The notes under the pieces were generated by a model, which saw only the letters and a program-made list of their open reading frames with translations, was not told where the DNA came from and did not search any database. Shown here one piece after another: positions 1 to 64,000 of a stretch of DNA of 64,000 bases; position 1 is the stretch's first letter; every line of letters begins with the position of its first letter. Position numbers and translations under genes: made by a program. The stretch comes from Sphingopyxis sp. LC363 (GTDB taxonomy: Bacteria > Pseudomonadota > Alphaproteobacteria > Sphingomonadales > Sphingomonadaceae): contig NZ_JNFC01000003.1 of assembly GCF_000756385.1 (NCBI RefSeq), positions 1-64,000 of the forward strand, given 5' to 3'.

Positions 1-92
1 TGTGGAGGGATAGGGCGGGCAGGGGGAGGCGCGAGCCCACCACGCGGGGGGGAGAGGTCATCCTCGAGCGCCGCCGCCCGCACATCCGCGCG

Positions 93-998
93 ATGCACCA
101 TATCGCCGCGCGCCGCTTTCCCGATAATTTCGCCGGCGTCGATCCCGTCGACGGCCGCCCCGCCAGTGCGGTGCCGCACGCGATCCGCCGCCTGCGCGAA
201 AAATGGCGCGCCGAGTGGGAGGCCGAGCGGCAGGCGAAGCTGCTCGAACATCAGCAGCGCGCGAACCGGCAGGAGGGCGACCTCGACGACCGCCTGCGCA
301 TCATCCGCACCGCCTATCAGCGCCAAATCTCGCACGATCCGGTCAAGCGCGCCGCATGGGACATGCTCACCGGCCCCGGCACCGACTGGGACGCGGTGCG
401 CCGCGAGGACGCCTATACCAACCCGCAAAAGCATGAGTGGCACATGCACCACCCCGACATGATCGTGCCGCTGGCCGCGGGCGCGGGCAATATCGACTGG
501 GAGGCGCAGGAAGGCGGCGACCTGTCGAACCCGAGCCCGCCCCCCGCCGATCATGTCCCGTGGGCCGAGGGCGGCCGCGAGGACGAAATCTGGTTCGAAC
601 GCTACGAGGATTTCATGGTCGCGGGCGAGGCCGGCGAAAGCGACATTGCCGCCGGAAAAATCGCCCGTGGCGACATGCGCGCCGGCGCCAACCGCCTCCG
701 CGAACGCGCCGAGGCCTGGCAGCAAGCGCGCCAGCCGGTGTACCGGCACCCCCACGGCTTCCTCGCCGACAAGCGCCTTCGCGGCGGCGGCACGGGAAGC
801 GAACGCGACACCACCCGCCGCCGCATCGAACGCACGATCGCCGAGCTCGAACGCGAATGGAACGCAGCGTACAGCGAGGAAAGCTGGGCGGCGTGGAAGG
901 CAGCGAAGCAGGCGCGGGAAGCCGAAGCCGCCGGCACCGCCGAAGCGGACGCGGACGCGACCGGAGCAAACCAGCCGCGGGCGGGAGGCGAAGCATGA
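93..998 (+). CDS. Hypothetical protein, orphan, possibly 5'-incomplete
   Basis: I do not recognise this 301-residue protein. It is rich in Arg, Glu and Ala with two predicted helical charged stretches (about residues 30-80 and 225-280), a Trp/His-rich middle, and no signal peptide or membrane segment. The reading frame stays open leftward to the window edge, and no ribosome site precedes the ATG at 93, so the true start may lie outside the window. Its stop overlaps the start of the next ORF by ATGA, so the two are probably co-translated. Codon use is high-GC like the host. No function is proposed. Confidence 0.5.
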   Translation: MHHIAARRFPDNFAGVDPVDGRPASAVPHAIRRLREKWRAEWEAERQAKLLEHQQRANRQEGDLDDRLRIIRTAYQRQISHDPVKRAAWDMLTGPGTDWDAVRREDAYTNPQKHEWHMHHPDMIVPLAAGAGNIDWEAQEGGDLSNPSPPPADHVPWAEGGREDEIWFERYEDFMVAGEAGESDIAAGKIARGDMRAGANRLRERAEAWQQARQPVYRHPHGFLADKRLRGGGTGSERDTTRRRIERTIAELEREWNAAYSEESWAAWKAAKQAREAEAAGTAEADADATGANQPRAGGEA

Positions 999-1312
999 GC
1001 CTCCCGGACGACATCCGCGCCAACCGCATCGCGGCCCGCTTCGGCCGCACCGTCGCGATCGAATGGATCCAGCCGCGCGAGCCCGAAGGCGGCTGGACCA
1101 GCTACGCCGACTTCGATCCCGGCGAGACGCAAGTCTGCCTGTCGGTCGGCCGACTGATCCACGACGACGATTGCGTGAAGGTCCTCGCCGGATCGGCCAT
1201 GCTCGTCGGAGACGAGCATCTGTGGCTGAGCGGGATCATCGAGATTCCGGCGCGGTGCGTGGTGCGGATCGTGCGGTTGGAGGAGGAAAGAGAGAAAGAA
1301 CCGCTCAGATAG
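995..1312 (+). CDS. Hypothetical protein, translationally coupled to upstream orphan
   Basis: A 105-residue protein whose ATG overlaps the preceding stop (ATGA at 995-998). It looks like a small soluble domain with predicted beta strands and conserved-looking Trp and Cys residues, ending in a charged Glu/Lys/Arg tail. I recognise no family. The tail runs directly into a block of much lower GC starting near 1313, so the C-terminus may have been altered by an insertion or deletion at that junction. Confidence 0.5.
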   Translation: MSLPDDIRANRIAARFGRTVAIEWIQPREPEGGWTSYADFDPGETQVCLSVGRLIHDDDCVKVLAGSAMLVGDEHLWLSGIIEIPARCVVRIVRLEEEREKEPLR

Positions 1313-1317
1313 ATAGA

Positions 1318-1779
1318 GTCGCTCTTGCTTACACCTGTCACTACATTCCCAAGGATACAGGGAGCGATACGGTCGAACATTTTACGCCAAAGAGCGTAAA
1401 TCCGGCACTTGCATATGAATGGAGCAACTTCCGACTAGTTTGCGGACGCTTAAATGGTCGGAAAGGAGATCATCAAGATGTCCTCGACCCCGCCAGCATA
1501 ACGGCAAGTCCTTTTCAGATCGACTTCCCTTCTCTACAGCTTAAAATATCCGAAAATTTAAATAAAGATATTATCGATTTAGCAGAATCGACAATTGTCA
1601 GACTAAAGCTTAACGAGGAAAGATGCATAGAATCGAGACAAGAATACGTAGAAAATTACTGCAATGATATTGTCTCTTTAGCAGGCCTGCAGCGATATGC
1701 TCCATTTCTGTATTACGAACTAAATAGACAAGATTTGTCCAAGGACGAACTTAGAAAAATTATGTCTTACAGCTCTTAG
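1318..1779 (+). pseudogene. HNH-endonuclease-like remnant, 5' end missing
   Basis: From 1318 to the TAG at 1777-1779 an open frame encodes about 153 residues of HNH-nuclease character. A Cys-His-Tyr segment is followed by VEHFTPKS, then AYEWSNFRLVCGRLNGRKGD, which resembles the His-Phe-x-Pro-Lys-Ser and Trp-Ser-Asn...Asn-x-x-Lys-Gly pattern of one HNH group as I recall it. There is no ATG in this frame until near the end and no plausible start, so the N-terminus is gone. The block is clearly AT-rich against both neighbours, which suggests acquired DNA. It ends 5 bp before the convergent lepA stop. Family assignment is by motif memory only. Confidence 0.5.
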
Positions 1780-1784
1780 CATAA

Positions 1785-3608
1785 CTACGCATCATCCCCC
1801 ATCCGCAGCGCGGCGATAAACGCCTCCTGCGGAATGTTCACATTGCCATACTCCCGCATCCGCTTTTTGCCCTCTTTCTGCTTTTCCAGCAGCTTTTTCT
1901 TGCGGGTCGCGTCGCCGCCGTAGCATTTGGCGGTCACGTCCTTGCGCAGCGCGGCGATGGTTTCGCGGGCGATCACCTTGCCGCCGATCGCCGCCTGGAT
2001 CGGGATCTTGAACATGTGGCGCGGGATCAGGTCCTTGAGGCGCTCGCACATGCCGCGGCCGCGGCTTTCGGCGCTGCCGCGGTGGACGATCATGCTCAGC
2101 GCATCGACCGGCTCGTTGTTGACGAGGATGCTCATCTTGACGAGGTCGCCGGCGCGGTGGCCGATCTGGTGATAGTCGAACGACGCATAACCGCGGCTGA
2201 TGCTCTTCAGCCGGTCATAGAAATCGAACACCACCTCGTTCAATGGCAGCTCATAGGTGATCTGCGCGCGGCCGCCCACATAAGTGAGGTTCTTCTGCAC
2301 CCCGCGGCGGTCCTGGCAGAGCTTCAGGATCGGGCCGAGATAGTCGTCGGGCACGTAAATGACGGCCTCGATCCACGGCTCCTCGATCTCGTCGATGCGG
2401 TTGGGGTCGGGCATGTCGGCGGGGTTGTGGAGCTCGATCTCCTTCGCCGCCTCATTCTTCGTGTGGCCGAGCTTCAGCTTGTAGACCACCGACGGCGCGG
2501 TGGTGATGAGGTCGAGGTCATATTCGCGCGTCAGCCGCTCCTGAATGATCTCGAGGTGGAGCAGACCGAGGAAACCGCAGCGGAAGCCGAAGCCAAGCGC
2601 GGCCGAGCTTTCCATCTCGAAACTGAAGCTCGCGTCGTTGAGGCGGAGTTTCTGGATGCTCTCGCGCAATTTCTCGAAATCGTTCGCGTCGGTCGGGAAC
2701 AGGCCGCAGAAGACGACCGGCTGGACTTCCTTGAACCCCGGCAGCGGCGCCGCGGCGGGCTTTTTCGCGTCGGTCACGGTGTCGCCGACGCGCGCCTGCG
2801 CGACGTCCTTGATCTGCGCGGTGATGAAGCCGATCTCGCCGGGGCCGATCTCGGTCAGCTCCTCGCGCTTCGGCGTGAAGCAGCCGACGCGGTCGATCAG
2901 GTGGGTGGTGCCCGCCTGCATGAACTTGATCTGCTGGCCCTTCTTGAGCACGCCGTCGACGACGCGGACGAGGATGACGACGCCCAGATAGGGGTCGTAC
3001 CAGCTGTCGACGAGCATCGCGAGCAAGGGCGCGGTCGGATCGCCCTTCGGCGGCGGGATTTTGGTGACGATTGCCTCGAGACATTCCTCGATGCCGATCC
3101 CCGACTTCGCCGACGCGAGCACCGCGTCGTCGGCGGGCAGCCCGATGATATCCTCGATCTCGGCCTTCACCTTGTCGACGTCGGCCGCGGGCAGGTCGAT
3201 CTTGTTGATCACCGGCACGATTTCGTGATCATGCTCGATCGACTGATAGACGTTCGCGAGCGTCTGCGCCTCGACCCCCTGCGCCGCGTCGACGACGAGC
3301 AGCGCACCCTCGCACGCCGCGAGCGACCGCGACACTTCATAGGCGAAGTCAACGTGCCCCGGCGTGTCCATCAGATTGAGCTCGTAGGTTTCGCCGTCCT
3401 TCGCGGTATATTTGAGGCGCACCGTCTGCGCCTTGATCGTGATCCCGCGCTCCTTCTCGATGTCCATATTATCAAGGACTTGCGCCGACATCTCGCGCGC
3501 GGTCAGCCCGCCGGTGAACTGGATCAGCCGGTCGGCGAGCGTCGACTTGCCATGGTCGATGTGCGCGATGATTGAAAAATTGCGGATATGCGAAAGGGGA
3601 GTCGTCAT
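1785..3608 (-). CDS. lepA: Elongation factor 4 (LepA), back-translocating GTPase
   Basis: Full-length LepA, 607 residues (family about 600). It binds the ribosome, hydrolyses GTP and influences translocation and 30S biogenesis. All GTPase motifs are visible: G1 AHIDHGKST (residues 15-23), the ERGITIKAQ switch I region, G3 DTPGHVDF and G4 NKID. EF-G-like domains II, III and V follow, then the LepA-specific C-terminal domain ([20 protein letters not shown]). The start [20 protein letters not shown] matches family N-termini. It is convergent with the HNH remnant and appears monocistronic; the roughly 270 bp upstream are non-coding. No lepB neighbour is present, unlike in enterobacteria. Confidence 0.97.
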
Positions 3609-3882
3609 CGGGCGCCGTTAGCAGGGGTTTGCGGCGCTGTCAGCAGGGAGTGACGCCTTCCCGGCCGCACGGCGGAAGTTGACGAAGTTGACGCCCCATC
3701 GCGTGCGAGGGACGGCTGGGCCAAGATCGCAAAGATTGCCCACGGTGCGGACGGGCGAAAGATCGCAAAGGTCGCACGCGGGCGCGATGTTTCGCGCGGG
3801 CGGCGGGGCAGCGGTTGCGGACGAGTCAAAGAGCCGGAAACGCGAGGCTGGCATGGCGGGATAATGTAGGAAAGGGGTTTGT
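3609..3882. other. Intergenic region with short direct repeats upstream of lepA
   Basis: This gap between the lepA start and the res stop has no convincing gene. It holds a tandem GAAGTTGAC at about 3674-3692, and the phrase AAGATCGCAAAG occurs near 3724 and 3760. The lepA promoter must lie here. No terminator-type hairpin with a T run was seen for the res gene. Confidence 0.4.
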
Positions 3883-6432
3883 TCAGGCCGTCGCCTGCCG
3901 AAGCTTCGTCCGCCAGTCGGCCTCCTGCATCAATATACGAAAACGGATACTGTCGGCCGCATCGTCGAACAGGTCGACCTCGCCGGGCGCGGGTTTGGTG
4001 TAAGCCCTTTCTAGCAATTCCATCAGGTCGCGCTTGAACGCCGTATCGAGATTATCGAGCTGCTTACCCTTGGTTTCGAGCAGCATGAGCCGCTGCCCTT
4101 CCCCATCGAGACGCAACAGGAAGTCGGGATAGACCCTGTGCCGGCGCCAGCCCTGAACACCCCATGCCCCGCGCGAAGCGAGCCGCCACCACCATGCGAT
4201 CGCATTTTCGCCGTCGAGATAGAGCGCGACATCGCGCTCGAAGCCGTTGAGATCGCCCTGCTTGATCGCATCAACGAACAGGCTCCGCTGCAGATCGTGA
4301 TCGTCGTTGTTACGCTGCCACAGATCATGGCCGGGCCGGAACTCGATCTCCTCCCACTGCGGCATATCCCAATCGGCCTTGCTGCCGGTCAGCCTGAAGG
4401 CGATGGTGCCGTCAGCCACCTTCGCCTCGAACACCGCGCGCGCCAGCGCGTCGATCTTTGCTTCCAGCTCGGTGCGCATCGAATCGAGCAGATCGAGCCG
4501 CCCCTTCGCAATCTCTTCGTCAGCGATTCCGCGCGCGCGCAATGCCACAAGGCCCTCGTCGACGAGGCGGATTCCGATCCACGGATTGGGAATGAGGCCG
4601 AGCAAGCGCCGCGCGAGGTCGGGCCGGTCGATCGCATTGGCGAGTTCTTCGCGCATGACGGCGCCACGGCGTTCGATCGTTTCGGCCGCGCCATAATCGA
4701 AGCTCGCGCGCGCGCGCCGCGCGCCGGCGGCGTCGAGGTCGAGCGCCGCGCCGCCGTCATAATGCAAGGCGTCCCAATCGAGCGCACCGAGAATGTCGGC
4801 GTCGAAATCGAGCGCGCGGCGTCCGCCCCTGCCATCGTCGTGCGTGACGCTCGGGATCAGAATGCGTTCGCCCTTGAAGGCATCGCGCCGGTCGGCGCGG
4901 CGGATTTCGGCCACGACCTCGTCGCCTGCGCGGACCGAGGATCTGATATCGCCCATCCCCTCTTCGTCGAGCCCCTTGCGCACGCCCTCGACGGCATCCT
5001 TGACCGACAGGTCGGAGCAGAAGACCCACGCACTGTCGAGATCGTCGACACCGGTGCGCTTCGCGCCCGGCTGGCGCAGCACGCGCCCGATCATCTGGGT
5101 GAGCGCGGTCTTTGCCTGCGTCTTCGACAGCAGCGCGAGGACGTAGGCGAAGGGACAGTCCCAACCTTCGCGCAGCGCATCCTTGGTGATGATGACGCGC
5201 ACCTGACTGGTTTCGTCCATCAGCGTGTCGTCGAGTTCCTTTTCGGTCGCGGTCTGGACCTTGATCCAGTCGGCCTGCATGCCGGGCTGGCTGAGCAGTT
5301 CCTGTCGCACATCCTCGGTATGGATATGGACACCGTCGCGCTGATCCTTGCCGGTCCGCTCGACGCGGACGAGCAGGATCGGGCGAATGAAGCGGTCGGT
5401 GCGGGCGTGATGTTCGCGCGCCTGCGCCTCCAGTTCGGCGCGCTTGTCGAGCGCGGCCTTGAGCGTGTCCTTCCAGTGCGCCCGTTCATCCGAAACGAGC
5501 TGGATCGGCAGCTTGATCATTTCAGCATCGCGCAGCCGCCGCCCGCCGACCTTGACGAGGATATTGGACTGTTCGCGATCGGGCGTCGCGGTGAGTTCGA
5601 GCAGGAAGCGCGGATTCATGCCGCCGAGTGTGCTCCTCTGCGTCTCGCTGTACGCCCGGTGGCCTTCGTCGAGGATTATCAGCGGGCGGACGAGGCGGAG
5701 CGTGTTGCCTAGACTCTGCCGCACCGAACCGGGGGTGCCGTCGGCGAGGTCGTTGGTTTCGAGATTGGGAACGCGCGCCAGCAGCGCCTGCGTCGCGGTG
5801 AGGTCGTCGGCGTCGGGATAGAAGGTCGCGTAATTGCCGCTGTCGCGGAACACTTTCAGCGTTTCCTTGTCACGGCGGCCTGCCGACTGGAGCATCAGCG
5901 TCATCACGACGAGGCCGTGTTCGATGTCGGCGCGGGTGAAATCATTCGCCTTTTCGGCGAGCTTGAGCCGCCCGCCGCTCGCGACTTCGAGCGCCTGTCG
6001 CACCGCGCTGCCGCGATCGCGAAGCTGCGCGCGCGTCTGTTTGTAGATCGCGTCGGACGGCATCACTCAGAGGACAAAGCCCGTCATCGCGCCGTCGAGA
6101 CCCGACAGGATGCGGCCGACGGCATGGCCGGCGATCAGCGTCTTGCCCGAACCCGTCGGCAGGTTCAGACAGACGTGTGGAACCTGCGCGCCGTGTCCGT
6201 CGGCCAGTTCGCGCCACGGGTCGGGCGAGACGGCGATATCCTGTTCCTGCGCCTTTTTCCATGCCGTGATGGCGGGATCGACCTGCCCCTCCATCAGTTT
6301 TTCGCGCATCGCTTCCGGTGCGCTGGCGATGAAGGCGCGCGTGGCGGCCTCTTCGGCGCGTTCGGCCGCGAGCAGCGCGACGAAGGCGTCGAGCTTGTCC
6401 AGCGTTTCGAGCTGATACTCCTTAAGCCGCAT
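3883..6432 (-). pseudogene. Type III restriction enzyme Res subunit, interrupted by in-frame TGA
   Basis: This is the helicase-nuclease (Res) subunit of a Type III restriction-modification system, read as two ORFs in the same frame. The 5' part (ATG at 6432, overlapping the mod stop by 11 bp) carries Walker A LPTGSGKT and stops at TGA 6067-6069. The 3' part (to 3883) carries Walker B DEGH, motif III-like LELTATP, EGWDCPFAY, motif VI IGRVLRQPG and a C-terminal PD-ExK nuclease (YPDFLL...LLETKGK). The break reads GFVL-stop-VMPSDAIYK, where relatives have a Trp, so TGG to TGA is the simplest explanation. Joined length is about 850 residues. The second half begins with GTG right after the stop, so a second polypeptide is conceivable but would lack Walker A. 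A sequencing error is possible. Confidence 0.85.
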
Positions 6433-7825
6433 CGACGCCCGCCACGCCCTCACTCCCGTCGCCCAGGATGCGGTGCACCGAGTAAGGCAATTGGCAGAAG
6501 GTGATGCCGAGATCGGTGAGCGCGCGCTGGCCCATCAGCTTGCCCGCGGCAAAGACAAGCACGGGCTTGCCGCCATCGGCCTGTGCCGCCGCCGCGATGC
6601 GTTCAGCGGTGGTGAGGTCGAGCATCGCGTCGTTCGAGCGCATCCATTTCGGGTCATCGCGGTAGAGGAGGTGCAGACGGTAGGGACCGGCATGGCCGGC
6701 GAAACCATCTTCGCCTTCCGCGCGCGTGAGCGTTTCACCCGTTGCGGTATAGGCGACATAGCGCGCGACCTGATCCCACGACGGCGCCTTCCCATCCTCG
6801 GCAAAGAAGCGCTCCATATCCATCGGTTCGCCGAGTTCGCAAAAGGTGAAGCTACCGCCGAGCCCGTCCTTCAGCGCCGCATCCTTCGCCCCCGGCACGC
6901 CCTTGATCACGCGGCGCACGCGCTCGGCGGTCAGCGCGTCGGCATAATCCTCGGTCTCGACGAGGATGAATTTGCGGTTGCCGCCGTCGGCCTTGTTGAG
7001 CGCGAGAACGGCGTGCGCGGTGGTGCCCGAGCCGGCGAAGGAGTCGAGAACTAAAACATTAGCATTGTCCGTCGGGTGAAACTTCGCTTCCAGAATCGTT
7101 GACAACAACGAAGATGGCTTGGGATAGGGAAACGCGTCTGGCCCCAAAATTGACCTCAATTCTGCGGATCCAGTCTGCGTATCATCAGTCCACTTATAGT
7201 AGCGCTCGATTTTTTCTGGCGTCAGTGGCCTGTCTATTTTCGTAATTACAGACTTTGATTTAGCATAAACCAAAACATACTCATGCAGATTTACAAAGAA
7301 TTTTTCCTTTGGCCCTCCTCCATAGCGCTTCTTCCAAATAATATTCTCAAACCGGTTATCGCTACCGAATATTTCATCCATAGCACTGTAAAGCAGAGAG
7401 ATTTCAGTCTCATCCATACTTACAAGAATAACACCGGTTTCGCTCAACAACTCCCGCAGCAACTGCAACCGCGGCCACATCATGCACAGCCATTTATCGT
7501 GGCGTTCCATATCGTCGGCGTCGACGGTCTTGCCGAGCCATGCCTTGAGCTGCGGGGCGTTGACATTGTCGTTATAGGCCCAGCCTTCGTTGCCCGTATT
7601 GTACGGCGGGTCGATATAGATGACATCGACCTTGCCCGCGTAGCGCGGGAGCAGCGCCTTCAGCGCCTCCAGATTGTCGCCGTGGATGATGAGATTGCCG
7701 TCGAGGCCGGGCGCCTCGCCCGCGGGCGGCACGCTTTTGCTCGCGTCGACCACCAGTTCGCGGAAGGGCACCGACAGATGGTGCGAATAGACAAATGGCT
7801 TACCCTTGAAATCGAGCGTGGGCAC
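6422..7825 (-). CDS. Type III site-specific DNA-methyltransferase Mod (N6-adenine)
   Basis: The modification subunit that methylates adenine and, in intact systems, guides Res. The order is beta-class: catalytic DPPY (residues 72-75) comes before the AdoMet-binding FAGSGTT (263-269). At 467 residues it is short (typical Mod about 550-650). The target-recognition stretch between the IIWKKRYGGG region (about 162) and SAELRSILG (220) is only about 60 residues. The DNA for residues about 130-260 (7045-7440) is distinctly AT-rich, suggesting module exchange and/or deletion. The start is GTG at 7825 with GGAGG 8 nt upstream. It is co-directional with and overlaps res. Methylase activity is possible from the motifs, but specificity is uncertain. 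Confidence 0.9.
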   Translation of the reverse strand: MPTLDFKGKPFVYSHHLSVPFRELVVDASKSVPPAGEAPGLDGNLIIHGDNLEALKALLPRYAGKVDVIYIDPPYNTGNEGWAYNDNVNAPQLKAWLGKTVDADDMERHDKWLCMMWPRLQLLRELLSETGVILVSMDETEISLLYSAMDEIFGSDNRFENIIWKKRYGGGPKEKFFVNLHEYVLVYAKSKSVITKIDRPLTPEKIERYYKWTDDTQTGSAELRSILGPDAFPYPKPSSLLSTILEAKFHPTDNANVLVLDSFAGSGTTAHAVLALNKADGGNRKFILVETEDYADALTAERVRRVIKGVPGAKDAALKDGLGGSFTFCELGEPMDMERFFAEDGKAPSWDQVARYVAYTATGETLTRAEGEDGFAGHAGPYRLHLLYRDDPKWMRSNDAMLDLTTAERIAAAAQADGGKPVLVFAAGKLMGQRALTDLGITFCQLPYSVHRILGDGSEGVAGVDAA

Positions 7826-7837
7826 GCTTCACTCCTC

Positions 7838-7877
7838 CCGCGACGTGGTCCGCATCCTTGGCGGATGCCGTCGCGGG
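7838..7877. repeat. Inverted repeat between cupin-HEAT gene and mod
   Basis: An imperfect hairpin with arms CCGCGACG and CGTCGCGG flanking complementary GCATCC/GGATGC and a TTG loop. It lies in the short gap between the stop of the cupin-HEAT gene and the ribosome site of mod. There is no T run, so it may be a weak terminator or mRNA stabiliser. Confidence 0.4.
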
Positions 7878-7896
7878 GCGCAACAGGGGGGCGCGG

Positions 7897-8781
7897 CTAA
7901 ATCGCAAGCCATCTTAGGCAATCATCGCGCACCCGCGCGTCGCTATCCCCCATCCCCCGTTCCAGCACTGTCGCCCTGCCCTTGCCTTCCTCCACCGCCG
8001 CCAGCGCGGCGATGGCGTTCGCGCGCACGCGGGGCATCGGGTGCGCCTTCGCGAATTGCTCGGCCACGTCCCTTCCATTGTCGGTCAGATGCACCGCGCA
8101 GCGGAGCAGCATTTCGCCGCTGGTCAGCGTCGGGCGGCGGGCGATCGTGCCGCCTTCGAGGTCGACGATATATTGGTCGCGCCAGGGGACGTGCTCGCCC
8201 TCGTCCATGATGTTGAGGCTGACCGACAGGCTTTCGGGCGGGAGCTGGCTGTGGATGTCGCGGTGGGCGCGGTAGAGGAGCATTTTGCCTTCATCGAGCT
8301 GGCTGCGCTCGACGAATTGGAGGTTCAGCGGTTCGCCGAGGCGGCCGTCGACGGCCTCCGCGTCATAGTCATAATAGTCGCTGACATAGCCGGGGCCGAA
8401 ATAGCCCGTCGTGAGGAAGCTGAAATTATGGTCGTGCGGGACGCCGTAGGAGAAGGCGGCGGCGCCGCTCGCGGAATAGACCGCGTCGGTCGCGGCGGGC
8501 CAGAGGTTGGCGCGGAGGTAGAAGCCGCGCGTGCCGCGATGGAGGAGGAAGACCTGCGCCGAATGGCGGTTGATTTCGAGCTGGTCGGCGTGGCTCGCCT
8601 TGAGCGCGGCGATGACGCGGTCGGCTAGAAACAAGCGGTTGCGCCCGAGCCCGGCGAGGAGCGCGGCGCAATGCGCGACGCTTGCTTCGTCGGCGAGGTC
8701 GACGCCGCTTTCGTCGAGGCGCGCGGCGACTTCGGCGAGGTCGAGCGGCGGGCCGGCGGGCGGGTCGATCAGGCGGGGCAT
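7897..8781 (-). CDS. Cupin-like protein with C-terminal HEAT repeats
   Basis: A 294-residue cytoplasmic protein of unknown function. The middle has a cupin-type metal-site pattern: GVPHDHNF followed by a Gly/Tyr-rich FLTTGYFGPGY stretch, then RAHRDIHSQLPP, supplying three or four His for a mononuclear metal. The C-terminal 70 residues (AHPMPRVRANAIAALAAV, DSDARVRDDCLRWLA) look like two HEAT-type helical repeats. Its ATG overlaps the 3' end of the upstream HEAT gene by 13 bp, so it is the last gene of a three-gene operon that begins with a 48-residue peptide. A non-haem iron oxygenase or binding protein acting on that peptide is an inference only. Confidence 0.6.
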   Translation of the reverse strand: MPRLIDPPAGPPLDLAEVAARLDESGVDLADEASVAHCAALLAGLGRNRLFLADRVIAALKASHADQLEINRHSAQVFLLHRGTRGFYLRANLWPAATDAVYSASGAAAFSYGVPHDHNFSFLTTGYFGPGYVSDYYDYDAEAVDGRLGEPLNLQFVERSQLDEGKMLLYRAHRDIHSQLPPESLSVSLNIMDEGEHVPWRDQYIVDLEGGTIARRPTLTSGEMLLRCAVHLTDNGRDVAEQFAKAHPMPRVRANAIAALAAVEEGKGRATVLERGMGDSDARVRDDCLRWLAI

Positions 8782-9845
8782 GGCGCGCTTAAGCCCCCCC
8801 CTTCAGGGGAGGGGTTGGGTGGAGCATGTTCGCCGGCATGGACCGAAACAGGCCCTCCCCCAACCCCTCCCGCCAGCGGGAGGGGGGTTAAGAGCGTCAG
8901 CGTTGACGCGGCGGCGCGGCGCACTTCGGGATGCGGATCGCTCGCCGCCATCGCCGCGAGATGCGGGCGCGCGGCGGCGGGATCGAGGGCGACCAGTTCG
9001 CGCATCGCGTGCCAGCGCGCAGCGAAATCGCCGGCCGTGGTTTCGGCGGCGAAAAGCGGCGCGGCGTCGGTGCGGCCGAGGTGGCGGAGCAGGGTCAGCG
9101 CCATGGCGCGAAAGCTGCTGTCGCGGCGCGAGGCGCTGATATGGATCAGCCGGCCGCTCGCGACGTCATAGGCGCGGATCGGAAGCGGCGACGGCGGCTG
9201 GACGGCGAGTTCGAGCAGCAGCACGTCGCGGCGGGCATCGGCGAGGCTGTAGCTTTGGCGCGCGGTGTCGAGCTGGAGCAGCTCGCCGGGACCGAGCGCG
9301 CGCGGCGGGTGGCTGTGGCACGGCGCGGCGGCGGCGGCGGTGAAGCCGCCCGCTTCCTCGGCGGCGCCGACGGCGACCTCGTGCGTGACGAGCGCGGCGC
9401 CGCCGCTTGCGAGGACGCGGATCGCGGCGCGGCCGGGGACGAAGACGGCGGTCGCGGGCGGCGCGATGCAGCTGCCCGCCGGGCGGACGAGAAGCGTCAG
9501 CCGAACGCCGCCGCGATCGGCGAGGACGAGCCCGCCCGCGCCGCCATCACCGCCGCCGACGAGCCGCAGCGGCGGGCGCGCGAAGGGGTCGGCGGCGACA
9601 AGCGCGAGCGCGGCGTCGAGCCGGACCCGCAGCCACGCCGTGTCGGCAAGCCAGGGGAGGAGGCGCGCGACCGCGACCGCGGGCGCTTTGCCTTGGGCCG
9701 CGTCGATCGCGGCGAACAGGCCGCCGGGCGCGCTATCGGCGCGGCGCCATGCCGCGTCGTCGGCGGCGACCGCTTCGCCGATGCGCTGGCGGCGCGCGGG
9801 GTCGGTGCGGGGGAAATGGTCGTGGCGCGAGCGGGCGGCGGTCAT
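8769..9845 (-). CDS. Cupin-like/HEAT-repeat protein, paralogue of next gene
   Basis: A 358-residue Ala-rich protein. The N-terminal half is helical, the middle has a beta-rich cupin-like stretch with CHSHPP, and the C-terminal part has HEAT-like helices (ARWHAMRELVALDP, SDPHPEVRRAAASTL). The layout parallels the downstream 294-residue protein. The final 40 or so residues, from TPLPLAGGVGGG onward, are translated from an intergenic repeat element (8790-8892) and are probably not native. The ATG at 9845 has no good ribosome site and lies about 10 nt after a strong hairpin, so translation may be weak or coupled. Function unknown. Confidence 0.55.
   Translation of the reverse strand: MTAARSRHDHFPRTDPARRQRIGEAVAADDAAWRRADSAPGGLFAAIDAAQGKAPAVAVARLLPWLADTAWLRVRLDAALALVAADPFARPPLRLVGGGDGGAGGLVLADRGGVRLTLLVRPAGSCIAPPATAVFVPGRAAIRVLASGGAALVTHEVAVGAAEEAGGFTAAAAAPCHSHPPRALGPGELLQLDTARQSYSLADARRDVLLLELAVQPPSPLPIRAYDVASGRLIHISASRRDSSFRAMALTLLRHLGRTDAAPLFAAETTAGDFAARWHAMRELVALDPAAARPHLAAMAASDPHPEVRRAAASTLTLLTPLPLAGGVGGGPVSVHAGEHAPPNPSPEGGGLSAPCPA
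8790..8892. repeat. Intergenic repeat family A (GGGGAGGGGTT palindrome), copy 1
   Basis: About 100 bp bounded by complementary C-rich and G-rich arms (CCCCTTCAGGGGAGGGGTTGG, shortened here to its core CAGGGGAGGGGTTGG, and CCCAACCCCTCCCGCC). It lies inside the annotated end of the HEAT-protein frame. Related copies are at 12473-12612 and 18944-18968. Confidence 0.75.
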
Positions 9846-9854
9846 GCGAAAAGC

Positions 9855-9891
9855 GCGGGAGCAGGCGGCGGAACGCGCCGCCTGCCCCCGC
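9855..9891 (-). terminator. Strong GC hairpin with short T run after the 48-aa peptide gene
   Basis: Arms 9855-9870 and 9876-9891 pair over 16 positions with one mismatch around a 5-nt loop. On the minus strand a TTTT follows, just before the ATG of the next gene. This is the layout of a partial terminator or processing hairpin that keeps the first gene highly expressed and downstream genes low, as in many small-peptide operons. Confidence 0.6.
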
Positions 9892-9897
9892 CCGCGA

Positions 9898-10044
9898 TCA
9901 GTCGTGGACGATCAGCGCGATGGTGACCGCGATCTCGAAGACCGACGGCCCCGACGTGACGCTTTCGCCCATCAGCGACCCGAACAACCCGACCGCGGTA
10001 TCGAGCAACGGCAGCGCGGCGATATCAATGGGCGGCAGTTCCAT
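9898..10044 (-). CDS. Small hydrophobic peptide, 48 residues, candidate precursor peptide
   Basis: A short gene encoding 48 residues: it begins MELPPIDIAALPLLDTAVG, has a Gly/Ser/Thr-rich centre (GLFGSLMGESVTSG) and ends FEIAVTIALIVHD. A near-perfect ribosome site AGGAGG sits 6-8 nt before the ATG at 10044, far better than those of its neighbours, so I consider it real. It is acidic and amphipathic with no classical signal peptide. It is followed by a strong hairpin and then two cupin-HEAT genes on the same strand. This arrangement resembles ribosomally made, modified peptide operons, but no known maturase (radical SAM, YcaO, lanthionine synthetase, lasso B/C proteins) is present. A small membrane peptide is the alternative. 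Confidence 0.55.
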   Translation of the reverse strand: MELPPIDIAALPLLDTAVGLFGSLMGESVTSGPSVFEIAVTIALIVHD

Positions 10045-10120
10045 ATTCCCCCTCCTGTCCTGACCGGCGGCGCGACCTGCCGCCGCGGTCTGGGCTAGGC
10101 GGGCGCGTGCCGATCGCCGA

Positions 10121-10144
10121 GTTAACTTTACGTAATTTGCGTAT
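10121..10144. promoter_or_regulatory. AT-rich palindromic site between divergent transcription units
   Basis: In the 173 bp between the 48-aa peptide gene (minus) and the beta-propeller gene (plus) there is an AT-rich island with an 8-bp palindrome TTACGTAA (10128-10135), followed by TTTGCGTA. It is a plausible operator or core-promoter region for one or both units. Assigned by position and composition only. Confidence 0.3.
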
Positions 10145-10217
10145 GCCGTCGGTCGAAGCGCGGTTGCGGCGCCGCGCCGGCGGGATAGGATGCGCCGTCA
10201 CAACCGGGAGATTGCTC

Positions 10218-11172
10218 ATGCGCCGCGCCGTCCTCGCCGCCCTTTCCGGCGTCCTCCTCGCCAGTCCGGCGGCCGCCGAAACGCTGCTCGTCGGCAACAA
10301 GGGCGAGGACACGCTGAGCGTCGTCGCGCTGGATAGCGGCGCCGAACTTGCGCGGCTGCCGACGGGCAGAATGCCGCACGAGATCGCGATTTCGCCCGAC
10401 GGCAGGCAGGCGGCGGTCGTCGCTTATGGCGGGACGACGATCGATATATTCGACGTCGCGAAGCGCACCAAGCTCCGGACGATCGACATCAGCCCCAACG
10501 AGCGGCCGCACGGGCTGCTCTGGCTGGCCGACGGGCGGCTCGTCGCGACCGCCGAGGGCAGCGAGTCGGTCGCGGTCGTCGCGCCGGACGGCAAGCTCAC
10601 ATCGATCGCGACCGGGCAGAAGGGCACGCATATGATCGCCGTCGCGCCCGACAATCGCACCGCCTACACCGCCAATATCGGGTCGGGGACGGTGAGCGTG
10701 CTCGACCTCGACGACGGGAAGAAGCTGCGCGACCTGGCCGTCGGCGGCAAGCCCGAGGGGCTGGCGCTGACGAAGGGCGGGCGCGAGCTGTGGGTCGGCG
10801 ACCTCGATGCGCCGCGCGTGTCGGTGTGGGATACGAAATCGGGCGAGAAGATCGCCGAATTGCCGGTCGACCCGGTCGCGATCCGCGTGCTCGCGAGCCC
10901 CGACGGCAGGCTCGTCGCGACGAGCAATATCGCGTCGGGCACGATCGATCAGCCTGTTCGACGCCGAAACCCGCGCACCGCTGAAGACGATCAAAGTGTC
11001 CGGCGAGGCGGCGAAGGGGCAGGTGACCTTGCTGTTCAGCCCCGATTCGAAGCGGCTCTATGCCGCCGAGACGGGGCACGACAAGGTCGCCGAGATCGAC
11101 GTCGCTACGGCCAAGGTGCTGCGCCGGATCGCGGCGGGAAAGCAGGGCGACGGGCTGGCGATCGCGCCCTAG
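10218..11172 (+). pseudogene. YVTN-type beta-propeller protein, frameshifted by GATC duplication
   Basis: A periplasmic seven-bladed beta-propeller of the YVTN/NHL kind. A signal peptide (MRRAVLAALSGVLLASPAAAE) is followed by repeated blades (PHEIAISPDGR, THMIAVAPDNRTAYTAN, KPEGLALTKGGRELWVGD). At 10943-10950 the four bases GATC are doubled. Removing one copy restores ...SGTI-SLFDAETRAPLK and the last blades (LLFSPDSKRLYAAETGHDKV) through to the TAG at 11170-11172. As given, the frame runs on out of register to 11267. It may be a young pseudogene or a sequencing or assembly error. It is divergent from the peptide operon. Confidence 0.8.
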
Positions 11173-11202
11173 GCGGTTTTGGGGTGGAAAGCGGACGTCC
11201 AA

Positions 11203-11634
11203 ATGTTACCAGCGTGCATGGCCATCTTGCACAAATCCGCCGCCTCGCTTGGGTTCTACGGCGATGATCTTGATCCAACCGAGATAACCGATCTGCTAGG
11301 CGGTGAACCATCAGTAGGTGTTCGAAAAGGCGGGACTTGGCTTACTTCCTTGGGTGCCGAGAAGGTTGCTCGCACCGGGTCATGGCGATTGAAAGCGCAC
11401 CCCCATGAACCCGCAAATCTGGATTTCCAGATAAGCTGGCTGTTGAACGGCCTGACGAAGGACCTTGGTCCATGGCGATCATTATCAAAACGCTATCGAG
11501 GCAGGATTTTCTGCGGTTTGTTCCTAGCGAGCGGGAACGAAGGCCTCACCCTCCAGCCTGAAACCCTTGTTTGCGTTGGTGAACGGGGTCTGCTTATTGA
11601 TCTCGATATCTACGGGCAAGATGTCCCTGATTGA
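11203..11634 (+). CDS. DUF4279 domain-containing protein
   Basis: A protein of about 143 residues matching the DUF4279 pattern: SLGFYGDDLDPTEITDLLG near the N-terminus, then a Gly-Thr-Trp/Gly-Ser-Trp pair and a C-terminal LLIDLDIYG. Biochemical role unknown in the family. Starts at 11203 (MLPAC) and 11218 (MAILHK) are both possible and a TTG upstream also keeps the frame; I use 11203. Base composition is lower in GC than its neighbours, so it may be a recent arrival. It stands alone on the plus strand between a broken beta-propeller gene and a convergent gene. Confidence 0.75.
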   Translation: MLPACMAILHKSAASLGFYGDDLDPTEITDLLGGEPSVGVRKGGTWLTSLGAEKVARTGSWRLKAHPHEPANLDFQISWLLNGLTKDLGPWRSLSKRYRGRIFCGLFLASGNEGLTLQPETLVCVGERGLLIDLDIYGQDVPD

Positions 11635-11642
11635 ACGGCAGC

Positions 11643-11672
11643 AACCGGTCGATTCCGGTCGTTTCCGGTCGT
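11643..11672. repeat. Tandem 10-bp repeat (TTCCGGTCGT)
   Basis: Three consecutive 10-base units, AACCGGTCGA then TTCCGGTCGT twice, directly after the DUF4279 stop and before the convergent siroheme-type gene. Confidence 0.7.
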
Positions 11673-11677
11673 TGCGA

Positions 11678-12457
11678 CTATTCGGTTCGTGGGGGCATCA
11701 ACCATAGCGACAAGCCCGCGGGCGGGTTGGCGGGCGGCGCATCGGCGACGTAGCGCACCGCGTCGGCGCGCGCACGGTCGAGGATCGCCGGCGCGACGGT
11801 TGGGGGATGGAAGACATGGTCGGCCTCGCCGAGCAGGCGCGCGGCGCGCAGCGTGAGGTCGTCGGGATCAGCGCTCGTCAGGCGGATCGTTTCGAGGCGC
11901 GATGGCGATGCGGGCGTTTCGTCCGCAAGCCAGCCATCGACCTTGTCGGCCGCATCGCCGTCGAGCGGATCGAGCGCGCCGCCCGGCGCGAGCGCGGCGT
12001 CGATCGCACGTCGGCGGCCGGCGGCGTCGGGCCAGCGCGCCTTCATCGCGCCCCGTGCGGCATGGAGCGCCGATGCGAGCGCGCCCAGCCGCGTGGGCAG
12101 CAGAGCTTCGATGCGCTGCCGGATCGCTTTCGCGAGCCCCGCCGACGCGCCGCCGGTGCCGATCGCGATCGTCACCGGCGCGCGGTCGACGATCGCGGGA
12201 GTGGTGAAGTCGCAGAGGTCGGGGCGGTCGACGACGTTGACGAGGAGTCCGCGCGCGCGCAGCGCATCGGCGGCGGCGCGCGCTTCGGTTCCGTCATCGG
12301 GCGCGACGAAAGCGATCGTCGCGCCCACTCCCCACGACGCGACGATCCGCCCGCCGGCGCGGGCGATCAGCCGCGCCTTGGCGTCGGCGGCTTCCCCCTC
12401 CCCGACCAGCACGACCGTGCGGCCGGCGAGGTTCAGGAAGACGGGGAGTTGGTGCAT
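11678..12457 (-). CDS. Siroheme synthase N-terminal type: precorrin-2 dehydrogenase/ferrochelatase
   Basis: A 259-residue protein matching the CysG/Met8 N-terminal module, which oxidises precorrin-2 to sirohydrochlorin with NAD and inserts iron, making siroheme for sulfite or nitrite reductase. Residues 1-110 form the NAD-binding fold (LPVFLNLAGRTVVLVGEGEAA with Gly-x-Gly-x-x-Ala), and IGTGGASAGLAKAIRQRIE leads into the dimerisation domain. Residues about 190-259 look like the start of a uroporphyrinogen methyltransferase domain (IRLTSADPDDLTLRAARLL), but the rest of that domain is absent. It lies downstream of lysA on the same strand with a repeat element between. No sulfite reductase genes are in the window. 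Confidence 0.88.
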   Translation of the reverse strand: MHQLPVFLNLAGRTVVLVGEGEAADAKARLIARAGGRIVASWGVGATIAFVAPDDGTEARAAADALRARGLLVNVVDRPDLCDFTTPAIVDRAPVTIAIGTGGASAGLAKAIRQRIEALLPTRLGALASALHAARGAMKARWPDAAGRRRAIDAALAPGGALDPLDGDAADKVDGWLADETPASPSRLETIRLTSADPDDLTLRAARLLGEADHVFHPPTVAPAILDRARADAVRYVADAPPANPPAGLSLWLMPPRTE

Positions 12458-12472
12458 GGAGCGCCTATAGCA

Positions 12473-12612
12473 AGCCCCTCCCCTTTAGGGGAGGGGTTGG
12501 GGTGGGGCCTCGAAACATGGAGCAAGGCCGATAGACCCCACCCCGCTCGACCAAGACCCGGCTATGCCGGACCAAGTCTCGCTGCCCTTCCCCCGAAGGG
12601 GAGGGGTTTAAA
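12473..12612. repeat. Intergenic repeat family A, copy 2
   Basis: About 140 bp with terminal arms CCCCTCCCCTTTAGGGGAGG and CCCCGAAGGGGAGGGG, each itself a small palindrome, and a middle part GGGGTGGGGCCTCG...CCACCCCG that pairs internally. It fills the gap between the siroheme-type gene and the lysA stop. Confidence 0.8.
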
Positions 12613-12614
12613 GG

Positions 12615-13880
12615 CTAGTCGATCCAGTCGGGGACGCGCTCGGCGGCCATGATCGTGCCGGCGGCGATGCGGTCGGCGACGACGACATAGCGGTCGCCGT
12701 CGACGAGTACCTCGGGAACGAGACTGCGGCTGTTGTACGTCGACGCCATCGTCGCGCCATAGGCGCCCGCACTGCGGAAGATTGCGAGGTCGCCCGACTC
12801 GACCTTGTCGATCAGCCGGTCGCGCGCAAAGGTGTCGCCGGTTTCGCAGACCGGGCCGACGATCGAGGCGGTCATCGTCTCGCCCGAGGGCTTTACCGCG
12901 GCGAAATCGTGCCAGGCGTCGTAGAGTGCGGGCCGTGCAAGATCGTTCATCGCAGCATCGACGATCACAAAGGGGTGGGTTGCACCGGGCTTGACCCACA
13001 AAACTTCCGTCAGCAGCACCCCCGAATTGCCCGCGATGGCGCGGCCGGGTTCGAACATCAGCGTGACGTCCCAATCGCGGGTAACCCGCGCGACCATCGC
13101 GCCATAGTCGGCGGGCGACGGCGGAAGGACATTGTCGCCCGCGCGATACGGCACGCCAAGCCCGCCGCCGAGATCGACATGGGTGATGCTGTGCCCCGCG
13201 GCGCGAAGATCGGCGACGAGCTCGCCCACGCGCTTGAACGCCGCCTCGAACGGCGCGAGACTGGTGAGCTGGCTGCCGATATGCACCGCGATGCCGCGCA
13301 TGTTGAGCCCCGGCAGCCCCGCGAGGCGCGCGAAGATTTCGGGCGCGACGTCGATGCCGACCCCGAACTTGTTCTCGGCCTTACCGGTCGAGATCTTGGC
13401 GTGGGTGCCCGCGTCGACGTCGGGGTTGACGCGCAGCACCGCCGGCGCGGTCATTTCCTTGCGCAGCGCAATCTCGGCAAGCGCGACGCCCTCGGGTTCA
13501 TGCTCGATGTTGAACTGGCCGATGCCGCGGTCGAGGCCGAGCGCCAGCTCGGCGCGCGTCTTGCCGACGCCCGAAAAGACGATGTCCTCGGCCGCCATGC
13601 CCGCCGCGAGCGCGCGTTCGAGCTCACCGCCCGAGACGACGTCGGCGCCATAGCCCTGCCGCGCGAGCACGCGCAGCACGCCGAGGTTGGGATTGCTCTT
13701 GATCGCGAAGGCGAGGTGCTTCCTGGGCACATCCTTCAACCCGTCGCGGAACGCCTGCGCATGGCGCTCCAGCGTCGCGCGCGAATAAACATAGACGGGG
13801 GTGCCGATTTCCTCGGCGATACGCGGCAGCGGAATATCTTCGGCGTGCATCACGCCGTCACGAAGTTCAAAATGGTCCAT
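12615..13880 (-). CDS. lysA: Diaminopimelate decarboxylase
   Basis: A PLP enzyme converting meso-diaminopimelate to L-lysine, the last lysine step. Length 421 is normal. The N-terminal alanine-racemase-fold barrel holds the PLP lysine in HLAFAIKSNPN (K61), then HIGSQ and DLGGGLGVPYRAG. The C-terminal sheet domain has EPGRAIAGNSG and the active-site Cys-Glu-Thr-Gly-Asp. The start MDHFELRDGVMHAEDIPLP fits the family. It lies in the order argH, small lipoprotein, lysA on one strand. Confidence 0.97.
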   Translation of the reverse strand: MDHFELRDGVMHAEDIPLPRIAEEIGTPVYVYSRATLERHAQAFRDGLKDVPRKHLAFAIKSNPNLGVLRVLARQGYGADVVSGGELERALAAGMAAEDIVFSGVGKTRAELALGLDRGIGQFNIEHEPEGVALAEIALRKEMTAPAVLRVNPDVDAGTHAKISTGKAENKFGVGIDVAPEIFARLAGLPGLNMRGIAVHIGSQLTSLAPFEAAFKRVGELVADLRAAGHSITHVDLGGGLGVPYRAGDNVLPPSPADYGAMVARVTRDWDVTLMFEPGRAIAGNSGVLLTEVLWVKPGATHPFVIVDAAMNDLARPALYDAWHDFAAVKPSGETMTASIVGPVCETGDTFARDRLIDKVESGDLAIFRSAGAYGATMASTYNSRSLVPEVLVDGDRYVVVADRIAAGTIMAAERVPDWID

Positions 13881-13905
13881 CGAAGGAAAGTCCTGATTAT
13901 CATGT

Positions 13906-13988
13906 CCGTTCGCATCGAGCGAAGTCGAGATGCCCCGAAGGTCAGAGCCACACCGATGGGTGTCTCGACTTCGCTCGACACGAGCGGA
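13906..13988. repeat. Intergenic inverted repeat family D (TCGAGCGAAGTCGAGA)
   Basis: Arms CATCGAGCGAAGTCGAGATG and GTCTCGACTTCGCTCGACAC surround about 30 bases. This type of palindrome is common between genes in high-GC sphingomonads as I recall. It separates lysA from the small lipoprotein gene. Confidence 0.75.
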
Positions 13989-14002
13989 TAAACTAGCTTT
14001 GC

Positions 14003-14251
14003 TCAGCCCGGGGGCGGCAAGTCGAAATCGTCGGGTTCGCGTTGTTCGGACCGTTTGAGAAGTTCGTCGCTGCGCGCGGGCCGGGCCTGCGCGTCAGGCG
14101 TCGTAAGCTCCTCCGTGGTCGGGGCGCGGGTCGCGCCGACGGGAATGACCGGGTCGGGCTGACCCGCCACCGGCTTCAGATCCTGCTTGCTGCCGCACGC
14201 GCCGAGCAGCGCGGTCGCAGCCAATGTCGCGATGACGAGGTGGTTCTTCAC
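14003..14251 (-). CDS. Small lipoprotein between argH and lysA (LptM/LppL-like position)
   Basis: An 82-residue lipoprotein. The signal peptide ends in the lipobox LLGAC followed by GSKQDLKP, then a Pro/Thr/Asp-rich disordered tail. Its GTG start overlaps the argH stop (GTGA, 14248-14251), so it is translationally coupled to argH. A small lipoprotein encoded beside lysA or dapF is a known arrangement in proteobacteria (LptM/YifL, LppL), where the protein ends its lipobox with Cys-Gly-x-Lys, as here. LptM assists assembly of the LPS export translocon. The tail is too variable for a firm assignment, so I leave the symbol blank. Confidence 0.75.
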
Positions 14252-15657
14252 CGTAAATTCGTCCCTTCGAGCGCCGCGCGGACCGCGGCGACGGCCTGCC
14301 TTACCCGTTCGGGCGCCGTGCCGCCATAGCTCATGCGGCTGGCGACCGACGCTTCGACGGTGAGCGCGGCGAGCACATCGGGCGTGATCGCCGCATGGAT
14401 CGCGGCGGCGTCGGCCGCGGGCAGCGCCGACAGTTCGACGCCGAGTTCCTCGGCGCGCTTGACGCAGGCGCCGACGACATGATGCGCCTCGCGGAACGGC
14501 AGGCCGTTTTCGCGCACCAGCCAGTCGGCGAGGTCGGTCGCGGTCGAATAGCCCGACGCGGCGAGCGCGCGCATGCGGTCGGTGCGGAAGGTCAAGGTTT
14601 CGACCATGCCGGTCATCGCGGCGAGCGACAGCGCGAGCGCATCGAAGGCGCCGAACACGGTCTCCTTGTCGTCCTGCAGATCCTTCGAATAAGTGAGCGG
14701 CAACCCCTTCACGATCACCGACAGGCGTTGGAACGCGCCGAGCAGCAGCCCCGCGCGCCCGCGCACCAGTTCGGCGGCGTCGGGGTTGCGCTTTTGCGGC
14801 ATGATCGAGCTGCCCGTCGACCAGGCGTCGGGCAAAGCCACGAAACCGAAGGGCTGGCTCGCCCAGATCACCACTTCCTCGGCAAGCCGCGACAAATGGA
14901 TCGCGGCGATCGACGCCGAGGCACAAAATTCGAGCGCGAAGTCGCGGTCCGACACCGCGTCGATGCTGTTCGCCATCGGGCGGTCGAAGCCGAGCGCCGA
15001 GGCCGTCGCATCGCGATCGAGCGGGAAGCTGGTTCCGGCGAGCGCCGCGGCGCCGAGCGGCGATTCGTTGAGGCGCGCCCGCGCATCCGCGAAGCGCGAG
15101 CGGTCGCGGGCGAACATCTCGACATAGGCGAGCAGGTGATGGCCGAGCGTGACCGGCTGTGCGACCTGCAGGTGCGTGAAACCCGGCATGATGCTGTCGG
15201 CATGTTCGTCGGCGCGCGTCAGCAGCGCCGTCTGGATCGCCTTCAGCCCCGCATCGATGCGTTCGCACGCGGTGCGCGTCCACAGGCGGAAATCGGTCGC
15301 GACCTGATCGTTGCGCGAGCGCGCGGTGTGGAGCCGCCCGGCGGCTTCGCCGACCAGCTCCTTCAGGCGCGATTCGACGGTCATGTGGATGTCTTCGAGC
15401 GCGAGGTCGACGGGCACGCCATCGCGTGCAAATTCGTCTGCGATCTGGGCAAGGCCGCGGTCGATTTGGGCGGCGTCCTCGGCGGCGATGATTCCGGTCG
15501 CGCCGAGCATCGCCGCATGCGCGCGGCTCGCGGTGATATCTTCTTCCCACAGGCGCTTGTCGACTGGGATCGATGCGTTAATCTCTTGCATGATCGCCGC
15601 GGGTCCGCCACCGAAGCGGCCACCCCACATGCTGTTGCTGTCCGGAGTATTCGCCAT
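14248..15657 (-). CDS. argH: Argininosuccinate lyase
   Basis: The last step of arginine synthesis, argininosuccinate to arginine plus fumarate. The 469-residue length is typical. Visible motifs are SMWGGRF at the start, [13 protein letters not shown], and the fumarase/aspartase signature [12 protein letters not shown] holding the catalytic serine loop. An upstream in-frame extension to 15924 runs through the divergent tlpA gene and is not credible; ATG 15657 ([13 protein letters not shown]) is the family-like start. The first 29 bp overlap the start of the divergent thioredoxin gene. Confidence 0.96.
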
Positions 15658-16279
15658 CCGCCGCGTTCCAAATCCGTCCCTTGCGATCCTCGCCGTGTTT
15701 CTGGCCGGATCGATCGCGGGCTGCGATAGGGAAAAGCAGCCGGGCGGGCAAGCGGCGCAGGGCCAAGCAAATGTTTCGGCGGGCCAAGCGAAGGGCATCG
15801 ACCAGTTCGAATATGTGATCGATCGCAGCCACAAGGGCGAAGCGGCACCCACCGCGGCGTTTCGCGGTCCCGACGACGCGCCGGTGACGCTGGCGTCGTT
15901 CCGCGGCAAGCCGCTGCTCGTCAACCTGTGGGCGACCTGGTGCGCGCCGTGCGTCGCCGAAATGCCGACGCTCGACGCGCTCGCGGCGAAGAATGGCGAA
16001 ACGATGCGCGTGATCGCGGTCGCGCAGGATCTGAAGGGCGCCGAGGTCGTCGATCCCTGGTTCCAAAAGGCGGGGCTGAAAGCACTCCAGCCCTATCTCG
16101 ATCCCGAAAACGGGCTGCTCGACGCCGCGAACAGCGCGCTGCCGACGAGCATCTATTACGACGCCGAGGGCCACGAAATCTGGCGCGTGATCGGCGCGAT
16201 CGACTGGCAGGGCAAGGAGGCGGCTGTGCTGCTGGCTGAGGGGGGCGATGGGAAAAAAGAAAGGGCGGGTGCCCCATGA
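15629..16279 (+). CDS. TlpA-family thioredoxin-like lipoprotein
   Basis: A membrane-anchored periplasmic disulfide reductase or exchange protein, 216 residues. The N-terminus has RR, a hydrophobic stretch and the lipobox SIAGC, then a low-complexity Gln/Gly/Ala linker and the TlpA/ResA fold: [20 protein letters not shown] with the redox WCAPC motif, and a cis-Pro segment [17 protein letters not shown]. It probably serves cytochrome c maturation or a periplasmic protein, but no ccm genes are nearby. The ATG at 15629 lies within the argH coding start on the opposite strand; later starts would destroy the signal peptide. Confidence 0.9.
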
Positions 16280-16292
16280 CACCCGCCCTTCC
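16252..16292 (-). terminator. Rho-independent-type terminator overlapping tlpA stop
   Basis: Perfect arms AAGGGCGGGTG (16261-16271) and CACCCGCCCTT (16280-16290) with an 8-base loop. Read on the minus strand, the stem is followed by a TTTCTTTTTT run, so it fits the end of the small secreted-protein gene stopping at 16338. The loop contains the TGA of the plus-strand tlpA gene, so the same hairpin may also end that transcript. Confidence 0.75.
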
Positions 16293-16337
16293 CTGCGACC
16301 CGAGCAGGGCTCGGGGAACTCGAGGAAATCGAAGGAT

Positions 16338-16676
16338 TTATCCGCCGACCGTCACGCGGCCGACGCGATAGCCCTTTTTGCGCATTTCCTTCACATAATC
16401 CTTGTCGGCATCGACGACCTCGACCGTCCATTCGTCCCACGCGTCCCAGCGGTCTTCGCGGTCGGTCGCGCGGTGAAGGTCGCTGCGCAGCTCCTTCTCG
16501 GCTTCGAGGATATCGGCTTTATAATTGTACCAATATTGGTTCACGATGCCGGCGATGGGTTCGGCGCGGATCGGCGGCGCTTCGAAGCCGGGGGGCATCG
16601 CATGATAGGGAACGGCGGCAACCGCGGCCGTGGCGGGGAGAGCGGCGAGCATCGCCAGAGTCGTCCATTTTTTCAT
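16338..16676 (-). CDS. Small secreted hypothetical protein
   Basis: A 112-residue protein with a clear Sec signal peptide (MKKWTTLAMLAALPATAAVA), leaving a mature domain of about 90 residues that is rich in Asp, Glu, Tyr and Trp. It includes NQYWYNYKADILEAEKEL and a C-terminal VKEMRKKGYRVGRVTVGG. The pattern suggests a small helical periplasmic protein. I recognise no family. A GAAGGAGACGAA-type ribosome site precedes the ATG. It is followed by a strong terminator, so it is monocistronic. Confidence 0.7.
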   Translation of the reverse strand: MKKWTTLAMLAALPATAAVAAVPYHAMPPGFEAPPIRAEPIAGIVNQYWYNYKADILEAEKELRSDLHRATDREDRWDAWDEWTVEVVDADKDYVKEMRKKGYRVGRVTVGG

Positions 16677-16794
16677 TTTTCGTCTCCTTCTGGATCCTGT
16701 TGGACAGGAGAGAAACGAAGCAGCGGCGCCTTTTATTCCCGGCTCGACGACGATTCGGCACGCTTCGCGGTAGAATCGCCGAAACCCACGGATT

Positions 16795-17796
16795 TCAGCC
16801 GGGATGCGCCTCGTCGCCGACGCTCGATTTGAGGAGCCCGCGAAACACGTCGAGCGCGCTGCGCCGGCCCTGCGTCACGTCGAACACGTCGCGCGCGATC
16901 GGCATGTCGACATCATATCGGTCGGCGAGCGCCATCACCGTCGGCGCGCTCTTCACCCCCTCCGCCACCATGTTCATCCCCGCGATGATCTCGTCGATCG
17001 GGCGCCCCCTGCCGAGTTCGACCCCGACGTGGCGGTTGCGCGACAGGGGGCTGGTGCAGGTCGCGATCAGGTCGCCCATGCCGGTGAGCCCCGCGAAGGT
17101 TTCGGGGCGTCCCCCCATCGCCACCCCGAGCCGCGTGATCTCCGCGAGCCCGCGCGTCATCAGCCCGGCGCGGGTATTGTCGCCCGCGCCGAGCCCGTCG
17201 CCCATGCCGACCGCGATCGCGATGATATTCTTGAGCACCCCGCCGAGCTCGCAGCCGAGCAGGTCGGTGTTGGTGTAGACGCGGAACAGCCCCGAGTGGA
17301 ACACGGGCTGCAGCGCGCGGACGACGATCTCGTCCTCCATCGACAGCACGCTCGCCGCAGCCTGCCCGGTCATGATCTCGCGCGCCAGATTGGGTCCGGT
17401 GAGCACGCCGACGGGGTGGCCGGGGAGCACTTCCTCGATCAGCTCGGTCATCCGCTTGCCCGAGGCGAGTTCGAGGCCTTTGGTGAGGCTGATCACCGGC
17501 ACCCACGGGCGCAGATGGTTCCGCGCTTCCTCGAGCACGGCGCGAAAGCTGTGCGAGGGCACCCCCATGACGAGCACATCGGCGCCCGCGACGACCTCGG
17601 CCATGTCGTTCGTCGCGCGGAGCGCCGAAGGCAGCTTGATGCCGGGAAGATATTTGCGGTTCTCGCCCGCGCCGTTGATGCTCTCGACCGTCTCGGCATC
17701 GCGTGCCCAGAGCGTGATCGGCGCGTTGCGCGACACCACCGCCGCGACCGTCGTTCCCCAATTGCCCCCGCCGAGCAGCCCCACCTTCAACCGCAT
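16795..17796 (-). CDS. gpsA: NAD(P)H-dependent glycerol-3-phosphate dehydrogenase
   Basis: Reduces dihydroxyacetone phosphate to sn-glycerol-3-phosphate for phospholipid synthesis. At 333 residues it is full length. The N-terminal Rossmann motif GLLGGGNWGTTVAAV, the LTKGLE segment, GPNLAREI, the catalytic-lysine region GGVLKNIIAIAVG and the substrate signature GLAGMGD-like GLTGMGDLIATC are all present. It is monocistronic, with a family B repeat just upstream. The same window carries PlsB/PlsC-type acyltransferases and glpD, which use its product. Confidence 0.96.
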   Translation of the reverse strand: MRLKVGLLGGGNWGTTVAAVVSRNAPITLWARDAETVESINGAGENRKYLPGIKLPSALRATNDMAEVVAGADVLVMGVPSHSFRAVLEEARNHLRPWVPVISLTKGLELASGKRMTELIEEVLPGHPVGVLTGPNLAREIMTGQAAASVLSMEDEIVVRALQPVFHSGLFRVYTNTDLLGCELGGVLKNIIAIAVGMGDGLGAGDNTRAGLMTRGLAEITRLGVAMGGRPETFAGLTGMGDLIATCTSPLSRNRHVGVELGRGRPIDEIIAGMNMVAEGVKSAPTVMALADRYDVDMPIARDVFDVTQGRRSALDVFRGLLKSSVGDEAHPG

Positions 17797-17859
17797 CGCG
17801 CTCTCCCGCTATTTTGGAGGGAGAGTGGCGGGGTATTCGGGGCTTGGCAAGCTTGCCCG

Positions 17860-17998
17860 ATCCTCCCTGTGCCGAAGGCATGGGGAGGCGGCAGCGGTGC
17901 AGCCGCTGACGGAGGGGCTAATAGCGCTACCGTCGCGGCCCCTCCACCATCGCCTACGGCGACGGTCCCCCTCCCCATCGCTTCGCCACAGGAAGGAT
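17860..17998. repeat. Intergenic repeat family B, copy 1
   Basis: About 140 bp: TCCTCCCTGTGCCGAAGGCATGGGGAGG-type left end (core GCATGGGGAGG), a middle GCTGACGGAGGGGCTA, then CCCCTCCACCATCGCC and CGACGGTCCCCCTCCCCATC, ending in TTCGCCACAGGAAGGAT. The arms are long and complementary. It fills the gap between gpsA and the neighbouring hydrolase gene. Copies are at 38838-38974 and 63704-63841. Confidence 0.85.
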
Positions 17999-18931
17999 CT
18001 AATGCTCCGCAAGGAAGGCGCGCTGAACCTCGGCGGTCGCTTTCGGATCCTCGATCATCGGGACGTGCGCGACGTGATCGAAGATGTGGCTGCGGCTGCC
18101 CGCGATCCCCGCCTCGAGCACCGCGACGCAGCTGACGTCGATCAGCTTGTCGTGGCGGCCCCAGAGGATCAGCGTCGGCACCGTCACCTTGCCAAGCTCG
18201 TCGTTGAGCGGCTTTTCCTCCATCTCGTCGGCGATAACCCAGAAAATCTTGTCGAGCAGGTCGCGGTGGCGCAGCGCGTCGGCGTAGATTACGGGCTTCA
18301 GCCGGGCGGGAACGTAGGTCGGCTTGCGCACGACGAAGGCGACGAGGCGGTCGGCATCCTCGAGATTGGCGAGCACGAGCGGATTATAGTCGCGGTCGGC
18401 CGCCAGCCTTTGGAGTTCGCTTTCGTTGGTTCCGAGGATGCCGGCATTGTTCATCAGCGTCAGCGTGCGCAGCGCGCCCGGATAATCGATCGCGAAGCGC
18501 AGCGCGATCCAGCCGCCCATGCTGTTGCCGCCGAGATGCGGGCGCTCGATCCCGAGCGCATCGAGGAAGGCTTTCAGCCGCGCCGCCTGGCTCGCGACGT
18601 CGAAGGGCAGTTCGCCGTCGCGGTCATTCTCGCCGAACCCCGGAAGGTCGGGGGCGATCAGCCGGTAGTCGCGCGTCAGCCACGGCGCGTAGAAAGTCCA
18701 GTGATCCTTGTCGGCGCCGAAGCCGTGGACCATCACGAGGACGGGCTTCGACGGGTCACCGCCTTCGAGATAGGGCCAGACACGGCCGTCGACCGTCACC
18801 GTCTTGCGCACCACGCGCGCGCGGCGACGCATCAGCCAGCGCATCAGCTGGACAAGCTGTTCGGGAAAGAGAAAATAGAAGAGCGCGAGCGTGATGAGCG
18901 GCGCGAAGATGAGGACGAGAAGGATTTTCAT
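17999..18931 (-). CDS. Membrane-anchored alpha/beta hydrolase
   Basis: A 310-residue serine hydrolase. It starts with a hydrophobic anchor (ILLVLIFAPLITLALFYFLF), then a basic stretch, then the alpha/beta fold. The oxyanion segment is MVHGFGADKDHW, the nucleophile elbow GNSMGG, the acid lies in LILWGRHDKLIDV and the His in HVAHVPMIEDP. Close in pattern to lipases and esterases that act on acylglycerols. It is the last gene in the minus-strand run from the PlsC fusion to here, fitting a role in acyl-ester turnover, but the substrate is not determined. A short family A repeat separates it from the other hydrolase. Confidence 0.85.
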   Translation of the reverse strand: MKILLVLIFAPLITLALFYFLFPEQLVQLMRWLMRRRARVVRKTVTVDGRVWPYLEGGDPSKPVLVMVHGFGADKDHWTFYAPWLTRDYRLIAPDLPGFGENDRDGELPFDVASQAARLKAFLDALGIERPHLGGNSMGGWIALRFAIDYPGALRTLTLMNNAGILGTNESELQRLAADRDYNPLVLANLEDADRLVAFVVRKPTYVPARLKPVIYADALRHRDLLDKIFWVIADEMEEKPLNDELGKVTVPTLILWGRHDKLIDVSCVAVLEAGIAGSRSHIFDHVAHVPMIEDPKATAEVQRAFLAEH

Positions 18932-18943
18932 GGCGTCTCCTTA

Positions 18944-18968
18944 GCCCCTCCCCTTCAGGGGAGGGGTT
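18944..18968. repeat. Family A repeat fragment between two hydrolase genes
   Basis: A single palindrome CCCCTCCCCTTCAGGGGAGG plus GGTT, identical in core to the arms of the longer family A elements at 8790 and 12473. Confidence 0.7.
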
Positions 18969-18977
18969 CGATCAGGC

Positions 18978-19826
18978 CTAATCCCCCACATGCGTATCGA
19001 ACCAGCCGACCAGATCGCCCAGCACCGCATCGCGCTCGGGCTCGTTGTAGATTTCGTGGAATAGCCCGGGGTAGATTTTGAGCGCCTTGTCGGTCGAGGC
19101 GACGTTCGCGAACAGATAGCGCGAGCCCGCCGGGGCGGTGAGACGGTCGGCCTCGCCGTGCTGGATCAGGATCGGCAGGCGGATCTTGGGCGCATCGGCC
19201 TGCGCGACCGCCATCGCGTCCATGAATTCCTTGCCGAGCCGGGCGCCGATCTTGCCTTCGTAGACGAGCGGGTCGGCGCGATAGGCCTCGACCACCGCCG
19301 GATCGCGGCTCACGCCGTTCGCATCCAATGACAACACGCCGAGGCGCGGGAAGAAGCGCGACAGGAAGCGGCTAAGCCAGACGGTGACGCGCGAGGGCGG
19401 CTCGGCGGGCAGGATCGCGGGGCCCGAAAGCGCGGCGGCGGCAAAGGCCTGCTGGCGTTCGACGAGGAACAGCGCCGCGATCAGCCCGCCCATGCTATGG
19501 CCGAGGAGCAGGCGCGGCGTGTCGCCATGGTTGATCTCGACCAAAGTCAGCAGCTCGGCCATGCCGTCTAGAAAGGCCGAGAAGCGCGGGACATAGCCGC
19601 CCTCGCCGTCCGACCGCCCGTGCCCCCAATGATCGACGGCGTAGACGGCATAACCCGCGTCGTTGAGCCGCTTGGCCACATGTTCGTAGCGCCCGGCATG
19701 TTCGGCATGGCCGTGCGCGAGCAGCACGATTGCCCTCGGCGGGGCTTCGGGCAGCCAATGGGTGACATGAAGCACCGCGCCCGCGCCCGCCGACCCGTGC
19801 GGCAGAACGAGCGCGCCGCTCGCCAT
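18978..19826 (-). CDS. Monoacylglycerol lipase-type alpha/beta hydrolase
   Basis: A 282-residue soluble serine hydrolase of the monoglyceride-lipase/lysophospholipase group. Signs are AIVLLAHGHAEHAGRYEHVA (the HGxxEHxxRY pattern of this group), the DHWGHGRSDG segment, the nucleophile GHSMGG, the acid in ILIQHGEADRLTAP and the His in YPGLFHEIYNE. Likely hydrolyses monoacylglycerols or lysophospholipids. The start at 19826 follows the patatin stop by 2 bp; the longer frame to 20180 overlaps patatin and is a shadow. It is part of the lipid operon. Confidence 0.9.
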   Translation of the reverse strand: MASGALVLPHGSAGAGAVLHVTHWLPEAPPRAIVLLAHGHAEHAGRYEHVAKRLNDAGYAVYAVDHWGHGRSDGEGGYVPRFSAFLDGMAELLTLVEINHGDTPRLLLGHSMGGLIAALFLVERQQAFAAAALSGPAILPAEPPSRVTVWLSRFLSRFFPRLGVLSLDANGVSRDPAVVEAYRADPLVYEGKIGARLGKEFMDAMAVAQADAPKIRLPILIQHGEADRLTAPAGSRYLFANVASTDKALKIYPGLFHEIYNEPERDAVLGDLVGWFDTHVGD

Positions 19827-19828
19827 AT

Positions 19829-21298
19829 TCAGCGCACCGCCTTTTTGAGCGCCGCGCTGCGATGTCCGGGGCCGTCGTCGCCCGCCTTGTCGATCCTGGC
19901 CAATATCGCTTCGAGCGCGCGGCTGATCGCGGTCTGGGTGCGCACCATTTCGATCTTCGGCCAGGCGGTGCGCATGCCGGTGTCGATCAGCTCGTCGATG
20001 TCGTCCTGCCCGAGGTCCGAGAGAATCTTCGCGGGCGACCAGAATTTGGGCGGGCGGATGATGTTGATGTCGCCGGTATATTCCTGGTTGATCACCGAGC
20101 GCGCCATATTGGCGATGCTGTTCAGGGGCGGGATCAGCTCGAGCGGTTTCTGGAAGATCACCATATTGGCGTTGAGCCACGCCTTGAAGGTCGTCATCGA
20201 CGCATGTTGAATGGCCTCGATCGGCGCCATCTGCTTGCGCGTGTCGGTGGCGAAGGGCAGCGCGATCGGGTTCGCCTGACTGACGATATGATGGTTGACG
20301 CCATAGAGGCGTTCGAGCCGCTTGGTCGGGATGTCGTGCGTCACCGATCCGTCGACCCAGCGCCGGTCGGGCTGATAGGGGATGCGATTGCCGTCGTCGT
20401 CGCGCGCCATCAGCATCACCGGCGGGAACACGCCGGGCACCGCGCAGGAGGCGAGCACGGCTTCGCGGATCAGCACGTTCGGCGCGGTGATCGCGTTGAG
20501 CAGGCGGCCATTCTGATGCTTCTCAGCAGGCGCGACCGAGACGTTGAGGTGGCGCCCGCTGACTTCATAGGCTTCCTGAAAGGTGAGGTCGGGGATCAGT
20601 TCGGCGAGGCGTTCGCGCACCTCGTCGGACGCGAGGCGGCGTCCCTCGGGACCGCGATCGGGGTTCGCGAGCCGCTCGCTTTCGAGGAAGGCGCCGATGT
20701 CGGCATTCTTGCGCGTGCAGACGATCGCGGCGACGATCGACCCGCCGCTGGCGCCCGACATGATCGACGGCAGCACGCCTTCGGACCAGAGCGCCTTCAC
20801 AACGCCGATGTGGAAGAAGAGGAAGCTGCCCGACCCCGAGAGCAGCAGCGCCGAACGGCCGTAGCAATGCTGGGCGCGGCGGAAGAAATCGCGCTTTTCC
20901 TCGCGGCCGATGCTGCGTGCTGCGGCGATCTTGTCCAAGGATGCGACGACCTCAGCGACATAATCCTCGACCAGCTTTTTCGTGCCGAAGCGCGCCTTCT
21001 GGTACAGCCGCTCGTGCCCCATGCCGTCGATATTGCCGTGGATGCCTTCGTTGAGCACGAAGAGCAGCCCCTTGACGTCGTCCGCCGCCGACAGCTTGCG
21101 CAGCTTTTCGAGCCGCACGCGGATCGCCTTGTAATCGAAATGTTTGCTTTCGTCGGCGTCGCGCCACGCCTGCATACCCGATTTTCGGTCATGCTCGTGC
21201 GCCGCTTTGGTCCAGGCAGCATAATCGGGCGCGGTCACAAGGTCGCGGTCGGCGCTGAGCGTCGGGGTGAAAAGCATTCGGTAGTCCTGCGAGAGCAT
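19829..21298 (-). CDS. Patatin-like phospholipase with DUF3336-type N-terminus
   Basis: A 489-residue acyl hydrolase. The N-terminal helical segment (residues 1-150) resembles the DUF3336 region of triacylglycerol lipases, and the patatin fold follows. The Ser-Asp dyad is visible: SGASGGSIVAA (Gly-x-Ser-x-Gly) and WVDGSVTHD. The oxyanion Gly run is LLSGSGSFLFFHIGV. In bacteria and yeast this subgroup hydrolyses triacylglycerol or phospholipids. It follows the WS/DGAT gene by 2 bp, so synthesis and mobilisation of stored neutral lipid may be co-expressed. Confidence 0.9.
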   Translation of the reverse strand: MLSQDYRMLFTPTLSADRDLVTAPDYAAWTKAAHEHDRKSGMQAWRDADESKHFDYKAIRVRLEKLRKLSAADDVKGLLFVLNEGIHGNIDGMGHERLYQKARFGTKKLVEDYVAEVVASLDKIAAARSIGREEKRDFFRRAQHCYGRSALLLSGSGSFLFFHIGVVKALWSEGVLPSIMSGASGGSIVAAIVCTRKNADIGAFLESERLANPDRGPEGRRLASDEVRERLAELIPDLTFQEAYEVSGRHLNVSVAPAEKHQNGRLLNAITAPNVLIREAVLASCAVPGVFPPVMLMARDDDGNRIPYQPDRRWVDGSVTHDIPTKRLERLYGVNHHIVSQANPIALPFATDTRKQMAPIEAIQHASMTTFKAWLNANMVIFQKPLELIPPLNSIANMARSVINQEYTGDINIIRPPKFWSPAKILSDLGQDDIDELIDTGMRTAWPKIEMVRTQTAISRALEAILARIDKAGDDGPGHRSAALKKAVR

Positions 21299-21300
21299 CG

Positions 21301-22869
21301 TTATTTTTTGCGAGTCTTGCCGGTTGCGTTCGCTTTAGCAACCGGTTTCACCCTGCTCTTTGTCGCAGTTTGGGCCGCAGTTCTTGGTTTCGCCTTGGGT
21401 TTCGGAGCAGGCTTAGCCGCCGCTTTCGGCTTTGCCGTAGCGGCTTTCGGCTTTTCGGGCTTCGGCACCGCCGCCATCAGGTCGGCAAAACTTTCATCGA
21501 TACATTCGCGAAAGAAAGCGATGTCGGGCATGATCGAGCGCTCGCCGATGATCGAAAAGGCGATGCGGCCGTTATAGCTCGGCGTTGCGACGAACAGTCC
21601 CATATTGTTGGCGAGCGGCGCCATGCCGTGCTGCTGCACGAGCTGCGCGCCCGCGAGGTAGAGCGGCACTTGCGCGCCGGGGACGTTCGAGATGAAAAGG
21701 TTGGTGCCACGCACCGCGAACCGCTCGCTGGTGACGAGCCGCGCGACCGCCGCCATCGTCGCGCCGGGGATGTGCTGCGACAGGTCGGTCATGATCCGCG
21801 CGCTGACGCCCGCTTTGGCCTCCTTCGCCTCGACCGTATAGTCGCGCACCGCCGCGAGCCGTTCGAGCGGATCGGCGATATCGGTGCGGATCGGAACACT
21901 CATCGCCGAGACCTGATTGCCCGGCGTACTGGCCTTGCCGCCCTTGCCGCGCAGATTGACCGGTGCCACCGCCACAAGGCTCTCTTTCGGCAATTCCTTA
22001 TGCTTCTGAAGATATTTGCGCAGCGCGCCGCCGACGGTGGTGAGCACGACGTCGTTGACGGTCGCGCCGGGCACTTTCTTGCGGATCTCCGCCACGTCGG
22101 TCAGCGCGACCGTCGTCGCGTCGAACATCTTGTGCGGGCCGACGGGCACGTTGAAACGCGTTTCGGGAACCCCTGCGGTCATCCCGCCCTCGGCGATCGA
22201 CTTGCGCGCCGACGCGACGATCGCGGGCGACATCTTCATCAGCGCGTTGATGAATTTGACCGGCGACTGCATCGACGCCGACCAGGCGCGCGAGACGATT
22301 TCGGCGCTCGACGGCGGATCGCCGAGTTCCTCGACCGGCGGCGGTTCGGGAATAGCGGGGGTGCCCTTCGCATCGATGTCGCTCATCGCGATGAAGGCGT
22401 GCGCGCCCGACGCGCCATCGACCGCGGCGTGGTGGACGCGGTGGAGCATTGCGAAACTGCCCTTGGGGATGCCCGGAATGCGGTCGAGCCCCTCGATGAT
22501 ATAGATGTCCCAGAGCGGGCGGTTCATATCCATCGGTTTCGAGAACCAGCGCGCGACCGCGATGCAGAATTGCCGCCAGTCGCCGGGCTCGGGCAGGCGC
22601 GCGTGGCTCATATGCGCCTCGATATCGAAATGCTCGTCCTCGACCCAATAGGGATGGTCGATGTCGAACGGCAGGCGGTGAAGGCGGCGCTTGAACAAGG
22701 GCGAGGTGTCGACGCGGCTTTCGACGTGGCGGATGATATCCTTGAAGCGCACGAAGCCGCCCGGCGCGGTCGAGGGGTCGTAGATATAGACCCCCATGAT
22801 GTGCGTCAGGTTGTTCGCGGTCTGGGTGTAGAGGAACTGGGCGTCCTGTGCGCTGAGCTGTTTGAGCAT
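21301..22869 (-). CDS. Wax ester synthase/diacylglycerol acyltransferase (WS/DGAT)
   Basis: A 522-residue acyl-CoA-dependent acyltransferase that makes triacylglycerol or wax esters. The catalytic HHxxxDG is RVHHAAVDG (H146-H147, D151), with the PLW segment (NRPLWDIYIIEG) before it and the C-terminal NVPGAQVPLYLAGA and N-x-G segments after it. The last 50 or so residues are a low-complexity Lys/Ala/Pro tail, unlike typical family members. It lies in a minus-strand operon between the PlsB-like gene and patatin. A family C repeat lies in the 115-bp gap upstream, so it might be transcribed partly separately. Confidence 0.93.
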   Translation of the reverse strand: MLKQLSAQDAQFLYTQTANNLTHIMGVYIYDPSTAPGGFVRFKDIIRHVESRVDTSPLFKRRLHRLPFDIDHPYWVEDEHFDIEAHMSHARLPEPGDWRQFCIAVARWFSKPMDMNRPLWDIYIIEGLDRIPGIPKGSFAMLHRVHHAAVDGASGAHAFIAMSDIDAKGTPAIPEPPPVEELGDPPSSAEIVSRAWSASMQSPVKFINALMKMSPAIVASARKSIAEGGMTAGVPETRFNVPVGPHKMFDATTVALTDVAEIRKKVPGATVNDVVLTTVGGALRKYLQKHKELPKESLVAVAPVNLRGKGGKASTPGNQVSAMSVPIRTDIADPLERLAAVRDYTVEAKEAKAGVSARIMTDLSQHIPGATMAAVARLVTSERFAVRGTNLFISNVPGAQVPLYLAGAQLVQQHGMAPLANNMGLFVATPSYNGRIAFSIIGERSIMPDIAFFRECIDESFADLMAAVPKPEKPKAATAKPKAAAKPAPKPKAKPRTAAQTATKSRVKPVAKANATGKTRKK

Positions 22870-22887
22870 TTATCCTCCACCTAAAAT

Positions 22888-22965
22888 CGTCATCCCGGCG
22901 AAAGCCGGGATCTCGCCATTGCGTCAGATTGCCACGATGAGATCCCGGCCTTCGCCGGGATGACG
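22888..22965. repeat. Intergenic repeat family C (CGTCATCCCGGCGAA palindrome), copy 1
   Basis: Arms CGTCATCCCGGCGAAAGCCG and CGGCCTTCGCCGGGATGACG enclose about 40 bases containing GGGATCTC...GAGATCCC, a further inner palindrome. Copies are at 27598, 40403 and 48631. Confidence 0.85.
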
Positions 22966-22984
22966 GAAGAAATGAATGGGAATG

Positions 22985-25327
22985 TCAGGCATCATTCGTT
23001 CCCGGCAGCCGGTCCGCCAGCGCGACGGTCGACAGCCGCATCGTTTCCATCACGTTGGCCAACCCCCGCAGTTCCGTCAGCAGCGCGCGGCGCCCGGCGA
23101 GCGTGTCCGGCGTCGCCTCATCGGCGAGCCCCATATGGCGCATCAGCGACAGGCCGCCCGCAAAGAGCAACTTGCCGATCGCCGCTTCGCTGCTGATCCG
23201 GCGGAGCAGCCAGGCCTGCCGCCCCTCGACCAGCGCGGCGTCGAGCAGCGCCTTTTCGTCAACCGTCTCGCCGGGCTTCGCGCGTGCAAGCTGTTCGGCG
23301 ACGACCGAATAGGCTTCGGCAAAGGGCAGCAGGATCGCGTGACCGACGACGGGCTGGCAGCGGCGCAGGAGCTGCGCGATGCCGCGGTCGCCGCTTGCAA
23401 GCCGCCGGTCCCAGACGGGATCGATGCGCGCCAGTTCGGCTTCGATCGCAGCAAGATGCTCGCCCCGCGGCGGGTAGAAAAATTCGAATTTGAACAGGTC
23501 GCGCAGACGATCGATCTTTGCCCAGAAGGCGGCGGTCGCATCGCCCTTGTCGGCGTCGCGCAGTTCGAACAGCGCCAGTTCGATCATCGCGCGATCGAGG
23601 AAATGATGCGCGATGATGTTGCGATAATAGCTCGCCATCGGATGCTTGGCGGGATCGATCGAATAGATCGTCTCGCTGCCCGCCTCGTAGCGCGTCAAAA
23701 GCCCGCTCGCGACGAGCGTGTCGACCGTCGCCGACAGCGCGGCATCATCGCCGCTTTCGAGCTCCTTGCTGAGCCTTATGCTGCGCGCCCGCGCCCAGTC
23801 GGTCACCGCGCCGATCGCGCCAAGCAATTCGGCCGAGGTCGCGCCGCGCGGCGCCATGCCGAGCAGGATCAGGCACATCACCGAGGTGACGGTGAGCGGG
23901 GTGACGCGGTTCGCCTCGACCGCGACGGCAAAGGCGATGCGTTCGAGCGCGCGCTTGTCGTCGGGCCCCGGAGCGGTGGCAATGACAACGGGCTCGCCGA
24001 TGTCGAGGCGGATACGACCCGAGGGTTCCTTGAGGCTTTTCATATAGCCGAGGAACCACGACAGGCTTTCGGGTTTCTTGTTCCGACCGGTCTGCTCGGC
24101 GGCATATTCCTCGACGTCGCGGATCAGATCGAAGCTGGTGACGAAGGGCACGAAATGCACACCGCGCGTCCCGGTCGCATGCGCCGCGTCGAGGACATAT
24201 TTCATCAGGCCATATTTGGGCGGCATCAGCTTGCCGAGCCGCGAGCGCGTGCCCTCGAACGCCCAGCTCAGCGGGAAACGCTTGGCGAGCAGCCAGGCGA
24301 TATAGTGGCGCAGCACGAGCTTGTAGAGCGGCTGGTCCTGAAAGCTGCGGCGGAGGAAGATCATCCCCGATCGCCGGAAGAATTCGCCCATCACCGCGAA
24401 GTCGAGGTTGGCGCCGCCGAAGCTGTGCAGCATCGGCAGGTCATTCTCATAGGCGAGCCGGCTCGGCGTCGCGCCGTCGATATAGGTTTTGTGCGTGAAG
24501 AGGATCGCGGTGGGGTGCTCGCGCAAAATTACACGCAATTTCAATAGCTCGGCGGCATCGACCTCCATCTCGGGCGCATAGCCGCCGAACATCATGCGAT
24601 CGAGACGTGCGCGAAGATCGAGAAAAAGCGCCGACGGCCGCGCTATGACTTCCTTCATCAGCGGCCGCGCCTCGCGGAACAGGTCGGCGACCGGACGCTC
24701 CGTCTTCTCCGCCAGCTCGGCGAGCGCGGCGCGAAATTTGGGACTGGTGCGCAGGCCATCGGCGACGAAGCGCGGCACCTTGTAGCGCGTCCCCCGAATC
24801 CCGCGTTCGGCGACGTCGAGCGCGAGCGCCGCCTGCCGCGCGACGAAGCCCGCGAATTCGGGGCTGTCCGCCCCCTCGCCGTCACCCCCGCCGGTCTGCG
24901 CGCAAAAGCGGTCGCGAAGCGCGTCGAGCGTCGCCGCCTCGCCGACCAATATCTGCGCGCGGCGGCGGTCGCGGAGCAGGATCAGCCGCGCGCGCAGCGG
25001 CCCCGGATGGCGCGGGTCGCCGAAGATCAGGTGGCGGAATTTGAGCGCGCGGCCCTTGTCGAAACCCGGGATGCGCCATGCGACGCGCAGCGGCACGACT
25101 TGCCGCGACGCCGCGCCGCCGAGCCGCGCCTGCAGCACGTCGACGGGAAGCGCATGGTCGCCATCCTCGATATCGAGGCTCGCCCATGCGGGCTCGTCAT
25201 CGCCGCTCGTCGCATGAATCCAGTCGAGCAATATACGCCGTTCGACGCCATGCCGCGCGTCGATGATGTAAAGCCGGTCGGCCGCCTGCTCCGCCACGAT
25301 CGGGTTGCGGGGCGTTCCGTCGGCCAC
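22985..25327 (-). CDS. Glycerol-3-phosphate 1-O-acyltransferase, PlsB type
   Basis: A 780-residue PlsB-like enzyme that acylates glycerol-3-phosphate at C1. The acyltransferase core has block I H279-x4-D284 (FTHKTYIDG), block II GMIFLRRSF and block III FEGTRSR, with substrate block VHFVPFVTSFD. The N-terminal 250 residues and C-terminal 350 residues match the extended PlsB architecture. It starts 3 bp after the stop of the HAD-PlsC gene, so the two consecutive acylations are encoded together. gpsA in the same window supplies the substrate. Gene symbol left blank because a plsX/plsY route may also exist in this organism. Confidence 0.9.
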   Translation of the reverse strand: MADGTPRNPIVAEQAADRLYIIDARHGVERRILLDWIHATSGDDEPAWASLDIEDGDHALPVDVLQARLGGAASRQVVPLRVAWRIPGFDKGRALKFRHLIFGDPRHPGPLRARLILLRDRRRAQILVGEAATLDALRDRFCAQTGGGDGEGADSPEFAGFVARQAALALDVAERGIRGTRYKVPRFVADGLRTSPKFRAALAELAEKTERPVADLFREARPLMKEVIARPSALFLDLRARLDRMMFGGYAPEMEVDAAELLKLRVILREHPTAILFTHKTYIDGATPSRLAYENDLPMLHSFGGANLDFAVMGEFFRRSGMIFLRRSFQDQPLYKLVLRHYIAWLLAKRFPLSWAFEGTRSRLGKLMPPKYGLMKYVLDAAHATGTRGVHFVPFVTSFDLIRDVEEYAAEQTGRNKKPESLSWFLGYMKSLKEPSGRIRLDIGEPVVIATAPGPDDKRALERIAFAVAVEANRVTPLTVTSVMCLILLGMAPRGATSAELLGAIGAVTDWARARSIRLSKELESGDDAALSATVDTLVASGLLTRYEAGSETIYSIDPAKHPMASYYRNIIAHHFLDRAMIELALFELRDADKGDATAAFWAKIDRLRDLFKFEFFYPPRGEHLAAIEAELARIDPVWDRRLASGDRGIAQLLRRCQPVVGHAILLPFAEAYSVVAEQLARAKPGETVDEKALLDAALVEGRQAWLLRRISSEAAIGKLLFAGGLSLMRHMGLADEATPDTLAGRRALLTELRGLANVMETMRLSTVALADRLPGTNDA

Positions 25328-25330
25328 CGC

Positions 25331-26896
25331 TTAGCCGGTCTTTCCCTTGCGCGCGGCGGTTTTTTTTGCTGGCGCCTTCTTCTTCGCCGCAGGCTTCTTG
25401 TCGGCCGCCTTTTTCGGCTTGGCTTTCACTGGCTCCGCCGCCACCGACTCCGCGACGCTCTCCTCCGCCTGGCCCAGCGTGCGCAGGAACATGTTCCGGA
25501 CGTCGCGGACGTGCGAATTGATCGTCTTGACGCTCCACCCCGACGTATCGACCGGCGGCAGCACGGTGACGCGCACCGTCGCGGGGCGCATCACGAACTC
25601 ATTCTTCGGCGCGACGTCGGTCGCGTTATGGATGACGATCGGGACGATCGGCACCCCCGCCTGCATCGCGAGGTGGAATGCGCCCTTCTTGAAGGGTTCG
25701 AGCTTCGGGGTCAGGCTGCGCGTCCCTTCGGGCGCAATGCAGATCGATTTGCCTTCCTTCTGGATCGCGTCGACGAGCGGCTCCATCGCCCTGATCGCGC
25801 TTTTGCCGTCGGCGCGGTCGACGAAGACCGTGCCGCCCCATTCCATCAGCTTGCCGAGGATGGGGATGTCCTTGATCTCTTTCTTCCCCACCCCGCCCAT
25901 ATCGCGGCGGATGAGCTTGGCGAGGATCATCACATCAGCCTTGCTCTGATGGTTGAAGATGAAGACGCAGGGGCGCGACGACCAGAGGTGGCGCTCGTCC
26001 TCGACCTCGAGCTCGACGCCCGTGATCGCGGTCGCGAAATCGCCGAACAGCCCCATCGAGAAATTGACCGCCTCGCGCTGCGAACGCGTCAGCGCCCAGA
26101 TCGGCAGCCCCGCGGCGAAGGCGCCGACGAGCGAACCGGTGGCGTAGATGGTGCGCGTGTAATCGACCCAGCTCGGCGTGCCGCGGCTGGCGAAGCGCTG
26201 CACCGGCCAGTTCCGTTCGTCGGCGATGGCTTTCAGTTTCATGTTCGGGTTGAGCGGGCGCGGCTTGCCGACGCGTTCGAGCAGCTCGATATCGTCGTCG
26301 CTGTCCGAGTAGAAAAAGCTCTGGTCCAGATCGAGGCCATATTCGGCGGCGAGTTCCTCGGCGGCGAGAACCTTGCCCTCGCCGAAACAGAGCGGGCGGA
26401 TGATGTCGCCGGTGAAGACGCCATCCTCGATCTCGTAGGACGAGCATTTGATGTCGGTGATGCCAAGGTCGCGCGCGGTCGGTTCGATCTGATAGATCGT
26501 CGCCGACGAGATGATCGCGACGCGATGCCCCTTTGCCTGATGCGCTTCGATGATCGCGCGCGTCTCGGGATAGATTTTGCGCGCGATATGCTTCTTGTAG
26601 AGTTCCTCGCCGAACTCGACAAAGCTTTGCTCGTCGACGCCCTTCATGAATTTGGCGGCGGCGGTCATCAGCCCCGAAAAGCCGATGCTGCCGAGACTGT
26701 GCTGCGCGAGGACGTTCGCGGTCTCGGCGATTTCCTCGACCGACATTTCGCGGCGCTGGAATTTCTCGCGCAGCATCGCAGTCGCCGAATAGCCCGAGAT
26801 GATCGTCCCGTCGAAATCGAAGAGCGCGGCGACATGCGGTCCGGGTTCGGACGCCAGGACTTCTTCCAAATGCGGCTGCGGCCTCGGCACGCGCAT
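25331..26896 (-). CDS. HAD-IB phosphatase fused to PlsC acyltransferase
   Basis: A 521-residue fusion. Residues 20-225 form a SerB-like HAD-IB hydrolase (DFDGT at 27-31, SSAT motif II, SDSDDD motif IV). Residues 300-460 form a lysophosphatidate acyltransferase (NHQSKAD with H316-x4-D321, block III PEGTRS at 389-394, PIVPIVIHN). Thus one protein could make phosphatidate and dephosphorylate a lipid phosphate. The Mycobacterium tuberculosis PlsC (Rv2483c) has the same fusion. Residues 488-521 are a strongly basic Lys/Ala tail. It is the first gene of the lipid block, 61 bp after eda. Confidence 0.92.
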   Translation of the reverse strand: MRVPRPQPHLEEVLASEPGPHVAALFDFDGTIISGYSATAMLREKFQRREMSVEEIAETANVLAQHSLGSIGFSGLMTAAAKFMKGVDEQSFVEFGEELYKKHIARKIYPETRAIIEAHQAKGHRVAIISSATIYQIEPTARDLGITDIKCSSYEIEDGVFTGDIIRPLCFGEGKVLAAEELAAEYGLDLDQSFFYSDSDDDIELLERVGKPRPLNPNMKLKAIADERNWPVQRFASRGTPSWVDYTRTIYATGSLVGAFAAGLPIWALTRSQREAVNFSMGLFGDFATAITGVELEVEDERHLWSSRPCVFIFNHQSKADVMILAKLIRRDMGGVGKKEIKDIPILGKLMEWGGTVFVDRADGKSAIRAMEPLVDAIQKEGKSICIAPEGTRSLTPKLEPFKKGAFHLAMQAGVPIVPIVIHNATDVAPKNEFVMRPATVRVTVLPPVDTSGWSVKTINSHVRDVRNMFLRTLGQAEESVAESVAAEPVKAKPKKAADKKPAAKKKAPAKKTAARKGKTG

Positions 26897-26957
26897 CTCC
26901 CCACCAACGGCTTATTGCCGCCTTATCCCTGCACGATGACAGGTAAGATGGGGTTAA

Positions 26958-27581
26958 TCAATGGCCCGAAAGTGCCGATGCCTCGCGCGCCAACGCCTCG
27001 ATCTTCACCGTGTCGAGCGGCCCCGACGGAACGACCCAGCTGCCGCCGACGCAGAGCACCGGATCCAGCGCGAGCCACTCGGGGGCGGTGGCGGCGCTGA
27101 TCCCGCCGGTCGGGCAGAAATTGATCCCGCCGAACGGACCCGCGAGCGCCTTCAGCGCCGGGATGCCGCCGCTCGTCGCCGCGGGGAAGAATTTGAAGCT
27201 GTCGAGCCCGAGGTCGAGCCCCGCCATGATGTTCGACGCATTGGCGACGCCGGGCAGGAAGGGAATGCCGCTTGCGACCGCCGCCTCGCCCAGGCTGTCG
27301 GTGAGGCCGGGCGACACGATGAATTCGGAGCCCGCGTCGATCGCGTCCCTGAGCATCCGCGGGTTGAGCACCGTTCCCGCGCCGACGACCGCGCCCGGGA
27401 CCTTCTTCATCGCCCGGATCGCGTCGAGCGCGGCGGGGGTGCGCATCGTCACCTCGAGCACCGTGAGCCCGCCCGCGACGAGCGCCTCGGCCATCGGCAC
27501 CGCATCCTCGACGCGGTCGATGACGATCACCGGGATGACCGGCGCTAGCGCCATGATCTGTTCGATACCGCTGTCGGACAT
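26958..27581 (-). CDS. eda: 2-keto-3-deoxy-6-phosphogluconate aldolase
   Basis: Splits KDPG to pyruvate and glyceraldehyde-3-phosphate, closing the Entner-Doudoroff route. At 207 residues it is full length. The TIM-barrel motifs include the Glu of GLTVLEVTMRTPAAL, GAGTVLNP, SPGLTD, and the Schiff-base lysine in FKFFPA. It follows edd on the minus strand with a family C repeat between them. The downstream neighbour 61 bp away is the HAD-PlsC fusion. Confidence 0.96.
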   Translation of the reverse strand: MSDSGIEQIMALAPVIPVIVIDRVEDAVPMAEALVAGGLTVLEVTMRTPAALDAIRAMKKVPGAVVGAGTVLNPRMLRDAIDAGSEFIVSPGLTDSLGEAAVASGIPFLPGVANASNIMAGLDLGLDSFKFFPAATSGGIPALKALAGPFGGINFCPTGGISAATAPEWLALDPVLCVGGSWVVPSGPLDTVKIEALAREASALSGH

Positions 27582-27597
27582 TCTATCTCACTTTCTT

Positions 27598-27700
27598 CGT
27601 CATCCCGGCGAAAGCCGGGATCTCACCCTATCGTTATAACGCACCGTCGAGATCGTGTTTCAGAGTGACGTGCCTCTGAACACCCTTCGCCGGGATGACG
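27598..27700. repeat. Intergenic repeat family C, copy 2 (diverged centre)
   Basis: Left arm CGTCATCCCGGCGAAAGCCG and right arm CCTTCGCCGGGATGACG as in the other family C copies, but the centre is longer (about 65 bases) and the inner GATCTC/GAGATC part is altered. It lies between edd and eda. Confidence 0.75.
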
Positions 27701-27704
27701 GAAA

Positions 27705-29546
27705 TTAAATGACGGCTTCCATCGCCGCGAGCACCGCCGAGCCGCCCTTCTCCGCCTCGTCGGCGTGATGGCGGAACAGCGCGAAGAGTTCGCGGCCGAC
27801 GCCGACAGCCGGCGGGGGCGCGGCGGCGGGCTGGCGCGCCGCCCATTCGGCTTCGCCCACCAGCGCGACGACTTCGCCCTTCACCGCGCACACGCGGACG
27901 ATGTCGCCGTCCTGCAAATAGGCGAGCGGGCCGCTGATCCCGCCGGGGCCGGGCAGCGCCTCGGGAGACAGGTGGATCACCGCCGGCACCTTGCCGCTCG
28001 CGCCCGACATGCGGCCGTCGGTGAGAAGCGCGACGCGAAAGCCCTTGTCCTGCAAAACCCCGAGCGCCGGGGTCAGCTTGTGCAGTTCGGGCATGCCGTT
28101 GGCGCGCGGTCCCTGGAAGCGGACGACGACGACGACGTCGCGTTCGAGCTCGCCCGCCTTGAATGCGGTGAGCACCTGATTCTGGTCGTCGAAGATCCGG
28201 CACGGCGCCTCGATCGTCCAGCGATCCTCGGCAACCGCGCTCGTCTTGATGATCGCGCGGCCGAGATTGCCCGCCAGCAGCCGCATCCCGCCGTCGGGCG
28301 AGAAGGGCGCCGCGACAGGGCGCAGCATCGTATCGTCGCGGCTCGTTTCGGGCGCCGCCTGCCAGTGGAGCTCGTCGTTCACGAGCACGGGTTCGGCGGC
28401 ATAGTCGGCCATCGTCCCGCCGACGGTAAGCACATCGCCGTGAAGCAGCCCGGCGCCGAGCAATTCCTTCACGACATAGCCGATCCCGCCCGCGGCGTGG
28501 AAATTGTTCACGTCGCCGGCGCCGTTCGGATAGACGCGCGCGAGCAGCGGCACCGCATGGCTGAGCTCGTCGAAGTCCTGCCAGTCGATGACGATCCCCG
28601 CCGCGCGCGCGATGGCGGGCAGATGGATCGCATGGTTGGTCGAGCCGCCGGTGGCGAGCAGGCCGATCGCGGCGTTGACGATCGCCTTTTCGTCGATACA
28701 GCGCGAGAGCGGGCGATAATCACTGCCGTCCCAGCCGATCCCGGCGATCCGGTGAGTCGCGGCGCGCGTCAGTTCCTGCCGCAGCTTGGTGCCGGGGTTG
28801 GTGAAGGCGCTGCCGGGGATGTGCAGCCCCATCAGCTCCATCATCATCTGGTTCGAGTTCGCGGTGCCGTAGAAGGTGCAGGTGCCCGCGCCATGATAGG
28901 AGGCGGCCTCGGCCTCGAGCAGTTCGTCGCGGCTTGCCTTGCCCTCGGCATAGAGCTGGCGGACGCGCTGCTTTTCCTTGTTTGCGAGGCCCGATGGCAT
29001 CGGCCCCGCGGGGACGAGGATCTGCGGCAGATGGCCGAAGCGCAGCGCGCCGATCAGCAGCCCGGGGACGATCTTGTCGCAGATGCCGAGCAGCAGCGCG
29101 CCTTCGAACATCGCGTGGCTGAGCGCAATCACCGTGCCCTGCGCGATATTGTCGCGGCTGAACAGCGACAGGTCCATGCCCGCCTGCCCCTGCGTCACGC
29201 CGTCGCACATCGCGGGAACGCCGCCCGCGACCTGCGCGGTAACGCCCACTTCGCGCGCGAATAATTTAATCTGCTCGGGGTAGCGGCCATAGGGCTGATG
29301 CGCCGAGAGCATGTCGTTGTAGCTGGTGACGATGCCGATGTTCATCGCCGTGCCGGTGCGAATGGCGGGCTTGTCCTCGCCCGACGCCGCGAAGCCGTGC
29401 GCGAGGTTACCGCACGACAGGTTGCCGCGGTTGGTGCCGGCGTCGCGCTGGCGCTCCATCAGGTCGAGATAGGCGGCGCGGCGCGGCGCGCTGCGGGCGA
29501 TGATGCGGTCGGTGACCGCGGCGATGGTCGGGTGGAGATCAGTCAT
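27705..29546 (-). CDS. edd: Phosphogluconate dehydratase
   Basis: Dehydrates 6-phosphogluconate to KDPG, the key Entner-Doudoroff step. An IlvD/Edd family iron-sulfur enzyme of 613 residues (typical about 605). Cysteines of the cluster appear in [23 protein letters not shown] and [22 protein letters not shown] and the C-terminal region are intact. I chose [15 protein letters not shown] at 29546; the four-codon extension MDFL is less likely. It is flanked by zwf upstream and eda downstream. Confidence 0.96.
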
Positions 29547-29560
29547 AAGAAAATCCAATC

Positions 29561-29732
29561 CCCTCTCCCCTTGAGGGAGAGGGTTGCGCAGACTTGGCAG
29601 CTTGCTGCCTAGTCGAAGCTGGGTGAGGGGTCCGGACGTGGCGTGCGAAAGCGGCGGTGGAACCCCTCATCCAACTACGCCTAGTCGCTGAGCGCCGAGG
29701 CTTCGTATCCTTCTCCCCCAAGGGGAGAAGCT
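29561..29732. repeat. Composite palindromic repeat between zwf and edd
   Basis: About 170 bp made of outer palindromes CCCTCTCCCCTTGAGGGAGA (with GGG following) and CTTCTCCCCCAAGGGGAGAA, plus an inner GCTGGGTGAGGGGTCCGG paired with GGAACCCCTCATCCAAC. It is similar in style to family A but distinct in sequence, and it resembles a miniature mobile palindromic element. Confidence 0.7.
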
Positions 29733-29743
29733 TTGGGGCGGCC

Positions 29744-31207
29744 TCAATCATGCCAACTCGCTCCGTCGCGTTCGATCAGCGCGATCGCGCTCGACGGGCC
29801 CCAGCTGCCCGCGGTGTAATTCTGCGGCGCCATGTCTACGGCAGCCCAGGCGTCGCGGATCGAATCGATCCACTGCCACTGCGCCTCGACCTCGTCGCGC
29901 CGTACGAACAAAGTCTGGTCGCCCTCGATGAAATCGAGCAGCAGCCGCTCGTAGGCGATGCGGCGCCGCTCGCCGGCGAAGCTGTGCGAGAGCGAGACGT
30001 CCATCGTCACTTCTTTCAGCTTCACGCCCTCGCGGTCGAGCCCCGGCTGCTTCGCCATTACCTTGACCCGGATATTCTCTTCGGGCTGGAGGTTGATGAT
30101 CATGCTGTTCGCATTCAATTTGCCCGCGCCGACGCGCGCGAAAATATTGTGCGGCACCGGCTTGAACTGGATCAGCACCTCCGACTTGCGCTGCGGCATC
30201 CGTTTGCCGGTGCGCAGGTAAAAGGGCACGCCCTTCCAGCGCCAATTGTCGATGAACGCCTTGATGGCGACGAAGGTTTCGGTGTTCGACGGATTGCCGA
30301 GCTCGTCGGCATAGCCCGCGACCGCGCCGCCGCCCACCGCGCCGCTTGTATACTGCCCCTTCACGCTATGCGTCTTCACATCGTCGGCGGTCATCTTGCG
30401 CAGGCTGCGAAGCAGCTTGACCTTCTCGTCGCGCACCGCGGTCGACGAGACGCTCGCGGGCGGCTCCATCGCGATGATCGCGAGCAGCTGGAGCATATGG
30501 TTCTGCACCATGTCCTTGAGCGCGCCGACGCCGTCATAATAGGAAACGCGGCCTTCGAGCCCGACGGTCTCGGCGACGGTGATCTGGACATGGTCGATCG
30601 CCTGCGCGTTCCACAGCGGCTCGAAGAGCATGTTGGCGAAGCGCAGCGCGAGGAGGTTCTGGACCGTTTCCTTGCCGAGATAATGGTCGATGCGGAAGAC
30701 GCGGTCCTCGGCGAAGGCGTCGCCGACCTCGGCATTCACCGCGCGCGACGAGGCGAGATCGTGACCGATCGGCTTTTCCATCGCGATGCGGCAGTCGGCG
30801 CAAGCGATGTTCGCGCTTTTAAGCCCCTGCGCGATCGGGCCGAACATCGATGGCGGGGTCGAAAGATAGGCGCCGATCGGGCGGCCGAGGCGATCGCCGA
30901 GCTGCGCCGCGAGTTCGTCATAGCCGGTGCCCGCGCCCGCATCGACCGCACAATAATCGATGCGGCCCAGGAAGCCGGCGATCTGCCCATCATCGAGCCG
31001 GTCGTCGGCCAGATGGTCGGCGAGCGCCTCGCGTACCATCGCATGGCAGCCGTCGCGATCCATTTTCGACCGCCCCGACGCGACGATCGTCAGCGCATCT
31101 TCGAGCAGCCCGTCGACATGAAGATTGTAGAGCGAGGGGAAGAGCATGCGCTGCGCAAGATCGCCCGTTGCGCCGAACAGGATCAGGGTTTCGACTTTCA
31201 CGCTCAC
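29744..31207 (-). CDS. zwf: Glucose-6-phosphate 1-dehydrogenase
   Basis: Oxidises glucose-6-phosphate to 6-phosphogluconolactone with NAD(P). At 487 residues it is normal. The dinucleotide-binding LFGATGDLAQRM is near the N-terminus, and the active-site RIDHYLGKE with its catalytic His is in the middle. The start is GTG at 31207 (VSVKVETLILFGATGD) with AAGGGGAC upstream; the 18-codon ATG extension lacks support. It heads the zwf-edd-eda order. No 6-phosphogluconolactonase gene lies between, unlike many zwf-pgl-edd operons. It is divergent from glpD across a 121-bp promoter region. Confidence 0.96.
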   Translation of the reverse strand: MSVKVETLILFGATGDLAQRMLFPSLYNLHVDGLLEDALTIVASGRSKMDRDGCHAMVREALADHLADDRLDDGQIAGFLGRIDYCAVDAGAGTGYDELAAQLGDRLGRPIGAYLSTPPSMFGPIAQGLKSANIACADCRIAMEKPIGHDLASSRAVNAEVGDAFAEDRVFRIDHYLGKETVQNLLALRFANMLFEPLWNAQAIDHVQITVAETVGLEGRVSYYDGVGALKDMVQNHMLQLLAIIAMEPPASVSSTAVRDEKVKLLRSLRKMTADDVKTHSVKGQYTSGAVGGGAVAGYADELGNPSNTETFVAIKAFIDNWRWKGVPFYLRTGKRMPQRKSEVLIQFKPVPHNIFARVGAGKLNANSMIINLQPEENIRVKVMAKQPGLDREGVKLKEVTMDVSLSHSFAGERRRIAYERLLLDFIEGDQTLFVRRDEVEAQWQWIDSIRDAWAAVDMAPQNYTAGSWGPSSAIALIERDGASWHD

Positions 31208-31328
31208 TATAGTCCCCTTGGATGGTCTTTCAGAATTGGAGGATGCACCCCGCGAATGCAACGCGCATACGTAAGCCGCATACGATGTCGGGAGCTTGGC
31301 AAATCGGGTAACGCTGCCATAGGGAAAA

Positions 31329-32882
31329 ATGATGCCCGACAGCGCCCCCCCTTATGATGTCATCGTCGTCGGCGGCGGCGTCAACGGCGCGGGCGTCGCG
31401 CGCGATGCCGCCGGCCGCGGCGCGCGGGTCTTGCTGATCGAGGCGGGCGACCTTGCGCAGGGCACATCGTCGAAATCGACCAAGCTCATCCATGGCGGGC
31501 TGCGCTATCTCGAACATTATGAATTCGCCCTGGTGCGCGAGGCGCTGAAGGAGCGCGAGCGATTGTGGGGGATCGCGCCGCATATCATCCATCCGATGCG
31601 CTTTGTCCTGCCCTATCGCGACGGGCTGCGCCCGCGCTGGCTGCTCAGGCTCGGACTGTTTCTCTACGACCATATCGGCGGCCGCGAGAAACTGCCCGCG
31701 ACGCGCTCCATCGATCTCCGCCGCCATGCCGCGGGCGGACCGCTCCAGCCGCAATATGTTCGCGGGTTCGAATATTCGGACGGCTGGGTCGACGATGCCC
31801 GGCTCGTGGCGCTCAACGCGCGTGACGCCGCCGACCATGGCGCGCGGATACGCACGCGCACGCGCGCCGAAATGCTGCGCTGCGAGAACGGGCTGTGGAT
31901 CGTCGATGCGGTGGGCGATCAGGGGCAGCATTATCGCTTCACCGGCCGCAGCGTCGTCAACGCAGCGGGGCCCGCGGTGCTCGACGTGCTGCGGCGCGCC
32001 GATGCCGAACCCGATCACCGGATGCGCCTCGTCCGCGGCTCGCACGTCGTCGTGCGGCGGCTGTTCGAGCATGACTATGCCTATTTCTTCCAGCTCCCCG
32101 ACGGGCGCATCTTTTTCGCCATTCCCTATGAGCGCGATTTCACCCTGATCGGGACGACCGACCAGGACCATGACGGTCCGGCGAGCGAAGCGGAGGCGAG
32201 CGACGAAGAGATCGCCTATCTCTGCGAAGGCGCGAGCCTCTATTTCCGCACGCCCGTCACCCCCGCCGATGTCGTCTGGACCTATTCGGGCGTCCGCCCA
32301 CTGATCGAGGACGGATCGGGGCGCCCCGAAGCCGCGACGCGCGGATATCGCATCGACCTCGACATGGATGAAGGGGCGCCCCTCCTCACCATCTATGGCG
32401 GCAAGATCACCAGCTATCGCCATGTCGCCGAAGAGGCGGTCGACCGGCTGGCCGGCCATGTTTCCGCGCTTTCGGGAAAGCGCTGGACGGCGAAAGCCCC
32501 GCTGCCCGGCGGCGATTTCCCCGCCGATGGCGCCGCCTTGCTGAAGGCCGAATATAAACTCGCTTACCCATTTCTTCCCGCCGCGACGGTCGACCGCATC
32601 GTCAAGGCCTATGGTACCGATGCGCGCGAATGGCTGGCGGGGGCGACGGGCTGGGACGATCTCGGCGGCGAGATTGCGCATGGGCTGAGCGTCGCCGAAG
32701 TCCGCTGGATGGTTCGGCACGAATGGGCACGTACAACCGACGACATTCTCTGGAGGCGGAGCAAGCTGGGGCTGCATTTCACGCCCGGCGAGGTCGCACG
32801 CCTTGCCGAACAGGCCGAGCGGCTCGTCGTCGAAGCCCGGGTCGCCGACCCCGCTCATTTCGACGAACGCTCGACGGTTTGA
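31329..32882 (+). CDS. glpD: Aerobic glycerol-3-phosphate dehydrogenase
   Basis: Membrane-associated FAD enzyme oxidising sn-glycerol-3-phosphate to dihydroxyacetone phosphate and feeding electrons to quinone. At 517 residues it is full length. The FAD-binding DVIVVGGGVNGAGVARDAAG is at the N-terminus, followed by STKLIHGGLRYLEHYEFALV, the IGTTDQDHDG region and the C-terminal GlpD domain (RWMVRHEWARTTDDILWRRSK). It is monocistronic with divergent zwf, and is convergent with an SDR gene 6 bp after its stop. No glpK or glpF is nearby. Confidence 0.96.
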   Translation: MMPDSAPPYDVIVVGGGVNGAGVARDAAGRGARVLLIEAGDLAQGTSSKSTKLIHGGLRYLEHYEFALVREALKERERLWGIAPHIIHPMRFVLPYRDGLRPRWLLRLGLFLYDHIGGREKLPATRSIDLRRHAAGGPLQPQYVRGFEYSDGWVDDARLVALNARDAADHGARIRTRTRAEMLRCENGLWIVDAVGDQGQHYRFTGRSVVNAAGPAVLDVLRRADAEPDHRMRLVRGSHVVVRRLFEHDYAYFFQLPDGRIFFAIPYERDFTLIGTTDQDHDGPASEAEASDEEIAYLCEGASLYFRTPVTPADVVWTYSGVRPLIEDGSGRPEAATRGYRIDLDMDEGAPLLTIYGGKITSYRHVAEEAVDRLAGHVSALSGKRWTAKAPLPGGDFPADGAALLKAEYKLAYPFLPAATVDRIVKAYGTDAREWLAGATGWDDLGGEIAHGLSVAEVRWMVRHEWARTTDDILWRRSKLGLHFTPGEVARLAEQAERLVVEARVADPAHFDERSTV

Positions 32883-32888
32883 TCGCTC

Positions 32889-33626
32889 TCATTCGACCAG
32901 CGCGAGCGCATCGGCACCTGCCGGAAAATGGGGACGGCCGTTCCGGTCGTGCACCGCCTGCCACACCGCCTCGGCAACATCGGCCTCGGTCGTGAACAGC
33001 GACGGTTCGGTCATGCCGGCCAGGATCGGCTGCGCATAGGACCAATAGGGTTCGGGCAGCACGTCTTCGAGCCGGCTCTCGGTGTTCTGCGTGAAAGCGG
33101 TGGTCGGGCCATAGCCGGGCTCGACGAGTTTCACCGCGATGCCGAGCGGCGCCAGTTCGTGCGCAAGGCTGCGCGTGAAGCCCTGAATCGCGGTCTTGCT
33201 GCCCGTATAGGCGGCAGCGAGCGGAAAGGGCGCGAGCGTCGCCGACGAGGTGATGTTGACGATGACGCCCGAACCGCGTGCCCGCATCCGCGGGATCGCC
33301 GCCTGCGTCATCGCAATCGTGCCGAGCGTATTGGTTTCGAAAATATCGCGGATCTTCTGAAACGGCGAATGTTCGAGCGCGCCGAACAGGCCGATGCCGG
33401 CATTGTTGACGAGCACGTCGATCGGGCCGGCCAGTTCGAGCGCAAGCGCGATGCTGTCGGGATCGGTGACGTCGAGCGCGACGACGCGAAGGCGCTCCGA
33501 CGCCGGGAAGAGATCGCGGCGCGGCTTGCGCATGGTGGCGACCACATTCCAGCCGAGCGCGTGGAAATGGCGCGCGGTTTCGAGGCCATAGCCCGACGAA
33601 CAGCCGGTGATGAGGATGGTCTGCAT
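32889..33626 (-). CDS. SDR family oxidoreductase
   Basis: A 245-residue classical short-chain dehydrogenase. The cofactor motif is TGCSSGYGLETA, then NNAGIG, the Ser of TSSATLAPFPLAAAYTGSK and the YxxxK pair Y-T-G-S-K. The Arg after the first strand (TMRKPRRD) suggests NADP preference. Substrate unknown. It is divergent from an AraC-type regulator with 93 bp between, which makes the regulator its likely controller. Confidence 0.9.
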   Translation of the reverse strand: MQTILITGCSSGYGLETARHFHALGWNVVATMRKPRRDLFPASERLRVVALDVTDPDSIALALELAGPIDVLVNNAGIGLFGALEHSPFQKIRDIFETNTLGTIAMTQAAIPRMRARGSGVIVNITSSATLAPFPLAAAYTGSKTAIQGFTRSLAHELAPLGIAVKLVEPGYGPTTAFTQNTESRLEDVLPEPYWSYAQPILAGMTEPSLFTTEADVAEAVWQAVHDRNGRPHFPAGADALALVE

Positions 33627-33658
33627 GGGTCTTCCCTTCGTGGTTGGTGAAAGGAACC

Positions 33659-33687
33659 TAGACGGCCATTTGCGGACGATCTATAAT
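33659..33687 (+). promoter_or_regulatory. Possible sigma-70 promoter for the AraC-type gene
   Basis: TATAAT at 33682-33687, with TAGACG at 33659-33664 seventeen bases before it, lies 33 bp upstream of the AraC-type start in the divergent gap. The -35 match is weak. Confidence 0.35.
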
Positions 33688-33719
33688 CTGAAATCCGTAT
33701 TTCATGTGAGATAGTCCAT

Positions 33720-34682
33720 ATGGCTGATCCCCTGTCCGATCTTATCGCGCTGCTGCGCCCGCGCACGGTGTTTGCGAAAGCGATCAGCGGCGCCGGACGC
33801 TGGGCGGTGCGCTATGGCGATTTCGGACATCCGGGGTTCTGCACGGTGACCGAGGGACGCTGCCGCCTGTCGGTCGATGGCGCCGATCCGGTGACGATCG
33901 AGGCGGGCGATTTCGTGTTCCTGCCCGCGACGCCCGGCTTCACCATGGGAGGGTTCGAGCCCGCCGAGCCGGTCGAGATCGATCCGCACGCGGCGACGGA
34001 CCTGACCGGCGAAGTGCGCCACGGCCGGCAGGAGGGCGCGCCCGATGTGACGATGCTCGGCGGCTATTTCGTCTTTGAATCGCCCGACGCCGCGCTGCTG
34101 GTGTCGCAGCTTCCCGCGCTCATTCATCTCCGCGGTGCCGAGCGGCTGGCGACGCTGGTACGGCTGGTGCGCGAGGAGGCGGGCGAAGAGCGGCCGGGAT
34201 GCGACCTGATCCTGTCGCGGCTGGTCGAGGTGCTGATCGTCGAGGCGCTGCGATCGGTCGAGGGCGACGATGCGCCGCCGGGGCTGCTGCGCGGCCTTGG
34301 CGATCCGCGGCTGGCGGCGGCGATCCGGCAGATCCACGGCGCGCCCGCGCGGCCGTGGACGGTCGCGGCGCTCGCGAAGGAAGCCGCGCTGTCGCGCTCG
34401 GCTTTCTTCGAGCGCTTTGCACGCACCGTCGGCGTGCCGCCGATGGAATATCTGCAGGGCTGGCGGATGAGCATCGCCAAGGATTTGCTGCGCCGCCGCG
34501 CGGGCAAGCTCGACGAGATTGCCGCGCGCGTCGGCTATGGCTCGGCGAGCGCGTTCAGCACGGCCTTTACCCGCCATGTCGGATTGCCGCCGAAGCGCTT
34601 TGCGATAGCGAACGGGGCGACTGAGAACCATCAACCGTTCGCCCTGAGCTTGTCGAAGGGCCGTCCTCTCTTTCAGCCTTAG
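33720..34682 (+). CDS. AraC family transcriptional regulator (cupin N-terminus)
   Basis: A 320-residue regulator. The N-terminal part is a cupin-type AraC ligand domain (CTVTEGRCRLSVDG, EAGDFVFLPATPGF). The C-terminal 100 residues hold two helix-turn-helix motifs (WTVAALAKEAALSRSAFFER and LDEIAARVGYGSASAFSTAF). The last 17 or so residues (PFALSLSKG) are translated from an intergenic repeat, so the native C-terminus was probably near FAIANG. It likely regulates the divergent SDR gene 93 bp away. Confidence 0.9.
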   Translation: MADPLSDLIALLRPRTVFAKAISGAGRWAVRYGDFGHPGFCTVTEGRCRLSVDGADPVTIEAGDFVFLPATPGFTMGGFEPAEPVEIDPHAATDLTGEVRHGRQEGAPDVTMLGGYFVFESPDAALLVSQLPALIHLRGAERLATLVRLVREEAGEERPGCDLILSRLVEVLIVEALRSVEGDDAPPGLLRGLGDPRLAAAIRQIHGAPARPWTVAALAKEAALSRSAFFERFARTVGVPPMEYLQGWRMSIAKDLLRRRAGKLDEIAARVGYGSASAFSTAFTRHVGLPPKRFAIANGATENHQPFALSLSKGRPLFQP

Positions 34683-34721
34683 CGGAGAAGAACGGCCCTT
34701 CGACAAGCTCAGGGCGAGCGG
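34635..34721. repeat. Intergenic inverted repeat family E (CGCCCTGAGCTTGTCGAAGG)
   Basis: Arms CGCCCTGAGCTTGTCGAAGG and CCTTCGACAAGCTCAGGGCG surround about 40 bases. The left arm lies inside the 3' end of the AraC-type ORF and encodes the PFALSLSKG string seen at many repeat-derived protein ends. Confidence 0.85.
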
Positions 34722-34757
34722 AAATAAAGGACGTAATCCGGGTCTAACCGCGATGCC

Positions 34758-35417
34758 CTAATCCGCGCCGAACTGCTCGGCGAGCTTGGCGCGGCGGACC
34801 TTCCATGTTTCGGCAAGCACGGGCACGTCACGGAGTGCGCGGAGATCGGCGACGCGATCCTTCGCCTCGCCACCGATCAGCAGGCCGAAGAGCGAGGCGA
34901 GCGGCCATTCGGGATACGGCCGGTCGACCAGCTCCAAATCGTCGCCCGCGCGAACGGTGCCGGGTTCGAGCACACGGTAATACCAGCCCGAGCGTCGCGT
35001 CTTCACTACCCCCGCCATCACGCCCTTGGTTTCGAAACGATGGTCGAGCTTCCAGCACGGCTGGCGCGCCTGCGTGACTTCGACCAGCGCGGTGCCGAGG
35101 CGGAAGCGGTCGCCGAGGAAGACGCTGTTTTCGTCGAGGCCGATGGTCGAGATATTCTCGCCGAACGCGCCCGCCGCATCGAGCAGCGGCGCGGTACCGA
35201 GCTGACCGCGCCACCAGTCATAATGGTCGGCGGGATAATGGTGGATCGCCTTGTCGATGCCGCCATGGACGCTGCGGTCGGCCTGTTCATCGCCGACGAG
35301 CCCCATCGCGTCGACCGCAACCGCATCGGCAACCGGCAGCTTGCCGATCGCGCTCGGCTCGTCGCCGCGAAAGGGGCGCGCCTTGCCCGTCAGGACGGCG
35401 AGAATCGGGATCTTCAT
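34758..35417 (-). CDS. MOSC domain protein, YiiM type
   Basis: A 219-residue MOSC protein. Visible features are GLVGDEQADRSVHGGIDKAIHHYP, which carries the family GDxxxDxxxHGGxxKAV pattern, and the conserved Cys in TQARQPCWKLDHRF. A C-terminal three-helix segment is present as in YiiM. MOSC proteins bind a molybdenum cofactor or reduce N-hydroxylated compounds. The start MKIPILAVLTGKARPF at 35417 is family-like; the longer frame is spurious. It is 41 bp from the MFS gene stop on the same strand. The window also encodes molybdenum-cofactor genes (mobA, fdhD). Confidence 0.9.
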   Translation of the reverse strand: MKIPILAVLTGKARPFRGDEPSAIGKLPVADAVAVDAMGLVGDEQADRSVHGGIDKAIHHYPADHYDWWRGQLGTAPLLDAAGAFGENISTIGLDENSVFLGDRFRLGTALVEVTQARQPCWKLDHRFETKGVMAGVVKTRRSGWYYRVLEPGTVRAGDDLELVDRPYPEWPLASLFGLLIGGEAKDRVADLRALRDVPVLAETWKVRRAKLAEQFGAD

Positions 35418-35457
35418 GTCGCCGATTGCATAGGCCAAGCGGCGGGAATGGCAATCG

Positions 35458-36621
35458 TCAGGCTTGCGCGAGCGAGGCGGCGGGCCGCGCCCGCGTCGCG
35501 AACACGATCGCCAAACCGCCAAGCGCCATCGCCGCTCCCGCGAACGATACCGCCGGATAGCCGAGCCCGAGGCCGATTACCCCGCCCCCGACCGCGGCGC
35601 CGACGGCGTTGCCGAGGTTGAAGGCGCCGATATTGACCGCCGAGGCCAGATTGGGGGCGTCGGACGCCGCCTCCATCACGCGCATCTGGAGCGGCGGGAC
35701 GATGGCGAAGGTCGCGACACCCCAGACGAAGATGGTGACCGCCGCCGCAAGTGGCTGGAACATCGCGCCCGCGAAGATGACGAGCGTCGCGGCGAGCCCG
35801 GCGAGCGAGACGATCAGGGTGCGGTCGATCGACTTGTCGGCAAAGACACCGCCGAGCCAGTTTCCGGCGGTGAGGCCGAGCCCGTAAATCACCAGCATCG
35901 CGGTCACGAACAGTGTCCCTGCATGCGTCGCTTCGGTCAGGATCGGCGCGATGTAAGTGAAGACCGTGAACATCGCCGACGAACCGATCGCGGTCAAAGC
36001 GAGCGCGATCAGCACCTCGCGGCGCTTCAGCACGCCGAGTTCGGCGAGCATATTGCCGCCCGTATCGCGGCCGATGTCGGGAAGCGCAAAGCGCAGCGCC
36101 GCCATCGTGATCAGGCCCCAGACGGCGATCGCGCCAAAGGCGGTGCGCCAGCCGAACGTCTCGCCGACCCAGGGCGCGAGCGGCACCCCGATGACATTGG
36201 CGAGCGTCAGCCCCATGAACATCGCCGCGACCGCGCTCGCACGCTTTTCAGGCGCGACAAGACTCGCCGCGACTACCGAACCGACGCCGAAAAAGGCGCC
36301 GTGGTTGAGCGAGGTGATGACGCGCGCGACCATCAGCGTCGTGTAATCGCCCGCGACGGCGGAAAGGAAATTGCCGAGCGTGAAGATCGCCATCAGCCCG
36401 ATCAGCAGGGTGCGGCGGTTCATCCGCGCGGTGGTGAGCGTCATCAGCGGCGCGCCGAGCATCACGCCGAGCGCATAGGCCGAAACGAGCAGCCCGGCGG
36501 CCGGGATCGAAACCCCCAGCCCTTCGGCCATGTCGGGGAGCAGCCCCATCGGGGCAAATTCGGTGATGCCGATACCGAAGGCACCGGTCGCGAGCGCAAG
36601 GAGGGGAAAGTTGATTTTCAT
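35458..36621 (-). CDS. MFS transporter, DHA1/AraJ-like
   Basis: A 387-residue, 12-helix major facilitator, probably a drug or sugar efflux proton antiporter. It opens with FPLLALATGAFGIGITEFAPMGLLPDMAEGLG, the TEF pattern of the AraJ/YdhP group (shown here in its key part ITEFAPMGLLPDMA). The loop 2-3 motif is weak and the second half begins near ALTAIGSSAMFTVFTY. It lies between the MOSC and aldo-keto reductase genes on the same strand, 14 bp after the latter. Substrate unknown. Confidence 0.88.
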   Translation of the reverse strand: MKINFPLLALATGAFGIGITEFAPMGLLPDMAEGLGVSIPAAGLLVSAYALGVMLGAPLMTLTTARMNRRTLLIGLMAIFTLGNFLSAVAGDYTTLMVARVITSLNHGAFFGVGSVVAASLVAPEKRASAVAAMFMGLTLANVIGVPLAPWVGETFGWRTAFGAIAVWGLITMAALRFALPDIGRDTGGNMLAELGVLKRREVLIALALTAIGSSAMFTVFTYIAPILTEATHAGTLFVTAMLVIYGLGLTAGNWLGGVFADKSIDRTLIVSLAGLAATLVIFAGAMFQPLAAAVTIFVWGVATFAIVPPLQMRVMEAASDAPNLASAVNIGAFNLGNAVGAAVGGGVIGLGLGYPAVSFAGAAMALGGLAIVFATRARPAASLAQA

Positions 36622-36635
36622 GTCGGTTGTTCCGA

Positions 36636-37670
36636 TCAGACGAGCGGCGGATTGAGGCGCGCGAAGCCCGCCTGTTGCCGGTAGGGTGTGTGCGGATAGG
36701 GCGGCAGGACATCGCTTGCGGCGTCGAGCGCCGCCACTTGGTCTGCGGTCAGTTCCCAGCCGACCGCGCCGAGATTCTGGCGAAGCTGTTCCTCGTTGCG
36801 TGCGCCGATGATCACCGACGACACGGTCGGGCGCCGGAGCAGCCAGTTGATCGCGACCTGCGGCACCGTCTTGCCGGTTTCGGCAGCGACGGCCTCCAGC
36901 GCATCGATCACGCGGTAGAGCAGATCTTCGCTCACCGGCGGCGCGAACTGTTCGGTGTCGTGGAGGCGGCTGCCCGCAGGGAGCGGACGCCCGCGCCCGA
37001 TCTTGCCAGTGAGGCGTCCCCAGCCGAGCGGGCTCCAGACGAGCGCACCGATACCCTGATCGGCGGCGAGCGGCATCAGGTCGGCTTCATAGGCACGCCC
37101 GATCAGCGAATAATAGACCTGATGCGCGACGAAGCGAGGGGTGCCGAACCGGTCGGCGGCGGCCTGTGCCTTCATGAGTTGCCAGCCGGGATAGTTGGAG
37201 ACGCCGGCGTAGCGCAGCTTGCCCGCCGCGATCAGCGTCGCGAGCGTATCCATCAATTCTTCGACCGGGGTCGAGGCGTCGAAGGCGTGGAGCTGGAGCA
37301 GGTCGATATGATCGGTGCCGAGCCGGCGGAGCGCATCCTCGACCGCGCGGATCAGCCGGCTGCGCGACGCACCCCAGTCCTGCGGCCCGTCGCCCATCGG
37401 TAGCCCGGTCTTGGTCGAGATCAGCACTGCATCGCGGCGCCCCTTGATCGCTTCGCCCAAAATCTCCTCCGACGCGCCATTCGAATAGACGTCGGCGGTG
37501 TCGAACAGCGTGACCCCGGCATCGAGGCTGATGTCGATCAGACGCCGCGCCTCGGCCGCATCGCTGGTGCCCCACGCGCTGAACAGCGGCCCCTGCCCGC
37601 CGAAGGTCCCGGTTCCGAAGCTCAAGGCCGGAACGCGCAGCCCCGACGATCCCAATTGGCGATATTCCAT
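36636..37670 (-). CDS. Aldo/keto reductase
   Basis: A 344-residue NADPH-dependent carbonyl reductase with a TIM-barrel fold. Start MEYRQLGSSGLRVPALSFGTG is typical; the 33-codon extension is discarded. Catalytic tetrad parts are visible: Asp-Tyr in LFDTADVYSNG, Lys in ISTKTGLPMG, and the His equivalent in LLQLHAFD. The C-terminal NADP site is IIGARNEEQLRQNLGA. It is followed by the MFS gene after 14 bp and is divergent from a LysR regulator 89 bp away, which probably controls it. Confidence 0.93.
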   Translation of the reverse strand: MEYRQLGSSGLRVPALSFGTGTFGGQGPLFSAWGTSDAAEARRLIDISLDAGVTLFDTADVYSNGASEEILGEAIKGRRDAVLISTKTGLPMGDGPQDWGASRSRLIRAVEDALRRLGTDHIDLLQLHAFDASTPVEELMDTLATLIAAGKLRYAGVSNYPGWQLMKAQAAADRFGTPRFVAHQVYYSLIGRAYEADLMPLAADQGIGALVWSPLGWGRLTGKIGRGRPLPAGSRLHDTEQFAPPVSEDLLYRVIDALEAVAAETGKTVPQVAINWLLRRPTVSSVIIGARNEEQLRQNLGAVGWELTADQVAALDAASDVLPPYPHTPYRQQAGFARLNPPLV

Positions 37671-37759
37671 GATCTTGCCCTTTCGATTGCGTGTCGAACG
37701 CATAGATGGACGCACGTGCATGGCCGGAGTAGCGTCGCGCAAAGCGAAGGATTTTTGAA

Positions 37760-38674
37760 ATGAACGCAAAGATGGACGGAAGCGGCGACCGCGCGCGATC
37801 GATGGAAGTTTTTGCCGCGACGGTGGCCGAGGGCAGTTTTTCGGGGGCCGGGCGCTGTCTTGGCCTGACGCCGTCGGCGGTCAGCCGCACGATCGACCGG
37901 ATCGAGGCGCGGCTGGGCGTCCGCCTGTTGCTCCGCTCGACGCGCTCGCTGACGCTGACCCCCGAGGGCGAGGCCTATCTGCGCGCGGCGCGGCGCATCC
38001 TTGCCGACCTCGGCGATGCCGAACAGGCGATCGCCAATCAGGGCGCGCCGCGCGGGCGGCTGCGCGTCAGCGCGGCGCAGGCGCACGGGCGGCTGACGAT
38101 CGTGCCGCTGATCGGCGAGTTCGTGAAACTCTATCCGCACATCCTCGTCGACATCAGCCTTGCCGACCGGCTGGTCGATATCGCGGCGGGACAGGCCGAC
38201 GTCGCGATCCGCTTCGGCCCGCTCGCCGACAGCCCACTGACCGCGCGCAAGCTCGGCGAAAGCCGCCGCGTCATCGTCGCCTCCCCCGCCTATCTGGCGG
38301 CGCACGGTACGCCGCGCGTGCCCGAGGACCTGCACGACCATAATTGCCTGAATTTCAACTTCCGCCGCGCTGAGCCGGTGTGGCCGTTCCGCGACGGCGA
38401 CCGGGAATATGCGCTGTCGGTGCAGGGCAATATCGAGGCGAATAATGGCGAGACGTTGGGGCAATTGGCGGCGGCGGGGGTCGGCATCGCGCGCGTCGGG
38501 GCGTTCAGCATCGCCGACCAGATCGATTCCGGAGCCTTGGTGCCGATACTTGAGGATTATAATCCGGGCGATATCGAGGCGATCCATGCGGTGTTCGCAG
38601 GCGGCGCGAACACGCCGGCGCGGGTGCGGGTGTTCGTCGACTTCCTTGTCGAGCGGCTGGGGCGTGGGGGGTGA
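37760..38674 (+). CDS. LysR family transcriptional regulator
   Basis: A 304-residue LysR-type protein. The winged helix-turn-helix is at residues 14-70 (VFAATVAEGSFSGAGRCLGL, then TPSAVSRTIDRIEARLGVRLL). The substrate-binding periplasmic-type domain follows (SLADRLVDIAAGQADVAIRFG). It is divergent from the aldo/keto reductase gene, the standard layout for a LysR-controlled target. Inducer unknown. Confidence 0.93.
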   Translation: MNAKMDGSGDRARSMEVFAATVAEGSFSGAGRCLGLTPSAVSRTIDRIEARLGVRLLLRSTRSLTLTPEGEAYLRAARRILADLGDAEQAIANQGAPRGRLRVSAAQAHGRLTIVPLIGEFVKLYPHILVDISLADRLVDIAAGQADVAIRFGPLADSPLTARKLGESRRVIVASPAYLAAHGTPRVPEDLHDHNCLNFNFRRAEPVWPFRDGDREYALSVQGNIEANNGETLGQLAAAGVGIARVGAFSIADQIDSGALVPILEDYNPGDIEAIHAVFAGGANTPARVRVFVDFLVERLGRGG

Positions 38675-38744
38675 TTGGGGTTGGCAGGGAACGGCCGGAA
38701 GTTGCCATCAGGCCATTATTGAGATTCGCGCAGAATTAAGATTC

Positions 38745-38794
38745 TGCGCAGAGAGCGCAGAGATTTTCATGCCGATTCTCTGCGTCTCTGCGCA
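38745..38794. repeat. Inverted repeat TGCGCAGAGAGCGCAGAGA
   Basis: Arms 38745-38763 (TGCGCAGAGAGCGCAGAGA) and 38777-38794 (TCTCTGCGTCTCTGCGCA) pair almost fully around 13 bases, with seven A after the right arm. The T run is on the wrong side for ending the plus-strand LysR transcript. Confidence 0.75.
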
Positions 38795-38837
38795 AAAAAA
38801 TTGGGGGGACGGGTTGCGACCGGTTGCGGCCATTTGC

Positions 38838-38974
38838 TCCTCCCTGTCGCGTAGCGATGGGGACGTGGCAGCGCGAAGCGCTGACGGAGGGGGCTATGGC
38901 GCAACGTCGTCGCCCCTCCACCAACCACTCCGCGGTCGGTCCCCCTCCCCACGGCTTCGCCGCAGGGAGGATAT
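38838..38974. repeat. Intergenic repeat family B, copy 2
   Basis: Shares CTCCTCCCTGTCGCGTAGCG-style left end, GCTGACGGAGGGGGCTA middle, GCCCCTCCACCA and the GGTCCCCCTCCCCACGGCTT right end with copies at 17860 and 63704. Confidence 0.85.
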
Positions 38975-39043
38975 TAATGACAGCTCCCCGCCCCGAAGCC
39001 GCCCGGTCGGGACAAGCCGATACCGATGGGCTATCGTGCATCC

Positions 39044-39847
39044 ATGACCAACGATACAATCGACCTCCCCGTCCGCCGTCTCGGCCTTGCCGAACCCGGC
39101 GACGCCGAGCTGACGCGCAGTATTGCAACTGAGGCGCCGGTGTCGGTCGAGGTCGGCGGCATCGCCTATGCGGTGATGATGGCGACTCCCGCCGATCTGG
39201 AGGATTATGCGGTCGGCTTTGCGCTGGGCGAGGGGCTGATCGAGACGCCGAGCCAGATCGGTCGCGTCGATGTGCATGCGATCGAGGGCGGCCGGGCGCT
39301 GCGCATCTGGTTGCCGCCCGAGCGCAATGCCATCGCGCTAGACCGCGCGCGCAAGCGGGTGAGCGAGAGCAGTTGCGGGCTCTGCGGGATCGAGAATATC
39401 GAGGAGGTGCTGCGCCCCTTGCCTGCGGTCGCGGCGCGGATCAGGACCGACCGCCGCGCCATCGCGGCGGCGCTCGCGGCGCTCGGCGAACATCAGCCGC
39501 TCGGGCGCGCGACGGGTGCGGTGCATGCCGCGGCTTTCTGTTCGCCCGACGGCACGATCCGGCTCGTGCGCGAGGACGTCGGGCGGCACAATGCGCTCGA
39601 CAAGCTGGTCGGCGCGCTGGCGCGCGCGGGCATCAATCCGGGGGCGGGCTTTTTCCTGCTGTCGGCGCGCTGCAGTTACGAGCTCGTCGAAAAGACGGTG
39701 CGCGCGGGGTGTCCGATGCTCGTGACCATCTCGGCGCCGACGAGCCTGGCGGCGGAGCGCGCGGCGGCGGCGGGGCTGACGCTCGTCGCGCTGGCGCGGC
39801 CGGATTCGGCGCTGGTGATCGGCGATCCGCACGGGATGATCGCATGA
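39044..39847 (+). CDS. fdhD: Formate dehydrogenase accessory sulfurtransferase FdhD
   Basis: Transfers sulfur from a cysteine desulfurase to the molybdenum cofactor, needed for active formate dehydrogenase-type enzymes. 267 residues from ATG 39044 (MTNDTIDLPVRRL). The catalytic cysteine pair is in ESSCGLCGIENI (Cys-Gly-Leu-Cys-Gly), followed by ATGAVHAAAF and REDVGRHNALDKLVG. It overlaps mobA by ATGA. The molybdopterin oxidoreductase gene lies convergent, just beyond mobA, and is the obvious client. Confidence 0.95.
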   Translation: MTNDTIDLPVRRLGLAEPGDAELTRSIATEAPVSVEVGGIAYAVMMATPADLEDYAVGFALGEGLIETPSQIGRVDVHAIEGGRALRIWLPPERNAIALDRARKRVSESSCGLCGIENIEEVLRPLPAVAARIRTDRRAIAAALAALGEHQPLGRATGAVHAAAFCSPDGTIRLVREDVGRHNALDKLVGALARAGINPGAGFFLLSARCSYELVEKTVRAGCPMLVTISAPTSLAAERAAAAGLTLVALARPDSALVIGDPHGMIA

Positions 39848-40362
39848 GAACGCTCGGCGCAGTGCTCGCGGGCGGGCGGTCGAGCCGCTTCGGGTCGGAC
39901 AAGGCGTGCGCGATGCTGGCTGGGCGGACGCTGCTCGATCATGCGTCGGGGGCGCTTGCGCCGCACTGCGACGCGCTCGTCATCGTCGGCCGCGACGGCG
40001 GGATCGCCGACTGGCCACGCCCTGGCATGGGGCCGCTCGGCGCCTTTGCGGGCGCGCTCGGCCATGCGGCGGCCGGCGGGTTCGACCAGTTGCTGACCGT
40101 ATCGGTCGACTGCGTGCGCCTGCCCCCCGATCTGCGCGCGCTGCTCGAACCCGCGCCCGCCTTTCTGGACAGCCAGCCGGTGATCGGACTGTGGCCGGTT
40201 TCGGCGCTGGAGACGCTGCGGGCAATGCTCGAGAGCGAAAGCGACCTGGCGGTGCGTGCCTTTGCCCGGCGGATCGGCGCGCGCGCGGTGACGTGCGATT
40301 TCGTGCCGCCCAATATCAACAGCCCCGCCGATCTGGACCGGCTGGCGGGTGAGAAGGGCTAA
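39844..40362 (+). CDS. mobA: Molybdenum cofactor guanylyltransferase
   Basis: Attaches GMP to molybdopterin to form the guanine dinucleotide cofactor used by DMSO-reductase-family enzymes. 172 residues, slightly short. The N-terminal nucleotide motif GAVLAGGRSSRFGSDKA contains the G-x4-R-x-G-x-DK signature; PGMGPLGAFAGAL and SVDCVRLPPDL follow, and the C-terminal NINSPADL is characteristic. The start overlaps the fdhD stop (ATGA at 39844-39847). Confidence 0.93.
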   Translation: MRTLGAVLAGGRSSRFGSDKACAMLAGRTLLDHASGALAPHCDALVIVGRDGGIADWPRPGMGPLGAFAGALGHAAAGGFDQLLTVSVDCVRLPPDLRALLEPAPAFLDSQPVIGLWPVSALETLRAMLESESDLAVRAFARRIGARAVTCDFVPPNINSPADLDRLAGEKG

Positions 40363-40402
40363 AGTAGGAGCGGGTTAGACTGAAATACCGCTTCCCTTGT
40401 CT

Positions 40403-40480
40403 CGTCATCCCGGCGAAGGCCGGGATCTCATCGTTGCGATATGACTCACCGGCGAGATCCCGGCCTTCGCCGGGATGACG
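40403..40480. repeat. Intergenic repeat family C, copy 3
   Basis: Arms CGTCATCCCGGCGAAGGCCG and CGGCCTTCGCCGGGATGACG with inner GGGATCTC/GAGATCCC, between the convergent mobA and molybdopterin oxidoreductase genes, where it could act as a bidirectional terminator. Confidence 0.85.
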
Positions 40481-40503
40481 ATCAAGTCAAAAATGATCAT
40501 GCT

Positions 40504-42774
40504 CTAGCGCGCCGCGACGACGCGCACGGGAACCGATTTTGCCGCCGGACAACCGCTGACCTTGTCGTAAAAGCCCAGCGGCATCAGCGGGTTGAGTTCG
40601 GGGTAATAGCCCGCGACCGACCCGCGCGACATCGGATAGTCGATGATCGTGAGCCCGTCGACGCGGCGCGCGATGCCATCGGTTCCGATCGTTTCGAGCG
40701 CAACCTTCGCGCCTGCCTCGAGTCCCCGATCTGCGATGTCGTCGGCGTTCATGAAGAGGATCATGCGGTCGTTATACACGCCGCGATAGCGGTCGTTGTA
40801 GCTGTAGATCGTCGTGTTGAACTGGTCGTGCGAACGCACCGTCGCGAGCCGCAACATGGCGGGATCGGCGACCGGCGCGTTGACGTCGAGCCCCGGCAGG
40901 ACGAGAAAATTCGCCTTGCCGTCCCGCGTCACCCAGACGCGGCGGCGCGGCGGAATGTCGAGGTGAAACCCCATCGGCGCCTTGATGCGTTCCGAAAATC
41001 CTTCGTAGAGCGCGGGATAGACCTCGGCGATCTTGTCGCGGATCAGGCCGTAATCGTCGATATAACTGGCCCAATCGACCTTGCTCTCCGGCAATGTCGC
41101 CATCGCCATCCGGCAGACGATCTCGGTCTCGGGCAACAGATGCTCGCTCGCGGGGTCGAGCACGCCGCGCGAGGCGGTGACGTTCGACATCGAATCCTCG
41201 ATCGTCACGAACTGCTCGCCCTTCGCGGTCTCGATGCGTTCGGAGCGCGCGACGACGGGCAAGATCAACGCATCCCTGCCGTGGACGAGGTGCCCACGGT
41301 TGAGCTTGGTCGCGATGCCGACGGTGAGGTCGAGCCCCCGCATCGCGGCATATGAGCGGTCGGTGTCGGGCACCGCGCGGACGAAATTGCCGCCGAGGCC
41401 GATGAAGACCTTTGCGGTGCCTGCCAGCATCGCCTCGACCGACTCGACCGCGTGGTGACCGTGCCCGCGCGGCGGCTCGAAACCGAAGACGTCGCGCACC
41501 CGGTCGAGATAGGCCTGAGCCGGTTTCTCGTCGATCCCGACGGTGCGGTCGCCCTGCACGTTCGAATGGCCGCGGATCGGCGAAATGCCCGCGCCGGGCT
41601 TACCGAAATTGCCCTTGAGCAAGAGCAGGTTGGCGATCTGCTGGACGAGCTCGGACCCCCGCTGATGCTGGGTCACGCCCATGCCGTAGCAGATGAGCGT
41701 CGCGTTCGAGGCGATATAGATTTCGGCGCAGCGGCGGATCTGTGCCTCGCCGATCCCCGCCGCGGCGACGAGGTCGGGCCAGCGCTGCGCCTCGATATCG
41801 GCCTTGAGTGCGTCGAAACCCGACGTATGTTCGGCGATGAAGGCGTGATCGAGCACCGGCTCGCCCGCCGCTTCGCGCTCGAACAGCACTTTCATCATGC
41901 CCTTGAGCAACGCGAGGTCGCCGCCGACCTTGATATGGACGAATTCGCTGCTGATCTCGGTCGAGCCGAAGGTCGCCATCTGGACGATGTCCTGCGGCTC
42001 GGTGAATTTGATCAGCGCGCGTTCGGGCATCGGGTTGACCGCGACGATCGGCACCCCGCGTTTTCGCGCCTCGACGAGCGGGGTCATCATGCGCGGCGCG
42101 TTGGTCCCGGCGTTATGCCCGATCAGGAAGATCGCCTCGGCATGTTCGAAGTCGCCCAGGATCACCGTGCCCTTGCCGACGCCGATCGACGGCGGCAGCC
42201 CGCGGCTCGTCGGTTCGTGGCACATGTTCGAACAGTCGGGAAAATTGTTCGTGCCATATTCGCGCACGAAGATCGAATAGAGAAAAGCGGTCTCGTTCGC
42301 GGTGCGGCCCGAGGTGTAGAATTCGGCCTGATCGGGGCTTTCGAGCGCGCGGAGATGGCCGCCGATGAGCGCGAAAGCGTCCTCCCAGCTTACGGGTACA
42401 TAACGATCGGTCGCCGCGTCGTAACGCATCGGTTCGGTCAGCCGGCCCTGCATCTCGAGCCAATAATCCGACTGTTCCATCAACTCGGTGACGCTGTGCT
42501 GCGCGAAAAATTCGCGTGTCACACGGAATTTCGTCGCCTCGTGCGCGAGCGCCTTCGCACCATTTTCGCAGAATTCGAGCTTCTTGGTACAGCTCGCATC
42601 GGGGAAGGCGCAGCTCGGGCATTTGAACCCGCCGGGCTGGTTCATCGAGAGCAGCGCGCGCGACCCCTTGGTGACGACGCTCTGTTCGAGCAGAACCTTC
42701 GCGGTCGCCGCCGCGGCGCCCCAGCCGCCGGCGGGGCTGTCATAGGTTTTGTACCGGGGTTTCTGCTCGGCCAT
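40504..42774 (-). CDS. FdhF/YdeP-family molybdopterin oxidoreductase
   Basis: A 756-residue molybdopterin enzyme of the formate-dehydrogenase-like alpha-subunit group to which E. coli YdeP belongs. An N-terminal Cys set (FKCPSCAFPDASC, then LEFCENGAKALAHEAT) is followed by the cofactor domains (EFYTSGRTANETAFLYSIF, MCHEPTSRG, LIGHNAGTNAPRM, GMGVTQHQRGSELVQQIANL) and the C-terminal dinucleotide domain. No selenocysteine TGA was seen. The physiological reaction of this group is not settled. fdhD and mobA are convergent next door. A type-B carboxylesterase gene lies 30 bp upstream on the same strand. Confidence 0.92.
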   Translation of the reverse strand: MAEQKPRYKTYDSPAGGWGAAAATAKVLLEQSVVTKGSRALLSMNQPGGFKCPSCAFPDASCTKKLEFCENGAKALAHEATKFRVTREFFAQHSVTELMEQSDYWLEMQGRLTEPMRYDAATDRYVPVSWEDAFALIGGHLRALESPDQAEFYTSGRTANETAFLYSIFVREYGTNNFPDCSNMCHEPTSRGLPPSIGVGKGTVILGDFEHAEAIFLIGHNAGTNAPRMMTPLVEARKRGVPIVAVNPMPERALIKFTEPQDIVQMATFGSTEISSEFVHIKVGGDLALLKGMMKVLFEREAAGEPVLDHAFIAEHTSGFDALKADIEAQRWPDLVAAAGIGEAQIRRCAEIYIASNATLICYGMGVTQHQRGSELVQQIANLLLLKGNFGKPGAGISPIRGHSNVQGDRTVGIDEKPAQAYLDRVRDVFGFEPPRGHGHHAVESVEAMLAGTAKVFIGLGGNFVRAVPDTDRSYAAMRGLDLTVGIATKLNRGHLVHGRDALILPVVARSERIETAKGEQFVTIEDSMSNVTASRGVLDPASEHLLPETEIVCRMAMATLPESKVDWASYIDDYGLIRDKIAEVYPALYEGFSERIKAPMGFHLDIPPRRRVWVTRDGKANFLVLPGLDVNAPVADPAMLRLATVRSHDQFNTTIYSYNDRYRGVYNDRMILFMNADDIADRGLEAGAKVALETIGTDGIARRVDGLTIIDYPMSRGSVAGYYPELNPLMPLGFYDKVSGCPAAKSVPVRVVAAR

Positions 42775-42804
42775 TGCGCGCCGATTAAAGCATAGCGGCG
42801 GGTG

Positions 42805-44454
42805 CTAATCCATGAGTCTTTGGTTCGGGAGGGGGCTCGTGTTGGTGAACCATTGCTCGCCGGCGCCGCGGCGGCGCTGCATGACCTCCTCCTGAAATTC
42901 GAACATGCCCGGCAGCATATCGCGCCCAGCTACCGGACGAGCGCCGAACCGCATGAAATTCTCCGCCTTGCCATAGGCGGGCCATGCCGGCGCACCGTCC
43001 GCCGAAGGGGCGCCGTGCGCGGCGAAGGCCGCCCAATAGCCGACCATCTGCCGCGCCAGCGCGCGATCCTCTTCGCCGGCCGGCATCGGCCAATTGGAGA
43101 GGCCGCCGAACGGACGTCCTGCAACGCCGAAAACGAAGGGCAACTCGCCGGCGTGAAAAGCGCAGAGAGACCGCGCACGCGCCGCGGCGTAGCAATGATC
43201 GAAAAGATAGAGATAGGCGGGCTGACCGGCGCGTGCCTGCTGCCGCACGAGCCGCTCGGTCGCCCAGCCATAGACGGCGTCGCGCGTCGCGGCGAGCAGA
43301 CTCTCTTCGCGGTCCGACGCGGGATAGAGCCGCAGGAAAGCGGGCGCGAGATCGCCGAAGCGCCGCGCGATTTCGGCCTCGTAGGTCGCGGCATCGGCGG
43401 GAACCGGAGGGACCAGCGCACGCTGGCTGCGCACCTCGCCGCTGTTGAAGCCCGCGAGCACGGGCACTTTCGCTTGCTCCCCGCGGTCGAAAATATCGAC
43501 GAGTTGACCGGGCACGACGGCGCCGTCGATCACCGGCTGCGCGACGAAGCGCGCACGCAGCCCGGCGGCGACAAGCGCCTTTGGATCGGCGCGGCGGAGC
43601 GCCGCGAGGTCGGTCACGCCCAGGCTGGCGACAAGCGCGGTTCCGGTCGCCTCGGCGGACGGCATGCCAAAGGCCGCATCGCGGAGATGCGGTACGGCGC
43701 GCATGTTCGTGCTCTGGACGATCGCTTTCGCGAACAACCCCTTCGCGCGCGGGCTGGCGAGCAGATAGGTGGCGCTGAGCGCGCCCGCGGACTCGCCCAT
43801 CACGGTGACATTCGCCGGATCGCCGCCGAACGCGCCGATATTGCGCCGCACCCATTGCAGCGCCGCGATCTGGTCGAGCAGGCCGTAATTGCCCGATACG
43901 CCTTCGGGCGATTCGGCGCTGAGCGCGGAATGCGCGAGCCAGCCGAGGACGCCGAGCCGGTAATTGATCGACACGAAGACAATGCCGCGCCTCGCAAATT
44001 CGCCGCCGTCGTACATCGGGCTGGCGCTCGATCCGAATTGCAGCGCGCCGCCGTGGATCCAGACGATCACCGGCGCGCCGTCGGTGCTTTCGGGCGCCCA
44101 GACATTGAGCGTCAGGCAATCCTCGCGCATCGGACGCGGCGGCTCGAAATAGACGCTCGCGGCGGGATAGGAGGGCTGGACGCAGTCGGGACCGAAGGCC
44201 GGCGCTTCGCGAACACCCTCCCATTTTTCCGGAGGCGCGGGCGGGCGCCAGCGGCGTTCGCCGACCGGCGGCGCGGCATAGGGGATGCCGCGAAAGACGC
44301 GCAGCCCGTCCTCGCGGACGCCCGCGACGCGGCCCTCGGCGACCGTCACGGCCGGCGCTTCGGCGGCGAAGGCTGTGCTGCCCCCAACGGCCGCGAGCAG
44401 GAAAAGGGTCACGGCGACGTGGCGGCGCAATGCCGCAATATCCTTCATCAACAT
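42805..44454 (-). CDS. Carboxylesterase, type B family (first copy)
   Basis: A 549-residue secreted carboxylesterase that hydrolyses carboxylic esters. The signal peptide is RRHVAVTLFLLAAVGGSTAFA, then FRGIPYAAPPVGERRW, the EDCLTLNVWAP segment, oxyanion IHGGAL, the nucleophile GESAGA, and a C-terminal His region FHAGELPFVFG. The start ATG 44454 has GGGAG 4 nt upstream; ATG 44448 is the alternative. An operator-like motif (44502-44520) precedes it, shared with the divergent Tat-exported gene. The second copy is at 51072-52706. Confidence 0.92.
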   Translation of the reverse strand: MLMKDIAALRRHVAVTLFLLAAVGGSTAFAAEAPAVTVAEGRVAGVREDGLRVFRGIPYAAPPVGERRWRPPAPPEKWEGVREAPAFGPDCVQPSYPAASVYFEPPRPMREDCLTLNVWAPESTDGAPVIVWIHGGALQFGSSASPMYDGGEFARRGIVFVSINYRLGVLGWLAHSALSAESPEGVSGNYGLLDQIAALQWVRRNIGAFGGDPANVTVMGESAGALSATYLLASPRAKGLFAKAIVQSTNMRAVPHLRDAAFGMPSAEATGTALVASLGVTDLAALRRADPKALVAAGLRARFVAQPVIDGAVVPGQLVDIFDRGEQAKVPVLAGFNSGEVRSQRALVPPVPADAATYEAEIARRFGDLAPAFLRLYPASDREESLLAATRDAVYGWATERLVRQQARAGQPAYLYLFDHCYAAARARSLCAFHAGELPFVFGVAGRPFGGLSNWPMPAGEEDRALARQMVGYWAAFAAHGAPSADGAPAWPAYGKAENFMRFGARPVAGRDMLPGMFEFQEEVMQRRRGAGEQWFTNTSPLPNQRLMD

Positions 44455-44501
44455 GGCTCTCCCGTCGGCGATGCTTGCCATCGTCCTGCGCCCGACTTAC
44501 G

Positions 44502-44520
44502 CTCACACGCGAGTGAATAT
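44502..44520. promoter_or_regulatory. Putative TetR-type operator, site 1
   Basis: CTCACACGCGAGTGAATAT contains TCAC-N6-GTGA and the core AGTGAATAT. It lies 48 bp from the carboxylesterase start and 49 bp from the divergent M28-like start, so one site could control both. Matching sites are at 48531 and 55075. Confidence 0.55.
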
Positions 44521-44568
44521 CAAGCACGGACAGCGCGCGATCGATCGAATGGATGCGGGAGAGCCGAG

Positions 44569-45858
44569 ATGACGAAACCCACGCGGCGCGGCTTTCTGGC
44601 CGGGGCGACGGCGTTGCCGATCGCGACGGCGGTGCATGTTGACGCAGCGACCGCGCCGAATGCGATCGCCGCCGACCTCTCGACCTATATCGGCTTCGGC
44701 AACAAGCAGTCGGGCGGTGCGGGCGACACCGCCTGCGGCCATTGGCTGGCGACCGAGCTCGACCGTGCGGGCTTCGCGGTCGAGAGACTGCCGATCTCCG
44801 TCCCTTGGTTCGAAGGAGAAGGCTGCGAAATCGTGGCGGGCGAAAGGCGCGCGCCGCTGCATCCGCAGCCAATCGTCACCCCGACCCCCAACGGAGGCGT
44901 ATCCGGACCGCTCGTCCGCGTCGATGCGCATGGCCAGACCGACGCGCCGCTTGCGGGCGCGATCGCGATCGTCGACCTGCCCTATGGGCGCTGGTCGTCG
45001 GCGCTGCCGAAGCCGGTACGCGCGCCGGTCGATGCCGCCTTCGCGGGCGGTGCACGAGCTGCGGTGATCGTCACCAACGGCCCGACCGGACAGGTGATCG
45101 CGCTCAACGCCGACGGCCGCGCGCCGATGTTCGCGGGACCGGTCGGGCTGCTTGCCCCTGCCGAGGCCGCGCCCTTCCTTGCCGCCGCGATGCGGCGCCA
45201 GCCCGCGCGCGTGACGCTGGCGGGCCGCGGCGGGCGGCGCGCGGCGTTCAACGTCATCGGCCGGCTCGACCGCGGCAAGCGGCGCTGGCTCGTCGTCTCG
45301 ACTCCGCGTTCGGGCTGGACCGTCTGCGGCGGCGAGCGCGGCGGCGGCGTCGCCGCATGGCTCGATCTCGCGCGCCGGGCGCCGGCGGCCTTTCCCGACC
45401 ATGACATTGCCTTTCTGTGCAACAGCGGACATGAGTATGAAAATCTGGGCGCCGAAGAATCGCTGAAGGCCGTAGCGCCCAAACCCGCCGAAACGCATTT
45501 CTGGCTGCACCTCGGCGCCAATCTGGCGGCCCGCGACTGGCACGAGGGGCTGTTCGGCCTTGCACCGCTTCCCGGCACCGATTCGCAGCGCTATCTGGTG
45601 GTCAGCCCGCCGCTGCTACCCGCGGCGCGGCGGCTGTTCGCGGGCCTTGCGGGTCTCGAGGCGCCCTATGCCAGCGACCGGATTTCGGCCGGCGAACTGA
45701 CCGCGATCATCAAGGCGGGCTATCCCTCGGTGGCCGGGCTGTTCGGGGTGCATCGCTTCCACCATGTCGAAGGCGACGACGCGCGCTGCGTCGATGCGGC
45801 GGCGGTCGCCGCAACGATGGCGGCGTTTAGGCAATTGCTCGTCACCGCCGCCGCCTGA
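44569..45858 (+). CDS. Tat-exported M28-like protein without clear zinc ligands
   Basis: A 429-residue protein with a twin-arginine signal (TRRGFLAGATALPIATAVHV). A PA-like insertion (about residues 70-210) is followed by a fold resembling M28 aminopeptidases: LVVSTPRSGWTVCGGERGGG, VAAWLDLARRAPAAF, DIAFLCNSGHEYENLGAEESL. In active M28 enzymes the equivalent places carry His-x-Asp and Asp-Asn/Asp; here they read Thr-Pro-Arg-Ser and Gly-Glu-Arg, so the usual metal site seems lost. It may be a binding protein or use different ligands. It is divergent from the type-B esterase with a shared operator-like motif, so probably part of the same regulon. Confidence 0.7.
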   Translation: MTKPTRRGFLAGATALPIATAVHVDAATAPNAIAADLSTYIGFGNKQSGGAGDTACGHWLATELDRAGFAVERLPISVPWFEGEGCEIVAGERRAPLHPQPIVTPTPNGGVSGPLVRVDAHGQTDAPLAGAIAIVDLPYGRWSSALPKPVRAPVDAAFAGGARAAVIVTNGPTGQVIALNADGRAPMFAGPVGLLAPAEAAPFLAAAMRRQPARVTLAGRGGRRAAFNVIGRLDRGKRRWLVVSTPRSGWTVCGGERGGGVAAWLDLARRAPAAFPDHDIAFLCNSGHEYENLGAEESLKAVAPKPAETHFWLHLGANLAARDWHEGLFGLAPLPGTDSQRYLVVSPPLLPAARRLFAGLAGLEAPYASDRISAGELTAIIKAGYPSVAGLFGVHRFHHVEGDDARCVDAAAVAATMAAFRQLLVTAAA

Positions 45859-45861
45859 CTT

Positions 45862-47535
45862 CTACGCTTCGATGTCCCGCTTGAAGGTTTCGGGCAGGAA
45901 GAGGATACCGACCACTGCGGTGACCGCCGCGATCACCACCGCATACCATAGACCCTGATAGATATTGCCCGTCGCCGCGACCATCGCGAAGCCGATCGTC
46001 GGCATGAAACCGCCGATCCAGCCGTTGCCGATATGATAGGGCAAGGACAGCGAGCTGTAGCGGATGCGCGCCGGAAACAGTTCGACGAGCAAGGCCGCGA
46101 GCGGGCCGTAGACCATCGTCGCGAGCAGGCCGAAGATGCAGAGGATCAGGATCACCTTCGTCTTGTTCACCTGCGCCGGATCGGCCTTGTCGGGATAGCC
46201 CGCGGCGTCGAGCGCGGCCTTGGCCTCGGCGCTAAAGGCGGCGACCACCGCGGCGCGCGCGCCCTTGTCCAGCCCCGCGGGGTCGGGGACCGCGACCGCC
46301 CGGTCGCCGACCCGCACCGATGCGCGCGTTCCCGCCGGCGCCTCGACATTCGCATAGTTGATGCCATTCCTGGCGAGATAGGATTTGGCGATGTCGCAGC
46401 TCGTGGTGTCGAAGCTGTTCTTGCCGATCGGATCGAACTGGAACGAACATTCGCCGCCATCGACGACTACGGCGACCGGCGCGCGCTCGATCGCCGCCGC
46501 CATCGCCGGGTTCGCCGCGACGACGAGCGCCTTGTAGAGCGGGAAATAGACAAAGACCGCGATGACGCAGGCGGTCATCATGATCGGCTTGCGCCCGATC
46601 TTGTCGCTGAGCCAGCCGAAGAAGACGAAGCTCGGGATGATGATCGTCAGCGCCGCGGCGACCAGGAAATTGGCGGTCGCGCCGTCGACCCGCGCGATGC
46701 GTTCGAGATAGAAGAGCGGATAGAGATGCGCGGCGAAGCCGATCACCGCCTGCCCCGCGACCGCGCCGAAGAGCGCGATCAGCACGATCTTCAGGTTGCG
46801 CCATTCGCCGAAGGCTTCCTTGAGCGGCGCCTTCGACGTTTCGCCCGCCGCCTTCATGCGCTGGAAGACCGGGCTCTCTTCGAGCTGGAGGCGGATCCAC
46901 AGCGCGACCGACAGGAGGACGATCGAGAAGATGAAGGGCAGGCGCCAGCCCCAGTCGTTGAACGCGTCGGCATCCATGAACAGCCGCAGCGACACGACGA
47001 AGGTCGAGGCGAGGATGAGCCCGATCATCGCCGTGGTCTGGATGAAGCTGGTATAGAAACCGCGCTTTCCGGGCGGTGCATGTTCGGCGATATAGACCGC
47101 CGCGCCGCCATATTCGCCGCCGATCGCCAGCCCCTGGAGCAGCCGCAGGATCATCAGGATGATCGGCGCCGCGACGCCGATCGTGTCGTAGCCGGGCAGG
47201 AAACCGACGGCAAAGGTCGACAGACCCATGATCGCCATTGTGACGAGAAAGGTGTTCTTGCGCCCGACGATATCGCCGACGCGCCCGAAGACGAGCGCGC
47301 CGAACGGCCGCACCGCAAAGCCCGCGGCAAAGGCCATCAGCGCGAGGATGAAGCCCGTCGTCTCGTTCACGCCCGAGAAGAAATGGTGCGACAGGGCGCT
47401 GGCGAGCAGCCCGTAGAGGTAGAAATCATACCATTCGAATACCGTCCCCAGCGACGACGCGCCGATGACGAGCTTTTCATTCTGCCCCTTTTGCACCGCA
47501 TCCGCGGCAGGCAAGGCTTCGCTGTCGGTTGCCAT
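45862..47535 (-). CDS. MHS-family MFS transporter with large inserted loop
   Basis: A 557-residue metabolite:H+ symporter-type carrier. MHS features are LGTVFEWYDFYLYG in helix 1, FGALVFGRVGDIVGRKNTF in loop 2-3 and LQGLAIGGEYGGAAVYIAEH. About 115 residues (near 350-465) between late membrane helices form a hydrophilic domain with two Cys (GGECSFQFDP, TTSCDIAKSYL), which standard members lack. The stop is 4 bp from the convergent M28-like gene. The start is 73 bp after the stop of the SDR gene, probably one unit behind operator site 2. Likely imports a carboxylate released by the esterases. Confidence 0.88.
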   Translation of the reverse strand: MATDSEALPAADAVQKGQNEKLVIGASSLGTVFEWYDFYLYGLLASALSHHFFSGVNETTGFILALMAFAAGFAVRPFGALVFGRVGDIVGRKNTFLVTMAIMGLSTFAVGFLPGYDTIGVAAPIILMILRLLQGLAIGGEYGGAAVYIAEHAPPGKRGFYTSFIQTTAMIGLILASTFVVSLRLFMDADAFNDWGWRLPFIFSIVLLSVALWIRLQLEESPVFQRMKAAGETSKAPLKEAFGEWRNLKIVLIALFGAVAGQAVIGFAAHLYPLFYLERIARVDGATANFLVAAALTIIIPSFVFFGWLSDKIGRKPIMMTACVIAVFVYFPLYKALVVAANPAMAAAIERAPVAVVVDGGECSFQFDPIGKNSFDTTSCDIAKSYLARNGINYANVEAPAGTRASVRVGDRAVAVPDPAGLDKGARAAVVAAFSAEAKAALDAAGYPDKADPAQVNKTKVILILCIFGLLATMVYGPLAALLVELFPARIRYSSLSLPYHIGNGWIGGFMPTIGFAMVAATGNIYQGLWYAVVIAAVTAVVGILFLPETFKRDIEA

Positions 47536-47608
47536 ATCCTTCTCCCATTTTGCCCGGCGACGGCGGCGGGCTCTTCATCGGCCCGTCCGCCATGCCCCCG
47601 GGGAATCC

Positions 47609-48508
47609 CTAGCGTGCGGCCGCCATCGTCGGCGCGGTGAAGCCGGCGCTTGCCAGCTCGCGTTCGGCCTGCGTGAAGCCATAGGCGGGGACGCTTTCGC
47701 CCGCGCGGTCCGATACTTCGTCCCAGGCCGCGACCAGCCGCTGGGCCGCATCGTCGCCGCGCCCGATGAAGACGCCTTCGGTCAACGTGATATTTGCGGT
47801 CGCGAAATGCCCCGCCCCGGCGCACAGGATCGCGCGCGTCGGCGCATCGTCGCCGACCAGCGCCAGCAGCCCCGGGCTCACCGCCTCGGGCGCGAGCCGG
47901 GCGAGCGCGTCGGGCGCGAGCACGCCGTCGGTCATCGCGGTGGCGGCGGTCGGCGCGAGGCAGTTGACGCGGACATTATATTTCTCGCCCTCGATACCCA
48001 GCGTCTGCATCAGCCCGACGAGCGCCATCTTGGCCGCGCCGTAATTGGCCTGCCCGAAATTGCCGTAGAGCCCCGACGAGGAGGTCGTCATCACGATGCG
48101 GCCGAAACGGCGCTCGCGCATCTGGTCCCACACCGCCTTCGAACAGACCGCCGCGCCGATCAAGTGAACGTCGACGACGAGGCGGAAATCGTCGAGGTCC
48201 ATCTTCGCGAAGCTCCTGTCGCGCAGGATGCCGGCGTTGTTGATCAATATATCGACGCCGCCCCATGCGCGCGCCGTGTCCTCCACCATCGCCGCGACCT
48301 CGGCCTCGTCGGTCACCGAGGCGGCGACCGCCATCGCATCGCCGCCAGCCTCGGCGATCTCGGCCGCGACGCGCGCGGCGGCGTCGCCGTCGCGATCGTT
48401 GATCACGACGCGCGCGCCGTGCCGCGCGAGCATCAGCGCATGCGCGCGGCCAAGCCCGCCGCCCGCGCCGGTCACGATCGCCACCCTGTCCTTGAGTTCG
48501 TCCATCAT
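47609..48508 (-). CDS. SDR dehydrogenase, HSD17B4-like (3-hydroxyacyl-CoA type)
   Basis: A 299-residue SDR with RVAIVTGAGGGLGRAHALML, NNAGILRD, the Ser of TTSSSGLYGNFGQANYGAAK and the YxxxK pair, then KYNVRVNCLAPTAATAMTDG. This pattern and the C-terminal extension fit the peroxisomal multifunctional-enzyme-like dehydrogenases that oxidise 3-hydroxyacyl-CoA. The start ATG 48508 has GAGGAAAG upstream; ATG 48505 is equally possible. Operator site 2 lies 23 bp upstream. With the acyl-CoA synthetase nearby, a beta-oxidation-like role is likely. Confidence 0.88.
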   Translation of the reverse strand: MMDELKDRVAIVTGAGGGLGRAHALMLARHGARVVINDRDGDAAARVAAEIAEAGGDAMAVAASVTDEAEVAAMVEDTARAWGGVDILINNAGILRDRSFAKMDLDDFRLVVDVHLIGAAVCSKAVWDQMRERRFGRIVMTTSSSGLYGNFGQANYGAAKMALVGLMQTLGIEGEKYNVRVNCLAPTAATAMTDGVLAPDALARLAPEAVSPGLLALVGDDAPTRAILCAGAGHFATANITLTEGVFIGRGDDAAQRLVAAWDEVSDRAGESVPAYGFTQAERELASAGFTAPTMAAAR

Positions 48509-48530
48509 TCCGCTTTCCTCATTATAGTAA

Positions 48531-48550
48531 CTCACTTGTGAGTGAATATT
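48531..48550. promoter_or_regulatory. Putative TetR-type operator, site 2
   Basis: CTCACTTGTGAGTGAATATT: a perfect ACTCAC-NN-GTGAGT palindrome overlapping TCAC-N6-GTGA and ending in the shared core AGTGAATATT. It lies directly before the SDR start. Confidence 0.6.
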
Positions 48551-48630
48551 ATCCATCTCGCAGTCGGGCCGATGTGCCCTGCCGCCAAGCCCTTTATGGC
48601 TTGGGTCAGCCCGAAACTGCCTTCCTTTCC

Positions 48631-48707
48631 CGTCATCCGGCGAAGGCCGGGATCTCGCCGGCGCGTTATCCCGATACGGTGAAATCCCGGCCTTCGCCGG
48701 GATGGCG
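48631..48707. repeat. Intergenic repeat family C, copy 4
   Basis: Arms CGTCATCCGGCGAAGGCCGG and CCCGGCCTTCGCCGGGATGG, with inner GGATCTCGCC; the outer arms differ slightly from the other copies. It lies between the SDR promoter and the TetR gene stop. Confidence 0.8.
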
Positions 48708-48731
48708 GGGCCAAGGTAGAATGATCATCCT

Positions 48732-49424
48732 CTAGATACTGTCCTGCTTGCGTTGGTCGCAGATTTCGCGGAAACCCGCGGCCATGAAGCGCGCCATGCG
48801 CGCCTTGACCGCTTCATAATCGTCCGAATGGCACAGGCCGTGCGACAATTTGTCGATGCGCCCGGTGCGCGCGAGCGTCAGCATCAGCGCGCCGGTGACG
48901 AAATGATAACCCCAGAAAATATCTTCCTCGGCGGCGTCGGGCAGCGCCTTTTTCAATATCTCGATCAGGCGGAGCACGACGGGGTCGAAATATTTGTCCA
49001 TGAATTCGGCGCCCTCGGGGCTGTTCGACGCCTGCGCGCCGAACGCACCGTAATTCTTCCAGCCCTCACCGCCCTGGATATAGAGATCGAGGTCGGTGTC
49101 GAGGAAGGCGTGCAGCGCGCCTTCCACCGTCGGCTTGCCGCCCGCCGCGCGGTCGTAATCGTCGAGCGCCTGCATCCGTTTGTCGATCGTCACCACAGCG
49201 CGCCGCGCGAATACCGCGTCGAACAGCGTCCTTTTGTCGTCGAAATAATAGTTGAGCAAAGTGTGGTGGACGCCGACCTGTTTCGCGACATCCTTCAGCG
49301 TCACGCCGTGAAAGCCGTGCTTCGAAAACAGGAGTTCGGCGGTGTCGAGGATCTGCTCCATCATTTCGGCGCGCTGTTCCGCCTTCGACGGGCGCTTCAC
49401 CGCACTCTTTGCCTTCGACGCCAA
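48732..49424 (-). CDS. TetR/AcrR family transcriptional regulator
   Basis: A 230-residue TetR repressor. The DNA-binding domain is near residues 20-65: ILDTAELLFSKHGFHGVTLK, then DVAKQVGVHHTLLNYYFDDK. The C-terminal ligand domain is helical with several Tyr and Trp. No ATG is near; TTG at 49424 with AGGA 7 nt upstream is the best start, GTG 49442 the alternative. It is the last gene of the TonB receptor, esterase, acyl-CoA synthetase, TetR run, which suggests it controls this run and the other units preceded by the AGTGAATAT motif. Confidence 0.9.
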   Translation of the reverse strand: MASKAKSAVKRPSKAEQRAEMMEQILDTAELLFSKHGFHGVTLKDVAKQVGVHHTLLNYYFDDKRTLFDAVFARRAVVTIDKRMQALDDYDRAAGGKPTVEGALHAFLDTDLDLYIQGGEGWKNYGAFGAQASNSPEGAEFMDKYFDPVVLRLIEILKKALPDAAEEDIFWGYHFVTGALMLTLARTGRIDKLSHGLCHSDDYEAVKARMARFMAAGFREICDQRKQDSI

Positions 49425-49479
49425 ATTCCTGTCCTTCCGCACTTGATCTGTTTCGTCATGCCGCCGCGACGCGACGGGC

Positions 49480-51075
49480 CTACACCTGACCGTAATCGGC
49501 CCGCAATTGCATTTTGTCGATCTTGCCCGTCGGCGCGAGCGGCATCGCGTCGAGCCGCACAATCGCGTCGGGAATCCACCAGGAGGCGACGCGTTCCCGC
49601 AGCGGCGCGAGCAGGTCGTCGTCGCTGACCGATCCGTCATTGGTCTCGACCAGCAGGATCGGCCGCTCGCCCCATTTGGGATCGCTGCGCCCGATCACCG
49701 CCGCGAGCGACACCTGCGGCAACGCGCCGACCAGCGCCTCGATCTCGGCGGGATTGATCCATTCGCCGCCCGATTTGATCAGATCCTTCGACCGCCCGGT
49801 GATCGTCAGATTGCCGGCGCGGTCGAGCCGCGCGAGGTCGCCGGTGTCGAACCAGCCGTCACCATCGGTCGCGGGCGCGTCCTGCCCGAAATAGCGTTCG
49901 ACGACGCTCGGCCCGCGGACGCGCAAATGTCCCTCGGCGCCGCGCTGCTCGGCGAGCGCGCGCCCCTCGGCATCGGTCAGCAGCAGGTCGACGCCGATCG
50001 CGGGCTTTCCCGACACGCCGGCGGTGCGATCGGGATCGCCCGGGACCGCCGCGGTGCCGAGCGGCGACAGCTCGGTCATGCCCCAGCTCGTCTGCACCTC
50101 GGCGCCCAGCCGCCGCTCGATCCGTTCCATCAGCGCCGGGGGCATCGGCGCGCCGCCGACGAGGATGCGTTCGAGCGTCGGCACCTCGCCCCCCTCGCGC
50201 TCGAGATGTTCGACCAGCCCCAGCCACACGGTCGGCACGCCGACCCCCGCGGTCACCCCTTCGCCGCGGATCAGCGCCGCCAGATGCGCGCCGTCGCTGT
50301 GGCGGCCGGGCAGCACGAGCTTGCCGCCCGCCGCGGGCACCGAAAAGGGCAGCCCCCAAGCGTTGGCGTGGAACATCGGGACCACCGCAAGCACCGCGTC
50401 GCGCGCGCGCACGCCCATCACATCGGCCTGCAACTGGCGCATCGTGTGAAGGTAGCAGCCGCGATGGGTGTAGGTGACGCCCTTCGGTGCGCCGGTGGTG
50501 CCCGAGGTGAAGCAGAGCCCCGACGGGCTGTTCTCGTCGAACTCGCCCCAAGCGACATCGGCTGATGCCGCCGCGAGCGCGGGTTCGAGCGCAGCGACCG
50601 CGATGCGGCCGGTCCCCTCGCCCGCGTCGGGTTCGGCGGTGTCGGCGTCGAGCAGCAGGATCCGCCGCACGGTCCCGACATTGCGCGTTGCCGCCTCGGC
50701 GAGCGGCAGCAGCTCGGGGCTGACGAGCAATATGCCGGCTTCCGACTGCACCAGCATGGCGCCGATCTGCCCGGGCGTCAGCCGCGGGTTCAGCGTGTGG
50801 CACACCGCGCCCATGCCGATGATCCCGTACCAGCTTTCGAGATGCCCCTGCGTATTCCACGCGAGCGTCGCGACGCGGTGCCCCGCGCGCACGCCCATTG
50901 CATAGAGCGCGCCCGACACCGCGCGCGCGCGTTCGTAAAGCGCGGCATAGCCGATCCGCGCGATGCTTCCGTCCGCCCCAGCCGATACGGTTTCGGCTTG
51001 CGCGTGCCATTTGGCGGCGTGGGAGAGGAATTTGTCGAGCGTCAGGCCATAGGACTGCATCGAACCGTCGATCAT
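49480..51075 (-). CDS. Fatty-acyl/aryl-CoA synthetase (AMP-forming)
   Basis: A 531-residue ANL-superfamily ligase that activates a carboxylic acid to its CoA thioester through an adenylate. Motifs are LCFTSGTTGAPKGVTYTHRG (A3), SWGMTELSP (A5), GWFDTGDLARLD (A7), RSKDLIKSGGEWI (A8) and the catalytic lysine of PTGKIDK (A10). The His-Ala-Asn-Ala-Trp-Gly segment resembles medium/long-chain acyl-CoA ligases. The start ATG overlaps the stop of the upstream esterase gene (ATGA, 51072-51075), so the acid released by that esterase is the likely substrate. Confidence 0.93.
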   Translation of the reverse strand: MIDGSMQSYGLTLDKFLSHAAKWHAQAETVSAGADGSIARIGYAALYERARAVSGALYAMGVRAGHRVATLAWNTQGHLESWYGIIGMGAVCHTLNPRLTPGQIGAMLVQSEAGILLVSPELLPLAEAATRNVGTVRRILLLDADTAEPDAGEGTGRIAVAALEPALAAASADVAWGEFDENSPSGLCFTSGTTGAPKGVTYTHRGCYLHTMRQLQADVMGVRARDAVLAVVPMFHANAWGLPFSVPAAGGKLVLPGRHSDGAHLAALIRGEGVTAGVGVPTVWLGLVEHLEREGGEVPTLERILVGGAPMPPALMERIERRLGAEVQTSWGMTELSPLGTAAVPGDPDRTAGVSGKPAIGVDLLLTDAEGRALAEQRGAEGHLRVRGPSVVERYFGQDAPATDGDGWFDTGDLARLDRAGNLTITGRSKDLIKSGGEWINPAEIEALVGALPQVSLAAVIGRSDPKWGERPILLVETNDGSVSDDDLLAPLRERVASWWIPDAIVRLDAMPLAPTGKIDKMQLRADYGQV

Positions 51076-52706
51076 TGGCACCCCGCGGCTTTCGGCGGCA
51101 GCGGCGGCGAAATGACGCCGACGTTCCAGTTCCATGGAATGTCGCCCGCCGCGCGGCGGCGGCACATCACCGTTTCGTGCAGCGCCGCGGTGCCGGGAAG
51201 CAGGCGGTGCCCGGCTTTCGGCGCATCGGCGATGTGGAGGAAACCGGCGTCGTCGGAATAATCTGGCCAGTCGGGCTGGCCCTTCGCCTGCGGCCGGCCG
51301 CCGCGCGCGAAACTCGCCCAATAATCGCCCATCGCGCCCGCCAGCTTGCGTTCGGTGAGGTCGTCCGGAATTTTCGGCCACAGCGGCGGCGTCTTGCCCG
51401 CGGTACCGAAGATATAGGGCAGCTCGGCGGCGTGGAAGGCGTGGAGCTTCCATTCGGCGGTCGCCGGATAGCCATGGTCGAAATAATAGAGATAAGCGCC
51501 CTGCCCGAGCGCCGCCTGGTTCGACACCAGCCGTTCGGAGGTCCAGCCATACATCGCGTCGCGCGTCGCCGCGAGCATGCTTTCCTCGATCGTCTTCGCC
51601 GGATAGCGCGCAAGGAAGGCGTCCGCCAACTCGCCGTAATTGGCGCGGATCGCGGCGTCATAGGCCGCGGCATCGGCGGGCGGCTTGGGCAGCAGGAAGC
51701 GCAGCGAGCGGATTTCACCGGCGTTGAAGCCCGCGAGGATTGGCACCGGAGCTTGCTCGTTCCGGTCGAAGCTGTCGACGAGCTGACGCGGCACGATCTT
51801 GCCGTCGACGACGGGGAAAGGGAAATAGCCCGTCGCCGGCGCCTTTTCGGCGATGTCCTTTGCGGGCAGCGCGCGCAGCGCCGCGAGGTCGGCGGCGCCG
51901 AGCTTGGCAGCGAGGTCGGCGCCCTGCGCCTCGGCGGGCACCATGCCGTTCAGCGGCGCATGCAGCGCCGGCGCCGACACCATATAGGCGCTCTGCGCGA
52001 CCGCCTTGTGGAACAGCCCGCGCGCGGCGGGCGCGGTCATCAGATACATGACGCTGAGCGCGCCCGCCGACTCGCCCGCGATCGTCACATTGCCCGCGCT
52101 GCCGCCGAAGGCGCCGATGTTGCGCTTGACCCATTCGAGCGCCGCGACCTGGTCGAGCAGCCCATAATTGCCCGACACGCCCTCGACCGATTCGGCGCTG
52201 AGCTGCGGATGCGCGAGCCAGCCGAGCGCGCCGAGCCGGTAGTTGATCGACACGACGACGATACCGCGTTCGGCGAGCGCGCTGCCGTCATAGATCGGAT
52301 CGCCGCCCGACCCGCCGGTTAGCGCGCCGCCATGGATCCACACGAATACGGGTGCGTCCTTCGCATCTTTGGGTGCCCAGATGTTGAGCGACAGGCAATC
52401 CTCGCTCATCGCCGGCAGGTCCCAGGCATAGATGCTGGGGCCGCGCGGCCCCGGCTGCATGCACGCCGCGCCGAAGCGCGTCGCATCGCGGACGCCGTCC
52501 CAGCCCTCCGCCGGCTGCGGCGGCGCCCAGCGCAGCTTGCCGACCGGCGGCGCGGCATAGGGAATGCCCTTGAAGGCGCGGATGCCCTTCGTCTCGCTGC
52601 CCTCGACCTTGCCCGCGGGCGCGTCGATCACCGGCCCCGCCGCCATGGCCGGCGCCGCACAGACGGCGGCGGCGACAACGGCGAGACGGGACAGGCGGCG
52701 GATCAT
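51072..52706 (-). CDS. Carboxylesterase, type B family (second copy)
   Basis: A 544-residue secreted carboxylesterase. Signal peptide RRLSRLAVVAAAVCAAPAMA, then FKGIPYAAPPVGKLRW, EDCLSLNIWAPK, oxyanion IHGGALTGGSG, the nucleophile GESAGA and the His region FHAAELPYIFG. It is clearly paralogous to the product at 42805-44454. I prefer ATG 52706, with AAAGG just before; ATG 52718 has its purine box too close. It lies 26 bp after the TonB receptor stop and overlaps the acyl-CoA synthetase start, forming a tight uptake, hydrolysis and activation operon. Confidence 0.93.
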   Translation of the reverse strand: MIRRLSRLAVVAAAVCAAPAMAAGPVIDAPAGKVEGSETKGIRAFKGIPYAAPPVGKLRWAPPQPAEGWDGVRDATRFGAACMQPGPRGPSIYAWDLPAMSEDCLSLNIWAPKDAKDAPVFVWIHGGALTGGSGGDPIYDGSALAERGIVVVSINYRLGALGWLAHPQLSAESVEGVSGNYGLLDQVAALEWVKRNIGAFGGSAGNVTIAGESAGALSVMYLMTAPAARGLFHKAVAQSAYMVSAPALHAPLNGMVPAEAQGADLAAKLGAADLAALRALPAKDIAEKAPATGYFPFPVVDGKIVPRQLVDSFDRNEQAPVPILAGFNAGEIRSLRFLLPKPPADAAAYDAAIRANYGELADAFLARYPAKTIEESMLAATRDAMYGWTSERLVSNQAALGQGAYLYYFDHGYPATAEWKLHAFHAAELPYIFGTAGKTPPLWPKIPDDLTERKLAGAMGDYWASFARGGRPQAKGQPDWPDYSDDAGFLHIADAPKAGHRLLPGTAALHETVMCRRRAAGDIPWNWNVGVISPPLPPKAAGCQ

Positions 52707-52731
52707 CGGACCTTTCATCTCCTCGCGCCGA

Positions 52732-55008
52732 TCAGAAGCGGTAGTTGGCGCGGACGCCGATGGTGCGCGGACGCATGCGGGCGTAACGGCCGTCGAGGAA
52801 CGCCTCGGGATGGACATAGGTGACCTTGCTGTCGTCGAAGAGATTTTCGACATAGACGCCGAGGTCGATCGCCCCCAGTTTTGCCCCGGCATAGAGGTTC
52901 ACGTTGGTCCACGCCTCGGTGAAGTCATAGGTCGGGGCGACGGCATTCGGATTGCCCGGCACATTGGGGAACTGGTTCGGGAAGGCCCCCGCGTGCGACA
53001 CATTGACCGCGGCATAAGCGGTATCGGCACCGCCGATCGCGAAATCGTAGCGCAGCGTGCCCGACCCTTGGAAATGCGGCGAGGCAAGGCGCGTGCCGAG
53101 CTCGGCGCCCGAAATCGCGGCTTCGCCCGGGGTCAGGTCGGTCACCTTCGCGCGGTTGAACGAACCGTTGAGCGCGAGGCTCAACCCCTGCACCGGCCGC
53201 GCGATGAACTCGAATTCGAGGCCGTAGCTTTCGGCACCGCCGATATTCGTCGCGAACTGGATCGAGTCCGAAACGCGGTTCGCCTGAACCTGAATATCCT
53301 TCCAGTCGATATAATAGGCGGCGATATTGGCGACGAGATCGCCGCCGAGCCAGCGGCCCTTCAGCCCTAACTCATAATTGGTGACGCTGTCCGATTTCGC
53401 GCCGTCGGGGATGATCAGGTCGTCGGGATCGATCGCGCTGACCAGCCCGGCGCGCGCATTGACGACCGGGGTGCGAAAGCCCGTCGAGACGGTCGCATAG
53501 GTGGTCAGGCTGTCGACCGGCTTCCACGACACGCTCGCCTTCCACGACAGGCGGTCGTCCTTGACCTTCAGCCCTTCGGCATAGGCGATCGGCGTGACCG
53601 TGAGCGGGATGTTCTCCAGACCGAGGAAAGCGGCGGTCAGATAATTGCTGTTGTATCCGCCGCCACGAGTGAAGCTCTGCACTTCGGTGCTGCCGTAGCG
53701 CAGGCCGCCGGTGACCCAGAAACTGTCGCTGAAGCGCCCGGTCACCTCGCCGAAGCCTGCGATTTCCTTCTGGTCGGTATAGCTGTTGAAGCGCTGGTAA
53801 TATTCGTCGGGCAGCCCGGTCAGACCATTCTCGGCCAGATATTCGAGGCTCGACCGATAAGCGAAATCAACGGTACGGCGCTTGTCGTAATAGAAAAAGC
53901 CCGCGACCCATTCGATCGGCCCGTCGTGGCGCGAGACAAGCCGCGTTTCCTGCACGAACAGGTCGTCATAGCCATAAGCGTCGAGCGCAAAGGGAAAGGC
54001 CTGTGCAAAGGTGCCCGCGAGGTCGACATAGAAGGAGGCGTCATAGTCCGACAGCGTCGTCGAGCTGATCAGCTCGGCGAAATCGAACTCGTAATTGATC
54101 GTCACATTATAATTGGTGAGCTTGCCCTGGAACAGGTCGGGACGGTCCGAGCGGCGCACGAACTTGCCGAGCAGCGGGTTGGTCAGCCCCGAATCGGCGG
54201 GCTTGCTGTTCTCGTACGACGCGAGCAGCTTCACCTTCATGCGGTCGGTCGGCTGGAGGAGCAGGATCGCGCGGCCGCCGAACGCCTCGAGGCTGTTCGA
54301 ATCCTCGATCCCGGTGCCGATATTGTCGACCCAGCCGTCCTCGTTGCGATAATAGCCGGTGACGCGCAGCCCGATCTCGTCCTTCATGATCGGCAAATTG
54401 ACCATCGCATTATAGCGCTGGCGCACCGAGCTCGACCCGGTGAGGCCGAGGTCGATACTCGCCGAGGCCTCGAAATCGTCGAGGTCGGGGCTCTTGGTGA
54501 TGATCCGCATTGCACCCGCGAGCGAGTTCGACCCGAACAAGGTGCCCTGCGGCCCGCGCAGGAACTCGACGCGCTCGACGTCGTAGAGATTGGGATCGAG
54601 GATCGTCGAATTGCCGTTCGCCGAAATCGGCAGCTCGTCGACATAGATGGCGACCGCGCTCTGCAGGCCGGCCGAATAGCCGTTGGTGTTGATCCCGCGC
54701 GCGGTGAAATTGTTGAAATTCTGCGTCGGACGGTTGACGACGATGCCCGGCGTATTCTGGGCGATGCCCTCGAACCCGACGATGCCGAGATCGTCGAGTT
54801 CCTCCTGCCCGAACGCGGTGACGCTGAGCGGCACGTCCTGCAGGCGGGCGGTACGGCGGGTCGCGGTGACGATGATGTCGTTATCGTCCCTCTGCTGATC
54901 CGATGCCGCCGTATCGGCGGGCGGCGCCTCGACCCCTTGGGCCATGACGGCAACGGGCGACGCGAACAGCGCGGCGGCCGAGGCGGACGCAAAAAGCTGA
55001 GCCTTCAT
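52732..55008 (-). CDS. TonB-dependent outer-membrane receptor
   Basis: A 758-residue TonB-dependent transporter. It has a signal peptide (SASAAALFASPVAVMAQG), the TonB box-like DNDIIVTATRRTARLQDVPL and a plug domain to about residue 170 (VERVEFLRGPQGTLFGSNSL). A 22-strand barrel follows, ending in the aromatic C-terminus RTIGVRANYRF. No siderophore genes are near. The downstream esterase and acyl-CoA synthetase suggest it imports an ester-type organic compound. Operator site 3 lies about 65-100 bp upstream of the start. Confidence 0.95.
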   Translation of the reverse strand: MKAQLFASASAAALFASPVAVMAQGVEAPPADTAASDQQRDDNDIIVTATRRTARLQDVPLSVTAFGQEELDDLGIVGFEGIAQNTPGIVVNRPTQNFNNFTARGINTNGYSAGLQSAVAIYVDELPISANGNSTILDPNLYDVERVEFLRGPQGTLFGSNSLAGAMRIITKSPDLDDFEASASIDLGLTGSSSVRQRYNAMVNLPIMKDEIGLRVTGYYRNEDGWVDNIGTGIEDSNSLEAFGGRAILLLQPTDRMKVKLLASYENSKPADSGLTNPLLGKFVRRSDRPDLFQGKLTNYNVTINYEFDFAELISSTTLSDYDASFYVDLAGTFAQAFPFALDAYGYDDLFVQETRLVSRHDGPIEWVAGFFYYDKRRTVDFAYRSSLEYLAENGLTGLPDEYYQRFNSYTDQKEIAGFGEVTGRFSDSFWVTGGLRYGSTEVQSFTRGGGYNSNYLTAAFLGLENIPLTVTPIAYAEGLKVKDDRLSWKASVSWKPVDSLTTYATVSTGFRTPVVNARAGLVSAIDPDDLIIPDGAKSDSVTNYELGLKGRWLGGDLVANIAAYYIDWKDIQVQANRVSDSIQFATNIGGAESYGLEFEFIARPVQGLSLALNGSFNRAKVTDLTPGEAAISGAELGTRLASPHFQGSGTLRYDFAIGGADTAYAAVNVSHAGAFPNQFPNVPGNPNAVAPTYDFTEAWTNVNLYAGAKLGAIDLGVYVENLFDDSKVTYVHPEAFLDGRYARMRPRTIGVRANYRF

Positions 55009-55074
55009 ATCAAACTCTCCCTCCCGTCAGCGGTCATTGCCGCCGATCTGGGCCCAGCTTATCGGCAAGATTCT

Positions 55075-55108
55075 CGCGCGAGTCAATATTCACTATCGCG
55101 TGTGTGAA
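55075..55108. promoter_or_regulatory. Putative TetR-type operator, site 3 (double)
   Basis: On the minus strand TTCACACACGCGATAGTGAA (55108-55089) is followed directly by TATTGACTCGCGAG. AGTGAATATT thus appears on the minus strand and AGTCAATATT on the plus strand around a shared AATATT. It resembles sites 1 and 2. Confidence 0.55.
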
Positions 55109-55192
55109 TAAAATGAGAGAGAGGAGGAAAGCCTTGCTACGGAGCGAAATTTGAGGAGGATTGCCGGGCGATTTGCCGGGTAGGCGGCTTTG

Positions 55193-56284
55193 TTACGCCC
55201 CGATCCGCGCCAGCCCGTCCATCACCGCGGTCAGGGCGAGCGCATTCTCGCGCTCCATCGCGCTATGCCCCGCATTGGTGACCACATAAGTGTAGGGTCC
55301 CCCGCCCGCTTCGCGCAGCGCCGCGACGAGCCGCGACGCCTGCGTCAGCGGGCACACCTCGTCAAAGCGGCCATGGACGATATGGATGGGGATGCCGGCG
55401 AGCGTGGCGATATTGTCGAAGAAATGCCCCGCGGGGAGGAACAGCGCGTTGGCGAAATAATGCGCCTCGATCTGCGCGAAGCAGAGCGCGAAATCGGCCT
55501 CGCCGAACTTGCCCGTGTCAGCCGTCTCGGGGATCATGTTCGAAATCACGCCCTCCCACAAGGACCAGGTCAGCGCCGCCTTGAGCTGGCGTTCTTTCTC
55601 GGCCGGGGTCTCGGGGACCATGTCGAAGATCGCCTTGTAGGATTTCATCACGTCGCCGCGCTCTTCGGGCGTCAGCACCGACAGCAGTTCGGCCCACTCG
55701 CCAGGATATTTCATATAGGCGCCGGGTTCGGTGAGGGCATAGGGATCGTCGGCCCACGTCGCGGCATTGCCCTGATAGAGATAGAGCAGATCCTCGGGCG
55801 CCCCCAGAAAGATGCCGCGCAGGATCAGGCTTGCGCAATGCTCGGGATGCGCGATGGCATAGGCCATCGCAAGCGTGCTGCCCCAGCTGCCGCCGAAGAC
55901 GTGCATCGGCCCCGCGATCTCCAGCTTGTCGCGCAATTTCTCGATGTCGCCGATCAGGTCGGCGGTGGTGTTTTTCGCGAGCGCCACCGCGGGTCCCGTC
56001 GAGGCGACATTGGGCTCGCTCTTGCCGCAGCCGCGCTGGTCGAACAGGATGACGCGATAGCGTTTCGGGTCGAAGAAGCGCGCCATGACAGGCGCGCAGG
56101 CGCCGCCGGGACCGCCGTGGAGGAACATCACCGGTTCGCCCGCCGGATTGCCATATTCCTCCCAATAGATGCGGTGCGCGGGATCGCGGTCGACCTCGAG
56201 CCAGCCGAAATTCAGGCAGGGCGGCTGCGGGTAGACCCAGTCCTCGCCGATCTTGCTCGTCGCCTGCAATCGCGAAAAATCCAT
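55193..56284 (-). CDS. pip: Prolyl aminopeptidase (proline iminopeptidase)
   Basis: A 363-residue alpha/beta hydrolase releasing N-terminal proline from peptides. Family marks are the oxyanion LHGGPGGACAP, VILFDQRGCGKSEP, the nucleophile GGSWGSTLAMAYA, the acid in HIVHGRFDEVCP and the His of NAGHSAME. The start MDFSRLQATSKIGEDWVYPQ at 56284 replaces a long spurious extension. About 40 N-terminal residues precede the usual family start, perhaps an extra segment. It is co-directional with the TonB receptor, but operator site 3 lies between them, so it is probably a separate unit. Confidence 0.9.
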   Translation of the reverse strand: MDFSRLQATSKIGEDWVYPQPPCLNFGWLEVDRDPAHRIYWEEYGNPAGEPVMFLHGGPGGACAPVMARFFDPKRYRVILFDQRGCGKSEPNVASTGPAVALAKNTTADLIGDIEKLRDKLEIAGPMHVFGGSWGSTLAMAYAIAHPEHCASLILRGIFLGAPEDLLYLYQGNAATWADDPYALTEPGAYMKYPGEWAELLSVLTPEERGDVMKSYKAIFDMVPETPAEKERQLKAALTWSLWEGVISNMIPETADTGKFGEADFALCFAQIEAHYFANALFLPAGHFFDNIATLAGIPIHIVHGRFDEVCPLTQASRLVAALREAGGGPYTYVVTNAGHSAMERENALALTAVMDGLARIGA

Positions 56285-56513
56285 GTCTTTCCCTTCACTT
56301 ATGATCGGGCTGTATGGCCCGCTTAGCGATGCGCGCCGGCATGTCCACCGCGCGGGGCGAAACGCCGGGAACTTATGGCGCAGATCATCGTTCAAAAACC
56401 ACCCCTGATCGCGGGATGGTCGGCGCATATTTGCTCGTCCGCATGACTCAAGTCCCGGGGTTGGGCGCTCGCGCCCGGAAAGCGATTCCGGCCGCATCAA
56501 AAGGAGTGGTCTC

Positions 56514-56762
56514 ATGCGTTTCCAACCCGTCTTGATAAGCGCGCTCGGCGCGCTCGCACTCTCCGCCTGTTCGCAGCAGGAAGAAATCGCCGCGGCCCCG
56601 CCGCCTCCGCCGCCGGGCGCGGTTCCCGGGAGCATCGCCGCCGACCGCGACGGCGACGGCATCATCGACGGCTATTACACCGCCGACGGTATCTATCATC
56701 CGAACTACACCCCGCCGCCCCCGCCGCCGCCCGCCCCGACGCAGGTGGGAGAACGCGGCTGA
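56514..56762 (+). CDS. Small proline-rich lipoprotein with Asp-rich calcium-type loop
   Basis: An 82-residue lipoprotein. The signal peptide ends in lipobox ALSAC, then a run of six Pro, an Asp-x-Asp-x-Asp-Gly loop (DRDGDGIIDGYYTADG) resembling EF-hand or thrombospondin-type calcium loops, and a second Pro run near the C-terminus. AAAGGAG lies about 7 nt before the ATG. The stop overlaps the start of the L,D-transpeptidase (TGATG), so the two are translationally coupled, suggesting a cell-wall role such as anchoring or regulating that enzyme. No named family recognised. Confidence 0.75.
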   Translation: MRFQPVLISALGALALSACSQQEEIAAAPPPPPPGAVPGSIAADRDGDGIIDGYYTADGIYHPNYTPPPPPPPAPTQVGERG

Positions 56763-58078
56763 TGACGTCCGTTCGGGGGGCGCGGCGCCGCTGCGCTCCC
56801 CTGTTCCTGACCCTGCTGGCGCTCGGCGGGACGCTCGCGCCGCCCGCGCTCGCCGCCCCTGCCGCTCAAAGTGCCGTTCCCTTGCTCGCGAACGCAATTC
56901 GCGAAGAGGCCGGCGGCGACGTCAAACGCTTTTACGCCGCGCGCGGCTACCGGCCGTTGTGGGTCCGCGCGGGCAAGGTCGGGCCCGAAGCCGCGATGCT
57001 GCTCGGCTATCTTTCGACCGCGCGCTTCGACGGCCTCAAGCCCGCGCCAGGCGATGTACGCGATCTCGAACAGGCGATCGCGCGCGCCCGCGACGGCGAT
57101 CCGCGCGCTCTTGCGCGCGCCGAGGTCGAGCTGTCCACCGCCTTCGCACGCTATGTCCGCGACATGCGCCGCCCGGGCGATGCGAAGATGGAATATGCCG
57201 ACAGATCGCTGAAGCCGAAGAAGGCCGATACCGAAACCATCCTCCGTGCCGCCGCCTTTCCCAAGGATTTTGGCGCCTATATGAAAAATATGGGCTGGAT
57301 GAGCGAACATTATGTCCGCCTCCGCGGCCTGATGCGCCGCGCGCAGGGCGGCGGCGTGCCCGAGGAGGCGATGGACCGCCTCCGCCTCAACCTCGACCGC
57401 GCGCGCATCCTGCCGGGCCCCTACACGCATCATGTCGTCGTCGATGCCTCGTCGGGCCAGCTCTGGTATTATGGCGCGGGCAAGCGTGTGGGCATGATGA
57501 AGGTCGTCGTCGGCGCCCCCGAAACGCCGACGCCGATGCTCGCGGGCAAGCTGCAATGGGCGATCCTCAACCCCTATTGGAACGTTCCCGACTATCTCGC
57601 GCAAAAAAGCATCGCGCCCAAGATACTCGCGGGCCGCAGCCTCGCGTCGCTGCGCATGGAAGCGCTCTCCGACTGGGGGCCCAACCCGCGCAAGCTCGAA
57701 CAATCGGAGATCGACTGGCCCGCGGTCGCCGCGGGCGACCGGCTGCTGCGCCTGCGTGAACTTCCGGGCGGCGCCAATTCGATGGGCAAGGTCAAATTCC
57801 TCTTCCCCAACGACGAAGGCATCTATCTGCACGACACTCCCGACCGCGCGCTGCTCGGCAAGCCCGACCGCCATTTTTCGAACGGCTGCATCCGCCTCGA
57901 AAATGCGGCCAAGCTCGGCCAATGGCTGCTTCACCGCTCGATCAACACCAAGTCGAAGGCGCCCGAACAGGCGGTGCCGCTGCCGGTCGAGGTTCCCGTC
58001 TACCTCACCTATATCACCGCGATGGTGACCGAGCGCGGCATCGCCTTCCGCAACGACGTTTACGGCCGGGACGGATAG
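56762..58078 (+). CDS. L,D-transpeptidase (YkuD domain)
   Basis: A 438-residue secreted murein L,D-transpeptidase that forms 3-3 peptidoglycan cross-links or attaches proteins. Signal peptide at residues 1-35. The N-terminal scaffold domain includes FYAARGYRPLWVRAGKVGPE. The YkuD core starts near HHVVVDASSGQLWYYGAGKR and has the catalytic set HDTPDRALLGKPDRHFSNGC followed by IRLEN (His, Ser/Asn, Gly, Cys, Arg). The C-terminal part continues beyond the core as in YcbB-like enzymes. It is coupled to the preceding small lipoprotein by a 1-bp overlap. Confidence 0.93.
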   Translation: MTSVRGARRRCAPLFLTLLALGGTLAPPALAAPAAQSAVPLLANAIREEAGGDVKRFYAARGYRPLWVRAGKVGPEAAMLLGYLSTARFDGLKPAPGDVRDLEQAIARARDGDPRALARAEVELSTAFARYVRDMRRPGDAKMEYADRSLKPKKADTETILRAAAFPKDFGAYMKNMGWMSEHYVRLRGLMRRAQGGGVPEEAMDRLRLNLDRARILPGPYTHHVVVDASSGQLWYYGAGKRVGMMKVVVGAPETPTPMLAGKLQWAILNPYWNVPDYLAQKSIAPKILAGRSLASLRMEALSDWGPNPRKLEQSEIDWPAVAAGDRLLRLRELPGGANSMGKVKFLFPNDEGIYLHDTPDRALLGKPDRHFSNGCIRLENAAKLGQWLLHRSINTKSKAPEQAVPLPVEVPVYLTYITAMVTERGIAFRNDVYGRDG

Positions 58079-58157
58079 CATCCTGTCGTCAGGCGGTTGA
58101 CCCGCATCCCCGAAAAGTTCAGACCACCCCCAAACCAAAAAAAAGGGGAAATATTTC

Positions 58158-60311
58158 ATGCGCAAACTGGCATTGTTCGGGGCGAGCCTCCTCGCTCTTA
58201 CCTCGCAGATCACGCTTGCGCAGGAGGAACAGCCGCCCGCCACGCCGCCCGCGGAAACCGCACCCGCCGAGACCCCGGCCGCCATGTCGGCCTCCGCCGT
58301 AGGGAGCGCCAGGATCGCCCCCAACCGCCGCTTCACCGGCGCCGACCTTTTCGACCTCGCGATCGCCGCAGATCCGCAGATCAGCCCCGACGGCCGCCAC
58401 ATCGCCTATGTCCGCCGCGCGAACGACATCATGACCGACCGCGCGGTCAGCTCGATCTGGCTGATCGACACCCGGACCGGTGCGGAAATGCCGGTCGCCG
58501 GCCGGCAGGGCGGCGCCTTTTCGCCGCGCTGGTCGCCCGACGGCAAACGCCTCGCCTTCGCCTCGACCGAGGGCGGCGGCGCGCAGCTCTGGGTGCGCTG
58601 GATGGACGGCGGCGAGACGGTACGCCTCACCGGTCTGCCCACCAGCCCGTCGAGCATCGCCTGGTCGCCCGACGGCCGCTCGATTGCCTATACGATGCTG
58701 GTCAAGGACGAAGGGCCGAAGTTCGGCAGCGCCCCCGCGAACAAGCCCGAGGGCGCGAAATGGGCCGAACCGCTCGAGATCCGCGACCTCCTCACCTATC
58801 GCGCCGATGGCGAGGGCTATGTCGAGCCGGGCTTCGAGAAGATTTTCCTCGTTCCCGCGACCGGCGGCGCGCCGCGCCAGCTCACTTTCGGGCCCTATCA
58901 CGACGGCGGCCCGCTCAGTTGGTCGCGCGATGGCCGCACACTCTATTTCGCTGCCAACCGCCGCCCCGACTGGGAAAGCGATCCGGTCGAAAGCGAAATC
59001 TATGCGCTCGACGTGGCGAGCGGCGGGGTCAGCGCGCTTACCGACCGCAACGGTCCCGACGCGAGCCCGCTCGTTTCGCCCGACGGCGGCAAGATCGCTT
59101 ACCTTGGCTTCGACGACAAATTGCGCGCTTATGAAAACACGCAGCTCTACGTCATGAACCGCGACGGCTCGGGCAAGCGCAGCCTGACCGCCGATTGGGA
59201 CTATGGCATAGATGCGATCGAATGGGCCGGTGACGGCAAGTCGGTCTATGCGCAGTACGACGATCATGGCGAAACCAAGGTCGCGCGCATCGGGCTCGAC
59301 GGAGGCGTACGCACCGCCGCTACCGGTTTGTCGGGCGGCGGGATGGACCGGCCGTACACCGGCGGCAGCTTCACCGTCTCCGACGGCGGCGCGATCGCCT
59401 TCACCGGCGGCACCGCGACCCGTCCGGCCGAGGTGCAGCTGACACGCGGCGGCGACGCGCGCATCCTCACCGACCTCAACCGCTCGCTGCGCGAAGTGAA
59501 ATCGTTCGGCGAGGTCCGCAAGATCACCGTCGCCTCGAGCCACGACGGCAAGACGATCGAGGGCTGGCTGACCCTGCCGCCCGGCCATGTCGAAGGGCAG
59601 CGCGTGCCGCTGATCCTCGAAATCCACGGCGGACCTTTCGCCGCCTATGGCCCGCATTTTTCGACCGACAACCAGCTTTATGCCGCCGCGGGCTATGCCG
59701 TGCTCTCGGCCAACCCGCGCGGCTCGACCAGCTATGGCGCGGCCTTCGCGAACGAGATCGACAAGGCCTATCCGGGCAATGATTATTTCGACCTGATCAG
59801 CATTGTCGACCGCGCGATCGAACTCGGCGTTGCCGACCCCAACGCGCTGTTCGTCACCGGCGGCTCGGGCGGCGGCGTGCTGACGAGCTGGATCGTCGGC
59901 AAGACCAACCGTTTCAAGGCCGCTGTCACGCAAAAACCGGTGATCAACTGGACGACGCAGGCGCTCACCGCCGACGGCCCCGCCTTTTTCGGCCGATACT
60001 GGCTCGGCGCGCAACCATGGGAGAATCCCGAACTTTACTGGTCGCGCTCGCCGCTGTCGCTCGTCGGCAATGTGGAGACCCCGACGATGGTCGTCGTCGG
60101 CGCCGAGGATTATCGCACCCCGGTCAGCGAATCCGAACAATATTACACCGCGCTCCGCCTCCGCGGCGTGCCCACCGCGCTGGTCAAGGTGCCCGGCGCC
60201 AGCCACGGCAGCATCGCCGCGCGCCCCTCGCAATCGGCCGCCAAGGCCTCGGCGATCCTCGCCTGGTTCGAAAAATACCGGAAGGGCTGGACGCGCCCGG
60301 CGGGGGAATAA
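58158..60311 (+). CDS. S9 family prolyl oligopeptidase-like serine peptidase
   Basis: A 717-residue exported peptidase. A signal peptide (LALFGASLLALTSQITLAQ) and an Ala/Pro-rich linker are followed by a TolB/WD-like propeller (DPQISPDGRHIAYVRR, WSPDGKRLAFAST). A C-terminal alpha/beta hydrolase has ILEIHGGPFAAYG, the nucleophile GGSGGGVLTSW, the acid in VVVGAEDYRTP and the His in PGASHG. The pattern fits acylaminoacyl- or dipeptidyl-type S9C peptidases. AAAAGGGGAAA precedes the ATG. It lies downstream of the L,D-transpeptidase by 79 bp. Confidence 0.94.
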   Translation: MRKLALFGASLLALTSQITLAQEEQPPATPPAETAPAETPAAMSASAVGSARIAPNRRFTGADLFDLAIAADPQISPDGRHIAYVRRANDIMTDRAVSSIWLIDTRTGAEMPVAGRQGGAFSPRWSPDGKRLAFASTEGGGAQLWVRWMDGGETVRLTGLPTSPSSIAWSPDGRSIAYTMLVKDEGPKFGSAPANKPEGAKWAEPLEIRDLLTYRADGEGYVEPGFEKIFLVPATGGAPRQLTFGPYHDGGPLSWSRDGRTLYFAANRRPDWESDPVESEIYALDVASGGVSALTDRNGPDASPLVSPDGGKIAYLGFDDKLRAYENTQLYVMNRDGSGKRSLTADWDYGIDAIEWAGDGKSVYAQYDDHGETKVARIGLDGGVRTAATGLSGGGMDRPYTGGSFTVSDGGAIAFTGGTATRPAEVQLTRGGDARILTDLNRSLREVKSFGEVRKITVASSHDGKTIEGWLTLPPGHVEGQRVPLILEIHGGPFAAYGPHFSTDNQLYAAAGYAVLSANPRGSTSYGAAFANEIDKAYPGNDYFDLISIVDRAIELGVADPNALFVTGGSGGGVLTSWIVGKTNRFKAAVTQKPVINWTTQALTADGPAFFGRYWLGAQPWENPELYWSRSPLSLVGNVETPTMVVVGAEDYRTPVSESEQYYTALRLRGVPTALVKVPGASHGSIAARPSQSAAKASAILAWFEKYRKGWTRPAGE

Positions 60312-60438
60312 CCGGGTCATCGAGCAGGTTGGCTATGGGGTGGAAGCGGGCGTTTCTTTAACCGTCGCCCCTGCGAAGGCGGGCGCCGCTAGCGGCCTTA
60401 CTCAGCAGCGTTGCGTAAACCAACAGCCCCCGCGGCCC

Positions 60439-61164
60439 TCACGCCGCGTCGTGAAAGATCAGCCCCAGCGTGTGCCGCCGTCCCGACCGGATGGCGCTCA
60501 CCCCGTGGCGCATCGCCACGCGATAGTTCCCGCGCGAACCGCGCACCGGCCGCGTATTCACCGCGAAGACGACCGCGTCGCCCTTCGCCAGCGGCACGAC
60601 CGCGGCCCTCGATTGCATCCGCGGGCGCTGCTCGGTCAGCACGAACTCGCCGCCGGTGAAATCATCGCCGGGCGCCGACAGCAGCACCGCAACCTGCAAC
60701 GGAAAGACATGCTGGCCATATAGATCCTGGTGCAGGCAATTATAATCGCCCGCGCCATATTGCAGCAGCAAGGGGGTCGGTCGCCTTTGTCCCGCTTCAT
60801 GGCACCGTGCGAGAAATTCGGCATGATCGGCCGGAAAGCGCGCCGCCATCCCCATCCGTTCGTGCCAGCGATTGGCGATCGGTGCGAGCCGCGCATAGAG
60901 CATCCCGCGCAGCGCCTCGACCAGCGGCGGCAGCGGATAGGCGAAATAGCGATATTCGCCGCGCCCGAAGCCGTACCGCGCCATAATCACATGGCTGCGA
61001 AACTCCGCGTCCTGGGCATAAAGTGCCGCAGTGCCGTCGCAATCGGCGGCGTTCAGCAACCCCGGCAGCACCGCCCATCCGTCGCGATCAAGCGCCGCGG
61101 CGATCGGGTCTTCATCCGGCACGTCGATATGCGCGCCGATGCGTGTTTCCATCGTCTTCGTCAT
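60439..61164 (-). CDS. 2-oxoglutarate/Fe(II)-dependent oxygenase
   Basis: A 241-residue dioxygenase of the 2OG-Fe(II) group. The iron facial triad is visible as HQDLYG (His-x-Asp) and the distal His in RHTLGLIFHD or RHGVS, with Arg nearby for 2-oxoglutarate. Upstream residues LLQYGAGDYNCLHQD give the core jelly roll entry. Such proteins hydroxylate protein or small-molecule substrates; the target is unknown. It is monocistronic and divergent from the membrane-protein gene at 61346. Confidence 0.88.
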   Translation of the reverse strand: MTKTMETRIGAHIDVPDEDPIAAALDRDGWAVLPGLLNAADCDGTAALYAQDAEFRSHVIMARYGFGRGEYRYFAYPLPPLVEALRGMLYARLAPIANRWHERMGMAARFPADHAEFLARCHEAGQRRPTPLLLQYGAGDYNCLHQDLYGQHVFPLQVAVLLSAPGDDFTGGEFVLTEQRPRMQSRAAVVPLAKGDAVVFAVNTRPVRGSRGNYRVAMRHGVSAIRSGRRHTLGLIFHDAA

Positions 61165-61345
61165 GCGCCGGCAATGCCATGGCGCACGCCGGTGTGCGCT
61201 CCGTTTCTTGCTTTCAAACTGAAGTCCCCGATCTCGCCACCGTCCGGCGCATCCGGGGCACAGCGGGCCTGATCGGGGCTTCCGCGCCCGCGCATTTTCT
61301 CTCTAGTCGATCCCACAGGGGCGGGTGAAGGCAGGAGCAAGGATC

Positions 61346-61870
61346 ATGAGCGCCCTTTCGACCCGGCACGAGCCCGACCCGGTCCGTCACGGCGGCCCGC
61401 CGGCGGCGGAGGATTACGCGCTGGGGCTCCAGTTCTGCCGCGTGGGTTTTCTGTCGTTGACGCGGCTGCAACTCGCGCTCGAACGCGGCGACCGGTCGCG
61501 CGCGATGGAGGCGATCGACGACCTGCACGCGCTCGATAGCGAGATCGAACGCCTCGTCGGCGCGCTCCCCGTCTCGTTCGACGATCCGCGACAGGGGCGC
61601 GTCGCCCGTCTTCTCAAGGAAGGGAAGATGGCGGTCGCCTTCGAAAAGCTTGCGCTGGCAAGCGGGATCAGCGGGCCGGATCTGTCGTCGCGACCCGGCG
61701 TTCCGGAGCGCATCACCGGCGTGCGGGACGAAGCCGAGCCCGCCGGCATCGCCGATTGGCCGCCCGCCGAGCCTCGAACGGCGCATCTCGTGCGCATCTA
61801 TGGACCGCGCGTAGCGGTGCTGTTCGCGATCGCGGCCGCCACGCTGACCGCATTGGTGGCGGCACTCTAG
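61346..61870 (+). CDS. Hypothetical protein with C-terminal membrane anchor
   Basis: A 174-residue protein. Most of it is soluble and helical (FLSLTRLQLALERGDRSRAM, then AIDDLHALDSEIERLVGALP), with a Pro/Ala/Glu linker and one C-terminal membrane helix (VAVLFAIAAATLTALVAAL), so tail-anchored topology is likely. AGGAGCAAGG precedes ATG 61346. I recognise no family. It lies between a divergent oxygenase gene and an M28 peptidase. Confidence 0.7.
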   Translation: MSALSTRHEPDPVRHGGPPAAEDYALGLQFCRVGFLSLTRLQLALERGDRSRAMEAIDDLHALDSEIERLVGALPVSFDDPRQGRVARLLKEGKMAVAFEKLALASGISGPDLSSRPGVPERITGVRDEAEPAGIADWPPAEPRTAHLVRIYGPRVAVLFAIAAATLTALVAAL

Positions 61871-61994
61871 CAGGCTTCCATCCCACCGCACGCCGCCCGC
61901 GCTCGATAACCCGCGCCAGCGGTTCACAATGCGCGTCGCCGTGCTAAGACCCGGCTTTCGAACTGCCTCGACCGCTACCAAACCGGAACGCCTC

Positions 61995-63656
61995 ATGAAA
62001 ACGCATCTTGCCGCCGCCTTTTTCCTCGCCGCCATCGCCGCCATCGCCGCGCCGGCGGCGGCGCAAACGGGCATCGACGCCGCCAATCTCACCGAGACGG
62101 TACGCACGCTCGCGTCCGACCAGTTCCAGGGCCGCGCCCCCGGCACGGTCGGCGAGGAACGCACGGTCGGCTATCTCATCGGGCGGCTCGAGGCGATGGG
62201 GCTCGAACCCGCGGGCGTCGATGGCGGCTGGACCCAGCCCGTGCCGTTGCTCCACACGCGCCTCGGCAGTCCCGAAAAACTTGCCTTCGATCGCAAGGGC
62301 GCGGCGACGCCGCTGAGCTTCGGCACCGACATCTATGTCTCGACGCTCCAGCCGAAGGCGCGCGCGGTGGTCGCGAACGCGCCGATGGTCTTCGTCGGTT
62401 ATGGCGTCAGCGCCCCCGAACGCGGCTGGGACGATTTCAAGGGACAGGATTTGAAGGGCAAGGTCGCGGTCTTTCTGATCAACGATCCCGATTTCGTCGC
62501 GGCGAAGGGCGAGGATGCGTTCGGCAAATTCGGCGGCCGGACGATGACCTATTATGGCCGCTGGACCTACAAATTCGAGGAAGCCGCCCGCCGCGGCGCG
62601 GTCGCAGCATTGATCGTCCACGACGCCGAGGGCGTCGGCTATGGCTGGAATGTCGTCAAAAGCGCCGGCGGCGAAAATTACGGCCTCGTCGTTCCGCCCG
62701 AAAAGGTGACGAGCCTCGCACTGCAGGGTTGGATCTCGGGCGAGACGGCGACGAAACTCTTCGCCGATGCCGGGCAGGATCTGGAGGCATTGCGCGTCGC
62801 GGCGCGGCGGAAGGATTTCAAGCCCGTCGACCTCGGCACGAGCTTCGACGCCGAGGTCCCCGTGACGCAGGAGGTCGTGCAAAGCCAGAATGTGCTCGCC
62901 AAGATTTCGGGCTCGAAGCGGCCCGACGAGGTCGTCATCTATGGCGCGCACTGGGACGCCTATGGAGAAGGTCCGCCCGACGAGCAGGGCCGCATCTATC
63001 GCGCGGGCGCGAACGACGATGCGCTCGGCGTCGCGGGGCTGTTCGAGATCGCGCGGTTGTTCAAGGCCGCGCCGCCGCCCGACCGCACGATCGCCTTCGC
63101 CTTCTGGACCGCCGAAGAGCGCGGCCTTCTGGGGTCCGAAGCCTATGCCGAAAAGCCTGTCTTCCCGCTCGAAAAGACCGTCGCCAACCTCGGCCTCGAC
63201 ATCCTCCAGACCGCCGGCCGCGCCAAGGATGTCGTCCTCGTCGGCAAGGGGCAGGGCACGCTCGAAGACGATCTCGCCCGCGTCGCCGCGACGCAGGGTC
63301 GCACGGTCAGCGTAGAAAGCCTTCCCGAACGCGGCCTCTTCTATCGCGCCGACCATTTCAGCCTCGCCAAACGCGGCGTTCCCGTCCTGTTGATGATGGG
63401 CATCGCGGGTGCGTCCGATCTGGTCGAGGGCGGCAAGCACGCGGGGCAGGCGTGGGTCGATGCTTATACGGGCAAATGCTATCATCAGGCGTGCGACGCT
63501 TGGGCCCCCGACTGGAACCTCGAGGGAGCGGTGCAGGATATCGAGATTTTCCACCAGATCGGCGATGAATTGGCGCGCTCGGCGCGCTGGCCCGGCTGGA
63601 GGGCCGGCAGCGAGTTCAAGGCTATCCGCGACCGGAGCGCCGCGTCGCGGAAATAG
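61995..63656 (+). CDS. M28 family zinc peptidase
   Basis: A 553-residue exported aminopeptidase-like enzyme. Signal peptide AAAFFLAAIAAIAAPAAAQ. A PA domain is inserted (about residues 135-270). The zinc site is intact: YGAHWDAYG (His-x-Asp), RAGANDDALG (bridging Asp), WTAEERGLLGSEAYA (catalytic Glu-Glu), GLDIL and a C-terminal FSLAKRGVPV region near RADHF. I chose MKTHLAAAFFL at 61995; the 22-codon extension lacks signal-peptide logic. Compare the degenerate M28-like gene at 44569. Confidence 0.92.
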   Translation: MKTHLAAAFFLAAIAAIAAPAAAQTGIDAANLTETVRTLASDQFQGRAPGTVGEERTVGYLIGRLEAMGLEPAGVDGGWTQPVPLLHTRLGSPEKLAFDRKGAATPLSFGTDIYVSTLQPKARAVVANAPMVFVGYGVSAPERGWDDFKGQDLKGKVAVFLINDPDFVAAKGEDAFGKFGGRTMTYYGRWTYKFEEAARRGAVAALIVHDAEGVGYGWNVVKSAGGENYGLVVPPEKVTSLALQGWISGETATKLFADAGQDLEALRVAARRKDFKPVDLGTSFDAEVPVTQEVVQSQNVLAKISGSKRPDEVVIYGAHWDAYGEGPPDEQGRIYRAGANDDALGVAGLFEIARLFKAAPPPDRTIAFAFWTAEERGLLGSEAYAEKPVFPLEKTVANLGLDILQTAGRAKDVVLVGKGQGTLEDDLARVAATQGRTVSVESLPERGLFYRADHFSLAKRGVPVLLMMGIAGASDLVEGGKHAGQAWVDAYTGKCYHQACDAWAPDWNLEGAVQDIEIFHQIGDELARSARWPGWRAGSEFKAIRDRSAASRK

Positions 63657-63703
63657 GGGCGCGATGCGCGGAGGTGACGGGTTTCGACCGGCAGCTTCCT
63701 TAT

Positions 63704-63841
63704 AATCCTCCCTCCGGCGAAGCCGTGGGGAGGTGGCAGATCGTAGGGCTGACGGAGGGGCTGTTGCGCGAGGTTGCTGCCCCTCCACCATCGCCTGCGG
63801 CGACGGTCCCCCTCCCCATGGCTTCGCCACAGGGAGGATAT
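63704..63841. repeat. Intergenic repeat family B, copy 3
   Basis: Shares the GCTGACGGAGGGGCT middle, GCCCCTCCACCATCGCC, GCGACGGTCCCCCTCCCCAT and TTCGCCACAGGGAGGAT with the copy at 17860. It fills most of the 260 bp between the M28 peptidase and the next gene. Confidence 0.85.
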
Positions 63842-63920
63842 GCCCTCCGTCTAATGGCAGTTCCCCACCCAAATCCGTCGCGTCTTGCGACCTTTCGCCC
63901 GGAGGATTACTCCGCATCTC

Positions 63921-64000
63921 ATGACCGCGGAAAAAATCTTCATCAGCGCGAACGATCTGCTCGCCGATTCCCTGCGCCTCGGGATGCAGGTCATCGACAG
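63921..64000 (+). CDS. Phosphoribosyltransferase, N-terminus only (cut by window edge)
   Basis: The first 26 codons of a gene running out of the window, beginning MTAEKIFISANDLLADSLRL. This N-terminus is like that of small purine phosphoribosyltransferases in related bacteria as I recall them; the diagnostic phosphoribosyl-pyrophosphate motif lies outside the window. GGAGGATT is about 15 nt upstream, rather far for a ribosome site. Confidence 0.5.
   Translation, partial: MTAEKIFISANDLLADSLRLGMQVID

Follow-up and report, generated by a model that had tools for sequence, protein, structure and literature searches.

The TetR-family regulator analysed here has as its closest solved structure that of NicR (5fhp, 1.3e-19), which, going by its name, we take to be a nicotinate regulator. 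PsrA, Smlt2053 and TfmR are likewise TetR-family proteins with a related C-terminal domain (PsrA model NF053516, 70.1 bits, far under the curated cut-off of 300; PA3006 structure 2fbq, 2.2e-14), and the nearest named families, PsrA among them, sense fatty acids according to the available part of one report (PMC10304680). The same part of that source describes Smlt2053 as autoregulated and as sharing an operon with a gene for a 3-hydroxyacyl-CoA enzyme, and gives the PsrA operator as G/CAAAC(N2-4)GTTTG/C. This differs from the palindrome at our locus, TTMAC-N10-GTKAA. In the window, by which we mean the whole 64-kb stretch of DNA analysed, the PsrA core AAAC-N2-4-GTTT matches only at 11561 and 22154, neither in the island described below.

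Other TetR systems share the metabolic theme. The FadP and LiuQ regulons of acyl-CoA catabolism were described by comparative genomics across Proteobacteria (PMC5343134, in its available part), in an article whose main text does not contain the word 'esterase'. A sphingomonad TetR, EGO55_16300, has been proposed to occupy palindromes within a CoA-ligase cluster for the bile-salt side chain in Caenibius tardaugens; as printed in the available part of that article (PMC12882949), the palindromes lack TTMAC-N10-GTKAA and the cluster contains an amidohydrolase and a steroid ligase. The accessible text of two further sources describes FumD of Sphingopyxis as a periplasmic secreted esterase (PMC10746191) and the aminotransferase gene fumI as the partner of fumD (PMC9025740). 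Although one esterase of our island, Est2, has a fumonisin B1 esterase as its best solved relative, no aminotransferase was found among nine island genes scanned, and the other island genes point to CoA-linked oxidation. No description of the present regulon was found in the open-access literature surveyed, which consisted mainly of titles and abstract openings.

Results

Gene content of the island

The island contains the following genes:

42805..44481, minus strand: carboxylesterase 1 (Est1); PF00135 1.7e-105; start at 44481 or at a later ATG, 44448
44569..45858, plus strand: M28-like protein; PA-like region and possible TAT signal, weak matches only
45862..47535, minus strand: MFS transporter, MHS type; PF00083 6.9e-39
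47609..48508, minus strand: SDR like the MFE-2 (3R)-hydroxyacyl-CoA dehydrogenase; PF00106 2.3e-50; 2et6 1.1e-112
48732..49424, minus strand: TetR-family regulator, last gene of the receptor unit; PF00440 2.8e-13, PF17939 7.9e-36
49480..51060, minus strand: acyl-CoA ligase (ACS); PF00501 1.9e-67; 6ihk 1.2e-121, 1ult 1.8e-102
51072..52706, minus strand: carboxylesterase 2 (Est2); PF00135 7.5e-106; N-terminal hydrophobic segment
52732..55008, minus strand: TonB-dependent receptor; PF00593 3.9e-31, PF07715 3.7e-18

Family searches agree with the roles that a preliminary description of this DNA had assigned to the island (outer-membrane uptake, hydrolysis, CoA activation, dehydrogenation and inner-membrane transport) and with the TetR gene that it had placed there. 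The TetR_N domain (PF00440) scores 49.9 bits, above the Pfam cut-off of 24, and the C-terminal ligand domain (PF17939, TetR_C_30) 123.3 bits, above 26.3. The start codon of tetR is probably TTG, and homologues have the same length as the protein read from that codon.

The two carboxylesterases are 54% identical and both have signal-like N-termini, a segment that recurs in Est2 at 63/63 receptor-type loci. The closest solved relative of Est2 is the fumonisin B1 esterase 8s6d (3.9e-79), followed nearly equally by 8wdm (1.1e-77) and 1c7j (2.4e-75). For the SDR, the top four solved relatives (2et6, 3oml, 1zbq and 1gz6) are of the MFE-2 type, the closest by sequence, and it is likely a (3R)-hydroxyacyl-CoA dehydrogenase of that type. 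The transporter reaches 348 bits against the MHS model TIGR00883, below the cut-off of 443, and satisfies the general MFS models PF00083 and PF07690. In the M28-like protein the PA, M28 and TAT matches all fall under their cut-offs, with 13.5 bits against 21.3 for peptidase M28 (PF04389), a family matched weakly in 14/19 of its relatives (best E 0.0018). Sequence search found no solved relative for this protein, nor did it match a PADLOC family. On comparison by eye with M28 motifs, its zinc ligands appear to be missing.

A palindrome recurs at three promoters

As the preliminary description had noted, one motif stands ahead of three gene units and nowhere else in the window. The 9-mer AGTGAATAT occurs at 44512-44520 (+), 48541-48549 (+) and 55086-55094 (-), three copies against 0.07 expected, and at least three copies arose in 0/100 shuffles. 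That description had also joined to each copy a TCAC-N6-GTGA dyad, which is exact at 44503 and 48532 and carries one mismatch at 55090. With up to one mismatch the dyad occurs at 15 window places versus 14.4 expected, so it is not enriched and, at chance level, fails as a signal. The repeated motif, its closeness to starts and the neighbouring TetR gene thus stand, but the dyad as first written does not.

The sites have in common a 20-bp palindrome with the consensus TTMAC-N10-GTKAA, which was obtained from distant promoters whose comparison superseded our first guess of a 16-bp form. What had been taken for a doubled form at 55075 is really the two arms of a single such palindrome. With up to two mismatches the consensus is found at 5 window places against 0.9 expected, a number reached in 0/100 shuffles. 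We then scored the window with a matrix derived from receptor promoters outside this genome, at loci whose TetR is less than 85% identical. The top three matches of the 64 kb are exactly the three putative operators, and the next scores 9.0:

55089..55108, strand not assigned: operator O3, TTCACTATCGCGTGTGTGAA, upstream of the TonB receptor operon; score 30.1, best of the window; no mismatch to the consensus
48527..48546, strand not assigned: operator O2, before the SDR-MHS unit; score 16.5, rank 2; one mismatch
44498..44517, strand not assigned: operator O1, in the gap from which Est1 and the M28-like gene diverge; score 14.9, rank 3, weakest of the three; two mismatches

Two or more sites of such quality were seen in 0/300 simulated windows. 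A single site of at least 14.9 appeared in 12/300, and a score of 16.0 was reached by 1/20 shuffles; O1 and O2 are weak sites.

All three operators lie close to start codons, as previously proposed, with gaps of 16 nt to Est1 (ORF start 44481), 51 nt to the M28-like gene, 18 nt to the SDR and 80 nt to the TonB receptor. Predicted promoter boxes adjoin them:

55081..55086, minus strand: receptor operon, predicted -35 box (TTGACT), separated from O3 by 2 bp; TTGAC is conserved beside the operator
55058..55063, minus strand: receptor operon, predicted -10 box (GATAAG), 17-bp spacer to TTGACT
48521..48526, minus strand: SDR promoter, predicted -10 box (TATAAT), abutting O2
44518..44523, minus strand: Est1 promoter, predicted -35 box (TTGATA), abutting O1

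TTGATA is included in the motif recovered from 18 M28/Est1 regions. The receptor, Est2, ligase and tetR genes are separated by gaps of 11 to 55 nt and probably form one transcript, with O3 present at the promoter of what would be tetR's own unit.

Beyond the island, AGTGAATAT alone has 10 copies in the 4.2-Mb genome. No palindrome surrounds the seven copies outside the island, where the matrix scores at best -9.2 to -17.1, and the many random copies that the preliminary description had named as grounds for rejection do not appear once the palindrome is required. A loose 19-mer with up to three mismatches was discarded, giving 96 matches in this genome versus 123 for the reversed control; only its matches with at most one mismatch are confined to the island.

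The palindrome is conserved and accompanies tetR

A matrix score of at least 13.5 is reached in 61/62 receptor upstream regions, in 43/55 tetR-to-SDR stretches (12/55 fall below) and in 11/18 orthologous M28/Est1 regions (7/18 below), as compared with 0/73 and 1/75 within-operon control stretches. Across 49 non-redundant loci the majority frequency is 0.85 in site columns versus 0.43 and 0.44 in the flanks, and conservation of the palindrome extends across bacterial classes. Besides Sphingopyxis, the catabolic system extends to Luteimonas, Xanthomonas and Alloalcanivorax. Relatives of the TetR fill 6352 protein clusters at E<=1e-30; a search for plasmid-borne relatives gave no match at 1e-40. 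De novo motifs upstream of the SDR, MHS, Est2, ligase and tetR genes were taken for conserved coding sequence and not for an operator, and for the gene after tetR the motif question was re-examined on intergenic stretches alone.

Co-occurrence was assessed in 298 genomes of the host's family, using a composite of operator and -35 box with up to two mismatches and counting a genome as tetR+ when a TetR homologue was present. This composite occurs in 21/31 tetR+ versus 1/267 tetR- genomes (p 1.1e-23; reversed control 0), some of these genomes having also contributed to the motif. In the tetR+ genomes, none of the 24 composite sites is more than 8 kb away from tetR, and the lone tetR- genome carries the pattern with two mismatches. 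The composite is missing in ten tetR+ genomes; in four of these (G062, G155, G197 and G264) TetR is close and its helix is of the usual kind. An exact operator form written with D/H letters occurs in 10/31 tetR+ versus 4/267 tetR- genomes (p 2.6e-8), indicating that most true sites deviate from the exact form. As a marker, TTMACNMNCNNGNKNGTKAA with up to one mismatch separated 26 tetR+ from 20 tetR- genomes poorly and was set aside. Where the neighbours of tetR differ, the operator remains with tetR, ahead of other transport genes. In three genomes a paralogous TetR has a different recognition helix, S-S/P-T-L-x-H-Y-H-F, and there the operator geometry is the same and the half-sites are different, the form expected to suit that helix being YTGAC-N10-GTCAG.

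Discussion

Our analysis lends computational support to the earlier proposal of one TetR regulon over the ester-catabolism island: the palindrome is present in orthologous promoters, tracks tetR across the 298 genomes and shifts its half-sites with the recognition helix. The same palindrome before three gene sets, and beside the same regulator gene in many soil and water bacteria, suggests that this regulator likely switches the pathway. From the sites, their conservation, the co-occurrence with tetR and the gene families, we estimate at roughly 80% the probability that the TetR encoded at 48732-49424 represses the three promoters through the 20-bp palindrome. The protein would bind TTMAC-N10-GTKAA on or against the predicted -35 and -10 boxes, and accumulation of an ester-breakdown product is predicted to release it from DNA. 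The units so controlled would be receptor-Est2-ligase-tetR, SDR-transporter and the divergent Est1/M28-like pair, and TetR, encoded by the last gene of the receptor unit, would be autoregulated. In the proposed pathway, the receptor would bring the ester into the periplasm, the exported esterases would cleave it, the MFS transporter would take up the resulting acid, the ligase would convert the acid to its CoA thioester and the SDR would oxidise a (3R)-hydroxyacyl-CoA. Our best guess for the substrate, and the weakest step of the explanation, is an ester of a 3-hydroxy acid. Such an acid seems likeliest because the conserved core of the loci inspected combines the ligase and the (3R)-hydroxyacyl-CoA dehydrogenase and contains no acyl-CoA dehydrogenase or hydratase.

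A competitor, to which we give somewhat less than even odds, keeps the regulon and changes the acid, which would be an ordinary or branched fatty acid passing through full beta-oxidation with the SDR as the cycle's (3R)-specific dehydrogenase. In Alloalcanivorax (L142), acyl-CoA dehydrogenases, a MaoC hydratase, an SDR and a thiolase lie near tetR, and the first two fit conventional beta-oxidation better than a 3-hydroxy acid. The ligase shows similarity to long-chain fatty acid ligases as well (1ult), and the fatty acid sensing of the nearest named TetR families fits as well. The makeup of the conserved core argues against this reading, as does the tetR neighbourhood of Mesorhizobium (L169), which contains HMG-CoA reductase and HMG-CoA lyase.

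That a different DNA-binding protein binds the palindrome, with TetR only a cluster neighbour, we consider improbable. The tetR- genomes with a composite pattern (1/267) or an exact dyad (4/267) would fit such a binder, but the composite's concentration in tetR+ genomes, its position within 8 kb of tetR, its persistence there despite changed neighbours and the change of half-sites with the helix in the same genomes all favour TetR itself. Still less probable is a fumonisin-type toxin-ester pathway, in which esterases would strip a sphingoid backbone of its tricarballylate. The likeness of Est2 to 8s6d and the secretion of Sphingopyxis FumD invite this reading, but 8wdm and 1c7j are nearly equal relatives, the scanned island genes include no aminotransferase, and such a pathway needs neither a CoA ligase nor a (3R)-hydroxyacyl-CoA dehydrogenase. 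Finally, the ten genomic copies of the 9-mer, the chance-level dyad and the TTGAC of a -35 box within the block might suggest chance or a promoter-box coincidence, a reading that the shuffles and simulated windows speak against and that conservation across genomes and classes in effect refutes.

If TetR controls an ester pathway as proposed, the operator of the catabolic system is now defined and its cognate regulator probably identified. The operator could be used to flag further pathway genes in other genomes. Used as a sensor, the regulator could lead to the natural ester, possibly a common sphingomonad nutrient that has gone unrecognised. More tentatively, and with the odds somewhat against so broad a view, a widespread, undescribed TetR regulon may run a portable cassette of regulator, acyl-CoA ligase, (3R)-hydroxyacyl-CoA dehydrogenase and esterases for 3-hydroxy-acid esters. 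Regulator and operator would stay fixed, while lineages would exchange the uptake machinery (a TonB receptor with a varying MFS transporter, a branched-chain-type ABC system or a sugar-type ABC system) and the compartment in which the ester is split.

Results

The island is organized in three units, whose genes are as follows.

Genes of the island (coordinates, strand, product, unit)
52732-55008, minus, TonB receptor, first gene of unit 1
51072-52706, minus, carboxylesterase 2 (Est2), COesterase family, unit 1
49480-51060, minus, acyl-CoA ligase, AMP-binding family, unit 1
48732-49424, minus, tetR, last gene of unit 1, probable TTG start
47609-48508, minus, SDR, unit 2
45862-47535, minus, MHS-type MFS transporter, unit 2
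42805-44481, minus, carboxylesterase 1 (Est1), COesterase family, unit 3 (divergent pair)
44569-45858, plus, M28-like protein, unit 3 (divergent pair)

The unit 1 genes are separated by gaps of 25, 11 and 55 nt in the order receptor, Est2, ligase and tetR. Domain searches identified two COesterase proteins, which are 54% identical, along with an AMP-binding ligase, a TonB receptor, an MFS protein and an SDR. The solved structure closest to the SDR by sequence is 2et6 (1.1e-112), the (3R)-hydroxyacyl-CoA dehydrogenase part of MFE-2; the ligase comes closest to 6ihk (1.2e-121), an AMP-binding protein, and 1ult (1.8e-102), a long-chain fatty acid ligase, and Est2 to fumonisin B1 esterase (8s6d, 3.9e-79), with other carboxylesterases close behind. 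At least 1241 relatives, many annotated as hypothetical or PA domain-containing, make up the family of the M28-like protein, which keeps the blocks STPRSGW, GERGGG, HEY, RDWH and HRFHH; the ordinary M28 signature was not seen in it by eye. The transporter seemingly carries ~90 extra residues (around 345-440) that split its TIGR00883 match in two. Next upstream of the island lies a prolyl aminopeptidase (55193-56665; TIGR01249, above cut-off), which is probably outside the regulon because it adjoins the cluster in only two of 80 named loci (L107 and L108).

The preliminary description had proposed a repeated 9-mer, AGTGAATAT, with an upstream TCAC-N6-GTGA dyad as a shared operator. The repeat holds (3 copies in 64 kb versus 0.07 expected), but the dyad is not enriched (15 versus 14.4 expected), and the correct element was recognized because promoters of other genomes were compared. 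Searches with the TetR protein covered 298 family genomes, 31 of which hold a homologue at 1e-30 or better (identity at least 67% in 27), and named species genomes, from which the best 80 of 219 relatives were taken. Among these 80, the closest come from Sphingopyxis, with 100% identity in Sphingopyxis sp. JAI108 and 98% in S. italica. Motif discovery in the 62 usable receptor upstream regions returned TTCACACnCg[TC]GAgAGTGAaTaTTGA, and a separate run on the M28 regions (18 usable) and Est1 regions returned TTGATATTCACTCgCg[TA]GtGAGcgTA, giving a 20-bp palindrome, TTMAC-N10-GTKAA. Across 49 non-redundant loci, the majority base has an average frequency of 0.85 in the 26-bp operator block versus 0.43 and 0.44 in its flanks.

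To construct a palindromic matrix, 35 distinct receptor sites were taken from the 47 loci whose TetR is less than 85% identical, which leaves out the window and its closest kin but includes a single Sphingopyxis locus whose receptor is close (L123); the best site in these 47 loci lies 58-104 nt upstream of the receptor start. In the window, the matrix scores the candidate operators O3 (55089-55108, receptor), O2 (48527-48546, SDR) and O1 (44498-44517, Est1/M28-like) at 30.1, 16.5 and 14.9. The fourth-best match (61524-61543, 9.0 bits) falls far below. Simulated windows of the same dinucleotide make-up (n=300) held a mean of 0.04 sites at 14.9 or above, with one site in 12 and two in none, so O1 or O2 singly is not decisive and all three jointly are. 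O3 lies 2 bp from a predicted -35 box, TTGACT (55081-55086), followed by GATAAG after a 17-bp spacer, while O2 abuts TATAAT of the predicted SDR promoter and O1 abuts TTGATA of the predicted Est1 promoter. Judging from this placement, TetR bound at O1, O2 and O3 would obstruct RNA polymerase.

In the 4.2-Mb genome, the 9-mer occurs 10 times, and the seven copies outside the island score only -9.2 to -17.1 with the matrix. The 20-bp pattern with D/H letters finds only O3 and O2 at up to one mismatch, and at two mismatches it finds 23 places, including O1, versus 18 for a control. By pattern and by scoring of the 9-mer copies, no promoter of this genome stands out besides the three in the island.

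With presence set at a matrix score of at least 13.5, a site was found upstream of the receptor in 61/62 loci, in the M28/Est1 region in 11/18, and between tetR and SDR in 43/55 (47/55 at a score of at least 9), compared with 0/73 upstream of Est2 and 1/75 upstream of the ligase as within-operon controls. The tetR-to-MHS and tetR-to-Est1 stretches gave 3/7 and 0/1. Five loci without an SDR site (Luteimonas L132, L148 and L180, Stenotrophomonas L150 and Xanthomonas L151) have a tetR-SDR gap of 52-55 nt, and these misses may reflect read-through from tetR; in L171, a site scoring 23.1 sits just beyond the scored stretch. The regulator is more conserved than its neighbors, with median identities to the window protein of 78.7% for TetR, 72.2% for SDR, 67.9% for ligase, 62.9% for Est2 and 57.8% for receptor (38 loci holding all five genes, TetR below 85% identity).

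TetR as the probable binder of the operator was assessed by co-occurrence, by specificity and by linkage where neighbors change. The operator next to its -35 box, allowing two mismatches, occurs in 22 of the 298 genomes, namely 21/31 with a TetR homologue and 1/267 without (p 1.1e-23), a count whose presence side is in part circular, because some of these genomes had first shown the motif or supplied sites for it, and whose absence side is not. All 24 such sites in tetR-bearing genomes lie within 8 kb of tetR, and a reversed control pattern had no match in the 298 genomes. Ten tetR-bearing genomes lack the composite: in four the sole homologue is distant (G056, G081, G085, G237), in two the recognition helix is altered (G006, G225), and in four TetR is close and its helix is the usual one (G062, G155, G197, G264). 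In Alloalcanivorax (L142, L164) the gene that follows the operator encodes a branched-chain-type ABC binding protein, and in L047 it encodes a thiolase, with protein families determined for the L142 and L047 proteins. Read by eye, the operator precedes an ABC permease in Mesorhizobium (L169), a different receptor in Peristeroidobacter (L176, L177) and another type of MFS transporter in several sphingomonads. Across these loci, the operator stays with tetR where neighboring genes differ.

The recognition helix HHTLxNYYF is kept in 105 of 110 TetR matches of at least 64% identity, some genomes being counted twice. Three genomes (G280, G245, G155) encode a TetR paralogue, 47-52% identical with helix S[SP]TL[IL]HYHF, clustered with a related receptor, and all three receptor promoters carry YTGAC-N10-GTCAG-TATTGAC, in which spacing and -35 box are unchanged and the half-sites differ from the main operator. 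This pattern, derived from those promoters themselves, is absent without mismatch from the rest of the 298 genomes; two one-mismatch matches (G235, G004) look like chance. In G280 and G245, which carry both, each regulator has its own operator close by. This second TetR clade, with its own receptor and YTGAC-N10-GTCAG beside the same -35 box, is seen in L071 (9688-14500), L072 (9625-14450) and L052 (14398-17700), with an Est2 relative in L071 and L072, and we label it a putative sister regulon. In L066 (~12740-12780; TetR 67% identical, helix HQSLLHYYF), the receptor promoter reads TTCATTCAAT-TGTGAATGAA-TATTGAC, where the frame is again kept and a half-site differs. In L073, whose TetR is distant (53% identical, helix HPALIHYYF), a perfect palindrome, TTCATTTAGCGCTAAATGAA (10785-10804), lies upstream of this regulator.

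Discussion

As a prediction from comparative sequence, the operator is unusually well supported. The regulator in the island belongs to the TetR family but does not match PsrA, scoring 70.1 against a cut-off of 300 bits, and the PsrA operator core, as given in the portion of PMC10304680 available, is absent from the island. The palindromes proposed for the TetR of the Caenibius tardaugens bile-salt cluster differ from the island operator in the available part of PMC12882949. The available text of PMC5343134 covers the TetR regulons FabR, FadP, LiuQ, PsrA and RutR and does not contain the word esterase. No paper on this regulon was found in the literature searched.

In loci inspected outside the closest Sphingopyxis kin, the core comprises receptor, MFS, Est2, ligase, tetR and SDR, and acyl-CoA dehydrogenase and hydratase are absent from it. 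A 3-hydroxy acid would suit the core, because the ligase adjoins a (3R)-hydroxyacyl-CoA dehydrogenase. Counting against it is Alloalcanivorax L142, where the genes near tetR include two acyl-CoA dehydrogenases together with a MaoC hydratase, an SDR and a thiolase, which would suit ordinary beta-oxidation. In favor of a 3-hydroxy acid is the gene content of Mesorhizobium L169, where an HMG-CoA lyase and an HMG-CoA reductase of the degradative type are found close to tetR and an SMP-30/strictosidine-synthase-like domain is fused to an ABC permease. In this locus (Mesorhizobium sp. ES1-1, 639-20472), tetR lies between two sugar-type ABC gene sets with the SMP-30-like permease fusion, one set between reductase and lyase and the other with ligase and SDR.

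Est2 has a hydrophobic N-terminal segment, called by a simple hydrophobicity window and not by a signal-peptide predictor, in 63/63 loci with this receptor (>45% identity), a count that omits 7/80 loci lacking Est2. Among the 10 loci without this receptor, the segment is present in six, four of which (L168, L171, L183, L184) have a different receptor nearby, and absent in four (one Alcanivorax, two Alloalcanivorax, one Marinobacter). This distribution fits a scheme in which TonB uptake would be followed by periplasmic cleavage of the ester and ABC uptake by cytoplasmic cleavage.
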